This document shows positions 1 to 64,000 of a stretch of DNA of 64,000 nucleotides, piece after piece. Position 1 is the first letter of the stretch. Every line of letters starts with the position of its first letter. The translations under genes were made by a program, and so were the position numbers. The DNA comes from Climacium dendroides (taxonomy: Eukaryota; Streptophyta; Bryopsida; Hypnales; Climaciaceae). The stretch spans positions 2,340,001-2,404,000 of the forward strand of contig OX467088.1 in the NCBI GenBank assembly GCA_950106755.1. The letters run 5' to 3'. The notes under the pieces are model-generated. The model saw only the letters and a list, made by a program, of their open reading frames with translations. It ran no database searches and was not told where the DNA came from.

Positions 1-1330
1 GAGCTTTGACTTCAAGTCCTAGGATTGTGATAGAACTTTGATGATTTCCTAAAAGATGGCAAAGCTTTTGCTTTATCACTAATCTCAAGTGTCTCCCTTT
101 TTATTAGTTTTTTAGGAACTAAAGTTTGGATTTGAACAAGAATTGTTTTGCAAGTGTAGGACATTTAGGACACTTAGAAAGATTCATTGCTTGGAAGGCA
201 CAATGGACCGATGTTAGAACACCCATAGGATAGAAATAACTAAAAGAACCTAGTTGTGTTTGCTGATTTACCAAGGGTGGGTAAATAAGTGCTCACATTT
301 GGCTGGGCCAATCTCCCACAATTGCTTGCCGAAGTTGGTAATCTTTGTTGATAACTACAACTGACCTCTCCACACTAAATCAATCACCAACGCCTCATTA
401 GTGATCTAAATGGTTTGAGCCTAGACTTTTTGAAAAGCCATCTTGACGATGCATTTGCCCATCAAAATTTAGTTCAATTCAAATTTCTATACTCTTGCAA
501 TTGCCTGTCAAAGTTGGAAGTCCAATCTTGCTAAAACTTCTCCCCTCATTTTGAAGCACTTTTTCCATCTGACCAAAAAAATCTCCATTATTCATCCCTT
601 TTTTTCCTCACATAGTGAAAACCTACTTGATAAATTATTTTAATCTTCCCTTTAACTCATTTTCCTACTTCTTCTAACCTTTGTGCTTCATTTTTCACCA
701 CATCTCTACACACTCTCTAACACACATTAAAAACACCAAAGTTGGGAGATAGAGGGCTCCAACCCTAATTTTGCCTATATTCAAACTCCTAATGGATTTA
801 TTTCTCTATTTTTATTCATCCATCACTAGTTTACTATAAAAATACTAAAATAGTGTGAAATGCACCAAATTAGTGAAAATTGAACTAATTTTGTGCAAAA
901 CATTCCAAATTATTGTAGAACTCCTATTTTAATGTAAAACATTATAAATTATTGTAGAACTCCTATTTTAATGTTTCTAGCATTATTTTAGTGTTTTACT
1001 CACTATCCTAATATTTTAATAATAGTTTTAGTTTTAATTATGTATTTTGTATTTTTTATATTATACTATATTATATATAAATTTATAGTTTACAATTTGA
1101 TCCTAGTTTCATTTTCTTCTTGGAGTGTTTTATTTTCGTTTTGATTCTTACATTTTTGGTTTTCATTTTGTCCTCATTTTATTGTTAGCCTAATTTGGTT
1201 ACTCTACCAAATCTTGCTTAACATCTTTTTAGTTTTAAATCCCTAGTTTTTTCCTAAAATTTTCCCTTAATTTCCTCTTAATTGTATTTTCTACCATTTT
1301 GCTCTAACTTCTCAAAGTTCTTAACCAAAA
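1..1330. other. AT-rich stretch without recognisable genes
   Basis: I see no coding region, RNA gene or transposon end in this stretch. The only structure is a short tandem duplication of about 40 bp at roughly 899-975, in which the phrase ATTGTAGAACTCCTATTTT occurs twice. Composition is strongly AT-rich with many homopolymer runs. Confidence 0.5.
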
Positions 1331-2650
1331 CCTAAAAAATGAACCAATATGTTGGTCCACATGAGGATAAATGTAAGCAATGTTGGTACATTTGTAGATG
1401 AAAATATTTAAGGTGACTTTATTAATTATGTGGATGATGACGAGGATAGGCATGATATTCTTCCAATAGAAGAACCTCCATAGTGATGTTGGAATAGAAT
1501 GGCCACCTATATATCCATGTGGATCAATGAGAATGACAGTTCATTGTTTGAATAGAAAAATAGTGATGAAGAAGACAGAAGGTAATAGAAAATTTGATGG
1601 TATTGATGGGGACCTCAATGGCATCAAACATTTGTATGAGAATGGCACATGGAGTAAAAATCATATATTGTATGATCATGAGCCCTTTGATTTTATGAGA
1701 ACATGTTGCTCATTTTTTTGGAATTGCAACATGTTTCCACAATACTTAGATTATTTGCAATTTTCTAGCCTTTTCATGTTTTATGAGCTATTATATCAAA
1801 GACCGACTAGTATGCCACAGACATTGGTTGGAATGGAAAATGCATTGGAGACAAGGATTAGAAGGATTTGATAGAGCCTGGTTTGAAGGCCTTCTTAATA
1901 GTACTTTCTTATACATGGCTATAGGAAGGCAATCTAATCACAAGTGGTATTGGTATAAGAAAGGGGCCATATTTTTTTATCCAATTATCTTAAACATCAA
2001 GCTTTAGCAGAGATTCAAGTCCTTGATGAGATGCTTGTACATTATCAATTTATTAATCTAAAATCTTATCAACAAGACAAAAATTTATGAGATAATGACA
2101 AAATAGAGCAAATTCAATGGTTACACTAAATGTCATTAGAAACTCATGGAAGGGCTTGTCATTTTGAAAAACATGCAATGGTATATGAAATGATTATAAG
2201 GTATAAAGGCTCATATTGTTCATAGCAATATATGCTTAAGAAACCTCAAAAATGGAACATCAAGGTTTGATGTTAGTGAACTCTATTTTTAAATTTGTTT
2301 CAAATTTTAAAATTTATTGAAGAAAATTTATAGTAGTAGAAAGAACATCTAAGTTTGTTTTAAATTTTGAAATTTATTGTAGAAAATCCATAGTAGTAGA
2401 AAGAGCATCTACAATCTAAAAATCCTTTTTTAGATCATAATGTGGCTGCATTGCATTTATTAGTGGGTCACAAAGAAAATGGCCACTTTATGACAAATGG
2501 AGTACTATTTCATTTCTATTAGACTATTCAAAAGTTTATTGGAAAGAGGCATTTGTACTACAATAATTCTACATACAAATTAGGAGGGAATACCATTGGT
2601 GGTGAAAAATACTAAATCTTTTGCATGAAGTGCTCATGGACATTGGAACA
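1330..2650 (+). pseudogene. Decayed coding-like region, family not recognised
   Basis: Several short plus-strand reading frames follow each other with stops and shifts between them. The longest is 1527-1871; an overlapping one runs 1783-2007, and further protein-like phrases occur at 2400-2640. Residue use is protein-like (many W, H, Y and F), which is unusual for random AT-rich DNA. A repeat-derived gene far into decay is the likeliest source. I do not recognise a domain and assign no function. Confidence 0.3.
2278..2412. repeat. Tandem duplication of about 65 bp
   Basis: Two adjacent units share the phrases AAATTTATTG and CATAGTAGTAGAAAGA with few differences. The duplication lies within the decayed coding-like region and adds nothing to its reading frame. 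Confidence 0.6.
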
Positions 2651-3218
2651 TCATATATATGATTCAAAAACCATGGGTTGTTAGTTGTATATTTGTATTA
2701 TTTGGAAAGATAAGAGATTGGTGTTTTTACTTTCTAAGCATTTTTTTCCTATTCAATTTCTAGTAGAATTTTCCATGGTCATCATACTTCAAAAGAATGA
2801 TGCAACAAGAGAGGATCCAAACTTTTACAATCCACTTGTAATATAAAACTCACATGCATAGTACAGATGATATAGATCAATTGAATGCTTCATATATATT
2901 GCTCTCAGATCCATCCTATAAATAGTGGCTCTAACTATATTTTTTTGTTTTTATTGGATGTCCCATGAAATGGCATTGGGACCACTTCACATCAAATTAA
3001 AGTGTTGAATGAACTCTTCGCTTATGTGGGAGTTCATCTTAGTTTTGGATGAATTTCATCCAAAGTTCAAATTTCAGTTAAATTTTTAGAGTTCATCAAA
3101 TTTAGAATTTGAGTGTTTATATTGAGAGAACTCCTTAACTTGACATTTTTGTCACATCAAGTTTTGTGAGTGTTTTTTAGAGAGTTGTACATTCAACTTT
3201 TACTAATAGAAAAACAAT

Positions 3219-3330
3219 GACTACCATAACAAAAAATTAACAAAAAAGTGTTGATGTCGTTTATATCCTCAGTCATGCTGTCTTGGACAATACCTAACTA
3301 AAAACTATTGACCATTTTGTTATAGTGGTC
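3219..3330. mobile_element. Small inverted-repeat element (MITE-like)
   Basis: The left end GACTACCATAACAAAA is mirrored by TTTTGTTATAGTGGTC on the right, giving imperfect 16-bp inverted ends about 110 bp apart. The right end reads CACTATAACAAAA on the minus strand, which resembles CACTA ends. No target duplication was established, so the exact borders are uncertain. Confidence 0.35.
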
Positions 3331-3539
3331 AAATCAAAAAAATAATAATATTATTTCATTTATAAATTTGCTTAATAAATGGCGGCCATCTAGCAAGTCA
3401 AAAACCATTCCAATACAAATTGTCACATAGGCAAAAAATAACACATAGATAGAACTATCAATTAGACTTTATAATTTAATTAAAAAAAAGTTAAACTTTA
3501 TAATTTATTAAGAAGAAAGAAAACCAACCTCATAACTTG

Positions 3540-3785
3540 GAGATTGATAATAGAAGAGAAGTGACTTTGGTGATAGAAGAGAAAAAAAAAAAAGACAAGC
3601 TCTTTATATAAATGAGGTGGTAAAAGGTAGAACAAACTATATGGGGTATGTGAATTAAAACTATGAATAATTCACATATTCCATATGCTTTGTTTGACCT
3701 TTTATCACCCCATTTGTATAAAGAGTTTGTCTTCTTCTCTCTTATGTCATTGAAGTCACCTCTATTTTATCACCAATAAGGGAGA
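3540..3785. mobile_element. Foldback MITE, about 245 bp
   Basis: A left arm at about 3558-3655 and a right arm at about 3672-3770 are reverse complements with scattered mismatches. Shared phrases include ACAAACTCTTTATA, AAATGAGGTG and TATGTGAATT. The loop is only about 15 bp, so a transcript would fold into a long hairpin. Such near-palindromes are typical of foldback MITEs. There is no coding capacity. Confidence 0.6.
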
Positions 3786-3835
3786 GGCATGTAGTCTAGT
3801 TTTTTCGTTTTTTTAAGTACTTTTTCGATTTTTAA

Positions 3836-5868
3836 AGACTTTATATACATTATTTTATTTTATATCTAATATTTAGTATAAAAAGTATTCTATTTTTATT
3901 AAAATTAGGAAAAGTTCAAAGATACTTTAGTTGGTAGTTAATATAATAGTAAAAGGAAAGAAAAGTAAAGATTAAAGATAAAGAAAAAGAAAGATAAAGA
4001 AAAAGAGAGAAAAGGAAAAGAGAAAGGGAGAAAGTCAGGGTTGCAGGAGCGATTGGAAGCGGTGCTTGCGCAACTCTTCCCGTTTCCGATCACCCCCATC
4101 CCTTGACTTAAATCCCTCTTCCTTCTCTCATTTTCTTCTCCCTTGAAGTGCAAACAGTGCAAATTGTAGAGCTTCTCTGTGTTGTAAATTCTTGCGCATG
4201 CAAACTTTGTAATTGCAATACATTTGTGTGTGTATTAGTGTATATTATGAGTTGTGCTGTGCAATTGTTTTAGTTTTGGTCTGGTGGTTGAATCAATCCT
4301 GTGAGCATTGTGAAATTGTTTGGACATTGGAGTGTATGATTGTGAATCTTGGAGTGGGAAATTGGTCGTGGGGATTGTGGATTCGGGAAGATTGAGTGTC
4401 GACGAGGCGAGATAGGTCGCTGAGTGCAGTGCGATGAATTTCGGAGGTGAATTTGGTGACATTTTGGTGAGTCGGATTGATTCCGAGGCAACTGGAGGAG
4501 CGACAAGCTCCAGTGCAAGGCTAATTAAGAGCGACAGCAGGAGAGCGATACGGCTTCATCGGAGTGAAATTGATCTCTCGAATGGAGATTTTGGAGTGAA
4601 TCAGTGTGCATTGAATTTTTGTGAAACTGATTGGTCAAGATTAGGGGAGTGATTAGGGTGAGTCGATGAGCTGCGGGTGAGAGTCACCATCGTCATCGCC
4701 ATCCCATTGCCAGAGGTTGTGGTGCCAAATCAGGCTCAAAACAAAAATTCAAATTCAATTTTATGAATCTTTACGTGGATCCTCGTGCATATTGGCTCAA
4801 GAGCATTGAGTAGTCGTATAGTCTGATGAAATTGGTCTGATCTTGGAGCACCGGATTGCAAATTCGATGGTCCGAGGGCTGTAAGCTGAGGATTTGGAAT
4901 TTGTGTTTGTTAAATCGTAACCTGGAAACAAAATTTGGATCAGAATTGAAATTCAATCCAAATTTTGTTTGATCATGTGCTCACCAAGATTAGGGAAGAA
5001 GGATTCCGATTAGAATTTAAAGAATCGATCAAAAATTTGATCACCTAAATCTGGCGGAAGCAGCCGCGGAGTTGGTCTGGCTTGTCGGAGCAGCTTTCGC
5101 CGAAGTCCGACAGACTGACAACGACGGGTGGACGGTTGAGACCCGTGAGGAAGCCAATATGGGTATAGGCCGGATAAGGGTCTTGGTGGCTCGGGATACG
5201 GGTATTGGGACAGTCTGGGTATCTACTAGGATATCTACAAGGTATCGCACGGCCATAGGGTAGTGACAAATAAAACAAATTAAAATAAGGCTCAGATTTT
5301 TTGAACGGCCCTTTGGGCCATATCCTTAGTTTGGGTATAGGTCCTAACATAGGTTTGGAGTGTCAATTTTGAAATTGCATATGCATGTTGTAAATGGGAG
5401 TTTTGTGTGGGTTTTAAGTAGAGCATATTGATTTGCACGTGTTTGGCCATATTGTCCCTGGTTGTGTGTGCGTGCACTTATTGTGAGTTAATCTAAAACG
5501 TTAACTCTTATTCTTTTGCTAAATACTAAGAATAATAATACTATTATTTATTTAGTCTATAAGTCTTGCATTGCACATGCAATCATTACAAGTCAGTCCA
5601 CATTGAACTATTGTCCTAGAACTATTGTCACGAGCCAGTAGTACACTAGACAGGATTGTGACTGCATACATCAGTCAATAGCATCTACTAATGGACAGCT
5701 TGAGTGATACCTTTGGGTTTTAGAGGGATTAAGAGTGAATAAGTCTCTGAATTTTGCACGTTTATACATTATGACTTCTAAACACATTACGCTAGCCTTA
5801 CATAGTTCATTCCTTGGTGTTCAAACTCGGATTTAGCTGAATAAGATTAGATTCCGAAAAATATACTA
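3836..5868 (+). mobile_element. LTR-like repeat, copy 1 (candidate solo LTR)
   Basis: This 2.03-kb block matches 52995-55152 in the same orientation. Both begin near GACTTTATATACATTA, have a TATAAAAAGT box about 60 bp in, then a purine-rich run (AAAGATAAAG words). Both end with a well conserved 300-bp tail that includes ACTATTGTCACGAGCCAGTA and finishes at GAAAAATATACTA. The centre is more diverged. The TATA-like box and the absence of internal genes suggest a solo LTR or a non-autonomous retroelement. No clear TG..CA borders or target duplications were found, so the class is an inference. Confidence 0.5.
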
Positions 5869-7630
5869 CAAGGCATGTCTTCTTAACAAAAAAATATTAA
5901 TTTTTTTTTATTGATTTGGACGTTGTACTATTTGAATTAACAAAAATTCAATGATCATTTTATTAGCTTGTATCAAATTAATAAAAAATGTTAAAATGAT
6001 CAATATAGTATCCCAGTCAACAAAAAATTGTTAAATTTCTATTGACTTGAACATCATTTTTTAGTAGTGTTTACTTAAAGATGATGGTTTATCATTTAAT
6101 AAAGTCTTCACTTTTTACTCACACTTGCATTCTTGGACTTTGCATTTGTGTGGAGTAAGAGACACTTAACTTCTTGAATGTAGACTCTTAGTTTGTCACT
6201 TGACAAGAATCATTTTCTCCAAGATGAGTGGTGTAACAAATTCTTGAATTGAGGCTAGTTTGATTTCTTGACTGTTGCTTGGAATCCTCAAATTTGTGGG
6301 AATTTTCAAGCGTTTTTAGTAATTTTAGATTGTTTTTGAGGTGATTGTAAGTAGAAGAGAGAACTTAGAAAGCTCCAAAAGTATTCTCCAAAATTTTGAT
6401 TTTCCTTCCTTGTAGTAGCAATTTTGAGTAGAAGGACAAAATGTCAACTTTTGTTTAATTGCTATTTGTTGTACCAATAGAAGATTTGTAGACAAATTTA
6501 TTGATTCAAAAATTGTGAGATTAGAGTGATTTTTGAGGAAGATATAGGATTTAGTTTTCTGCCATTTAAGTCCAAAGGCCTTTATTTTTTGAAATCAAGG
6601 AATTTCTAAGATGTTTTGAAATCTAAAAATCTGGGAGATTTATAGAACTGAATGATTTAGATATTTTTAAAAAATCTTCATTTTGGATAGATTTTGAATA
6701 ATCAAGGTATAAAAATTAGTAATAGAAACTTTGAAATTTAATTATGGGGGTATTGTAATTTTGATTTGAATTAAATTTGAGCTTATTTTATGTGAAATTT
6801 GACTAGGAATTATATGGTACAATTAATTTGGCATATGGAATTGATTTTTAGCTTGGAATAGTATTTTCATAGATTGAATGGTATTTTGAAACACCAATCT
6901 TTATAAAAATTCAAAATTTGTAGGTTTCAGAGCCTATATAGATATTTTTTTGGATTTTCTTTTAGTATTGTTGTAGGAATTGCAATTTGTGATCATCCAT
7001 TGCATGTATTTACTAGTGGCTTTTATTCACACCTTTAAACCTCAACAATTTGTTGTATGGGGAAGAAAGTTCAATTTTGATTTTTAATTTTTGTTTTGCA
7101 CATCTTCCATACTTGCAAGCATTGTTGGCTAGGGTTTTTTGGTGTTGCACCATTTTTTTTGTAATTAGTTAATATTCATAGGTGTATCATAAGAATGAGG
7201 TCGGGTTAATGGTTGGTGAGATCCTATTTGTTGATACCATGTAGGTGTTACTTGTTAGACCTGCAATGATTAGAAGTGATGACCAATTTATTGCTTAGTT
7301 TGATGGTCGTTGCACATGTATATTGCATATTTGATATTAGTTGTTCATAAGCATTACCTTTGGCAAGATTTAAACCTAACATTGCCCCTACCAACTTAGG
7401 GCCAGGGATTCAGCCTTCTAAAAATGCATCGATCCAAAAGAGGATCAATGCATTTTCAGGAGGCTAGTTAGTATGACATGCCCACAACATTCACATTTAC
7501 AAGAATCAAAACATGATGATTCAAAAAAATGGGGAGAGGAGTGAAAAGAAGCCACCATTCACAAGGCAACATATGAATAGAAATCATTTACCATTTACAA
7601 GGCAACAAATGAATACAAATCACAAGAAGC
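5869..7630. other. AT-rich stretch, no gene seen
   Basis: I see no supported gene here. Two weak structures are present. Around 5890-6075 there is an imperfect inverted-repeat stretch in which TGATCATTTTA words occur in both halves. At 7412-7465 a hairpin has 24-bp arms: AGCCTTCTAAAAATGCAT pairs with its reverse complement with about four mismatches across a 6-base loop. Confidence 0.4.
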
Positions 7631-7632
7631 TG

Positions 7633-8528
7633 TCAATACAATGGTGTCCCTTGCTGGTGCACATCTTCATACATTGAAGATGCATTGCTTGCACTAGGAC
7701 CCGTGGCTGAATTAGACAAATAAGTAGAAGGATTAGTATAAAGATACTTGTATTTTGTTTCATGCTTCCACAAGGATATGGCATCATGTACTATACCATC
7801 ATACTCATCTTCCAGTCCCTCCAAAGCAACTCTAAGCAAAGCCTCAAATTTTTTGCTTCCCAATTGGTTCCTAACATGAGTTTTAATTAAATTCTGAATG
7901 TTGAAAATTCTCTCGCAAGTAGTTGTGCAAACACATTGTATTCTACCTATATCAGTAAGGACAAGCAAATTTGGATACCAGATTGGTAGGGCATGATTCC
8001 AAGTAATCATGCCCCACAAATCCCGGAAGGTTTTGTCTCTCCATTCAGTGGTACATTGCAATTTGAAAGATAGAAATTCCTGCTTACAAGCCTCCATGTC
8101 AAGAAGGGAGGGGAAGGAAGAACTTGAATGTGAACCGGTCCTTTCCATACAACTGCAACAGTCTGTTCAACTTGGAGACATCCCAGCTCTACAATCCAAC
8201 TTGCTTGGATGGCATATTAGAAGAGTTAAGTACTTTCAAACAAGAAATGAGGTTATTGTCTTGAAATCAAGCTTCCAAACCCTCACATACTACTTCAACA
8301 AATAAACATTGAAAATGGAAAGCTTCTTCCAAGTTGGTTCCTAGTCTAGACCTAGACATTGCAATATCATGAAACATACTCCTCCGTATTTGGCTTTGAA
8401 GCTTCCTCAAATGACCTCCAAAAGGGCCATATTCAGGAAGCACATGAAAACCCTCTATTCTTATTAAAAGTGTTAGTGTTCAAATTTGTATTTTTCACAA
8501 TGAACAACATCCAAATTTAGCTATCTTT
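7633..8528 (-). pseudogene. 3' part of a hAT/ZNF862-like transposase-derived gene
   Basis: The open part (8148-7633, 171 codons) ends in a typical hAT C-terminal dimerisation region. It has a WYPNL segment, then TTTCERIFNIQNLIKTHVRN, the conserved C-E-R-x-F ... K-x-x-x-R-N-x-L pattern, followed by ALLRVALEG. Upstream on the same strand, coding traces run to 8528 with several stops and shifts. At 8529-8538 the gene is cut by the 47.75-kb element. Its 5' part resumes at 56302 on the other side, and the duplicated 10-bp word joins the two in a plausible frame. The gene was probably decayed before or after the split, and no function is expected now. Confidence 0.75.
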
Positions 8529-8538
8529 GTGTGCACTA

Positions 8539-8705
8539 TAGGGTTGCTAGTGTGTGAACTTGGGAGCAGGAGCCTACGAGCCTATGAGTGGGAATTTTTT
8601 TTTAAGAAAAATTTTGTGCAAAAATCAAAAGTGGAATAGAGGGTCGGCAATAAACCCATGACCGTGGATTTAGGGTGGCTGTAGGCTCTATAACCGTGGA
8701 TTAAA
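8539..8705 (+). repeat. Type 1 terminus of the outer element
   Basis: Starting at TAGGGTTGCTAG, the end carries a run of GAGC-containing words (GGAGCAGGAGCC, TACGAGCCTATGAG). Further in it has the motif CCATGACCGTGGATTTAGG and a second ATAACCGTGGATT. Equivalent arrays and motifs occur at 10924, 31063, 50742 and 56291. They are probably transposase binding sites. Confidence 0.75.
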
Positions 8706-9412
8706 AAAGCAAAAGCAATTTAGGGAATGTAGTGCTATTTGTGGACTATGAAGGATACTTCTATATTTAAGGGATTTTTGTTGCACATAAAATAGAGCTA
8801 GGGTGTCTTATTACATATGGACTGTTGGAAGAAGGTGAAAGTACCTAAATGAGCCAAAGATGTAGGAAGGCAATGTTATCTACTAGTGATATTTTATTGT
8901 TGGGGGTTTAGGTAGAGTGGTTCAATTGTTGAGCTTTGTTTGTCTTCCCATTCAAATCTATGTGTTCATTAGAAGGGCAAGTGTGACCTCATTTTATTCA
9001 CTACTTCGATCATATCATGACTATCACCGTTTAAAGGTGACTACATTTATTTGCATTCCATTTTTTTTCCCACTATGTAGGAGTTACCATTGGAAGGAGT
9101 TATAATTTCTTTCCATTTTTATTCCAATCACATTTTTTCGCGCTACTCACTAATTTGCAATAAATAATTTAGTGTACACTACAGAGTACCTACTCCTGCA
9201 GTTGTAAATGAACTCCAAATTCTATAATTCCTACACTTGTCCAATAGACATTGTTTTTCTCTGGGTGTATATTTCATAACATTTTTTAGGGCAAGTTTAG
9301 TATCAAGCAAGAAGCACATTGCACCTCATTTGTAGCCATAACACACACAAATCAAATAAACATAAAAGGAATACACATAGTTCAACTCATAAGATACGTC
9401 AATCTTATGAGC

Positions 9413-10831
9413 CTAAGTTGCGGTGGACTCGGTCATAGAAACCTCACTAGAAGACGACTCTGGCGTCTCCTCACCCTTAGAAGCTGAAACGTCTACAAAA
9501 TGAACCACATTTGCAGCATACTTCGGGATGCGAGGTTTAGGATCTCTACAACCATGCTGTTCATATTGTGTCGCCATCTTTTCGGCATACACTGGAAGTT
9601 CATAAGACTTCTTCAGACTCAAGATAAGTCTTCGAATCTTCTTCATTGGATGCGTTCCCTTCACTGCTTTGTTCCTTAAAGAACCACACATAGAAGGTTT
9701 AGGTCCTTGAAATTCTTTGTATGCAACGTATATTACAAAACAAAAAAATGTTGTCATTACAAAGCAAAACTTACTTACTAGGTCTAACGGTGCATGTGAA
9801 CACCATTGGTTTAACGTGTACGGCATCAAGATCGAGGGTGGCAATAGCTTCCACTGGAGCTTGAGTCACTCCTTCTACTGGAGTGGCTTTCTTCATCGGC
9901 TTTAGAACAATGTTGAAGATATCGATGTCCTTCTCTAAAGCCACAATATGGCGGCCTGTCCCACGACAAGCCGTAATGGACGCTCCTGCAATAGAAGCAT
10001 GTGGTGATCAATGTTTAAGTACATCTTTACAAGAATAAACAATTCATTTTAGAACTCTTTCTTGAAACTGAGTAGTATTATACCTGTAGCAGCGGTGCAG
10101 TCAAGAACTACATCATCTTCATCGATACAACCTTCGATGAAAAATTGTAGGAACCTCACATCTTTCTCTCGGGGTCCACACCAAGGCGCTTTGGTTTCTT
10201 TGTTTACCATTATAGTCTCCTTAGTAATGTAATTGATGACCATGTCTTTCTTCTGGAGGTTCCACTTTGCTTTGGTCATGGCTGTGGTCTGCCTAAATTG
10301 GAAAAGTGATGCCACTTTTCCACCCACGTCCTTTATGAAAAGGGTGACTCTGAACTTCACGGTCTGCATCAAAAAATTAATTAGTAAAGAGGGGAATGCC
10401 ATTGACAATCACACCATATATCAAACCAAGAATCACATCTAAAAGAAAACCTAAAATCACATGAAAAATAAAATAGAGAACTCACTGTTTCGCCAAGGTT
10501 TATTTCCCACGCGAGGTCCAATTGGTTGAATGCCAACCACTCTTTCTTCATCTTCAAATTCTTGAAAATTTTCATCAACCCTGCAAACATACTTCGAGAC
10601 TGAACACTGTAGGAATGAAACACTAGGAGACAACTGTTGTCTTGTAAATACTCCTCGGCAAATTGGAATGCATTTTGCATTCCAGCATATGCTGGATCCG
10701 CGTTCCACGAGGGAACGCGCTTCTCTGAGACAAGAGGCACAGGCAGGTTCTCTTGGTAATCGAAGATGATTAGATCCACCAAAGGGTCTCTAGTGACCCT
10801 GCCATCGAATGAGCGCGGTTTCCCTGCATTC
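9413..10831 (-). CDS. Partial methyltransferase-like gene, copy 1 (C-terminal half)
   Basis: Four exons are visible on the minus strand: about 10830-10488, 10371-10083, 9989-9783 and 9720-9413, all with GT-AG borders. The first holds a motif IV-like segment, VDLIIFDYQENLPVP. The second holds GPREKDVRFLQFFIE and VVLDCTAATG, and the third ASITACRGTGRHIVALE, together resembling motifs X and I of beta-class N4/N6 DNA methyltransferases. The catalytic DPPY-type tetrapeptide is replaced by D-Y-Q-E. The copy is clearly diverged from the other two and, unlike them, has no internal stop in these exons. The upstream exons (ParB-like part) are cut off, because another element end begins at 10924 in the preceding intron. 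The 3' end lies about 0.9 kb from the type 1 terminus, as in the other copies. Confidence 0.75.
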
Positions 10832-10923
10832 ACCTGCAACGAAGAAGTTTACCATGTCACAAGAGGATTGAACAAGAAACAAGAAACTCATCCAGAAATT
10901 GAAAGAGAGGAAAATTCAAATAC

Positions 10924-11040
10924 CAGGGTTGCTAGCAGGCGAGCTTGTGAGTGTGAGCCCATGAGCCTGTGAGCCTGTGAGCGGGAAATTTTTTTTATTA
11001 AAAAAATGTGAGGGACCTATGACCGTGGATGTAGGTGTCT
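10924..11040 (+). repeat. Type 1 terminus of a second MULE-like element (unpaired)
   Basis: The end starts CAGGGTTGCTAGCAGGCGAG and continues with GTGAGCCCATGAGCC-type words, a T-rich run and GGGACCTATGACCGTGGAT. It is nearly identical to the end at 50742. The ten bases outside are ATTCAAATAC. No type 2 end followed by that word was found in the window, so the right border of this copy was probably lost or rearranged. Confidence 0.75.
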
Positions 11041-14000
11041 TTTTTTTTTAAAATATGAGTTCATTATTAGAAAATTTAACTTACTTACAAACTTAAATGA
11101 AATAAAAAATTGCAACAATCAATTGTGATTAATTTTTATAGAAAATATAGAATGCAAAATTGTGAAGGGAAATAAATCATACTAAAGATGTAGCCATAAA
11201 ACACACAATGAAATCAAATCATATTGAAAATGAATACGTAACTATTTGACTCATGAGATATGTCGATCTCATGAATCTAAGTTGCAGTGGACTCAGTTGC
11301 AGATGCCAAGCTACTCTCAGACTCTGAAGTCTCTTTTCCCTCTGATGCTGATCCATCTATGAATTGCAAAACATTAAGAGCATATGTATCTTTTATACGT
11401 TTTGGTTCTAAGCTACCAAAGTTTGCAAACGCTGATGCTAATTGCTCTGCATAAATTGGGAGATCAAAAGACTTTTCCGGACTTAGAACAAGTTTGCGTC
11501 TCTTCCTCAATGCATTAGCGGACATCAGTTTTTGACGCCTGCAAAAAGAATAGATAGAATATTAGAATTACAAAATAGAAGAAGTAGTATGTAAAGGGAG
11601 ACTCCAAAAATATGAAAAACTTACTTATTAGGTTTAGTTCGGCGAGGAAATTTTCAAGGCACTATAGTCATGGTGTCTAGATCTTGTGAAGATGTAATTG
11701 GTGGTGGTGGTTGCGTTTCAGTTATTATCACATCTACTTCAGTGGTTTTCTTCATGGGTCTAAGGACACCATTAAAGACATTATTGTCCTCCTCCAAAGC
11801 CACTATATGTCGTCCCGTACCGCGACATGCTGTAATCGATGCACCTACAATTTACAAAATGCAATTCATGATATGAATAAATCACTATGTCAATAGATAT
11901 ATAAAAAATCAATTATTGAAATGAAAACTAACCAGTAGATGCTGTGCAGTCCAAAACCAAGTCTCCTTCAGTTGTCCCTTCTATAAGGAATTGGAAGAGC
12001 CTACTATCTTTTTCGTGAGGGCCTCGCCATGGAATTTTGGTTTCTGGATTGATCAACATGGTATCTTCAGTTGTGTAGTTAATTAATGTGTCATCCTTGC
12101 AGAGGTCTACTTTCGCCTTCTACATTGCTTGTGACCGCTTCAAAAAGAACTTCGACTTCTCTTTATCACCAAGGTCCTTCACCAGAAGAGTGATTCCAAA
12201 CTTCAAAGTCTGGAGTCATAAAAAAATATATATTAGAATTGAATACAACAATTTCAGAATGCCAATTTCCATTAAAATCATGAAAACATTTGAAAACACT
12301 AACCGTTTCGGAGTCATCCACAGCTGAGGTTAAGTGTATACGATTGATGCCCAACCATTCCTTCTTCTTCACCAATGAAGGATAAGACTCGCACAATCCT
12401 GCAATAATGCCCTTTGAATCGGCACACTATGACTGAAATACTATCATGCAACCATGGTCTTGTAAGTGCATATCTGCAAAGAGGAAGGCCGATTGAATGG
12501 CCTCATACTCTGGGTCTGAATTCCATGAAGGTATTGTATTCTTTGAAGCAGATACCTCTGGAACAGGTAAATTCTCTTGGCAGTCAAAAAAGATGAGGTC
12601 TACTAAGGGTGCTCGGCTCACTTTACCTCCATACATACGGGGCTTCCCTGATGCGAACTGCAGAAACAAATTAATTGAAATAATCAATATTTCATATAGC
12701 AATTGAAAATTTTAAAAATCCCCCCCAAAAAGATTCAAAGTTTTAGGAAAAAAACAATGCTTACTTTGTTTAGAAAGGTCTCAACTTCACTATAGCATAT
12801 AGGTCCCTCAGACTCTATGTTATCCATAATATCAGCAATAGAGACGTTCAAGATCAATTCCTCTGAAGTAACGTCTACATCATCACTAACAACTATGACC
12901 TCAGTACCTTATGTCACCATATCCTCTGTGAAATCTGGAAGTACTGCCTTTCTTTTCATTCCACTTTGCGATCCACTTTGCATGTGCGAGTTTTGATCAA
13001 CCGTTGAAGAGGTTGGCACTTGTTTGTTCCCTTCTTCCTTCTTCTTGCCTTTGTTTTTTCCCTTGCCCTCCTCTTTTTCCTTCTCCTTCTCTACCAACTT
13101 CGCAAGACGCTCTGCTTCTTTTTTCTCCTTGTTCTCACGAATCTCCTGCTCTTTGTTTTCTTTCTTCTTGTCAGCAACCATCCTCCTTGCAATTGCTCTC
13201 TTCTTCTGTTGATTAGTGTAGTTGTTGAATTCGGGAACCTCTACATCAATGACGTTGAGACCATCTAATGATTTTCGAAGTTCCACCTCTGATAGATGAA
13301 TGAATGTCAATGGACAATCTAAATACCATGCACCACCACTAAGATGAACTGTGGTGAATGTCTTCAGTTGGCTGGATGTATACATGCATTCTTCAGAACT
13401 CCGATCCAACCATGTGGTCAGAAATGGAGGAAGATCCTCCCTAGAGATGGTGTTCTTTTGTAAGAGCTCATACTTGAAGTACCTATGATAAGAACATAAA
13501 AAATTTAATAATAATGACATATCAAAATTTGAATACTCATTAAAATATCAATGTTTAGGGTTATTTCACACAACTGATCACTTCAACTTCAAAAAACGAA
13601 TCAGAAACAGTTGTTCACTACAAAAGTATTCTAGGCATCCAAAGAAGTTCTACTATGCACGACTATTCTATAAAATAATGCTATAGTGAGGGTACAATGA
13701 AGGTTTACGACTCCCCCTGTTGGACCTAATGCAGGTTTGGGGGGGTTTTCATCGTATCGTAGCCTTCAATGTTGTCATTGTATTTTAGAAACTAATTCAC
13801 TTCATTTAAAAAACTCAAACACTCAAAACAAATAACCACATATACTAATCTTCTAAGAAATTGATGAAACATAAAATCCAAATTCACTTAAACATACCGG
13901 AAAATAACTCTACGAACAGCGTCATTTGAGCCATCATAATTTAAGAAGGTTTTAGACTTCTTGAAAGGATTCGATCCCTTCAAAGTTGGGCCGAAACCTT

Positions 14001-14793
14001 GATCCCAAATCTTCCTCCTCCATCCCTCTATATACTCTGAAAGATACTCCGGTTGAAGAGGGACTGCCATATTGATTGTAAGGCCATCTTTCTTGACCAC
14101 ATTGTTGAAGTATTCCACTGCGCAATCCTCAATCTACAAGATGTTCTTGTTAAATAATTTTCATTGTTGTCAAACATTAATAAAATGCACCACTTCAAGA
14201 AAATGACATTACAGACATAAAGCTATTTCACATGAAAAAAATCACTTACCCCTGCCCACCAGACCCATTTATTGAGGAAGGGACTTCTCTTTGGAAACTG
14301 GCTTTGGAGGGAAGTGTCTAGCATCCCGTAAAGGTACGGATGAGTTCCACCACTTCAACAACTTTATCTTCTGAGTTGCAGAGGTATTGCAAGTGGCTAT
14401 CATCTGGAGCTTTTCCAAAGTCATTTCCGGAACTTCATTTGTGGTCCAATGCTTTTCAACCTTCAAAGTCACATAAGATTTTATCAACATCAAATTAACA
14501 ATTCAAATAAAACATGCAAAAACAAATTCATGCTTCAAATGCATTCAGCACCTCTTTCAGAAATCCTGGACCATAAGCAGGGTTTGCCACTGCAAGCAAT
14601 TTCCCCATTTTCACGTATAACTTAGCTGCCTTCTCTTTAGCTCCTGTCCTCATGGCATTAGCCACTCCCTCATCGCTTTTATCATCCACTGCTGTCACTT
14701 CATTGTACTTTCGTACTGCAGCATCCGCTCCTTGTGCTATCTCTTGCTACAAAATATCATCAGTATCATTTCAGTTACATCAGTTTTGTTAAT

Positions 14794-15450
14794 CACTATA
14801 AGAAATCAGTGTTTTTTTTAACAAGAGAAAAAACGTGCCGTGATGTTTAATTTAACAAGGACGATGCCTGTAGTGACGTCTAAAAAAATCCGTTTAAAAA
14901 AACGGGCCAAAAACGTGCCATGTTATGTGCTAAAACGTACTTAAATTTTTTGTGACATCGAAAACAATAGGGTCACCCAAGAGTTTCTGAGAGTGCCATG
15001 TGGAGGGGTTTTGGCATCCACGTAGGATTTTTAACGATGGGCAGGGACACGTTGGACAACTTTTTCATCCACCGACGTTGTGACGTGTCCAATGACGTGG
15101 ACCCCTAAATATCCAATGTGGAAAATAATTTCCGGTGCACGCAGCCTACGTGGCAGCTGACGTGGCACTCTTCTGCGGTACATGCCGGTGTTTTGTGTGA
15201 TGTTCTCTGGGACGTCACATTTGACAGGAGGATGTTTTAAATGACATCAGAGTCAACGAGAATGTGCTTTAGGAAACGAGCTGGGTGGACAATATTGTGG
15301 AATTTATTCTTTGCTGAAATCGCAGACATCGTCCACATACACGTCTATTGTGACATTAAATAGAGCAACCCGTGTACTGGGGTATGCATTGCTTTGCGCT
15401 CAGTGTTCCGTTCGACACGCACAGTGACATCTGCAGTGTTTTCTTGAACA
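14794..15450 (+). repeat. Left subterminal repeat region of the CACTA element
   Basis: Short words such as AACGTGCC, GTGACGTC, TGACGTGTCC and GACGTCACA recur in both orientations within 600 bp of the end. Matching words occur at 27.55-27.83 kb. In En/Spm elements such arrays bind the TNPA protein; that role is inferred from the family. Confidence 0.7.
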
Positions 15451-15989
15451 TTACAGAAGACATACAATGCGAAAGGAAGGATGTTTTCTCGAACGAAATG
15501 AACAACGTCAATCATAAACCTCAACATCAAAGACGATGTACTCTACAGCCCATATACATGAGTGAATGGAAGATTGAGATATGCCATTAGAAGATGAATT
15601 ATGTGTCTTTGTAAGAGATGTCCAAGCATAGAAGCTTGTGTTTTCAATGGCATTGGGATTATAAGGCCACTTGCCAACTTCTGCACAACATAGCTATGCA
15701 CATGCCTATAATCTAGTACTACAAAGAAATCCACAACAACATTAAGTACAGCACCTTCGGTGAAAACATGGTGCGTTCTACTCAATGTTCTAAATAACAT
15801 GCTTGACCATCATATGCGATGTGAAGTTGGACACGCTGTGGCAAACAAGGACTCACTTCTTCCGAGGTGCATCTGATTTCTTAACAACAACAGCCTGCAT
15901 CGTACTACACCAAGTCAAAACCAGCAGTACCTACTCGTGCATGTTTATTTCTTGGACTCTTATACAGCCACAACAGATGTGAAGGAATG

Positions 15990-18900
15990 CTACACTTGCA
16001 TTATTCTTTTAAGTTGCATACAGAAACAAATGAAAGTATGGGTGAATGGAATGCAGCCTTCCTAACCTTTTTAGTGGGTTCGGTAGGTTTAGGAAGACCC
16101 ACCGCTTTGGAAATTACTGCCTTCGGTGTAGCCTTCATGCCCTTCGCAGCTTGCGTGGTCCTCACAGCACGCCGAGGCCGGCTTGAGGACTCACCAAGGA
16201 CTTCAATGTCTTCGTGCAACACCATCACACAATTATTATTTACTTTTGACATCCTCTAATCACCTACACTTCCTAGCCTTACCTGAGCACCATTGAAGCA
16301 CTTGCTTTCCTGTAAGATGCACATAGTTATTGTAAAACATTCCTACGCCTTCAATGGAATTGGGGACTGAAAGGAAACTTCGACTTCTGCTTACATAGTA
16401 TTTTGATGTACTCGCTTTGAAAAGAACAGGCTGAGCCCTAGAGTGCATCAGCGTCTGCCACTAGTGACGTTCACTTCGATGTCCAATTTGACACGCACTT
16501 CTAAAAAAAATTGAAGCATTGCAAACAAACACTACTACGCTACGACACCATCCTCATATAAGGCAATTCATGGAAATAATGTCACTAGCCTAACAAAGGA
16601 AGTGCTTCACGTCGGTCATTTGGCACTTAAAATGGGAAGAGAGACGTCGCATCACCTGTTGCTCTGTGGAGGTCTCCATCGTGCTTTCTCTCCTCTCAGA
16701 TGTTGCTTGCACCCCGGAGTCTTTGACTATGGCGTATACATCTTCCACTCCTTGCTGACCTTCAACAGTTTCAGGGATGGCAACTTCACCGGCGCTTTCT
16801 ACCTGCTCCTCCTCAGCGTTAGCTACAACGTCGTGAACAACATCATCTTCAACAGCTCGCATGTCGAAGTTAACGTCAACAAGAACATCGTCTTTAACAT
16901 TGCTTTGGCCAGCTATGGGGACTGGCTCAACGACATCTACAGGAGCTTTTCGGCTGCAACACGGGCACAAGACAGTCCTTCTATGCCATTTTCGACGCCT
17001 CTGCCCTAGGTGACGTGAGAAGTGATGGATTCCCTGCCCCGATTGGCGAGGATGGCTCCGTGACATCTAGGGTCCCCCCAGCACTTGTTTTACATTGACT
17101 TGCGAGGATCTTACGTAGCATTTCCTCCATGCTTTTGTGGGACGTGCTCACAGTCTCAGTAAGGCGACTTATACTGAGCTCAAGCTCATCCAGCCGACTG
17201 CGCATCTCTTGCAGCTCTTTGCCATGGGGACTTCGACATCTGCGCTTCTCTTCTTCTAGACGCTGCAACTTCTTGGCCACTTCTGCGTCCACCTCTGCTT
17301 CAAACGGTGCTCTGTTCCGCAACAAAGTCTACAAGGGGAAGAAGAATATGCACTTAGAGTTCACATGCAAAGGTTACATGCTTCAATGGCACCGTACAAG
17401 GGGAAAAAGAATATGCACTTAGAGTTCAGATGCAATGATTACATGCTTGAATGCCATTCGACAAGGGAAAGAAAAATATGCAATTACAGTTTAGATGCAA
17501 TGATTACATGCTTCAATGCCACCCCACAAAGGTCCTTCCACATGCGAAGAAGAAAGTCGAGTCCTCCACATCTACCATCATTTCTGACATTTTTTGGAAC
17601 AACAAACGCAACATGTGTGATGAAAGTGGTGTCGACATGGGCAAGTAGGTGGACGTCAATTACTACATACTTACCAGCCTCGAGATGACTTCTCTCAACG
17701 GCCTTATGCTGGGCTGTGCTGGATGGCTTCCCCTTAGAAATGGCAAACATATAGGCTGACTTCTCTTGGGAAGCATCGGTAGCACGAGCCTCCTTCAATG
17801 CCTCCCATACATCATCATCCATTCCGATCGGCTTGGGTTTTCCGCCATCAATCAATCGATTGAGCTCTTATGAACATGAATGAGTGCTTTTGTGATGAAC
17901 GACTGTATTCACTTCTCCGACACTCGCTCGGACTCTCCCTCTATACATCAATCTGCAAGCCAGAGGACTTAGTATAGCTACCTCTACATTGTGTACGATA
18001 TTGATGTGCTAAAGAATAACAAGAGAATTTACATGGACATCCCTATGTCTCTAAAAAACACTAGAGGATACACACTGCACGTCCATGTGGTGCGGACGAC
18101 CATAGGGACCACCCCTCACTGTAGAGGATCCTACACTGACGTCAGTTGTGATATTATATTCGACGTCGCTGTGGACATTACAAGTGACATCCACTGCCCC
18201 GCCTCATGGCCAATGAGCTACCTTCCACAACATTTACAGTCTTTTGAACTACATGCAATAGTGAACTACATGCAATAGTGAACTACAAGGTCTATAGTCC
18301 TCTTCATATCACAGAGAAGGACTGAATACAAACATGTATATAGGCGCCTAAATAAGCGCCGTCTGTCTTTCTTGGGCTGACCCTCCCATGATCCTAACCT
18401 AGGGTCAAGGTCTCTTGCATATTTCTTGATGTCGTTGGAGAAAGGAACCTTCATAGGTCTGAATGGTTCTCCCTATCGGTCTATTTCCATAGGTTTCTTC
18501 ATTACAGTGCTTAAGCTTTTTTTGCGAGCCTGTTCGGGGATCAGCTGCTCGATCATCTCTTCAGTATCAGCATTTGAAGCTGGTTCATGAGACCCTGTGT
18601 TGTAGCCCTTACTGTAAAAGGTCAAATGCATTATCAGCTTGGGAAGAAAATGGGGCTACGTTAGTACAAACAAATCACTCCCGCAACTGAACCCCCGCAA
18701 AAGAGATGTCCACATACGCTATTTGCGGCTTCAAAGTACTCTACATGTTCTTCTGTTGCTCACTACGTTGAATCTAACATCGATGTAGACACGCCTGGAC
18801 GTTGTTTTGAACATTACAGGAACTTTCTCTTAACAGAAACTGGAAAGACGCCGTGGTTTAGGGTCTGTCACCCTTGTAGGGGGCTGACTCTCGTACGTCC

Positions 18901-19320
18901 TGATTGATCACTCTTGAATTCTTACAAATTTCTTTCTAACTAAGGAACAAACAATCACTTTTCTTTGTATAGAGTTCAACTCAAAGAACATGTCCTCCGT
19001 GATGAAGACATGAACATCACACAATTTATGCGGACGTCACATTAAACGTCTATGACGTTTAACATGACAGAGTCGATGTCATAAGAAACAGGGTGTGCAT
19101 TGCACTTGACGTCCATACCAACGCACGCCTCCCCCAAAACCTTGAATACCACTGGTTCTATACTCAAATTATTTCTTCTTCCAAACTTACCTCCAAGACT
19201 GCTCTTTGAGTTCCTCCTCTTCCTCTGCGTCGTGCCCTACCTCCTCCAACAACTCCAACAGCACTTGAAGGGTCCTCTTCTTCTTCGGTGGAGGATTGTT
19301 GTCCCGATCTGAAGTACTTT
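15990..19320 (-). CDS. TNPA-like gene of the CACTA element (approximate exons)
   Basis: Minus-strand coding segments with plausible splice sites lie at about 19320-19190 (EEEED then an RRRGRGG stretch before a GTAAG donor), 18620-18280, 17870-17660, 17325-16600 and 16250-16000. Visible features are the block VPFSNDIKKYARDLDPRLGS, a MDDDVWEALKEAR segment with a downstream coiled coil (EEEKRRCRSPHGKELQEMRS and following heptads), and an acidic tail. Order and style fit the second protein (TNPA, DNA-binding) of plant En/Spm elements. A stop near 18470 and uncertain borders mean it may be damaged. I cannot confirm the family without a search. Confidence 0.4.
17333..17525. repeat. Three tandem units of about 64 bp
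   Basis: Units starting near 17333, 17396 and 17463 share AAGAATATGCA, TTAGAGTT and TACATGCTTCAATG. They lie in a putative intron of the TNPA-like gene. Confidence 0.65.
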
Positions 19321-19436
19321 CCAAGGGTGTTCAGGTAACTCCTTGAGAATGTAATGGAGATTTATCCAAATCTAAAATGAACAAATATCTTATAAATCCA
19401 ACAAAATGTTCAGACCTAGATATTGACACGACCAGA

Positions 19437-20130
19437 ATAAGGAGGATACTGATTCTCATGAGAGAAATGATCATTTCCAGATTCACAACTTTTGAGTGGA
19501 TTGTGAAGTAAAACCTAACCACAAACTCCATAGTCAATGGAAAATGTAAAAGAGATTCATACAGTACTATACAAACGCTCATGAAAATTCTATAGAAGCA
19601 GCTCATTTGAACATCCAAACTCAATCAGCAGCATTATAAAGACTGCAATTGAATGCGAATTTCGCCTGGAGCAAATCACTTAATTCGGTCATTTATAACA
19701 ACCAACAGTGAAATATTGATCTTATATTCTTGAGCACTTAGTTAGATTGCACATTGTGATTCTCAAACTAGAAACCCAAACCCTAGTCCGTCCCTACATT
19801 AAAATTTTATCTCGATATCCGACAAGAACTAAAAACTTGTGAGATAGGGTAAATCCAACGTAATGAACCTCGGAGAATACCGATTCTCAGGTGAGAAAAC
19901 AAAAATTGAAAGATTCACATCTGAAAAATCAGATTTTGCGAATTAAAACGTAATCACAACTCCATAGTTGATAACAATAATGTAAAGTACATTCAAAGAG
20001 TAATATAAAAAAACAAAGAAGAATATGAATAAATTCTCAAAAAGAACCTCAATCACACATTTACACTAAGAAAATAGCAATTCAATGTCGGCAAATCTGG
20101 CTTGCCTGGAGCAAATCGCCGTCTAGGGGC
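19437..20130. repeat. Diverged tandem duplication of about 430 bp
   Basis: The stretches 19437-19680 and 19868-20130 share, in order, GGAGAATAC..ATTCTCA, AGATTCACA, ACTCCATAG and GCCTGGAGCAAATC. I see no coding content. It fills the space between the TNPA-like gene and the TFIIH insertion. Confidence 0.45.
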
Positions 20131-20429
20131 GGAGTCCGAGGTTGATCTGGTGCAGGATCCTTGGGGTGAATCGGAACTGCCTTCTTCCTTTTTTTTCTTT
20201 CTTCCAAGAAATTGAACAAGTAGCAAAGCTAAGCTGCAATTTGACAGATTACAATGGCATGAGAGCAAGAGAATGCGCGAAATTGAGAGGAACTACAAAT
20301 CCGCTGGCTGCAATGCAATTAAAACCCTAATTTTATTGAGCTTGTCAAATGGAACAGAGATGGATATCACCCAAGTATCAGATCAATTGAGGACCCTACG
20401 AGCACAAATTTGATGTCGAACAATACTTC

Positions 20430-20707
20430 GAAGTTAAATAAAACCTAACTAAGTTTCTATTTTTAGTATTTTATATTTTTGAATTTTTTTTTGAAGTCTA
20501 GTTTTAGCATTAAAAATTCAATTTTGAAAATGAGCGATTATGATTTTTCTATTCAAGATTTTGTACAAGGCTGTCCATTGCACAATAGACAAGAGTAGAT
20601 TTTGAGAAGCCATAAATTGGTAAGGATTTTGTATGTTAGGCCCTTATCCTCATATTTTTTTGGTGACCAACTTTTTAGATTTGGCATGTGAAAAGAGGAT
20701 TGAAAGA
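20430..20707 (+). repeat. Dispersed repeat, left half (split by the TFIIH insertion)
   Basis: This half matches 60110-60490, sharing ATTTTGTACAAGG-like and GGTGACCAACTTTTTAGA phrases. The match continues not here but at 23594-23850, so a 2.9-kb block was inserted into this copy. The uninterrupted copy at 60110-60720 serves as the empty site. Confidence 0.75.
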
Positions 20708-20891
20708 GGAAATAAACAGGTTTCCACTACTTCCCTAAATTGGTTTTGTGGATATCTGAGAATTCATGTTGGCATTCGTGTCAAACATTGTCTGTGCAAA
20801 AATCCGACAGACAATGTGAGAACACAACATTGGACCCATTACAACATCATCCACCGTAAAGGATTCAACGATGTTCTACATACCATGTCCA

Positions 20892-22722
20892 TTAGCTGGC
20901 GGCGTATGCTGCGCCATCCAGAGGAATATTCAAATTAGGCCTTGAAGCAATTCTTGCTCTTTTTGCCGCTTCTGCCTTTTTTGCCGCTTCTCCATCATAA
21001 CGTGCAATCGCAGAATCAAGAGTTTGGGAAATCGGTTGTAAAAGCCTCGACAATTGTTGCCGTGCATCAGATGCAGCACTCTCCTTCATATTTTGTAGCT
21101 GACTGTACAACTGCGACATGGCAACCTTCAACCGTGAAGCTTTCTCTGACAATGCCGCCCAAAAATGGCGAAGTAGCTCGTTGGCAATGTTGGAGCAGCT
21201 CATCCCTTATGGCCCTTGGCAAACTCTCTAGAATATTACGTTCTGCTGCAGTGCCCGTGGTGTGTCTTGAACTTGCTATTTGTTGAGTAACGTCAGTGAG
21301 TATCTTGAACGCAAGCTCAGGAGCAATGGCGGGGTCTCTTTGCCTCTTGGTCTGAAAATTCTTCAACTGCGTCTTGAAAGTACTAAGCAATTTAGCAGGA
21401 TTGATAGACGCCAAATTCGTGGTTCCTCTTTCGAGCCCTACAGACTGCTGTGAATCGAAGTAATTCCGGGGATCCTCGATGGTAAGCGAAACGAAAGAGG
21501 ATTGGGGGGGACCCTGGAGATCTTCCATTTCTGTCATGATAGAAATCCTCTCCGTCCTACGCTTTTCGGCTCCGCGATCCGCTGCCTCATTAGACAAATC
21601 TTTATTCAGTGCCCTTTCCAGAGCATGAGCCATTGTGGTCGTATCTTTGAGCTCAGAATCCAAAGGGCTTCCTTCCAGCACAACGGCGGCGTGGCGATTG
21701 ATATCATGTATAATGGTGCGTTTGCGGGCACCACCCTGAATCATCTCCACGCTTTCTTTGGCCCCATCTCGAAGCACTCCATGACCAGGTAACGAGAGAT
21801 AGTCATTGTTCAAGTCAGCTACCATGTCCAGTGTCGGATCCACCCTCCGGATTTTATGCCTGGCACTGCATGCAAGGATGTCGTCTTCCGTAGTGAATAC
21901 TGACAATTCCTCATCCTCAGCCGCCTCCGCCGCTGCTGCAGCACTGTTTTTGGTCCTATACAAATACTCAGCCCGACAATACTTGGTCCAGAATGCACTT
22001 TCTGTCATCTTCGAGGGAACGTACAAAAGAAATGCACGGTGGACAGCGGGCTTCTCTGCGAAAATCTGGTGAATGATCTCCGGAGTGAGGTTGAACGTAA
22101 CCTTATTCGACCTTCCATCTGTAAGTGGGCGGACATCTGCGAGCATAGCACTTCGAAGTCCAATGCGTTGCTTCTGCACCCCACCTTGGTCCTCTTCCAG
22201 CAAGTTCTTCCGAGTGGCCCAAAACTCCACTTCTAATAACACGTTCCCACCAACAAGCTGTTGATGAAGCTTCAGCAGATCTGGATCCTGTTGCAAGAGT
22301 CTCATTCTTCGTCCCATCTCAACCGGGTTCAATTGGTCCCCAATCGGCTTCGCTGGAGTTGATGCGGATACTACAGCTGGAGCAGAAGCTCCGGTCTTAT
22401 TCCTGGCTAAAACATTATTCACAGCATCTCGCGCCGGCGCCCGCGCATCGTAGTTTTGAAACTCGAACAAGTACGACTTGCCGTCAACATCTATCACCAC
22501 TTTCATGAGCACTTTCTTGTTCGGGACTTCCTTGCTACATTGGTGCGAGATTATGTTGCCGGAATTGACCTCCAGAGGCAACCCTAAGGAAGGATCGTTC
22601 GGAGTCCACTTAAGCCCCTGCACATTTGTCATCAACACCCCCAGTATACCGGAGTCCCTCGGATTCCCGGTAACCAAAAACGTCGCACGCACAGTTACGG
22701 GCGGCATATCCATGATTGCCAA
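20892..22722 (-). pseudogene. TFB1: TFIIH subunit TFB1/p62-like gene, intronless, one frameshift
   Basis: The reading frame from 22722 gives 551 codons; a second frame from about 21203 to 20892 supplies the C-terminus. TFB1/p62 is a core TFIIH subunit in transcription initiation and nucleotide excision repair in the nucleus. Residues 1-115 resemble its PH domain (GLKWTPNDPSLGLPLEV). BSD-like domains follow (PDLLKLHQQLVGGN..EFWATRK, then FLLYVPSKMTESAFWTKYCR). Near residue 507 (around 21190) the frame changes by one base; after it the conserved ELLRHFW..LSEKASRL segment resumes. The total of about 609 residues is close to plant family length, so the copy is nearly complete. The family normally has several introns in plants. 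The frameshift marks it as a probable pseudogene, although a recent one. Confidence 0.85.
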
Positions 22723-22775
22723 TTACAACACCCCTAATATCAAACTGCGTGTGAAGAGATGGATTGGACGTCTAA

Positions 22776-23250
22776 TCACAAATGGCAGCTTGTCCTTTCG
22801 GGCATCCTCGGCAGGGAACGATCTTGCAGTTTCTCACCCGCCTGTGCGAGTCTTTGTCTACTAGTTGCAGATTCTGCTCGAGAGTTTTTGGCCATAACTT
22901 CAGCAATCCACTCTTGATACCCCTTCAAGAAACCATTGAGTGCGTCGCGGTACGCGCTTGCGCGTGACGTGTAGATACGTTGTAGGGCAGGCTTCACATT
23001 CTTTGAAACCGTTCTTGCAGTCAGAGCTACACAAATCCAAGTAGATCAAAAATGCATAGCAGTAGACAACCAGAATTCTAAACCCTAAACCTTGCATCCG
23101 AAATTCTAACGGTCTAATGGTTAAAGTAAGGCTCAGGCACATGCGTGGTTCCCAAGACTACTTACCAATGTCATCTATCACGGACGGCTGAGCTCGTTTC
23201 TCCTGCTCTATAACTTCTAGATCTTCTGGTTCATCGAGGCCAGCTCTTTA
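22776..23250 (-). pseudogene. Captured gene fragment with one intron, unknown function
   Basis: An acidic segment, LDEPEDLEVIEQEKRAQPSV, is encoded near 23240-23166. It is followed by a GTAAG donor and an AG acceptor near 23036. The frame then continues with ALTARTVSKNVKPALQRIY, then a Gly/Trp-containing helix-like stretch, ending at a stop at 22776. This is about 50 bp upstream of the TFB1 start and on the same strand. The smooth exon joining suggests a genuine host gene fragment. I do not recognise the protein. It may have been mobilised together with TFB1 as a chimera. Confidence 0.5.
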
Positions 23251-23593
23251 GAGAATGGGTCGGTTTCCGAACAGCTGAGCGATTGGAACCTACGAATCCA
23301 TCATCCTTGACCATCGCTTGCGAAACTTGAGATGGAATAAGCCTGTAAGTGCAGTGAGGGGACTTGGGCAAGGAGGACAGAAACGCAATCTCCTTCCAGT
23401 CAAGCTCCCCGCCACGCTTCCAAGTCCGCCATGCCATGCCCCACTTCATCCCAACTCCTCCAACGCAGGCAGGCCAGGGGAATTGCGCATGGTGGCAGAT
23501 TAGGTCGAGAGAAGCGAATGGAGGCACGAGAGGTGACGCGCGGCGGATGGCGATCGCTCCCACCTCGGCAAGGGCGACAGCAGCAGACATAAC

Positions 23594-23850
23594 AAGAGGA
23601 TTGAAAGACTTCAAATTTCTTTTACAATTTCAGCATCCTTATGATGAAACATTATAATCTTTCAATCCATAAGTAATATTGTTGTGTTTTCTTTTCCTAT
23701 ATGATCTCTAAATTGTTTAGTTTGAATTTGTACAATTATAATTCTAAAAAAAATGATACAACTTATAAAATGATGTCTTTTTGTTCAATTTAGAACAAAT
23801 TCCTCAAAGCTCAAAAAAGGCCTTGGGCATTTAGGGGTTAAACAAACATC
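23594..23850 (+). repeat. Dispersed repeat, right half
   Basis: This is the continuation of the repeat at 20430-20707. It shares AACATTATAATCTTTCAAT, TTTGTTCAATTTAGA and GGCCTTGGGCA with 60500-60720. Confidence 0.75.
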
Positions 23851-23996
23851 TATACTATAAGAAGTTTTGTCCTTGTGATAAAGGGACACTGAAAATCACT
23901 ACTTTTTCTATTGAAAATAGTTCCTATTATTCTATTGATAGGTAGGAACGAGTTTAACTAATTTTTGAATGACTTTCGGGATGATAAAGGAGCTCA

Positions 23997-24383
23997 TGGA
24001 GATGAAGTTGAAAGTTTAAAACTACCCTAAACCATAAGTAATTCTTCACGAATAGAAGCAAGGAAAAAAGTCAAACAAATATTCAAAATTTTGGAGATTT
24101 AAGTAATAGCCATGCTACAGTATGTGAATGTAGTGCTTTACTCATCAAAAAATGAACATAAATATTATTTTTTGTGTCTTTTTTCCTCCGCAAAAGATAA
24201 TGCCCATCTGACTTCCACATTCCAATAGATATTGTAATTATAGTTCTACTATGACCAAGAAGCCCTTGCATAGTATATATATTCTATCTTTGTACAAACT
24301 ATTGTGCTTTTTTTATCATTCATTTGGCCTGTACAAAGTCATTTGTAATTATTTTGCAAACCTAACACGCTTTTGTTGTTGGT
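23997..24383 (+). repeat. 387-bp direct repeat, copy 1
   Basis: Nearly identical to 26090-26476, with about four substitutions and no gaps that I can see. It starts TGGAGATGAAGTTGAAAG and ends near TTGTTGGT. The high identity implies a recent duplication within the CACTA element. It contains an incidental open frame that I do not consider a gene. Confidence 0.85.
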
Positions 24384-26089
24384 GGACGTGGAGCCTCAGA
24401 GGCAATCGGCCGAAGATGGTGGCACATACATTTGACCGTGGATGCGGTCTTGAAGTAAGTAGGAGAGAGATGGTTGACAATAGGCAAATGGAGGCTGATC
24501 TGTTATGAAACGGCTGCTACACACTCATTGTCAATGTTGACATTGCACATGATGTGCGAATGGATGTCAAGGAGGACGCCCACTCTAACATGCTTGTTGA
24601 AGAGGACGTTGGATATAACATTCCAGTGGACACATTTAAACCAAGGTCGCAGGCATGCTCGCTCGAATTGGGGCACCTTCCATTCTGAATGTTCTTTTCG
24701 CTACAGTAAAAACGTTTTTTGTTTCCTTCCCATGGAGTTCTGAGGTGAAAGTTGCATGGAGAATGTCTCAAACACCATATTTGCTGTTGCCTTCACCCCA
24801 GAGCGAGGTCTAGGTACTTGCATGTGCTAGCACAAGACCTTCTCATAGATCTTAGGAAGATTGTTTAGTAGAGCATGGTGATGCAATGGAAAAAGTCGTC
24901 TATGCATTGAATAGAAGGATTATCAATGTCTTGTATAGAATGGAATGTCACACCCCATGTTCCGTAGTAGTGAGAGGAGTTGTACTTGTAATTATTGTGT
25001 TCTACCATATTCTAAGAGAGGAAAATAGTAATGAATCAGAATGGGCTGAGTACATAATGTGCTCTCTATTTTTTTGTGGGCAGAGATCTCCCCACCTAGA
25101 AGCCAATGGAATGAACTTGGCCGGAACACCCCCATATTGTCTCCATTTAATTTTCCTCCCAACTCCCTAAATCTGAAAAGCAATGGAAGGAATGCACTAT
25201 GGGGTGAAAGCACACAACACTGAATACACGTTCGTCAAAAATCAGGAGTACTTTCAAGTGGACATGAAGTACTTGAAATATATAAAGTACCTTGGTGGAA
25301 GTACCATTAGAACTTAAGGAAACTTTAAATGGATGCTTGTAGATTCTTGCCATTACAAAGTAACATACTTATAGACAAGAGTTTCTTAATGAACATCTTC
25401 ATTTGAACTTGAGTTTATTGGAAGTGCATTTTAGTGTGTTAACACAATTTCTAATTATTCATGTCACTTTGAACCTTAAGAAACTTATATGCAAATTCTA
25501 CTTCCTACAATAATCTCACTATTGGGATTAGTGCAATTGAAAGCTATCCTAGAGGTATTAATAATGTAAATTTGCCTTGTATCTTGACCTTTCTTCTATT
25601 TAAGAACTTTTTGAAAATGAGAATGAAGTGCCACGTGCGAATTTTTTCCCTTAGATTCTCAACTCGATTTTCCAACATAAAGATTTAAAGTTCATAACTC
25701 TGTAGTACCCAAATTTCAGATTAAGATTAATATTCAAAGTCAAATATTTTAACTGTACAATACATTAAAAGATAATTGAAGCCAAAAAAAACCCAGAAGT
25801 TCCTTGAAGTTCCTAGATTGTGGGAATTCGCCACATTAGCATTTTATGCAAACCATGCCATAGTACATAATATTAATTCATAATTTTTTAAAAATAAAAT
25901 TGTAATTTTAAAAAAAAATTTAAAATTTTCAATTATAAGAAAGTAATTATAATTATTTGACAGCAGTGGCTAATTCGAAATTCTTAGGCAACAAAGGGAA
26001 ATTAAACAACCTTGAAATGCCCCTCCCTTGCCTTCAGAAATCTTTAGTAGTGTTGAAGAACTTGTGTTTTAAAATTTGAAAACGAAGAG

Positions 26090-26476
26090 TGGAGATGAAG
26101 TTGAAAGTTTAAAACTACCCTAAACCATAAGTAATTCTTCACGAATAGAAGCAAGGGAAAAAGTCAAACAAATATTCAAAATTTTGGAGATTTAAGCAAT
26201 AGCCATGCTACAGTATGTGAATGTAGTGCTTTACTCATCAAAAAATGAACGTAAATATTATTTTTTGTGTCTTTTTTCCTCCGCAAAAGATAATGCCCAT
26301 CTGACTTCCACATTCCAATAGATATTGTAATTATAGTTCTACTATGACCAAGAAGCCCTTGCATAGTATATATATTCTATCTTTGTACAAACTATTGTGC
26401 TTTTTTTATCATTCATTTGGCCTGTACAAAGTCATTTGTAATTATTTTGCAAACCTAACACGCTTTTATTGTTGGT
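26090..26476 (+). repeat. 387-bp direct repeat, copy 2
   Basis: Second copy of the block at 23997-24383, about 2.1 kb downstream in the same orientation. Flanking bases differ and no target duplication is evident, so a duplicated segment is more likely than a pair of LTRs. Confidence 0.85.
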
Positions 26477-26687
26477 AAAGTACTTTGTAGAGGATGGATG
26501 AAACACTAAATTGGATTAGAATGTGGTAGAATACCTTCTCTACATAAGTACCTACCAATTGGATCAATTGAAAAGTGAAAATAATGTTTATTTTATCTAA
26601 AAAAAAGTACGTTATATAAATACATCTTGAAAAAGTACTTTTCTGATGTACTTTGTAGGGGGGCGTAATGTGCTTTCATCCTATGGA

Positions 26688-27160
26688 GACTGCAAGTCAC
26701 TCCCAAATTGTTTGGGCCATCCCTAAACCCAGGTGGGAAAGCACTTCCTCGCACTCCCCACACAACCATTCACTCCAATTTTTTTGGGGGAACCCCCGAG
26801 CCCCAACCCAATGAAATGAATTTGGCCATAACCCCCCCATGTTCTCCCCATTTAAATTTTTTCCCAACTCTCTAAATCCAAAAAGCACTAGGAAGAATTC
26901 ACTGTGGGGACTTCAAATTACTCCCAAATTGTTTGGGCCATCCACGAACCCCCAATGGAAAGCACTTCTTCGCACTTCCCGTACTACCATTCACCTCCAT
27001 ATTGGGGGGGACCCCCAAGCCCCAAGCCCCATCCCAATGGAATGAATTTGAACTGGACACCCCTATATTCTCCCCATTTAATTTTATCCCAACTCCGTAA
27101 ATCTAAAAAACATTGGAAGGAATTCACTATGGGGACTGCAAGTCACTCTCCATTTTATGG
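26688..27160. repeat. Tandem repeat with about 222-bp period
   Basis: Units start near 26688, 26911 and 27133 with GACTGCAAGTCACTCCCAAA or close variants. They share TTGTTTGGGCCATCC and CCCCATTTAA. A degraded related unit is seen at 25085-25205. I see no coding function. Confidence 0.75.
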
Positions 27161-29436
27161 GGCCTAATTTGCAATTTCAAAGCTAATGGAATAATGACAC
27201 ATTGATCCCAACACTCCCAAGTAATCCCCATTTTCTGTTCTCAAAACCCGTCTCCAAATAATATTGCGTAACTTCACCTCTATGAGAAGGTTATTCCAAT
27301 GAGTCTCCATTTTTATTTCCCATCTTTCATGTTTTAGGACCTAGAATATTTAATTCTATACATCCTTTTTATTTTGGCATACCCTAGACTTGTAACACCA
27401 AAACACATTTATTGAGTCATTACATGTGTCTATGTCACTTTCATCCTACCTTGTATCCATGACTTCACATCCTCCCAGAAAGCCTGAATTTTACACCCTG
27501 GAGCTCTTTCCTATACTGATCAGGTGTTTTCCCTATAGGGCAGCACCCCCCCTGCCCTCTCAGTGACAGCAGTGTACCTGCCCGCAGTGAAAGACGCACC
27601 AGTGGCTGACGTGGCCGATTCGTGTTTTTTTGGACATCATCTGAGACGTCCTTTATTTTTTTGGACACAGTGATATACACGTCCGTTCAAAGTGACATCC
27701 CTATATTTCCTGACGTCTATTATGACGTTTCAGATGATATCACAAAAAATTGTCTCTGATCTGCACGTTCGTCCAAAAACGTAGTGACGTCAAAAATAAC
27801 GGTGATGTCACAGCGTAACGCAGTAAAAAACATGGGTTTCTTATAGTGAATGCTTTAGCCCTTTCTATCCAATAATGATAAATACTGAAAGATATATAAC
27901 ATTGTCAGAACATTGAGACTCTCACCCGAAAAACAAATGCTGTGAAGACCTCAATTGGCATGGAATACCATGTTTTCCTCACTCCTTACATACCACAACG
28001 TTTCCTCTCAGAAGATCTCAACATTTCATTGAACTTTTCAAAAGGCAAAAGTCCATATTTTTGAACACGGTACAAAGTGTGAACCAAATTGGTCTTCACA
28101 TGGGAATCCTTCGTTGACCTACAATTCATACAATACAATAAGTATTTTGCTGAGACATATACAAATTCAACCTAGGAATTCTGAATGTCAAAGCTCAGAA
28201 ACAATAAATTAATAAATTATGATGTCATTTTACTTACTTGTTGATGTCATGCATAATTTGCATGACCAATTCCATTCTGCTCTTTGTATCTGTCGTAGTA
28301 CAGAGTAAGTAAATTCCCTGTTATACCCTCAAAAATCACCCTAAAGCATAACAAAATGACCCTAAAGATCGAACCTACGAGATCCTGTGAAGTAGCTAAC
28401 TCTATTAAGGAGATAAACCCAATAAAACCCTTCACTTCTACTTTCCGGTTGTACCTCGGAAAACCGGAATGTCCAAAACCCAACCGGAAAACTAAGACCG
28501 GACTGTATCCTATTTCCGGTTTTACTAGTTCCACGGTTTTTGGCTAACTTCTCAATTCTGGACCATTCTATTTCCGGTCCTAAGTGTCTACGGAGCGGAC
28601 CTGTTCCGGTTCACTATTTCTAAACCCGGTTTAGTTTTGCCTCTATTTTACCATCAGAGGATTCGCCGCTTGCTTTTGAAAGTGGTAGGCCCACCACTCC
28701 TTCCGTGACTTATAGTGGCTGAAGACCCACTTCCTATCTTTCTATCCTCCTACTCTAATCCGGATCCGGTTTGGTCCTTCATAGCAATCCGGATGGCAAT
28801 CCGGATCACAGGTTACACAAAGACCCCCCGTATGATCCTCTCATACTACAACGACTTTGACGCTGATCCGTTCCGTACAAATTTTGGTGGCTACAAGTGC
28901 ACCCGTCCGTTCCATCAACTACAGAAGTTCTTCCGTTTTACCCACAATGGGGGCAAGACCTCACAGGAGTCAGGACACTCGACCGGATTTCCCACCCAGG
29001 AGTTCTAGCACAGCTAAGGAATCCCTCCCTATCCGCCTAGCCTAATCAACGGCTTTCTTACCTGGAATACTAAACTTCTACAGATGCTGAGGCACTGGAA
29101 TCCACTTCTAGCTCTTCATGACCTACTCAGATGTACTTAGAACCGGAAACATCCATTAAAGGGAGAACTCTACCCACACATCCGTGCATACCACCTTACT
29201 TCAACTCTGTACATTCTTGCCAATACTCGGGAGGAATACACAAAACAAAGTCAATGGAAAGTACACAAGGAAATGCCAAAAGAACTCTCCTCGTCTCCAA
29301 CTCGGAGACTGTTTTATATACAAAAAGCAAAAAGCAAAAAGTGAATACATGATTTCCGCCTCTGAAGGCGCTGACAATCCGGTCCTACCTTATCCTAACC
29401 GGATTCTGTTCCGGTTCCTATTTATAAGTCCTATTT

Positions 29437-30468
29437 TTACAATCCTTCATGTTCCGTTTCATACACTCGAGATCCAATGGTAGGGCTCTCATCAGGTCTC
29501 TCCAACTGCTCGAAGACCTCATTTAGATTCCGGTTCCGTTCCCCATCCGTTGGTAGAACCGGATGTTCTTCCTCAGCTTCCGGGGAGTCCAAATCTATCG
29601 GCTGATGTCCGGTCGAGGGCGTCTCCTTCTTTGCCCTACTTGACTGGGGCATCTTGTCCTTTCCCGGCTCCTGAGCTACGTCTTCCGGAAACAAGTCCGG
29701 AAGTGAAATCTCAGAGAGCCGGATCGGAATCTCCGTCAGTTTCTGGCTGCTCTCCACGATCCGGTCTGCCGACTCCCGTGCCTTGGACAGGAGCTTCTCT
29801 ATCTGCTCCTCAAAATCAGTGAGGATGTGCACCACTCTGGTTCCGGATATTTTCTTGTCCTTGTGCACCTCCTCTTCGAACAGGCACGCTTTGGTGACTG
29901 CGGCTCCGGGTCCTCCAAGCACATCCTTCACTTCCGTGGCCAACTTCTTCATTTCCTCTGCCATCTCCTTTGTCGCGGTGGCGTTCTCAAGCAACATGAA
30001 TAGTTCGGCCTTGAGGGTGTCCACCTCATCATGCTGCCGCTTGCTGTCCTCCTTCATCTTCCGGAGCTCTTCCGGATTGATAACACTCTCAGCCACCTTC
30101 CGTAGCAACTGACTGTCCGGTTCCGCTCCGATTAATTCCGCGATCTCCCCGAGCGTCCGCTTCTTAACTTCCCAATCCGCCCGGATTCCATAAAGGATCC
30201 CAACCAACTCGTCGAACGGATCTACGGTCCCGGATCCGGATGCCACATCCGGTCCGGTTGGAGTCTCACTTCTATGCGGCCGCGGATGTCTCGGGGGCGT
30301 TCCTCGATTCCGAGTCGGTGTGGTCTTCTGCCTCTTGGCGGGAACATACGGTTCCTCCTCTTCCTCTTCTTCTTCTTCTTCTTCCTCCTCGGTTTCGTTT
30401 CCGGAATCCGCTTCTTGGTCGGACTCGGATTCTCCGTACTTCATGGTCCGCTCCTGGGCCTTCCACAC
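29437..30468 (-). CDS. Repeat-encoded coiled-coil protein, copy A (343 aa)
   Basis: The intact frame begins MWKAQERTMKYGES. It has an acidic run of about 14 Glu near residues 27-40, then a basic KRQKTTPTRNR stretch (possible nuclear signal). Coiled-coil heptads fill roughly residues 100-185. The conserved segment KKISGTRVVHILTDFEEQIE follows, then a Pro/Ser/Glu-rich tail. The segment recurs as HITGTKVVTILVDFTVRIER in 40094-42013 and in the decayed copy near 59190. The N-terminal globular part of the other copies is missing here, so this may be a truncated or alternative form. It is probably a repeat gene; I assign no function. Confidence 0.6.
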   Translation of the reverse strand: MWKAQERTMKYGESESDQEADSGNETEEEEEEEEEEEEEPYVPAKRQKTTPTRNRGTPPRHPRPHRSETPTGPDVASGSGTVDPFDELVGILYGIRADWEVKKRTLGEIAELIGAEPDSQLLRKVAESVINPEELRKMKEDSKRQHDEVDTLKAELFMLLENATATKEMAEEMKKLATEVKDVLGGPGAAVTKACLFEEEVHKDKKISGTRVVHILTDFEEQIEKLLSKARESADRIVESSQKLTEIPIRLSEISLPDLFPEDVAQEPGKDKMPQSSRAKKETPSTGHQPIDLDSPEAEEEHPVLPTDGERNRNLNEVFEQLERPDESPTIGSRVYETEHEGL

Positions 30469-30830
30469 CCCAACCTGATGGAATTTTTCACACCTAGTCC
30501 TCTCTCAAAATCAGATTTCTCTCAAAATGAGATCCAGACCAGTCCATGCGAGAGATTTGAATGTTAATCGATCAAGGCAAGTGCAAGCGCCAGATTAAAC
30601 ATGTCTCATTCTAGTGTTTATACTAAATCTGGAATGCCTTACTGGGACTAAGGATACTACGTGCTGCGGTGACAAATTTCAGTAGCAAAACAAAATTCGG
30701 AAGCTAAATCGAGCCAGCCTTTCTCAATATCAGCTTTATCTCGGATTATCGCATCTCCCCTAGTGTGGAGCTCAAGGAAGATAAGACTTCCGCTCAAAAC
30801 CGGGTTAGGGTGGTCGCTGGAGTCGTCAGG

Positions 30831-30926
30831 ATGAAGAAAAAATGATCAGCTCGGGGGTGCTGCTTAAACATCGTCAGATCCGACGGTGTTCAAGCAGCAC
30901 CCTCGGGCTGATCATTTTTTCTTCAT
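30831..30926. repeat. 96-bp hairpin
   Basis: The left arm starts ATGAAGAAAAAATGATCAGC and the right arm ends with its reverse complement, TGATCATTTTTTCTTCAT. The arms extend through GGGTGCTGCTT / AAGCAGCACCC to a centre at CGTCAGATCCGACG. It lies about 360 bp upstream of the coiled-coil gene, like the unrelated-sequence hairpin upstream of 40094. Confidence 0.8.
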
Positions 30927-31062
30927 ACCAACGTGACACCTCCCTCATAATCAACTTCCGAATTATTTTCCTCATAATTGCCGTTGTGTATCCCCCCGTG
31001 TAAGCTTCCGTAAGCCCAAAATATTACAGTTACCGATCGATTCTAACTTGTATTGCTCCAGT

Positions 31063-31275
31063 CAACGACGCTAGTGTGCGAGCCTTGAGCGGCGAGCTTG
31101 TGAGCTGCGAGCGTAAGCCTTGCGAGCATGGAGCCCCAAAAATTATAAAAATCCACCCCCCCCTCCAAAAAAATAAGTTAAAAATTTTTGTTCTAAAAAA
31201 AGACTTGTACTTACTATTTTTAGTAAAATTTGGGACCTATGACCAAGCCACCTATGACCGTGAATTTTTTTTTTT
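31063..31275 (+). repeat. Type 2 terminus of the inner element
   Basis: After CAACGACGCTAGTGTGCGAG come GAGCGGCGAGCTTGTGAGC-type words and then GGGACCTATGACC..ACCTATGACCGTG before a T-rich run. Same architecture as the end at 56291 (minus strand). Confidence 0.75.
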
Positions 31276-31530
31276 AAAATTATTTCAATAATTACCATTT
31301 GAAATGTGAAAATTTTCTTCAACATTAGTATACAGTTAGGCATGTACTTTCAACTCTATAATGCAACTATGTATGCAATCACCAATCATTTATAGGAAAA
31401 GATATAATTAGTTTAGCAAAGAACACTATAAAAAATATTTGACGGACATTACCTAGCCTCCACTATAGCTGCTCTAGAAGAACTCTTAAGACTTAGCTCA
31501 ATATGGGGATTGCGCCCAACGGCATAATTT

Positions 31531-31602
31531 GGGGCCTCACGGGATTCGAACCCGGGCCATCACATTTCAGTCTCATGGACCTCTTGCTAATATACTCCAA
31601 CT
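31531..31602 (-). repeat. tRNA-like sequence (possible SINE head or tRNA pseudogene)
   Basis: On the minus strand, TTAGCAAGAGGT resembles a pol III box A, and about 35 bases later GGTTCGAATCC is a perfect box B inside a CGGG/CCCG T-arm stem. The acceptor ends do not pair, so a functional tRNA is unlikely. A tRNA-derived SINE fragment would fit. Confidence 0.4.
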
Positions 31603-32137
31603 TAATGGAGTGATTACTCAATTGAAAAAAATAAATATAAAGCATAGAAGACGTCTTCCTAGAAAATGGGTAAGTAACCATAAAAGATAAATGACATGAA
31701 AGACAAAAGGAAAACAAAAGAAAGAAATGGGAAGTAAAATGTGAAAAGGAGGGTACTAAATTATACAAAATAGAAAAATAAAATGAAATACAAGTAACAG
31801 TGGAGGAAAAAAAATAATATGGACTTAGGATAGGAAAAAAATAAAAAAACATACAATTGCATGACGAAACAAATGAAAGTCAATATGAAGAAAAATGGAA
31901 ATACTAATGGAAAGCCAAGGTAAAAAAAGGGGAAAGACATGTGAAATACAATTCAAGAAGAGAAAAAGAAAGAAGAAGGAAAAGAAAATGTCATTCATAT
32001 TCATATTTTCATAACTACATTACCTCTTTCAATTGTAGTTTTCAAGCTTCCATTTTTCTTTACTTCCCATCAATTCAATGGTATTTTAAATATATTAAAA
32101 AAATACCATTCAAATACATATGAAGTTTAATACGTGC

Positions 32138-35100
32138 CTACTGTGGCATAGTGATTATTCCTGCTCGAAGTAAAAGAAGTTTCAACTCATTGAAACTATA
32201 ACTCAGTGCATGAATGAATTTGTCGTCATGGATGTCCATCTTGCAGAAATATCGATACAAGTAATATAGGTGCTTGCAATTCACATACTGTTGACGTCCT
32301 CTAATAGCTGAAGTAGACATGTTCACAAAGTCTGGGCATGTGTAGGAAGGGAACATACCCACGGTTACTCGATACACATTTTTGTTCTGATCTATCCCAG
32401 TCTCCAGAGATATGATTGCTCTTAGTCCCGGGAAAGGAAGCAAGGTCACTCCCAAAATTTGACCTCTAACATTGCCTGCACTCTCCCACTTATTGCGTTG
32501 TTCTGCAGTTGGTGCATTTGCTATTCGCCGTATGGTTCGATTGTTCCTCACTGTAGGATACACATCTGCATTTGTTGGCGGGACTTCATCATACACAACA
32601 CTTTCAAAAATCTTTGACATGCTGAACAAACGACGTGGTGACAATGTAGGTTGTTCTTGCAACCGAAAGCCAGCATGTTGCAACAATAAAGTCTCGTCTC
32701 GACTGAGGTTTGTTCCTATCAAAATAGGCCAAATTTCTGGCACATCCAGCCAATCTATTATCCACTTACGCTTTGTACCCTTCACACATCGTTCAATATC
32801 ATCTGTACAAAACCAAAAGTCTGCAAATACCTCTTGTTTTGTTCCGTAATCTTCTTTTCTACCACGATAAGTTGGAGCTGCTATTCCCTTTCGTCCTCTT
32901 GCAATTCGAGCAGTGCACTTCATATTTGACCCTCGCTGCTGAGCTTGACACTTAGCATTAGATTTGTGATTGATCCTTGCAATGTGCCACTTTGATGTGT
33001 CACAATCACTTTCAAATGCAATTGTGACATGGTTATACCTATTTGACTCTGGTTCTTTTCTTTTGCCTTCCGAAGAGTTTATAGGAGGAATAGTGGACCT
33101 TGTTCGGACACGAGGTTGAGAGAAATTTACTTTGTCTAGTCGATGTGAGTCTCCTGCATCGCCAATTGGAACGTCCAATTTCCTCTTTGTGCTCCCAAAT
33201 ATCTCTTCTCCTTCCAAATGTGGTATACGACTTCCAATTCCTTCAGACCCAGGTAGGGAATTCAATGCTTCTGCCATTTTCTTAAGATCTCCACTTCGTC
33301 TTGCAGCTCTCAACTTCAACTCCCCCTTTGACGGACCGGATCCAAAGACATGGCCTCTCAAATATGCATGGTAGTTTGTCATTTGCATCCACGCACGGAT
33401 GCTATCATCACATGTGGCATCAAACAAATTGTTTCCTCGGTTGCCAGACATTTGAAGCCATTTATTATGAACTGTCTCTGATAGATTGCACGAAGGCATA
33501 TCTGCCATCTCTTCCAGATTCAAATCCTAGACATGCATCCAATAACCAAAATTACTTCTCATAATTACTTTCATTCATTCCACCTACAGAAAATACTAAA
33601 GACCATTAATTATGTGCATGTATAGTTCAAATGGCATAAAAGGCATTCCTAAATAATTAATTAGAAAACACATACTATTTATGCTGAAACAAAATAATAC
33701 ATCATCAATATACAATTCACTTTTTACGTCGAATATGACTAAAACTTGCTTGTACGGTAACAAATTTACATATAGAAAAGTGAATATTCTCTTACCATTT
33801 GCATGAACCCCCTCCACTGTCGGTATCTGAAATGCCAAAATGCCAACCAATGCTCCAAGTGATGAAGTGCATCTTCCGTGGCAGCACCTGATGATAACCA
33901 CCATGAACGAATTGCTAGGTAACGTGTCTCTGCCTCCTCCATAGTTTTAGCATCTTTATACTGTTTGCAGAGTATATTGTACTGTTGTTGAAATACTTCC
34001 TTAATATGTTTCTGAGTATGTTCTTGGAGAGAAGTACTCCAATGTAGTAAGCATGTCCTCTCCCTATTCTCCATTTTCTCATTGGCACATCCACTTCCGT
34101 AGACAATTCGAACTGCATTCCAATTGGCCATAGCACTATCTGCCATGAACCCTTTGAAGTTTGGGTGATCTAGTCCATGTCTTGACATGACAACATTCAA
34201 TGACCTCCAGAATTGCACTTGAATTTCCGTATCTTCTGACTGCATATCGCATGTTGCAATGGTCATTACCTTTTTGTACTCGGAATCATACACGTGGCAA
34301 GCCATTGTAGTCCAGTCCTTCACACGCTTCACGTGGTCAAACATCATCCATGCATTCTACAGATTCCCCCCTGGCTGCATGCGCTTCACCAAGTCTACTC
34401 CACTACCAGGTCCTTCGGTCAGCATTTTGAAAAGGTATACCTTCTCCTTTCTTTGACCAGGAAAAACGCTATCATGAATGAACTCAAACTTTGAGTCTCT
34501 TTTCATGGTCATAATGTTGTCTATGACTCCTCCTCTATTGTTTGAGCGAAATGAAAAAATCACATTCCGAATGTTTGGACTGCTCAAATATTGGAAACAA
34601 TCCATCACTTCCTCCAATTCCTCCCCTTGCAACATCTTCTTCTCTCCATTTCTGTTGTGGAATAGATAGTTTGTAAGGAAGTCTTTGCTTGCTGATAGAG
34701 CAATGGCGGAGTTCGTGGCCGTTGGTGTTTTGGCCACTTGCTCTGCAATCAATTCACTAATCTTCTCTGTAGAATCTCTGTACATGCCTTTGGCAGTAGG
34801 GTGAGCATGATGTCCAAAATGAATAGCGGCCCTAGTCATTTTTGGATTCTCACTATAGCAGTAGTACATCCTAGCATCACAGGTGCTTAGACACGTAGGA
34901 GTTTTTCTACAGAGTTTGCAAACCAGAGTACAATCTTTAGGAGGAGTATCCCCTACTGTGAAAGCGAAGGTTGTCGCACCAGTCCACTCAGTTTCGTTGC
35001 GCTTTGAAGCCCTCTTTAGATAGTCACACTCTACATTTAGACAAACAAGATGACCAACGCAGTATGACTTACGGAACTTCAACTTGTCGGAGTTGTGGAT

Positions 35101-35979
35101 GTTTGTAGTCACCAACTTGCACCATGGGTGTCCATCATATCTGTTGTCCATTCCTTCCAAGTTCTTCGCCGCTGATGAAGAAAAAGATGAACGACATGGA
35201 GGCAACTCAAATATGACATTTCCATTGAAGACGGGTGGAAAAAACTGTATGCGATGGTGCTTCATGCTGTTCAAGTCCGTCATTGACAACTCATTCCGTG
35301 AACAATGCATTTTCCCTAATCCCCTCAAAGACTCCATTATACTCACTCGATTCCCTACATCTGGATGCAATGGAGGACGGGACACTTGAGTTCGACCTCC
35401 ACTGTCTGATGGGTTGCTTGACACTGGCTTCACTGAAGCATTTCCCTGCTATGCAACTTCAATTTTGCATGCAGTTCTCCGGACTGTTAAGTCAGGAGAC
35501 TCTCCTTCTAATTCACTAGACAACTCTATGATGGTATCTAACTTCTCAATTTTAACTGGGCGAAGACCTGAGTTATCAAAAAGGACTGGCAGAGCTTGAC
35601 GACTAGGACTGCATAAAACCATATGAGCAACATATGGCATATCTACAGAAGAGTTATCTGACTGCCTACTTCGAATTTCGGTTGATGCATTTACCATAGA
35701 CAATGGTAGCCCATAAGCTCTATAGTTTCCAATAGGAAGATACCAACACTGACTTCCTTCCTCTATAGACTTCAATATTGGAATTGACTGCTGTACTTCT
35801 CTTGATTCAGACATTCTCTCTTCTTCTACATAGATGGACGACTCCACAAATCTAAAACGGACGTGTAAGAGATGGCTCAGAACTCTAGCGTGTCTACCCT
35901 CATCAATTGGAAACACTAGGGGAATGTCATGGCCATCTACACGAATGCAAGCCATGATACAATCTTCACTTGAAAACAA
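32138..35979 (-). pseudogene. MULE-like transposase with SWIM zinc finger
   Basis: One frame runs from 35979 to about 33766 with TAG stops at 35449 and 34357. An intron (about 33764-33532, GT-AG) follows, then exon 33531-32138. The N-terminal region contains Cys/His clusters (VGHLVCLNVECDYL; later IHFGHHAHPT), likely a zinc-binding DNA-recognition domain. The middle (34347-33780) resembles the MULE DDE core: FKGFMADSAMANWNAVRIV followed by RTCLLHWSTSL, the usual second-Asp block and C..H block. The C-terminus has a SWIM finger, but its first Cys is Tyr (YTCPDF..NCKHLYYL). The paralogue at 55194 keeps CTCPNF. The gene ends about 1.07 kb from the type 2 terminus. It would cut and join element ends in the nucleus; the two stops and lost Cys suggest this copy is inactive. 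Confidence 0.8.
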
Positions 35980-36245
35980 TAGTGAAGATCAACTACAAAT
36001 TTGTCTTCGGTGTTTTGAGTATGAATACTCACTCTCTTATAGTGCATTTTCATGCAAATTGACTTTACTATACAACTAGTGAAAACTGAATAGGATACTA
36101 GGAAGTAGTTAAACTTCAAATTTACCGGACATTAACAACTGTCTTGCAACTTGTACAACATTCTCATAATAGGGCCCCACAGTTAAACATTTATTGATGT
36201 TCGCGGCTATACCTGGCACACTTACACTACGTATAGAAGAAGTAC

Positions 36246-36420
36246 TTGCGCACCAATTTCAAAAAATAGAATAATTGGCAACTAAGCCTAGTACTCTAGT
36301 AGGCTCAGATTGTCTACAATAGAATTATTTGCGCAACAATTTCAAAAATTAGAATAATTGGCAACTAAGCCTAATACTCTAGTAGGCTCAGATTGTCTAC
36401 AATAGAATTCTTTCTGCACC
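36246..36420. repeat. Two tandem units of 83 bp
   Basis: TTGGCAACTAAGCCTA and AGTAGGCTCAGATTGTCTAC occur in both units, 83 bp apart. This stretch lies upstream (5') of the transposase. It could hold promoter elements, but nothing specific is seen. Confidence 0.8.
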
Positions 36421-36429
36421 AATTATTTG

Positions 36430-38870
36430 AAAGTTGATAACATGACTACCACTGAGGTATACAGTACAAAAATATAATAGAATAACCTATTTTCCACATA
36501 CAATAAAAAGGGATTGCATTGCAATTTTCTGTACATAAATGAACACATCCATTTGTACTGTCTATGCTTCAGTAATTAGAACTGCTTTCAAAGCACTTCC
36601 TAAAGAAAGAAGATGGTTTACAAATTCCCTCGGATTGCCTCATGGGGATTGCATATATATTCCTTCAAATTCCCTCATGGATGGCCCAAATGTCTACATT
36701 CATTACAATTGTGATGAATATGAAACTAACTTCTGATTGTGAGTTCTTGGCTAAACTTTATTTTTAATCCTATTTAACTTTCATAGTTTCTGGTAACTAT
36801 AAATCATGCCCAATGTTATGGATATAGTACAATAAACAATGAAATAAGCCAATCAGCCTGCCTCTTTAATTAGGTTCCTTCATCATGGCAAGTTCCTTTA
36901 TCATTCATTGGCTTCGGCATACGGTGGCACACACCATTTTATAAGCCCAAGCCATTAACCTTACACAAATCCACATAACCCACATAGTTGCATCCTTGGA
37001 CAGGAAATGAAAATATTTATCTAGTGTAGAATGTGAAGAGAGTATAGTGGTATCGTAAAACTTAATTTTTCTATTCACTGTAGCGGAAATGTAATTATTC
37101 GTATAGAGTAGAAATTGAAGATAATAGTCAGAAGAGAACTAATTTAGCATAGCATTTCTGAACATTTTGTGAAATTAAGAATTAATCTTTCTATTCCATA
37201 TTCGACAATAGTCATAATGAGTACTCTTCCATTTTGTATTCAACAAAATGCACTTAAAGTTTTTGGTTTCATGAAGTTTGGACCTGCATTAGAAAATTGA
37301 TTGATTTCTAAGTATATTTTGAGTTGTAGCAACGGCACAGGGCACTCCAGTATTCTCATGATATAAGGTAGGTGGCTCTTAAACCGACCCTTAAAGAGGT
37401 CATTGCATTTTTGGGAAAGCTAAACAGCTCAAAACAATTTTCAGTGAATTGGCGTAGAAAAAAAAATTGAATTGACATCTAATCCCAGTCGTTTCATATT
37501 CTGTGGACCTTTGTGGAATTCGAATCCACTTGCAATTTCGACTCTAAATTTTTTGTTGACGGTCCTTGCAGCATTGTAAGCCCATGCACTAGAACGATTG
37601 CCTAGTGCCCGAGAAGAGAATTTCACATAAATCCTAAAGTTCATGCATGAGACAACGTAGTGTGAAGTTCGATGAATTGTCCCAAAATTCTGTGCATCGC
37701 TTCAGTCTATAGTCTCGTGAAAATTTCTACGTGACCTCACGACACCACAAAAGCAATCGGAATGGCTGGAATCCCAACTCACCATCGAGAATTAACTTCT
37801 TGAAATTCATGGGTCACCGTATTCATTGGATACGGTGCTGTAGAGGAAGAGCCCGAGGGCCGTTCAGGGGTTAAATTATTACTGTCAGCCTGCTTATCGT
37901 GGTATTTAACCTTCTCTCTCAATACTCTTCTACTGAGCAAGCTAGTTTCATGGAAATCAAGCAGGTTTTACGGTGCAGCCTTTTTGCGGTTGGTAGATTT
38001 TGACTGGGATTCTTTCGTAAACAGCCGAGCTCATCCAAATGCATGCACCGAATTCATAACCACAAACCAAATTTGATTGAGATTCTTCCGTGAACAGCCG
38101 AGCTTGTGCATGCAAGTGAGCATTTACTTTAAATCAGCATATTCTGAATTCCGGAAGAACTTTTAGCTTTGCGCACGGTACTCCCCAGCTTTGTCCGGGC
38201 ACTAACGTTCCCACACCAAAATGCCCTCCATTGCTTGCGCAAACAGAGCCTTCTAAGGCTTTGTTTTTGAATCCATCGCGAGCAAGGCGTGCCATTAGCT
38301 GATAATTACATGATGAAAAATACAGAGTTGATTCGGCAAACCTGGACAAACGTCAAAAACTAAAGCACCTGACAACGTCGCATGCATGACGTGCCATCTT
38401 AGGATCTGAATTCGCTAAAACTGAAGGCCACTGAAAATCCTTTTCCGACTGAACTACCTGTACTCCATGTGCATCATTATGAGTTTGGAATCTCCTGCCA
38501 TACTGGAATGACGGACCGCATGTGGCCATGCTGACATTGAGGGAAGGAATGTTTTGAATTTGAAAAGTGTCTTCCGAGGTTCTTCCTGGGAATCTTCCGT
38601 AAGAACTTCCTTCCTCTAGCTTTGAATGACTGCAGTATAGAATTGCAGGGTCTCTCAGACATCCTCAACTGCTTGCTTCGTGCTTGACGTTCTGAACTGC
38701 TTGCTTAGTACTTGACGTTCTCTTGTTCGAGTCTCTGGACGGTCCACGAGTTTCCTATAGTATCCCTGAAGTCCCCTTCGGTAAGTGTCCTCTCTCCTCT
38801 TACTGTAGTTTCCAGTTAATATTTCCCGTTCGTTTAAGCTTCATTGACTTGCTCTTGTATTCTAGCTGAA
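36430..38870. other. Interior of the inner element, no gene recognised
   Basis: No supported coding region is seen. Notable short structures are the palindrome CACCGTATTCATTGGATACGGTG near 37818-37840 and a duplicated phrase containing GTAAACAGCCGAGCT / GTGAACAGCCGAGCT at about 38000-38115. The stretch probably holds the divergent 5' regions of the transposase and of the plus-strand genes. Confidence 0.35.
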
Positions 38871-39463
38871 CTTCTGTCGTCATGCAGGTGGCTTCGAACT
38901 TCGGCGGTACGCTCCAACCTCCGAGAATGCGGAACACTAGGAGACAGAAGCGGCTACAGTCGGAAGAGGTGGAGCCGGCACCGACTTTAAATGACCTGCA
39001 CAACAACCAGGTTAGCATCGTCCTCCAATCGAGATGTCTGGCTCTCATTGTGAAATATTTGAACTTTTTTCTACTCTGAAGATTCTAATATTTACAGCAG
39101 TTTTCCTTTTCATCTAGGTATATAGTTTGTTTGAGCAGTGATGATCAGTGAGCATCTATGCCAGGCATAGCTGCTTTTCCGTTTTTGATTGACCTTGAAT
39201 TGAAGATCGCCCAGTCTCTGTTTCGTAGACAAATGCCTTCGATCGGTCATAATAAATTGATCATTAGAATGTAGTTGAATTTCATGAACCACTAGTTCAG
39301 CAGTTGTCTCGTCTTCCACAACTAGATCAGTAATGTGAAATAGAGGTTCTGTCATAGACTCTGAAGTATTCTCCCGTCACTGCGATCGTGGAAGAGGTAC
39401 GTGCATGAGGAGGTTCGCGATGAGGAGGTTCGGAAGTTCCGAAACATCCTGGAACTGGAAAGG

Positions 39464-39589
39464 CCAAAGTGACCAGCAAGACACGAATTGGGGGTAGCGT
39501 GAGCTACCCCAAGGAACCCTGTCGGGTCCGATAGGGTTCCCTAGGGTAGCTCACGCTACCCCCAATTCATGTCTTGCTGGTCACTTTGG
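39464..39589. repeat. 126-bp near-perfect hairpin
   Basis: The left arm CCAAAGTGACCAGCAAGAC pairs with GTCTTGCTGGTCACTTTGG. The pairing continues through TTGGGGGTAGCGTGAGCTA nearly to the centre at GTCGGGTCCGATAGG. It lies about 500 bp upstream of the coding region at 40094. Confidence 0.9.
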
Positions 39590-40093
39590 TGTCGTTGTGA
39601 GGATTCAACAAGGTCCTTCAACAGATTCAACAGAGCTATAGAACTACTCCGCCATCATGGTTTTTGTGGGAATCTGGAATCCGGAAACAGAGCAATAACA
39701 CAAGAAGTAGGTGCAAAAAAATAGAAAAAAATGAAAAAATTATAGTTAGATTGTGATTTTTAGACCAGATAGCTTGAATTAGAAAATTAGCGTTCCGGCA
39801 CAACCCTAAACCGGAACTTATCTGGATCCGGAATCCGGACTCATCCAGAACGTAGGAACCTACCGTATAGGTCCCGTAGCTACAGAAGTAGGATACCGTT
39901 GAGACAACGGACCTGTAGCCGTTGTCCTTAAGACCGTAGAAAGACAGGTTAGTACTTAAGCTGTCCTCTTAGGGTTTCCTCTTTACTTTTTCTGTTCAGT
40001 GTTCCTGAGACTGTTTTTGTGAGTAGTTGAGAGAAAGAGTGGTGAGTTAGCGATTGAGGTAGAACTACTTTTTTTCCTTCTCACGTAGATCTT

Positions 40094-42013
40094 ATGGCAT
40101 CCGGACCAGTACGGAAGATAGTGGTATCCGCCCGGGTGATCTCTCCGGCCATTCCGGATAGCTCGGAACTGCACAAACAATTGGAGGAGGACTTGACTAG
40201 GTTAGGATGTGTCAGTTTACTACACCGACCGTGGACCCTCAAAAGTGAAGAGATGATCCAAGAACTACTTCACGGAGTTCCGAACCAGTACGAGCTCACC
40301 TTGAGAGGGCGGCCAATTGCGTGGACCGAAGACATCTGGGCGGACGTATACCAGTTCCGGAAGAGTGGGAACGGCTTGGCATCGAGGACGGATCGTTTCG
40401 TAGCGGAGAAGTTCGCGGGGTCTGCCAACCCTAAGGACGGATTCGCTATCAGCGAGTGCAAGGACGAAAGACATAGACGGATACTAGAGTTTTTAATTCC
40501 GATCCTCTATCTGGAGAAGCCAACGCGGGTTACCATTACGGTGGCCAATACCATCTTTGGGGATATGGAGAATCGGATAGTGCATTGGGGTAGGGTCATA
40601 GCCGGAATAGTGTCTAAACTAGCGGATCACGTGACCCGAGCGAAGGCGAGTCCAGTTAGCACTTATCTGTTTCATCTGTACCATCAGCAAGAACTTTTGA
40701 GTGCAGCGGAGATAATTCAGTACGACACCGGAAAGACCCTCTTGTCATATGGACTTTCCGGGGAGGAAGCGGAAGATCCGGTTGAGTCTGAGCCGGAGGA
40801 GCTTCCCGAGGAACGGCTGACGGATCCAAGGACCAAGAAGAGGAAGTCAACCGATCCGGGTTCAAGAATCAAGCCGCCGACAATGGAGAGGGGGGAGTCC
40901 AGTAGAGGACCTGAAATGGAAATAGAATCCGCATTTTTCAATGCGGGGTTCGATTGGATACATGAAGCCAAGGTACTTCATGACGGGTTGTCAGACTTGG
41001 TGATAGATACCGCGGAAGTGTTGAAGGTAGATCCGGATCAGATCGTGGAAGCCGTCAAGCGACTGCCCAAGCCGGAGGATCTAAAGAAGAGGGACGAGCG
41101 GATCTAGGAGTTGGAGGCGGAACGGAACCTACTCCAGACTCGGGTGAATTGGGCGGAAGGGGAAATGGTAGCTGCGAAGGAGAAAGAGAAAGAGGCCCTT
41201 GCTCTGGTCAAGAATTTAACCGGAGCAGTCAACATCAAAGCCGACATCATCACCAAAGCTGCCTTGTTTGACTCAAAGATGATCTCGGAAGGCCACATTA
41301 CCGGAACCAAGGTGGTTACCATTCTCGTGGACTTCACCGTGAGGATAGAGCGGATTTTCAAGGAAATTCAGAAGTTGCTGATGGCCATCGACCCAAACCA
41401 TGCAATGGACTTCTCCACCTTTCCGGAACTTCCTTTTGTCGCAGCTACCCCAGGGAAACCAGTGGCGGATCAGGCAACACGGATGGAGGGCTTGCGGAGA
41501 ATACTCACACCAGCCGAGCCTTCCGCCAGTAAGATACGGATGACAGAGTTGAACTTGAGGCCAGCCTCGGAACCGACACCGGAGCCGGAACCGGAGTCTA
41601 GCGCGAAATCGGTTCCAGTGCCATCCAAGTTCTCAACTCTGGAAGTTCCCAAGGCGCAAACAATGCTGAACTTGATGACCGAGACATTCAAGGTTCTAGG
41701 GCAGCAAGTCAGGGGAGATCTGATCAGCTGGATCAGTGGAATGACCAATCCGGCTCGATCTAATCCGCAGGGATTTGTGCATATGCAGGAGACCACACCG
41801 GAAGAGAGAAGCAAACCCGCAACAATGGAGGACACCACACCGAAGAAGGAAGGGGAAATTCAAGTCATCGAAGATTCCGAAGAAGAGAGTGCCCACTCCA
41901 CTTCCGGAACCGAAGACGACAGCGATCCGTCTTCTGCAACGCGTCATATCCAAACTCGGGCCACAGCAAAGACCACGCCAGCAAAGGGTACAAAGGGGAC
42001 GCCTTCCAGCTAA
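40094..42013 (+). pseudogene. Repeat-encoded protein, copy B (globular domain plus coiled coil, one TAG)
   Basis: A single frame of about 639 codons has one in-frame TAG at 41105-41107, between DERI and ELEAERN. Residues 1-220 form a globular region with conserved phrases: EEMIQELLHGVPNQYELTLR, PILYLEKPTRVTITVANTIF, WGRVIAGIVSKLADHV and STYLFHLYHQQELLSA. A charged linker, a coiled coil (ELEAERNLLQTRVNWAEGEM) and HITGTKVVTILVDF follow, then a Pro/Glu-rich tail. The globular part loosely recalls plant mobile-domain proteins encoded by retroelements, but this is a weak resemblance. The TAG is explained by a single C-to-T change from CAG. Codon use is GC-richer than the surroundings, as in copy A. 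Confidence 0.65.
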
Positions 42014-43099
42014 GCGGGGAGCCGGTCAAAGAAGGGACGGAAACCAAGACATTAGGGTTAGTAGAAAGTGTAGAGTCCGGAATTGGGTTCCGAGCATAAA
42101 TCCGGTTTCCGGGATCTTAGGCGGATAGTAAGGGATTCGGTTATCTAGGGCGGCGGTTAGCAATCTTTCCGGATATCCCGGGGTTTGCAGTGATTGGTTG
42201 CCTGGATTTCCGGGTTTCCTTTTTAGGTTGTTAGGAGTTGACTTTGGATTTTTGTGTTAGTATTTTAAGGGCAGGCAAGTTAGTTGTCTGCCATTCCATT
42301 CTACTCCATTCGACCTTAGTGCTTTCACGTATGTATTTTGATCTCCTTTTTTTTTCTAAGTTAGTCAGGGTGCCTCTAGCTGCACTTTGCTTAGACGGAA
42401 TCTTTGGCTCAGTGTATGCATGTGTGTGTATCCGTGTACTGGAGAAAGAGAAGGGAGGGAGAGGAGGAATCCGGATCTTGAGCCACGGATCTCTTGGTGT
42501 TGAGCTGAGTGGGAGAGATGTGAATTGAGTAAGGGAGTGTAAGTGTGATGTGCCTTTAAATTGCCGGAACGGCAATCCGGGTAAGAAGGTAGAGGTCCCT
42601 GCGAGTCCGGAACCAGGAGGGTTCTGTGCGGAGATAAGCAACCGCCAAAGGAAAGGAACTCCCGCTACTTCGGAAGGTCTACCAACCTCCCCCTTGGTAC
42701 ATTGTCTTTCCCTTGAAACTTTGTCCCTTTGGTCTATGAGTTCAGATCCGTCGTTGTAGTAAAGGGAGGTGTGAGAATTGCTCTGTGTGACCTGATTCCG
42801 GATCGGCCAATCCGGAAACTGTGAGAGAATACTCCTTCCTCCTCCTACAACTTTGTTGTCTTGGGTGTGTTGTTTTAGTAGATTTAGAGTATAGAGAGGA
42901 TAATTGCACAAGTGGTGAGTCCCCACCCCTTTCTAGATCAAGGGCGGACCCTCTGAAGGTAAAACAGAGGCAACAAAAACCAGTGATGGAAGAAAGACGG
43001 AACTCAGTTCCGGGTGTATTCGGATCCAGAACGGAATCCGGAAGGTACTAAGTTTCCGGAATAAGGGAAGGTAAGTGAAAGAAAGAGGATTAAGTGAGT

Positions 43100-43225
43100 A
43101 GTCTCCATCCGGATGCTTCTAACTCAATCGATATCATACTAGAAGTTCCCTGGACCGATAATTCGTGTCGTCTTGCAACAATTTGTGGTTGTAAGGATAT
43201 TTACGGTTAACTACGCGTACGACAG
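43100..43225 (+). repeat. Repeat shared in inverted orientation with 59545-59655
   Basis: On the minus strand this reads GTTAACCGTAAATATCCTTA ... ACACGAATTATCGGTCCAGG ... CATCCGGATGG. The stretch at 59545-59655 reads the same on the plus strand with scattered differences. It lies downstream of a repeat-gene copy in both places but in opposite orientation. Confidence 0.7.
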
Positions 43226-44872
43226 TTTTTTTTTTCCATTCATCCAATCTTGTCCGTATGGTTTGATTGGGTACTGCAGTTAGGTACAGTACGCTTCAAT
43301 AGCAATACAGTAATGATGATAAATAGTGTTACGTATACTAATTGATTTAAAGAAGTCAACTATTGGACAAAATTATTTTACAAAATTACATTTAGTGTTA
43401 CCTATTATTTCATAAAATTACAATGAAAAAAATAAAAACCTGAAAAGATGAATTAAGAAATGGTGAACAAAACACTAAATGCAAACCAATTGAAATTTTG
43501 AGTGGGTGTGGTAGAAATTCAAGTAAAACTATTAGTAACATAACACTAAATACCATCATTAGTGTAGTCAACGTGACTTTAAGTTCATTGAGAAATTCAT
43601 GGTCAATGCAAACGCCGTGGACCAAAATGCACACGCCATGACAAAGCAAGACCAAAACCAGGGGTAGCGTGAACTACACCAAGGAACCCTATCGGACCCG
43701 ACAGGGTTCCTTGGGGTACCTTACGGTACTCCTATTTCTCGCCTTGCTAACCTAGTCTCCATGGTGAGGGACGCTCAATATGCACGTCAGTAGTGGATTT
43801 ATAGTACATTTCAGCAGCCATGTTTGGGTGCATTGACCGGGAATGACCTCAAGTGATGTCCACGTGATTTTGTTTTATGTTCAAGTGCATGAGTTCTATT
43901 TTTTTAATTGTTTCAATTCCTTGAGTTTCCTCCCTGTATGATTATAAGGAAGGGATAGGCATATGTCATAAGAGGGCTTTCCCTATTTTCGTGCAAATTA
44001 CAGAATTTATAAATATTTGGTATTCTAGCTATGGAAATGCTGAAATGGAAGTCAAGTAAGTTTGAGATGTCAGTTTCTGTTTTTAATATTGATTTTTTCT
44101 TCTTACTTTTTATTGATGTACTCTTAGTATTATTTTTTAAAAATTTATTCGATTGTAACTAACATTGGCCTACCTTATTATTAAAATGGTTTTGTAGATG
44201 AATACACATGAGAGTCTGAACGACCATGCCCTTTTACCAATACCTTCCAATATGGCAATCCATATTGCAGATGTTGCGGGAACTTTGGAACCTAAGACTC
44301 CAGAAGATAGAAACATCAACATTGCTAGCCAGTCATTGCCTCATGAAGACACTGACTTGGTAAGCCTTGGAGACATTCTTGATGCTTGTGACTGAGCAAC
44401 TGATCAATTAGATGAACCTTGTTGCAGTAGGTTCAGTGATTCCAAAAGACGAAAACGAAAACAACCAGTGTTCTCTCCTGAGAGTTCTGAGACTGAGTAT
44501 AGTAGCTCTAATTGTCAAACATCAATCTCCATTTCTAGTCCATCAATTGAGGATATTAGAGATACTGCTGGCAGCTCCGGATTGGGCAGGCATGATATTG
44601 TCCTCATCCACTTGAGTTCTGATTCAAATGCTAGTGTAGAAATTGATTGAGTTTGAAAGGAATAGAAGCAGTTGCAGTGTTGCAGCATTTGTATTACTTA
44701 GTCATTGGTGTTATTATGATACAGGCGATTATGTATTACTTGTACAATCCTTTGTATTGAGAATTTTCTTACCATCATAGTAAAGATTTGTTTGAAAGTT
44801 GAACTTGGAACTTCTGGAGGACTTCCGTGTATTTCGTAATTGCTCTAAAAAATGTATATGATCTTGCAGATG

Positions 44873-47800
44873 GAGGAGTCACCAATTAATCTGTTACAGG
44901 CAAAGGAAGTTCATTCAACTCCACCTACCAGTGAAAGAGGTCAACCAGAAATTGGCACTGAGGAAGAAGGAGATGTTGAGGTGAATGATGTTGATGAGGA
45001 GGAGGAGAAGGAGTTGCTGGAAGATGAACTCCGACGGTTGCAGAAGGTAGACTCTGTGGCCACCATCGAGAGTTTGAGGATGAGGCCTCAAAAACACTCC
45101 CGAATGCGCATACCTTTGTGCAGATTGGTACCCATGCTAATGGTTAGGCCCACCCTCTCTTGTGATCTTGTAAAGCTTGAATAAGAGTTTGTTCATGGAT
45201 ATCGGGATGGAGCCGCAGTTTTTTATGTTTCCACAACTAATGAGGCGGGGGAGTCTTCTGAATTCTCGAGAGATGAAATGGATGCTTGGGGTCCTCTGTG
45301 GAAATCAGAGAATGACATCTTCAATGAGTACTTAGATTCATTACCAGAGTTGAGGTACTTGAAGAATTCAAAGTTTTTTATCTGTGATGGAAATCACCGT
45401 CGCTTGGCGTGGATGAATCATATCTCGAGGCTGCATGTGGCGGATCGAGCTTGGCACATTTCAATAGATAGCATCATTTTGGACACGAAAGGGAGAATAG
45501 AGCTTGTCATGCAGATTATGCATGACATCAATAAGTAAGCGTGTATCATATGATGTTGTTTGATTGAACTTAATCTTTGACTTTTATTATTTTGTTATTC
45601 AATTTATTCATATGTATGAAATGATTTTATAGCCTAATGTGAATTGTAGGTCAACAGAGGATTCCCATGTGAAGACCAATCTAGTTCATACTCTTTATCG
45701 TGTTCAGAAGTATGGGCTTCTTCCCATGAAGAAGTTCAATGAAATGTTGAGACCTTCTGAGAGGAAACGTTGTGGTACGCAATCAGTGAGAAAAACATGG
45801 TACTCAATGCTAGTGGAGGTCTTCACGGCTTTTGTTTTTCGGGTAAGAGTGAAAATGTTCTAATTATTTTATATATCTTTCATTTTAGGTCATTACAATA
45901 TAGGAAGGATTGAAGAATGTGCAAATTTGCTGTAATTGAAATTGTGTTGATGTTATTTTTTAGCAAGAGATAGCTCAAGGAGCGGATGCCGCAGTACGGA
46001 AGTACAATGAAGTGACAGCATCTGAAGATAAAAGTGATCAAGGGGTGGCTAATGCCATGAGGGTTGGAGCTAAGGAGAAGGCGACAAAGTTGTACGTGAA
46101 AATGGGAAAATTGCTTGCGGTGGCAAATCCTACTCACGGTCCAGGATTTCTAGAAGAGGTGATGAAGATTTATGATGTAAAAAACGGTTGTCTTATTTTT
46201 TATTATTGTGATTTATTTAATGCTGAAATTTTTTTATTTCCTTGTGAAGATTGAAAAGCATTGGACCACAAATGAAGTTCCTGAAATGACATTGGAAAAG
46301 CTATAAATGGTAGCCACTTGCAATACCTCTGTAGCACAGAAGACAAAGTTGTTGAAGTGGTGGAACTCGTTCATGCCTTCACGGGATGCCAGACGTTTCC
46401 CTCCAAAGCCAGTTTTTGAAGATAAATTGGGGCCTTTCCTCAATAAATGGGTTTGGTGGGCAGGGGTAAGTGTTTGTATTTATGTAAATGATATTTCATG
46501 TATATAATGACAAAATCATGAAGTACTACATTTTGCAGTTTTGGTTTTTCATGTATACGAAACGATAATGGAGTTGTACTGATAAGAATATAATGCAGAT
46601 TGAGGATAGTGCGGTAGAGTACTTTGACAATGTAGTCAATAAAGATGGCCTAAAAATCAATATGGCATCCCCACTTCAACCGGAGTATCTTCCAGAGTAT
46701 ATAGAAGGATGGAGAAGGAAGATTTGGGATCAAGGTTTTGGCCCGACTTTGAAGGGATCAAACCCTTTTAAGAAGTCGGAGACCTTCTCAAATTTTGATG
46801 GATCAAATGATGTTGTTCGTAGAGTTTTTTTCTGGTATGTTTATGTAAATATGAATTTTATGTTTCCTTACTTTCTTCGAAGGATGAGCATACGTAGTTA
46901 TTTGTTCAGTGAATTTGTGTTATTTGTAACAAGGAATTCGGCTATGTGATTGTTACTAATTTTTTGAATGTTCTTATTGTAGGTATTTCAAGTACGAGCT
47001 TTTAGGGAAGAACGCCATACCTAGGGAGGATCTTCCTCCATTTCTAACCACATGGTTGGACTGGAGTTTTGAAGAGTGCATGTTCACGTCAAGCCAATTG
47101 AAGACATTCACGACGGCTCATCTGAGTGGTGGTGCATGGTATCTAGATTGTCCGTTGACATTTACTCATCCATCGGAAGTAGAACTTCGGAAATCACTAG
47201 ATGGTCTTGGCGTCATTGACTTAGAGGTTCCCGAATTCAACAACTACACTGATCAATAGAAGAAGAAAGCAATTGCAAGGAGAATGGTTGCTAACAAAAA
47301 GAAAGAGAACAAAGAGCAAGAGATTCGTGAGAACAAGGAGAAGAAAGAAGCAGAGCGTCTTATGAAGTTAGCAGAGAAGGAGAAGGAGAAAGAAGAGGGC
47401 AAGGGGAAAGGCAAAGGCAAGAAGAAAGAAGAAGGCAATAAACAAGTACCGGCGTCTTCAACGGTTGATCAGAACTCGCACATGCAAAGTGGATCCCAAA
47501 GTGGGTTGAAGAGGAAGGCGATACTTCCAGATTTCACAGAGGACATCGTAACACAAGGTACTCAAGCCATAGTTCTTGGTGATGATGCAGACGTCACTTC
47601 AGAGGAATTGATCTTGAACGTCTCTATAGTGGACGTGATGGAAAATATGGAGTCCAAGGTGCCCAAGTGCTATACTGAAGTGACGACCTTTTTGAAGAAG
47701 GTAACCATGATGCTTTGTCTAGAACTATGAATCCTTTTTTTTGTGGACCTTTGAAAAAAAGTTGTATAAATAATTGATTATTTGCATAAATTCGTTTCTG

Positions 47801-50161
47801 CAGTTGGCACCAGGGAAGTCCCGTATGTATCACTAGAAGAAAAACGTGTCCGTTGCAACCCACTGAGATGCGACTATGTGTCCTATACAACTGAAATGCG
47901 ACTGTAGCCCTTTGTATTTGCACCAAATTTCACGTGTATGTAGTTGTAGTCGCAAAGTAGTCGGAAAATGAAGAATAGGGTTACGATACTGTAACAGAAG
48001 AACTGACATGAGGTGTTATACATCCAGTATTCATTACAGTTGTCCATGTGGACAGCTATCCGCGAAGTAGAGTTCACCGTGGAAAAATGCAATCGCTCTG
48101 ATTACAGATTGCAATTAAAAACTAGAAGATTGCAACTTAGAAATGACTCAAATGCAACTAGGAATCAACTATAATGCAACTAGAGCCCGACTACAGTGCA
48201 ACTAAAAAACGATTCAAATGCAACTAGAGAACAAGTGCAATGCAGCTAGAACATGACTGAAAATCGACTCAATTGTCCCATATCGATTGTCAAGAATACC
48301 ATCAGCTTGAACAGATAAGAATGGTAAGTTACAGCATTCTTGTGTAATGAATTTTGATAGTGAAATTCTTATATTTATATATTTTGTAGATTTTTACACT
48401 TTGTAGATTTCTACAATTTGTAGATTTCTATAATCTACAAATCTATAAATTATAACCAAGTCGCAAACTAGTTGCAAACCAGTTGTATGTCAATCGCAAA
48501 CTAGTTGCACACTAGTCGCAAACGAGTTGCACATCAATCGCAAACCAGTTGCACATTAGTTGCAAACCAATTGCACACAAATTAGTGAAATAACTTTCAC
48601 GTAAGCAACCATGTCACAACAGTTCATCGACGAAGTTCTCCATTGCCTATCAGATGACAAACAACCTCGTGACTGCAGTGCAACTCATGCGACTTGTCCA
48701 CTGCGACTGTGGACTCCAGAATATCACCAAGTCTCAAATGTCCGATACGACTACAAACTAGTCGCAAACAGTAGTCGCAAAACCCTGCTTTTTCTTCTAG
48801 TGTATGGAGGTAAAGTGAGCCAAGCACCTTTAGTGGACCTCATCTTCTTTGACTGCCAAGAGAATGTACTTGTCCCAGATGTATCTTCTCCAGAGAAAGC
48901 AATACCTTCATGGAATTCAGATCCAGAGTATGAAGCCATTTAATCGGCCTTTTTCTTTGCAGATATGCACTTACACGACCATGGTTGCATGATAGTATTT
49001 CAGTCGTGGTGTGCCGATTCAAAGGGCATTATTGCAGGATTGTGCGAGTCTTATCCTTCACTGGTAATGAAGAAGGAATGGTTGGATATCAATCGTATGC
49101 ATTTAACTTCAACTGTGGAGGACTCGGAAACGGTTAGTGTTTTTCAAATATTTTCATAATTTTAATGGAAACTGGCATTGACAGATGGTTGTATTCTTTT
49201 CTAATACATAATTTTTTTGTGACTGTAGACTTTGAAGTTTGGAATCACTCTCTTGGTGAAGGACCTCGGTGATAAAGAGAACTTAGGGTTCTCTTTGAAG
49301 CGATCGTAAGCAATGCAAAAGGCAAAAGTAGACCTATGCAAGGATGATAAATTAATTAACTACACAACTGAAGAGAGCATGTTGGTCAATCCACTAACCA
49401 AAATTCCATGGCGAGGGCCTCGCGAAAAGGATGTTAGGTTCTTCCAATTCCTTATAGAGGAGACAACTGAAGAAGGCGACTTGGTTTTCGACTGCACAGC
49501 ATCCACTGGTTAGTTTTCATTTTAGTAACTGGATTTTCATATATGTGTTCATATAATGATTCATTGATATGAATTGCATTTTGTAATTTGTAGGTGCATC
49601 AATTACAGCATGTCGCGGCACGGGACGACACATAGTGGCTTTAGAGGAAGACAACACTGTTTTTCACGCCGTCCTTGAACCTATGAAAAGGAACACTGAA
49701 AAAGATGTGATAATAACTGAAACGCAACTGCCACTGCCGGCTGCATCTTCACAAGATCCGGACGCAATGATAGTGGTTCCTCGGAAATTTCCTCGCTGAA
49801 CTAAACCTAGTAAGTAAGTTTTTCATATTTTTCAAGTGCTATTTGCCATCCTACTTCTTCTATTTCGTGACTTTAATATTCTATATGTTTTTTTTGTAGG
49901 TGTAAGAAATTGATGTCCACAGATGCACTGAGGAAGAGACGCAAACTAGTACTAAGTCCAGAGAAGCCTTTTGATCTCCCAGTTTATGCTGAGCAATTAG
50001 CATCAGCATTTGCAAACTTTGGTAGCTTAGAACCAAAACGTAGAAAAGATACCTATGCTCTTAATGTTCTGCAATTTATAGATGAATCGGCAGCAGAGGG
50101 GAAAGAGACTTCAGAGTCTGAGAGTAGCTTGGCATCTGCAACTCAGTCCACTACAACCTAG
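44873..50161 (+). pseudogene. ParB-methyltransferase-like fusion gene, copy 3 (ten exons)
   Basis: Exons with GT-AG borders lie at about 44873-45534, 45650-45842, 45964-46178, 46250-46466, 46600-46834, 46983-47700, 47805-49134 (split by a CACTA element), 49229-49509, 49594-49815 and 49901-50161. The order of domains is as follows. An acidic N-terminus comes first. A ParB-like domain (RIPLCRLVP ... SKFFICDGNHRRLAWMNHI) is followed by helical regions and a Lys/Glu-rich linker. A motif IV-like VDLIFFDCQENV, a motif X-like GPREKDVRFFQFLIE and a motif I-like VFDCTASTG/ASITACRGTGRHIVALEED complete the methyltransferase fold. The order IV-X-I is that of beta-class N4/N6 DNA methyltransferases. The DPPY-type catalytic tetrapeptide is replaced. 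In-frame stops lie at 45182, 46304, 47257, 48941, 49307 and 49798. A ParB-methyltransferase fusion is typical of phage and bacterial proteins, so finding it in a plant-type transposon is unexpected. Confidence 0.82.
47828..48805. mobile_element. Non-autonomous CACTA element, 972 bp, with TAT target duplication
   Basis: The element proper is 47831-48802. It has 14-bp perfect inverted ends, CACTAGAAGAAAAA and TTTTTCTTCTAGTG, and is flanked by TAT on both sides. The interior carries dense subterminal words GTTGCA/TGCAACT/GTCGCAAA in both orientations. It interrupts the methyltransferase-like exon within the codons for RMYGGKV, whose uninterrupted form is seen in copy 2. It has no coding capacity. 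Its subterminal words differ from those of the 13-kb CACTA element, so it belongs to another family. Confidence 0.95.
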
Positions 50162-50629
50162 ATTTATGAGATTGATATATCTCATGAGTCAAATTATTAT
50201 GTATTCATTTACAGTATGATTTGATTTGATTGTGTGTTTTATGGCTACATCTTTAGTATGATTCATTCCCCTTCAACATTTTGCATTTTATATTTTCTGT
50301 CAAAATTAACTCTTGAACGTCGGATAGGGTCCCGTAGAAATCAATGATTCTGGAACCGTGTGACATCATTTACTTTAACAATACCAAAAATAATTATTGG
50401 GAGTCAAAGTATTGTAGAAAATCTCTCTTTTCCACCTTTAATTATGTCCATGAATAGTTGCAGTTACGTCCTACATATGAGATTATTTTGTCATTCATTA
50501 GACATTTGACGTCCTGTATGGCCTTTCTAGGTTGAATACAATTGGTTGTTGCAATTTTTTATTTCATTTAAGTTTGTAAGTAAGTAAAATTTCAGAAGAA
50601 TGAGCTCAAATCTTCACAAAAAAAAATAC

Positions 50630-50742
50630 ACTTACATCCACGGTCATAGGTCCCCCACATTTTTTTAATAAAAAATCTTTTCCACTCATAGGCTCACAGG
50701 CTCATGGGCTCACGCTCACAAGCTCGCCTGCTAGCAACCCTG
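50630..50742 (-). repeat. Type 1 terminus of the inner element
   Basis: Read on the minus strand it starts CAGGGTTGCTAGCAGGCGAG, continues with GTGAGCCCATGAGCCTGTGA words and a T-rich run, and has GGGACCTATGACCGTGGAT. It nearly matches the end at 10924, so these two copies belong to one subfamily. Confidence 0.8.
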
Positions 50743-50752
50743 TTGCTCCAGT

Positions 50753-52990
50753 GAACTGCTAAAGGCTGGAGTGAACTGCTACAGTCAATACTAATGTGGT
50801 GGTTGGCAACCAAACCATGTGATTGAGGATTTCAGTCTCAGACTTCTGATGTTGCCGCCCCTTCCTTGAGCCCAGATTGGAAACTCAGCAGTGGAAGCCA
50901 AAGCATGGCTAGAGCAATTTCAATCTAACTGAATCGGGCACTCAAGAAAACAAGCATCACCCGCGTAACGCGCGTGATGCGACTGTCACGTGCCGCACGT
51001 GGCGCGAGTGGCGCTGCTGAAGCTTGTACTCCTTAGCGCATAGGACTCACATAAGAATACCAAAATCTAGACACTGACCTGAAGCGCTACGTCCGGCTCG
51101 GCATCTGCCATCCTAGAACGACTGCAAGTACTGCGGGCCATTGCAGCTTCGTCCTGCAGATCAAGGAGTGCCAAGCTGTTAGATTCTTCGGACACACTGT
51201 TGCACTAATGGTGAACGACTTCCATATTCCAAGGTATGATAGTTTAGTAGTTCAGCCTGAATAATCGATTCACAAAATGAAAATCCCACAAGTTCTCATT
51301 CCAGCACACGCGGCCGTTTGATTGCATGTGATATCATCGAGCACCAGCTTCTCAATGTAAGGTCCTCCACCGTCAAGCGCGTATCGTGAGCGATGAGAGA
51401 GTTTGAATGTTTCCCGCCTACGTCCACAGGAGGAATCCCTGGAAGCTCATTCGTTGGACGGCGCAGAGAGATATCCGCGAGTCTATCTCGAAATTGACTC
51501 ACTTGGGCAGTATCCAGGACTCACTTGGGCGGCATCCGTGAACACCGTCGGATCCGTGAACATCCGTGAACTTGGAACAGAAGTACCTTTTTGGAGGCAT
51601 TGTGGACGCTTGGAAATTCAGGAACCAACTTCCTGGAGCGAGCAGTACGAGAGACACCGAATTGTGGCTCAGGGCGTTCGATCGATTCGAAGCTCTTATT
51701 CATCTTCCCCGATTTCCAGTTTCAGACTCACAGTTTCCATCTTTGGACTCCCAAAATTGGCTTCTGGATTGCTAGTTTAGAGGACGACTAACTTTTGAGC
51801 ACTCTTTCATTTTGAAAACTCTGAAGCACCCCTGCTGGTGATTAAATTGCTTTGGCATTATAGAACTTTAAAAAAAAATTCATTTTCTTTCTTAGTGACA
51901 TTAGAATGTCTACAAGCCTTCAAAGCCTATGAATGTTTGCAAGCTTCATGTGAACACCACAGACAAATTGTTCTTGTTAATACAAATGTCTGGCCTTGAC
52001 CTTAAACACCCTTTCCAAATTATAAAAAAGTCCTTCTAAAATAAAAATTGTTCTACTTGTCTCTTTAGAGCAGCACCAGAGCCTTCAAGGCCTTCACTCC
52101 ATATGAGAGTACTTATCACTCTCAATTGATCTTGTTTGTCAGTACTAAAAATTGTACAACAACAACAGGAATGCAAACTTTGCGTATTCAGAAATGCAAC
52201 TAAACACAAGTTCTCTCAATGCTTGTCCATGACTCACTAAAAGTCTAAAATTGAAGGTCTACAACTCAATATCTGGAACTCAAAGTGTACAGCTCCACTT
52301 TGACATAGTTTTAAAATGGCCTACTGAAAGCACGTTTGTGCCATGCAGAGGTGTGTATTCAAGGTAAGTCTCCGATATGATAATGGTCAGTCTCTAAGCA
52401 ATGTAGTGCACAATCCACTACAATTAGGTATCATAACCAAGCTAAGGTCCTCTGTCACTATAATCTAGGTTGACGCCATGACTGCAATAAATGAGAGGAG
52501 TTCAAATCTAAACTCACATTCACTGTGTCGTCTCCTCCAAATTTGATAAGTCCTGCACTCTCTCTGATCCCGTCATGCACAATGTGCAACGGGAGACCCA
52601 TTTCATCTACTGGAGGCGCATCACCCTCTTGGAATTGGATGGCTCTTGGTACCTCTCTCTCTGCACCTTGCCTCGTCCTTGAAACTGTTTTCTTTGCTCT
52701 CGTCATCCTGGATACCCTCAAAGCCTTTGCTGTCGAAAAGAAGAAAGCTCTACGTCTCTACTTTTTGTACGATGTGACGGAGCTAAGATGGCAGAGTTTG
52801 GATTGCCTACAAGCATGAGACAGCAAAAACTACGTGATTACTAAGATGCAACGCTGCTACCACAATTGGAGTTGCAAAATGAAAAGGCTTTGAGCAAGTC
52901 CAAGGTACAGCTTATAGTTGCTCTTGAACGAGGTTCGCATGCTCGAAATTACTGCATTCTCCTAACTGGCCAAGCTGCAATTAATCTCCT
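50753..52990. other. Region between the inner element and the second LTR-like repeat; gene fragments only
   Basis: No complete gene is seen. A minus-strand exon-like segment at about 52735-52520 reads protein-like (VSRTRQGAEREVPRAIQFQ) and ends at a GTGAGT donor, so it may be a captured exon. The plus-strand segment at about 51110-51235 (ECQAVRFFGHTVALMVNDF) also looks exon-like. Neither is recognised. The expected upstream part of the outer element's transposase is absent here, which implies a deletion or rearrangement. Confidence 0.35.
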
Positions 52991-52994
52991 AATG

Positions 52995-55152
52995 ACTTTA
53001 TATACATTATGTTATGCTATATCTAATATTTAGTATAAAAAGTAGTCTATTTTTATTAAAGTTTGGAAAAGTTCAAAGACATTTTAGTTTATAATTAGTA
53101 TAATAGTCAAAGAGAGGAAAAGTAAAGATTAAAGCAAAAGGCAAAAGATAAAGATAAAGAAAAAGATAAAGATAAAGATAAAGATAAAGAAAACAAAACC
53201 TAGGGTTTCAGGAGGCGCGTGAGAACGTTGCGTCGATAGCGAGCGCTGCGACCTCTCTGATCACCCCCCGAAAATTTGACATTTATCTTATTCCTACTCT
53301 CATTTTTTTCCGCTCCTCCCATGCTGTTCATCGTCTTCATTTTTTTGTGCGTAATTTTGCGCTATAAATTCATGGTTTTAATATAATCTGTGTGCGTTTA
53401 TTTTAGTGCTGTGAATTTGGGCGATTGTTGTTTGGGGCATGCAATTCGTGTTTGCTGAATGCGTGTGTGTATTTGAAAGATTGTATGCCTGTTGTTGAAT
53501 TGTTTGGCTACTGTGTACATTGTAAGTTCCGGTGTTGGTGCTGAGTGGAAGATGGTGTGTTGTTGAGCGGATCGCAAATCAGGTTATTACGGTGATTGCG
53601 GTGGGGAAAATGTTGATTAATTCGAAAACTTGTGAATGCTGGTGAAGAATTCTGTGCAACAGACTGGTTGGAAGAATCAAAGTCTGCGAGTGGAGCATCA
53701 GAAGCGCTAACCGGATTCAGACCTAATTTTCAACGAAGGAACCGTAGTTCGGTGAAGAAGTAGCAAGAATCTTGGGGTACCGGTTGCGGAAAAGGAGGAG
53801 ATTATCGATTGAGTACCACTGTTGTGTTAAGGTTACTAGCGAGAACTAGTGGAGTCACCAAATCGGTGCTGTGAACGGGGGGGTGTGAGCGAGATTTTGT
53901 GAGACGAGAGTTTTGAGTCAATCATCACAGGACCGAAGGCTCAGATTGCACCAATTTATTACCTGTGAATTTCACGTTGGTGTGGAGAAGCCTGTGAATG
54001 TAAGAGAGGACACTAAAATTGCTCAAGCTTCTACATGTGTGCATAGGTTGGTTTTAATTGGTTGATCAGATAAATTGAATATGATTACTTTGCTAGGATG
54101 CATTGTTAGAAGTTAATGTGAGTGTGCATTGCGTTAGAAGTGGCTGAATTCAATTGGAATTTGTAGCCAGGTTGTGAATCGAAAATGTTACAGTCATAGT
54201 TTTGTAAAATCAGTGAATTTCGAACTGGAATAACTTCTTGTGTATAAGGAATCAGGAAGTGTAAATCATACTGCTGGAAAGAAAAAAGAATTTCAGGCAA
54301 GATAGACTTAAGAAATTCTCAAATCGGGCTAAAATCGTATGAGATATTAGACGTCGAAATCTAGTCTGTGCATACTGCGGGAAAGGATTAGGTTTGGGAT
54401 TCAGGTCCCAAGATAGGGTGAGATGCCCGACGAGGTCCCAAGTTAGAGTTGAGACCTTGGATGGATCTCAATTGAACTGTTGAAATCTCAATTGTCACCT
54501 GGTTCTTGAAACGAGTTGATACCTGACTAAAAGTCCGGGAGTTTGCCGGGTATCAACCGGGGTAAAATTAAAATTAAAATTAAAAGATAAAAATTAAAAG
54601 TTTAATAAGATATTTATAAATTTTTTTTTTTTGATTGGATGGTTGTAAGTATAATGTTTAAATGTGCTTTGTATTGATTTGGGATTGTAGGTAGTTGCTA
54701 ACCCTTGATATTGGCCATATTGTCCTAGAGCCTTGGGGTGACTTATTGTAAGCCTTTCCAAACCCTTAACTCTAATTTGTTTTGAAATATTGAATACATA
54801 TATTTGTACTATTTTCAAAGTACTATAGTGGGTTGTACTAAAGTCTAAGTCTTGCATTGCACATGCATTTACTACAAGTCAGTTCACATTGAACTATTGT
54901 CCCAAAACTATTGTCACGAGCCAGTAGCACACTAGATAGGACTGTGACTGCATACATCAGTCAATAGCATCTACTAATGGACAGCTTGAGTGATACCTTG
55001 GTTTTAATGGGAATAAGAATAAATAAACCTTCTAACCTAATAAACTAGTACATTGTGACCTTTGAATACACTACGCTAGCCTTACATAGTTCATTCCCTA
55101 GTGTTCGAACTCAGATTTAGTTGAATAATATTAGATTCTGAAAAATATACTA
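52995..55152 (+). mobile_element. LTR-like repeat, copy 2
   Basis: This block matches 3836-5868 over its whole length, best at the two ends. It shows the same TATAAAAAGT box, an AAAGATAAAG-rich purine run at 53110-53195 and the conserved tail with ACTATTGTCACGAGCCAGTA. It abuts the transposase C-terminus at 55155, so it probably inserted into that gene, followed by loss of the upstream part. Confidence 0.55.
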
Positions 55153-55154
55153 TA

Positions 55155-55745
55155 CCTGTTCTCTCTGGAACAAACTTAACCCGCGAAGAGACCTTGTTGC
55201 TGCAACATGCCGGATTTCACCTCCAAGAACAATTAATTCTATCACCACGTCGGCTATTCTACATGTCTAAGCTATTCAAGTCGGTTTTGTATGACAACCC
55301 TCCGCCACTAAACTCAGATGTGTATCCAACAGTGAGAAACAACAGAGCAATTCGAAGGATTGCAAATGCGCCTACTCCCGAGCAACGGAACAAGTGGGAA
55401 AGCGCAGGCAATGTTAAAGGACAAATTTTGGGAGTAACACTGCTCCCTTTTCCAAGCCTTGGTGCAATTGTGGAGTTAGAGACAAGGTCAGACTCTAACA
55501 GAAATACATATAGAGTTACGATGGGCCAATTTCCCACATGCACATGCCCAAACTTTGTGAATATGGCAGTTTCTGCAATTGGAGGTCGGCAGCAGTACGT
55601 GAACTGCAAACACTTGTACTATTTGTACAAGTACTTTTGCAAGATGGATGTCAATGAAGACAAATTTATTCATGCACCAAGCTATAGCTTCAATGAATTG
55701 AAGTTGTTGCTATTTCAAGCTGCCATGATTACACTTCCAGAATAG
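55155..55745 (+). pseudogene. Transposase C-terminus of the outer element
   Basis: The frame matches the last 195 or so residues of the transposase at 32138. Shared phrases are LLLQHAGF, RRIANAPT, EQRNKWESAGNV and NELKLLL near the end. The SWIM finger is complete here: CTCPNF ... NCKHLYYL, a C-x-C-x19-C-x-H pattern. There are no internal stops. The 5' part is missing at the LTR-like repeat. The position about 0.55 kb from the type 2 terminus agrees with the layout of the inner element. Confidence 0.85.
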
Positions 55746-56084
55746 GCATAGACACGTTTCTGTATGCGCTTCAATTGTAATGAACTCTTCTTTATATATT
55801 ACAGTTGCAAAATTCTCATGCCAAATTTTCCCATCAAAAGTTCCATCTATATTTCCACTGACGTATCAATTTTGGCCAATGCCTTCCCTAAACCCTCTAA
55901 AGTTTTTGCTGTTATTTTTAATTGTAAGAAACTTTGCAATACAAAATGTTTTAAATTCCTGCTCGTATGGCAACGCTGAGTATCATGAGTGCTGAAAACG
56001 GTGAAGAGTTCCCACGGCAATGTTCACAAGACAAGATTGCCCAATTTTCTACAAAAACAGATTAAAAATTTGCATAAACATCCA

Positions 56085-56291
56085 TACATCCACGGTCATG
56101 GGGTACACGGACATAGGTCCCAAATTCACCCTAAACAGCAAAAAAAAAAATCAATTTTTTGAAATTTTTTTGCCAAAAAAAAAAATAGTGGGAAAAAAAT
56201 GGGAAATTTTTGGCTCCATGCTCTCTGCTCATAGGCTCCCTGCTCCCCGCTCACAAGCTCCCCACTCCAAACTCGCACGCTAGCGTCATTG
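56085..56291 (-). repeat. Type 2 terminus of the outer element
   Basis: Read on the minus strand it begins CAATGACGCTAGCGTGCGAG and has GGGAGCTTGTGAGC-like words. A/T-rich runs follow, then GGGACCTATGTCCGTG..CCATGACCGTGGAT. Outside it is the GTGTGCACTA target duplication at 56292-56301. Confidence 0.8.
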
Positions 56292-56301
56292 GTGTGCACT
56301 A

Positions 56302-57119
56302 TGCTGTCTACAAAGGTAACATCTACAAATTTACATTGGAAGATTTTAGACAACATAGCCAAGGACTTCAAAATGTCATCAAGAAAGAACAAAATATAAA
56401 TGACCTTGAATTGGTACAACTTTCCAAAAATTGACGGAGCCTTACTAGCATCGTTGTCCTTCACATCATAGATGTAAAACAAGACAGACTCTAACGAGTC
56501 ACACAAAGTACTCACCGCCTGCAAACGAGAAAGCCACCTAATTTTATAGTAGCGTTTCATGCATTTTTGTGCATCAATGAGCTCCTCTTGCAAGGTAGTC
56601 AAAGTATGCTTCCGCTTAAACTATTTGTAGAAAAAAGAAACAATTAAATTCAACAAGAAATCAATCTCATCTGAAATCACCTTGTAAGAGGAGCAACTTT
56701 GCAGCATCAAGGGTGGCCAAATTTGTGTGGTGCGCCACATAGTGAACAACGAGCAAATAAGGGTTTACCTCTCCTTTTAGGCATGCAGCCACTCCGTTGT
56801 GAGAGACCGTCATTGTGCTAGCGCCATCGCTGCCAAAGCCCAAGAACTTCTGCAAGTCCAAGTTCCACAATTACAGAACTGCAATCAAAACTTGGTAGAT
56901 GATGCTTGCATCCTTCTTCCCACCTGCAATTGGCAACAAGCCTAGAAAAACACTCACCGGTAGCCCCTCCTTGATGATACTAGTAAACACCACAAGGTGC
57001 CTTGTGACACTGATATCGATAGATTCGTCTATCATCACACCAAAAAACGGTGAATTTTGAACACGGTTGAGAATTTGCTTATGAATTACAACTGAAATGC
57101 ACATTATCAAATCAACCAC
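56302..57119 (-). pseudogene. 5' part of the hAT/ZNF862-like gene
   Basis: Minus-strand segments read FFGVMIDESIDISVTRHLVV, then LGLLPIAGGKKDASII, LGFGSDGASTMTVSHNGVAA, YVAHHTNLA, and WLSRLQAVSTLCDS. These are the D-E-S and G-S-D-G-A blocks of the RNase H-like region in ZNF862/DUF4371 hAT-type proteins. In-frame stops occur near 56872 and 56665. The gene runs into the target duplication at 56301 and continues at 8538 on the other side of the outer element. Confidence 0.75.
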
Positions 57120-58002
57120 AATCTTTCCCGTCTTAATACAAAAATATGATCATCAGGGCTTTAACACTTACCAACAATTTACATAAAAAAGGGAATTTTG
57201 AATAGGGTAAATAATTCTTCTCCAAAAAATATGCAGCCCGCAGCAAAGATGCCAGGGCCTCATCGCACGTTCTCTAGCCACTCAAAATGGCTTTCTCCAT
57301 CACCTTTTTGTCACTCTGCAATGGCATCTGTGCTCATTGGAGCGAGAGTGATCTTGGAAAGCATTTACCTTTAGGTTTTTGGATCCGTCTTTGGCATACG
57401 ATGATCACCCACCCTTATCCCTGCAAACCTTGCAAAATACCCTCCCGACGTTAGCATCAAATTGCAACCATTCAAATTGCACGAGCCACTGGTCCTTCCA
57501 TTGACTTTAAGTAATCTCTACTTTTGAAGGAGGAGCACTTCAATCCACCCTTGAATCAACAGTTTCCACAAAACAATATGTGGAAGTACACAATATCTGA
57601 AACTCACACGTAGACTAAGAAATAGGAATAAACTAGGATTTTTTTTCAATTTTTTTGATGCAAGAATAAGAAAGTTAGAACTAAAACTTAGAACTAGGAA
57701 ATAGCATGTCTCTAGAATAGTTGAAATCCTAATTAGGGTTTTGGAATGACTTCGAACCAACCAACAGAAACTGGAAAGTTCCGAAACTTGAGGGACCCAC
57801 TGCCTTGGTTCCAACTAGGGAACTTACAGGAATAGAGTCCAATTGGGAATGTAGAGTACTTGATAGGTACTTAAATCCTACCGCCACCCTCATTTCTCCT
57901 CTTTTCTTCGTGATTCAAATGCGCGGCCGCTTAGGGAGTGAAAGAGTGGTGAGATTAGAATTGCGTTAGGAGAAGTCAATACTTAGCCGGACGACGCTGT
58001 TC

Positions 58003-59550
58003 ATGGCCAGACCTAGTCAGACTTGGAAGGGAATAGTGGTGGCCCAGATAATTAGTCTGGGCATTCCTTCCAATTCGGATCATCTATAAGAGTTAGAGGA
58101 GGATTTGACAACCATGGACTGTCTTGGATTTCTACGCAGGCTGTGGAACATCTGGAGTGAGGAAATGATTGATGAACTCATTTACGGGGTTCCCAATCAA
58201 TTCCAATTGACGGTGAGAGGTCGTCCTAAGGCGTGGGTTGTAGAAATGTGGGCCAACGTATATTTCACAATGATAAGGGAGCCGGATGGGTTGGCCGCAC
58301 GGAGAAACACGCCATAGACAAATTCCAGAATCAGGCGGATCCGAAGGATGGGTATGTCACGAGTGATTGCCGAAACCTTAGAAATCAACAATTGCTAGAG
58401 TTCCTAATTTCAATATTCTATCCGGAAAAGCCCACCCGGGTCATAGTTACAGTGGTGAATACCATCTTTGAAGCGTTAGGAAAGAGAGGGAGTTCGACTC
58501 CTAGACCTGTCAATTGGGGAGCACTTATCCACTCCATTGTAGATAAGTTGGTGAATAATCTTACAAGTAGAAAATCTAGCCCAATTAGCCCGTTTTTTTT
58601 CCACCTTTACTACTTTCGGGAGATGTTGAGTGAGCAGGAAGGCATCATGTACCGGAAAGGACTTTCTCTGGAAGAGAAACCGAATCATCCGGATTTGGAA
58701 GAAGAGGAAGATCCGGAATTGAGGCATGGGACATCAGAGTATCCCAAACACGCCAAAAGTCTATGGATTCATGTTTGAGAAGACAAGAAACCAGAGAAGT
58801 AGGACCCTTCAAGGACCTAGTTCCGGAATCAGATCCATTCGAAACCACCATTGGCTGATTGAGAATCATGAAGGGGTCACATAAGAAAATGACGACTCTG
58901 ATCCAAAAAATGTGCGAGAAGTTGGGAGTGAAGGAAGAAGCCTAAGTGATGGACACCCTAGATCGAAGACCGGAATTGGAAGAAGTGCAATAGATGGAAG
59001 ATTAGATCCGGAGTTTGGGGTAAGAACGAAACCATTTTTGGGAGCATGCTCACTGGATGGAAGGGGAGATGAACGCCGCCAATAAGAGGGCACGGAGGCA
59101 ATGGACCTAGTCCGAAAGCTCAAGGAGGTGGTCGACCAATCGGCCGACATGATGACATGGGCCGTCCTCTAGAATTCCCAGATGACCAAGGAGGGACACA
59201 TTTCTGGAACTAAGGTTGTCACCATTCTAATTGACTTTGAAACTCGGATCGAGACAGTGTTGAGGGAAATGTGCCATTCAACTGTTAGGGAACTTCGATC
59301 CACTTCTAGGGTTAGACTAGACAATTTTTACAAATCTCCCCGGAGGAGTCTTTTCCGACGCTCCAACTCAACCTCATTCAAATCTACAACCATCTGCTCA
59401 ACCGGCACAGCAAGCCGAACCCTCTTCAGCGGAGAAGAAGAATCCAAAGATAAAGAAGATTTTGGGTTTTGGATCAAATCCAAAATTCACACTGAAGTCG
59501 ACGTCGAATCGGAGGATGTTTCCAACTATGCCTGTCATATGCGTAGTTAG
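58003..59550 (+). pseudogene. Repeat-encoded protein, copy C (decayed)
   Basis: From ATG 58003 the sequence parallels copy B in order: SEEMIDELIYGVPNQFQLTV, PEKPTRVIVTVVNTIF, WGALIHSIVDKLVNNL and, near 59180-59260, HISGTKVVTILIDFETRIE. A stop occurs near 58088 and frameshifts near 58310 and 58780, with further decay beyond. It confirms that copies A and B belong to a multi-copy family. No promoter or hairpin was identified upstream. Confidence 0.7.
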
Positions 59551-59655
59551 CCGTAAGTATCCTTACAATGACAAATTATTGCAAGATGACACGAATTATC
59601 GTTCCAGGGAACTCTAGTTTGATATCGTTTGAGTTAGAGGTATCCGGATCGTGAC
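59545..59655 (+). repeat. Inverted counterpart of the repeat at 43100-43225
   Basis: It begins GTAGTTAGCCGTAAGTATCC and includes GACACGAATTATCGTTCCAG, matching the minus strand of 43100-43225 with scattered differences. Confidence 0.7.
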
Positions 59656-59659
59656 CACA

Positions 59660-60080
59660 CCCTCAATTCCTAGGTTGTCACATTGGACGGACGGACAGTC
59701 CGTTCGTCTATCCGATAGGAATGACGTCCGTCTGAAGTGTCCGAAGTGGTCAACGGGCAGCTGACTTAAAGTGAATGGAAAAAATTCGGATTACAAGAAA
59801 ATTCAACGACACGTGGATGCCAGCAAGGAGGGTGGGGCATAGACGGAAGAGAGTCAGGGCGGAAACAAGGTGTGGGCAAGGACGCAAACGACATGGGGCG
59901 CAGACCCTATCAGGGCATGGACGTAGTTTAGGGCCCGGACGGAAAGGGGGCGTGGACGTTGTTCAAGGCGCAGATGGGAAATGGTGGGCCCACATGAGGG
60001 TGCAATTCAGGGCGTGCATGAAGGATAGAAAAAAATGGCATTGGGTGTTCTATCCCTTCAATTTAAACCCCTAACTGCCC
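59660..60080. repeat. GC-rich degenerate minisatellite
   Basis: Words of the type GGGCGTGGACG, GGGCATGGACG and GGGCGCAGAC recur irregularly between about 59830 and 59990, after a GGACGGACGGACAG run at 59690. An open frame across this stretch is explained by the repeats and is not called a gene. Confidence 0.5.
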
Positions 60081-60109
60081 AAGGCATCAAATTCTGGTGT
60101 TTTGAAAAG

Positions 60110-60720
60110 TTTGAAGTTAAATAAAATTCAACCAAATTGCTAGTTTTAGTAGCTTATATTTTTGGATAACTCATTCTGAAGTTTAGTTTTAGGTTCAAAA
60201 ATTCGATCTGAAAAATGAATGACTTTGATTTTTTTATTGAAGATTCTGTACAAGGATACCCATTGGCCATTGCAATCTTGACTTCCCATAGTGTTGAGGG
60301 CTTTTGGAAATGAGCCTCAAATACACTAGACCTTGGAGAGAAATTCACATTAAAAATTCATTTTAAAGAATTGTAGAATTTTTTTGGAAAATTTGTAAAT
60401 TCATTGGGGTTATGCATGCTAGGCCCTACAACCTCATTTTTTGGGGTGACCAACTTTTTAGAGTTGACATGCTAAAGAGAATAAAAAAAATTTCATAGTT
60501 TTAACACCCTCATGATCAAACATTATAATCTTTCAATCTATAAGAGATATTGTTATGTTTCCTTTTCTTGTGTGATCCCTAACATCTGTAGTTTGAGTTT
60601 GTATGGTTACAATTCAAAAGAAATTGGTACAACTTATCAAAATGTTGATTTTTTGTTCAATTTAGAGCAAATTCCAAGTATCTCAAAATAGGCCTTGGGC
60701 ACATAGAGGTTACAAAATTG
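60110..60720 (+). repeat. Dispersed repeat, uninterrupted copy
   Basis: Matches 20430-20707 followed directly by 23594-23850. It therefore shows the state of that repeat before the TFIIH-bearing block was inserted. There is no coding content. Confidence 0.75.
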
Positions 60721-61127
60721 GAATAAAATGTCTTGGTGCCCCTTCCCTTTCAAAGTATGAAACCACAAGCATTTTGTGAGGGAATGTTTGGGGCCCCTCT
60801 AGGTGTGAAACACTTCAAATTTGTGAGTGAATCTTTGGGTGCCCACAAAATTCAATGCAACAATTCCATTCACTAATGTCTTGAACATGTCAATTTCATA
60901 TACAACCATTTTTCTCACAAATGTCAAATACACTTATTTGTATTTGAAAGAAATGGGAACTCATTCTATTAGGAGAATAGAACAAAAAGGCCAAGCCAGA
61001 AGGTTGTACAATGCCTACTACACTTTTTTTTTTGTAACATCACACATTAATGATTTAATGGCATGTTTTTTTTACATTGTCGAGCTATTACAACTAGCCT
61101 AACTACCATCACCAAAACAAGGCCTTC

Positions 61128-61690
61128 CTACCTACGATAACAACACTCAGGCATACTCCAGCAATGTGGTTTTTGTTTCAAAGTCTCTACTACACCCGAG
61201 ACTATTGCCCTCTTATCCACATCTTCTTGGAGGCTCTTCAGTTTCAAAGCCAAATTTGTGTATTGCTCCGGATTTCGTTTCGTGAAGTACACATGATCCC
61301 AATCATGGTTCCAAATCCGTTGTGCTATTGAACCTGCTGCACAGGCTTCCGCTTCCATTGTATACAAATGCTTCTTTTGCATGACTTGAAGTAAATTGAT
61401 TGAATTCGGGGGGCCAAAGGTATAGAACAATTCTGGAGCAACAAAGCGTTTTACAGCTTTCACCTTCAAGAGTTCGTCCATTGTAGCATATCCATATTTA
61501 GATGGCTCTTTCTCCACCACCCTACCAGAAAGTCCCCAATCACAAACTCCTATGTATACTCCACATTCTGTTTCCAAGGGTTGAAATGGAAGAGAACGTT
61601 GGATGGAGACAAGTCATTATGGAGAAAACCCTCATCATGGCATTTTGCCACTATAACCAGTAATGATAATGCCAAATTCAGACAATTTCG
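61128..61690 (-). pseudogene. Protein-kinase-like gene fragment
   Basis: Minus-strand segments contain GFLHNDLSPSNV (catalytic-loop-like, H-x-D-L-x-x-x-N), CDWGLSGRV (D-W-G in place of D-F-G) and APELFYTFG (APE motif), in the right order and spacing for a kinase C-lobe. A one-base frameshift lies near 61583 between the first and second motifs. The N-lobe with the ATP-binding lysine was not found. The retained HxD and DxG residues suggest descent from an active kinase, but this copy is broken and partial. Confidence 0.6.
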
Positions 61691-61984
61691 ATTTGATGAT
61701 GGGATTATCTAAGACATGTCCCAAACCGAAGGCCCACCTTCCTCAAGTCTATCAAGATCAACATGTAGAGGGTGCTTCCCAAATGAACCACTTCCCGATG
61801 AAGCCATGCTTTGGAGAGGTTCTGGATTTTTTTTTAAATTAGTGAAAGCAGGTGCGTACTATGGGCCAAGTCTGTACACCCACCAACGCACTACATAGGC
61901 CGCGGAGCGAGCTACAACATGGGGCAGTGGAGGAGGCTTGGCAAATAAGAGGTCGCCTAGGGGGGGTTTATAGCCAGAGGGGTG

Positions 61985-62260
61985 AGAATGTCCCCGCTCA
62001 GTCCGCACCAGCATCCTCGCCCTCGTCAAGAGTCGGGAACGACAACTCTATGTTGGAAACGTCTCCGCCCCGTCGATAACGTCCCCACCCGTCCATTGAG
62101 AACGTCCCCGCCCATCCATCGAGAATGTCTTCGTCCGTCCAACAAGAACGTCTTTGCCCCATCGAGAATGTTCCCGACTCTTGACGTTCTGCCCCCATTG
62201 AGATAGTCCCCGCCCCACCGCCTATGCCCCTGCCCCTATATAAGGCATCTCTGCCCCGTT
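61985..62260. repeat. GC-rich minisatellite upstream of the 62.5-kb gene
   Basis: Irregular units of about 23-28 bp share AACGTCCCCGCCC and CCATCGAGAA-type phrases. The array ends just before a TATA-like box. Confidence 0.65.
62237..62243 (+). promoter_or_regulatory. TATA-like box
   Basis: CTATATAAGG directly follows the GC-rich minisatellite and lies about 285 bp upstream of the start at 62524, a plausible core promoter for that gene. Confidence 0.4.
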
Positions 62261-62523
62261 CATTGTACTTCATAGCTTCCCTCGTTCCTCCATTTCTGTT
62301 GAGCTGGTTGCCCGAGCGGTTGTGGGGCCTTCTACAGTACCAAATTCACTCAGTTTTTTTGTAGGCCATCATCACCATGGACACGCCACCAAAGATGACG
62401 AAGATGGAACGAGACAGAACCCGCAAACGACAAGGCCAAAAACAATGCAAGCGTATAAACGTTTTACAAAATCCCACGAAACTTGCATTCAGAGGTTGAC
62501 AAGACATACCTGATCCATGGACC

Positions 62524-63459
62524 ATGGAAACTTGCGCATCCTACATCGAGTGGTGCCACATTGGCAAATCCTTCCCAGAAGATCAGCATACTCATCACCG
62601 CCGATTCAACAAAGCAAATTTGAGGTATTGCACAGATGATGCATTCAAGAATCGATGCATTGACATGTACCAAGTGTTGTATGACCGACCCACTGTGGAA
62701 CGCAACGAGGTTCATCTTTTCATTGCGCAGGGCGTACATGCGGAAGTCAAACTTGGAAAGAGGATGGACTGGTCTACTGTGGTGGAAAGAGGCAGCAAAA
62801 TTAAAGTGCCACATCCCATAAACGGATTAATCTCGATGAATGCGAGAAGGTATCAAGAGGGTGGATTGGGACATTTCAGAACAATAGTGGAAGTGCCTCA
62901 CGACAATTATATGACCAAAGATTCCTCTACAAATAATGATTCCGATGGCACACGTACGCCTCTACAACCACCAACTACTCGGAGTTAGCAATGCATCAGA
63001 AGATGGAGGGCCATACAAATGGATGAGCATGAAGAAGGGGTTCCACCAGTAGTTCCTAATGAACCGGTCATTGAAGCACCAAATGAACCGGTTTCTGAAG
63101 CAACTGAAGAACCTCTTATGCCAATGTAAGAAAAAATAGATGTGCAGGTGGATATGGTTGAGAGTTTGAAGAAGGAGTTGAATGACAAAATCAGCGAACT
63201 TCAAGGACTATATGAAGATAGTCACAGGTTGAGGGTGGAGTTGAAAGACAAGAACAATACCATCACCCGACAATCCCAAGAAATTGGTCGCTCGTAACGT
63301 GTTCTTGAAGCGACTACGATAACTAATGAGGTTCGTTCCACAGTCGTACAACCTCAAGATATTCCTGCAGCAGACGTCACAGGAGAGGACGAAGACCTTC
63401 CATCCCTTCTTGCACGGAATGTGGAGCTCCAAGAGCATTTGGATGCATTGGTCTCGTAG
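62524..63459 (+). pseudogene. Unknown repeat-type gene with coiled coil and four in-frame stops
   Basis: One plus-strand frame runs from ATG 62524 to 63459, interrupted by TAG 62986, TAA 63127 and TAA 63295 and ending at TAG 63457. The N-terminal part (about 154 codons) has phrases such as CIDMYQVLYDRPTVERNEVH and VPHPINGLISMNARRYQEGG. After a Pro/Glu-rich stretch there is a coiled coil (VESLKKELNDKISELQG and following). Every stop would be a glutamine codon after reversing one C-to-T change. The family is not recognised. The architecture (globular N-terminus, acidic linker, coiled coil) and the CCGGA-containing DNA downstream recall the 40094 family. Confidence 0.45.
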
Positions 63460-63486
63460 TATTATCAGTGGAAGTTTGCATGCGTG

Positions 63487-64000
63487 TTGTCGCAACCTAA
63501 CTTTTTGATTTTTTTCCTCTTTCGTGTTTTGAAACACGCAATCCAGAAAAGTATACCCGGATTGGTACAAAAAGAAAGGAAAAGCTAAAAGTTAGGAAGA
63601 CTATAAAAGTAAGCCCTAAATGAACCGGAATATGGAACAGAACGGATATTGAAAACGAATCCGGTCTAGACCCATGACCGGAGGAACGGATTCAGGATTT
63701 GTGCCCAGAAAATTGGAAAAAAGTAATGATTAGGTTTCCAGGGTGTCGCAACCTAACTTTTTGATTTTTCTCTCTATCGTGTTCTGTAACACGGAATCCG
63801 GATTGAGTGGACCCAAATTAGCATGGAAAAAGAAAGAAAAGCCAAGGGTTAGAAAGACTAGAAACATAAGCCCTGAATGAACCAGATTAGGGAATGGAAC
63901 GGATATCGGAAATGTATCCGGTCTAGTCCCCTAATTGGAAGAACGGATCCAAAATTTGCGTCCGGAAAATCGAAAAAAAAGTAATGATGAGGTTTTTGGG
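63487..64000 (+). repeat. Tandem repeat, 257-bp unit, running off the window
   Basis: Units start at 63487 and 63744 with TGTCGCAACCTAACTTTTTG. They share AAGTAATGAT..AGGTTT at their ends and several CCGGA words. Two full units are visible, and the second ends at the window edge, so the array may continue. Confidence 0.85.

Follow-up and report, generated by a model that had tools for sequence, protein, structure and literature searches.

The window, by which we mean the whole 64,000-nucleotide stretch of Climacium dendroides DNA that was analysed, contains a MULE-like element (element 1) with a transposase gene on the minus strand and, on the plus strand, a small acidic ORF and a spliced fusion gene, the latter located between the transposase gene and the right element end. 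Two further, partial copies of the fusion gene and an outer element were also found. The features are as follows:

8529-8539 and 56292-56302: TSD of the outer element, 11 bp, GTGTGCACTAT
8540-56291, minus: outer element that carries copy 3, its extent inferred from ends that match
9412-10833, minus: fusion gene copy 3, exons 7-10 only, open frame, motif IV DYQEN
10924: right element end of copy 2
28290-27926 and 14746-11277, minus: fusion gene copy 2, split by a long insertion, most of exon 1 missing
31053-31062, no strand: left TSD of element 1, 10 bp, TTGCTCCAGT
31063-50742, plus (oriented by the fusion gene): element 1, MULE-like, left end CAACGACGCTAG.., right end ..CTAGCAACCCTG; both ends can be aligned to the ends of other copies
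35988-32138, minus: transposase gene, broken in element 1, from open reading frames
near 32330, minus: SWIM-like CxC..CxH end of the transposase, by eye, clearer in sister copies
34347-34015, minus: DDE-like segment of the transposase, by eye, clearer in sister copies
39665-43224: insertion nested in element 1, about 3.6 kb long, without counterpart in sister copies c40a, c34a, c40c and c34b
44198-44650, plus: small acidic ORF, one stop in element 1
44870-50161, plus: fusion gene copy 1, a pseudogene of ten exons from splice sites and reading frames (44870-45534, 45650-45842, 45964-46176, 46250-46465, 46599-46834, 46983-47700, 47804-47830 with 48806-49132, 49229-49508, 49594-49813, 49900-50161)
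45383-45412, plus: CDGNHRRLAW block, with CDGNHR (GxxR) at 45383-45400, in an N-terminal region that is ParB-like by motif
47831-48802: CACTA-like insertion of 972 bp with the TSD TAT, within exon 7 of copy 1
48851-48865, plus: motif IV position, DCQEN where DPPYN is expected
49415-49459, plus: motif X region, GPREKDVRFFQFLIE
49478-49508 joined to 49594-49652, plus: motif I region, DLVFDCTASTG/ASITACRGTGRHIVALEED, interrupted by the intron at 49509-49593
50743-50752, no strand: right TSD of element 1, 10 bp, TTGCTCCAGT
55155-55742, plus: C-terminal transposase fragment of the outer element

The exon borders of the fusion gene were inferred from splice sites and frames, and the exons of some subfamily copies were read from reading frames; the ten-exon layout of copy 1 recurs in sister copies. 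An earlier note on this DNA had described a spliced gene with a CDGNHRRLAW block, a charged linker and methyltransferase-like motifs in the order IV, X, I, and all of these were located in copy 1, where a K/E-rich linker separates the block from the motifs. The gene is present in the element as described, but copy 1 is not intact. It is a dead gene, with six in-frame stops (45182, 46304, 47257, 48941, 49307, and 49797) and the 972-bp insertion in exon 7. All sister copies aligned across the insertion site are free of it, and one of eight sister copies has an open frame of 1118 codons. Three copies do occur in the window, as had been claimed, but only copy 1 is complete in outline. Element 1 and the right end of copy 2 both lie within the outer element.

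Both elements have the TSD length of MULEs (9-11 bp); the 10-bp TSD flanking element 1 is perfect, and the TSD of another copy, c1a, was also seen by eye. The terminal inverted repeats are imperfect. Over the first 120 bases of each end of element 1, none of 200 shuffles matched their alignment score, and the outer element likewise beat all 200 shuffles. Against Pfam, the transposase gave a SWIM hit at E 0.15, below the cut-off, and no match to the MULE profiles; an Rfam scan at gathering thresholds gave no match. The small acidic ORF lies between transposase and fusion gene in the copies read, a similar small ORF precedes the fusion gene in other subfamilies (copies L039, L041, and L054), and its C-terminal end is what we take to be SUMO-interacting-motif-like.

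Profile searches for a DNA methylase, proposed in the earlier note, gave matches. In a single hhalign comparison built on nine sequences, the C-terminal third of the protein matched phage beta-class amino-methyltransferases at Prob 98.0 and E 3e-13, with a score of 91 vs a shuffle maximum of 19.8 (0 of 40 shuffles reached the methyltransferase score). The PHROG methyltransferase family phrog_18293 matched six of six sequences (best E 2.3e-9), tblastn found a phage DNA methylase at E 7e-7, and a PDB match to DpnA was obtained at E 0.018. The best Pfam N6_N4_Mtase hit (E 4e-4) stayed below its cut-off, and the DCPKN subfamily had no Pfam match at E 10. A scan of viral contigs yielded 217 pattern places and no relative among them. 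Judged by these sequence matches, the C-terminal third descends from phage-type beta-class amino-methyltransferases. The methyltransferase claim is supported as to kinship and motif order; a functional enzyme in the usual sense is not supported. Motif IV is without DPP[YFW] in 26 of 26 distinct places read (DCQEN, DCPKN, DVPEG, DILEN, and variants), and ordinary N6/N4 methylation is therefore unlikely. The reading covered 3 of 22 PF01555 places, so that copies with a canonical motif IV may exist elsewhere. We regard the domain as a putative pseudo-methyltransferase because DPP[YFW] is missing wherever motif IV was read, whereas conservation persists in the fold, in motif X and in the motif I region; such a domain would bind DNA, and perhaps SAM.

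Next, we examined the copies genome-wide. The first-exon stretch has 40 scored copies (of 294 candidates) at 91-100% identity, and the copy-3-type methyltransferase exon has 150 scored copies (of 905 candidates) at 72-100% identity. A transposase lies upstream and divergent in 33 of the 40 first-exon copies, compared with a mean of 0.25 and a maximum of 3 in 200 trials of random placement; seven of the 40 have no upstream divergent transposase among the 150 scored, and five have an additional transposase segment on the other side or in the other orientation. The exon structure is common to subfamilies at roughly 50-70% identity. The dN/dS of the fusion gene is 0.19 (0.15-0.24) over 815 codons compared between c40a and copy 2; between c40a and copy 3, exons 7-10 give a dN of 0.40 with dS saturated, and the transposase C-terminal part has an omega of 0.065 (196 codons; dS 2.7, nearly saturated). 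The fusion protein of about 1118 residues is kept by purifying selection. This selection, the fixed layout, the TSDs and the terminal repeats bear out the earlier view of the gene as a regular element component and not a random capture. Among copy-specific changes, 203 of 245 are C>T/G>A, with a per-site C>T decay of 0.21 at CG, 0.24 at CHG, and 0.07 at CHH. This mutation spectrum suggests that the elements are targets of host cytosine methylation.

MULEs are known carriers of accessory genes. We tentatively favor, at somewhat below an even chance, the view that the fusion protein is a conserved accessory protein of the MULE, based on a pseudo-methyltransferase, and that it most likely recognizes element DNA and aids expression or transposition. 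Once bound to element DNA, the fusion protein might shield the element from host cytosine methylation, as VANC does for VANDAL, or might be a transposition partner. An anti-silencing role is speculation, and since the C>T decay hints at methylation of the copies, any protection would be incomplete. It is possible, and somewhat less probable than our favored reading, that the protein would be a transposition partner only, one that binds the ends or the transposase and has no silencing role, with MURB of MuDR presumably as an analogue. The transposase pairing in 33 of 40 copies and the purifying selection on both genes agree with such a partner; it meets no specific counter-evidence, but it leaves the methyltransferase fold without a reason.

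The earlier note had also called the N-terminal block ParB-type, and this was not supported: there was neither a profile match nor a convincing profile-profile signal, and what is left is a short motif match. GNHR occurs in seven of seven aligned N-terminal regions and is, as a short pattern, weak by itself. The ParB/Srx profile searches proposed in the note gave no ParB match for the fusion proteins in Pfam, PHROG, NCBIfam or PDB, and a whole-genome PF02195 (ParB_N) search had no match while 11 of 14 controls matched. The hhalign score vs ParB was reached by 10 and 26 of 30 shuffles in one run, and by 20 and 23 of 40 and 12 to 18 of 40 in two others. In three of 24 settings 0 of 15 shuffles reached it; in the displayed parts of these alignments GNHR did not coincide with the P motif. 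A single-sequence structure model of part of the first exon had a pLDDT of 33, too low to be informative about the fold. DUF1015 matched over the GNHR motif in three of five N-terminal regions scanned (E 0.013-0.057), which in sequence terms may be a weak hint at best; a KMP11 match with a better E of 0.0012 is to an unrelated family and was taken as chance. On these searches the ParB label would have to be called unproven.

These results bear on whether a ParB-methyltransferase fusion was acquired whole from a phage or bacterium, with a true ParB/Srx NTP-binding domain as its N-terminal part, which we likewise consider somewhat less probable than our favored reading. The parts stand in the same order as in the phage EJ-1 and Javan25 proteins with their ParB-like N-terminal ends, GxxR is the P motif, and in local alignments vs a nine-sequence ParB set GNHR falls on phage GHTR; the DUF1015 matches and the three exceptional settings point the same way. 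Against this, no ParB profile matched, many shuffles reached the hhalign scores, KMP11 outscored DUF1015, and those three settings misplaced GNHR in the displayed parts of the alignments.

Whether the protein could still modify DNA as an enzyme whose active site is unusual, one that binds SAM and marks element DNA for the transposase or against silencing, depends on the remaining motifs. Conservation is strong in motif X (PWRGPREK), throughout the motif I region and at an acidic position following beta-2 (ALE/AFE). Motif IV begins with D in nine of nine aligned sequences (N in one decaying copy), and purifying selection extends across the methyltransferase domain. In the motif I SAM loop (TASTG/TAATG and kin, vs FxGxG) the second G is kept, and SAM binding or other chemistry thus stays conceivable; the first G is replaced by Ser or Ala, which, with the loss of DPP[YFW], speaks against activity. 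The residues after D differ by subfamily (CQEN, CPKN, VPEG, and ILEN), so that no alternative catalytic residue such as Cys is conserved, and a Cys-nucleophile reading of DCQEN was dropped once DVPEG and DILEN were found. We therefore judge an active enzyme improbable. Random capture of a functionless host gene (Pack-MULE transduplication) is strongly disfavored and very improbable: each copy in the window is either broken or incomplete, but the sister open frame, subfamily-wide exon structure, low dN/dS and fixed layout contradict it.

Phage ParB-N6/N4 fusions (Streptococcus phage EJ-1 ORF37 and Javan25) share with the moss protein a homologous methyltransferase domain (201 aligned columns), the motif order IV-X-I and a GxxR N-terminal to the domain. 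They have about 420 residues and DPPYN, whereas the moss protein has about 1118 residues, is spliced, has a DCQEN-type motif IV and a long middle region, and its ParB part is unproven. The available text of PMC12704722 describes the ParB fold in phages as often fused to N6_N4 methyltransferases, with a GxxR P motif and a link to mobile elements; it describes such fusions for phages, bacteria and archaea, and sulfiredoxin as the most common eukaryotic representative. Accessible parts of other work describe VANC as anti-silencing proteins of Arabidopsis VANDAL MULEs (PMC13317346, PMC10398659, PMC5735166), which, by description and apart from sequence or demethylation, resemble the fusion gene product in that a MULE carries their gene as an accessory within a methylation-silencing genome. 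MULE groups with second ORFs, SET, an ovarian-tumour gene, and PMD are described in PMC6446971, whose main text has no occurrence of "methyltransferase" or "ParB". Titles, abstract openings and term searches, a coverage that leaves out most subscription papers, gave no MULE with a methyltransferase-type protein.

A plant MULE lineage might long ago have acquired a phage-type ParB-methyltransferase fusion, which then lost ordinary methyltransferase chemistry and became a DNA clamp or reader that keeps host CG/CHG methylation off element DNA, with an arms race diversifying subfamilies and elements together; this is a speculative history to which we give little credence. If our favored reading of a conserved accessory protein is true, the pseudo-methyltransferase that element copies carry (one kind of exon alone has at least 150 scored copies) would be a new means for a transposon to deal with DNA where the host methylates it, and its subfamilies would be ready material for testing sequence-specific recognition.

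Copy 1 of the fusion gene lies within a MULE-like element (element 1) that is itself nested in an outer element:

8540-56291: outer element, carrying copy 3, with an 11-bp duplication GTGTGCACTAT
31063-50742: element 1, with TTGCTCCAGT flanking both sides
Left side of element 1, minus strand: transposase
44198-44650: small acidic ORF preceding fusion gene copy 1
44870-50161, plus strand, right side of element 1: fusion gene copy 1, ten exons with GT-AG borders
47831-48802: CACTA-like insertion of 972 bp in exon 7 of copy 1, ends CACTAGAAGAAAA/TTTTCTTCTAGTG, TSD TAT

Sister copies can be aligned from a sharp right end backwards over at least 13 kb, and this end is present in 9 of the 11 copies compared (window copy counted). 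In the sister copy c1a, CTCGTGTGATC is common to both flanks (by eye). The terminal repeats of element 1 are imperfect: the first 120 bases per end aligned at a score of 34, whereas 200 shuffles reached no more than 20. For the ends of the outer element, which also encloses the right terminus of the copy-2 element, the score was 31 (shuffle maximum 23). Right-type ends were found 3' of the fusion gene in the genome stretches L026 and L040 too; in L030-L038 (9/9) and L041 only the inner end motif was found, close to the limit of the DNA read. A 3.6-kb insertion at 39665-43224, missing in sister copies and with a 5-base junction overlap, contains long ORFs at 40058-41107 and 41108-42013 and is perhaps an LTR element.

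Genome-wide copies were counted in genome G000 (412.6 Mb; window at G000:C37:2340001-2404000). Pairing was scored with the best 40 of 294 first-exon candidates and the best 150 of 959 transposase segments. A transposase segment lay upstream, on the opposite strand and within 20 kb, in 33/40 first-exon copies, 29 of these 33 at a distance of 7.5-9.1 kb. When positions were randomised 200 times, 0.25 copies were paired on average and never more than 3; 5/40 copies had a segment on the other side or in the other orientation. For the copy-3-type methyltransferase exon, 25/150 had a partner no farther than 25 kb away (with random placement, 0.68 on average and at most 3), and 8/150 had the transposase on the other side or in the other orientation; the low figure of 25/150 may stem from a transposase set made up of the best 150 segments, of the copy-1 kind only.

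Copy 1 is broken by in-frame stops at 45182, 46304, 47257, 48941, 49307, and 49797 and by the CACTA-like insertion in exon 7. One of eight assembled sister copies, c40a (C40:11.34 Mb), can be read through 1118 codons without a stop; exon 9 is not followed by a GT donor, so this junction is an assumption. Six others are disrupted by internal stop codons or a frameshift (c34a, c1a, c40b, c34b, c3a, and c41a; the valid range of the c34b translation ends with exon 6). In the remaining copy, c40c, the frame stays open up to the end of exon 6, the point to which it was read. Two additional sister copies, c39a and c38a, lack the 3' part. Copy 2 is interrupted by ∼13 kb (about 14801-27850), whose borders CACTATAAGAAA and TTTCTTATAGTG adjoin ATT; by eye, this is a long CACTA-like insertion. 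Comparison of c40a with copy 2 over exons 2, 3, and 5-10 (exon 4 was omitted because its frame is broken, and little of exon 1 remains) gave a dN/dS of 0.19 (bootstrap 0.15-0.24; 815 codons). Against copy 3 (exons 7-10, 364 codons), dN was 0.40 and dS was saturated, with dN/dS of 0.09-0.21 among bootstrap replicates with a finite value. Pairwise dN/dS among eight young copies was 0.27-0.91, which fits decaying copies. We concluded that the fusion gene is real and belongs to this MULE-like family as a regular part kept under selection; element ends, duplications, transposase pairing, and the dN/dS of 0.19 support this. The earlier note had already taken it for a regular component.

Cytosine methylation in plants includes a CHG component, and a C>T bias at CG and CHG is its expected mark. 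Among nine copies of window 43225-47830 (4607 aligned columns), 203 of 245 singleton changes, with direction set by the majority among the copies, were C>T or G>A. Per site, the rate was 0.21 at CG, 0.24 at CHG, and 0.07 at CHH. This bias suggests heavy cytosine methylation of the copies after insertion, and the spectrum fits a plant host.

The HMM searches proposed earlier returned methyltransferase matches but no ParB profile match. Single fusion sequences matched Pfam N6_N4_Mtase at E 0.0004-0.003, under the curated cut-off, the DCPKN subfamily being without this match; the PHROG methyltransferase phrog_18293 matched 6/6 sequences (best E 2.3e-9), and a phage DNA methylase (E 7e-7) and PDB DpnA (E 0.018) were also matched. 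Profile-profile comparison with four phage methyltransferases gave Prob 96.6, 97.4, and 98.0 with six, seven, and nine sequences (E 5e-10, 1e-11, and 3e-13, each for one comparison), scores reached by 0/20, 0/30, and 0/40 shuffles, respectively; fusion-gene DCQEN was aligned opposite DPPYN of phage EJ-1. The DPP[YFW] form of motif IV is required for N6/N4 chemistry. At 25 places (23 distinct) motif IV was DCQEN (17), DYQEN (2), DCQKN (2), NCQEN (1), or DCPKN (1), and in three additional stretches DVPEG (2) or DILEN (1); DPP[YFW] was found in 0/26 distinct places read. L055, L056, and L057-L059 hold two extra fusion subfamilies, with DVPEG and DILEN. Searched with PF01555, the whole genome yielded 22 matches at E ≤0.1 (motif IV read in 3) and 0 above the cut-off, with 12/14 controls found. 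The fusion protein is a methyltransferase relative, so the homology in the earlier claim stood, but judged from motif IV it is unlikely to be an ordinary active DNA methyltransferase.

The ParB assignment fared worse. In its favour, GNHR is kept in 7/7 aligned N-terminal regions and was placed on phage GHTR in runs against a nine-sequence ParB set, DUF1015 matched weakly in 3/5 N-terminal regions scanned, and the gene architecture parallels phage ParB-methyltransferase proteins. ParB profile searches of the fusion proteins and genome gave no match, profile-profile scores were equalled by many shuffles (one series exceeded all 15 shuffles in 3/24 settings, without a sensible alignment where printed), and a single-sequence structure model was uninformative; the N-terminal part is therefore called ParB-like by motif only.

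The small acidic ORF also precedes the fusion at L039 (745-1290), L041 (reverse, 1688-2218), and L054 (2018-2389). It had no Pfam match in the two members scanned and ends in a hydrophobic-acidic stretch (e.g., VIILNSDEDED), which we take to resemble a SUMO-interacting motif.

Among the titles and abstract beginnings listed, none reported a methyltransferase or a ParB protein carried by a MULE; related papers are PMC6446971, PMC13317346, PMC12704722, and PMC12839542, plus those on VANC. Most likely, the fusion protein would be an accessory protein that binds element DNA and may aid anti-silencing or transposition.
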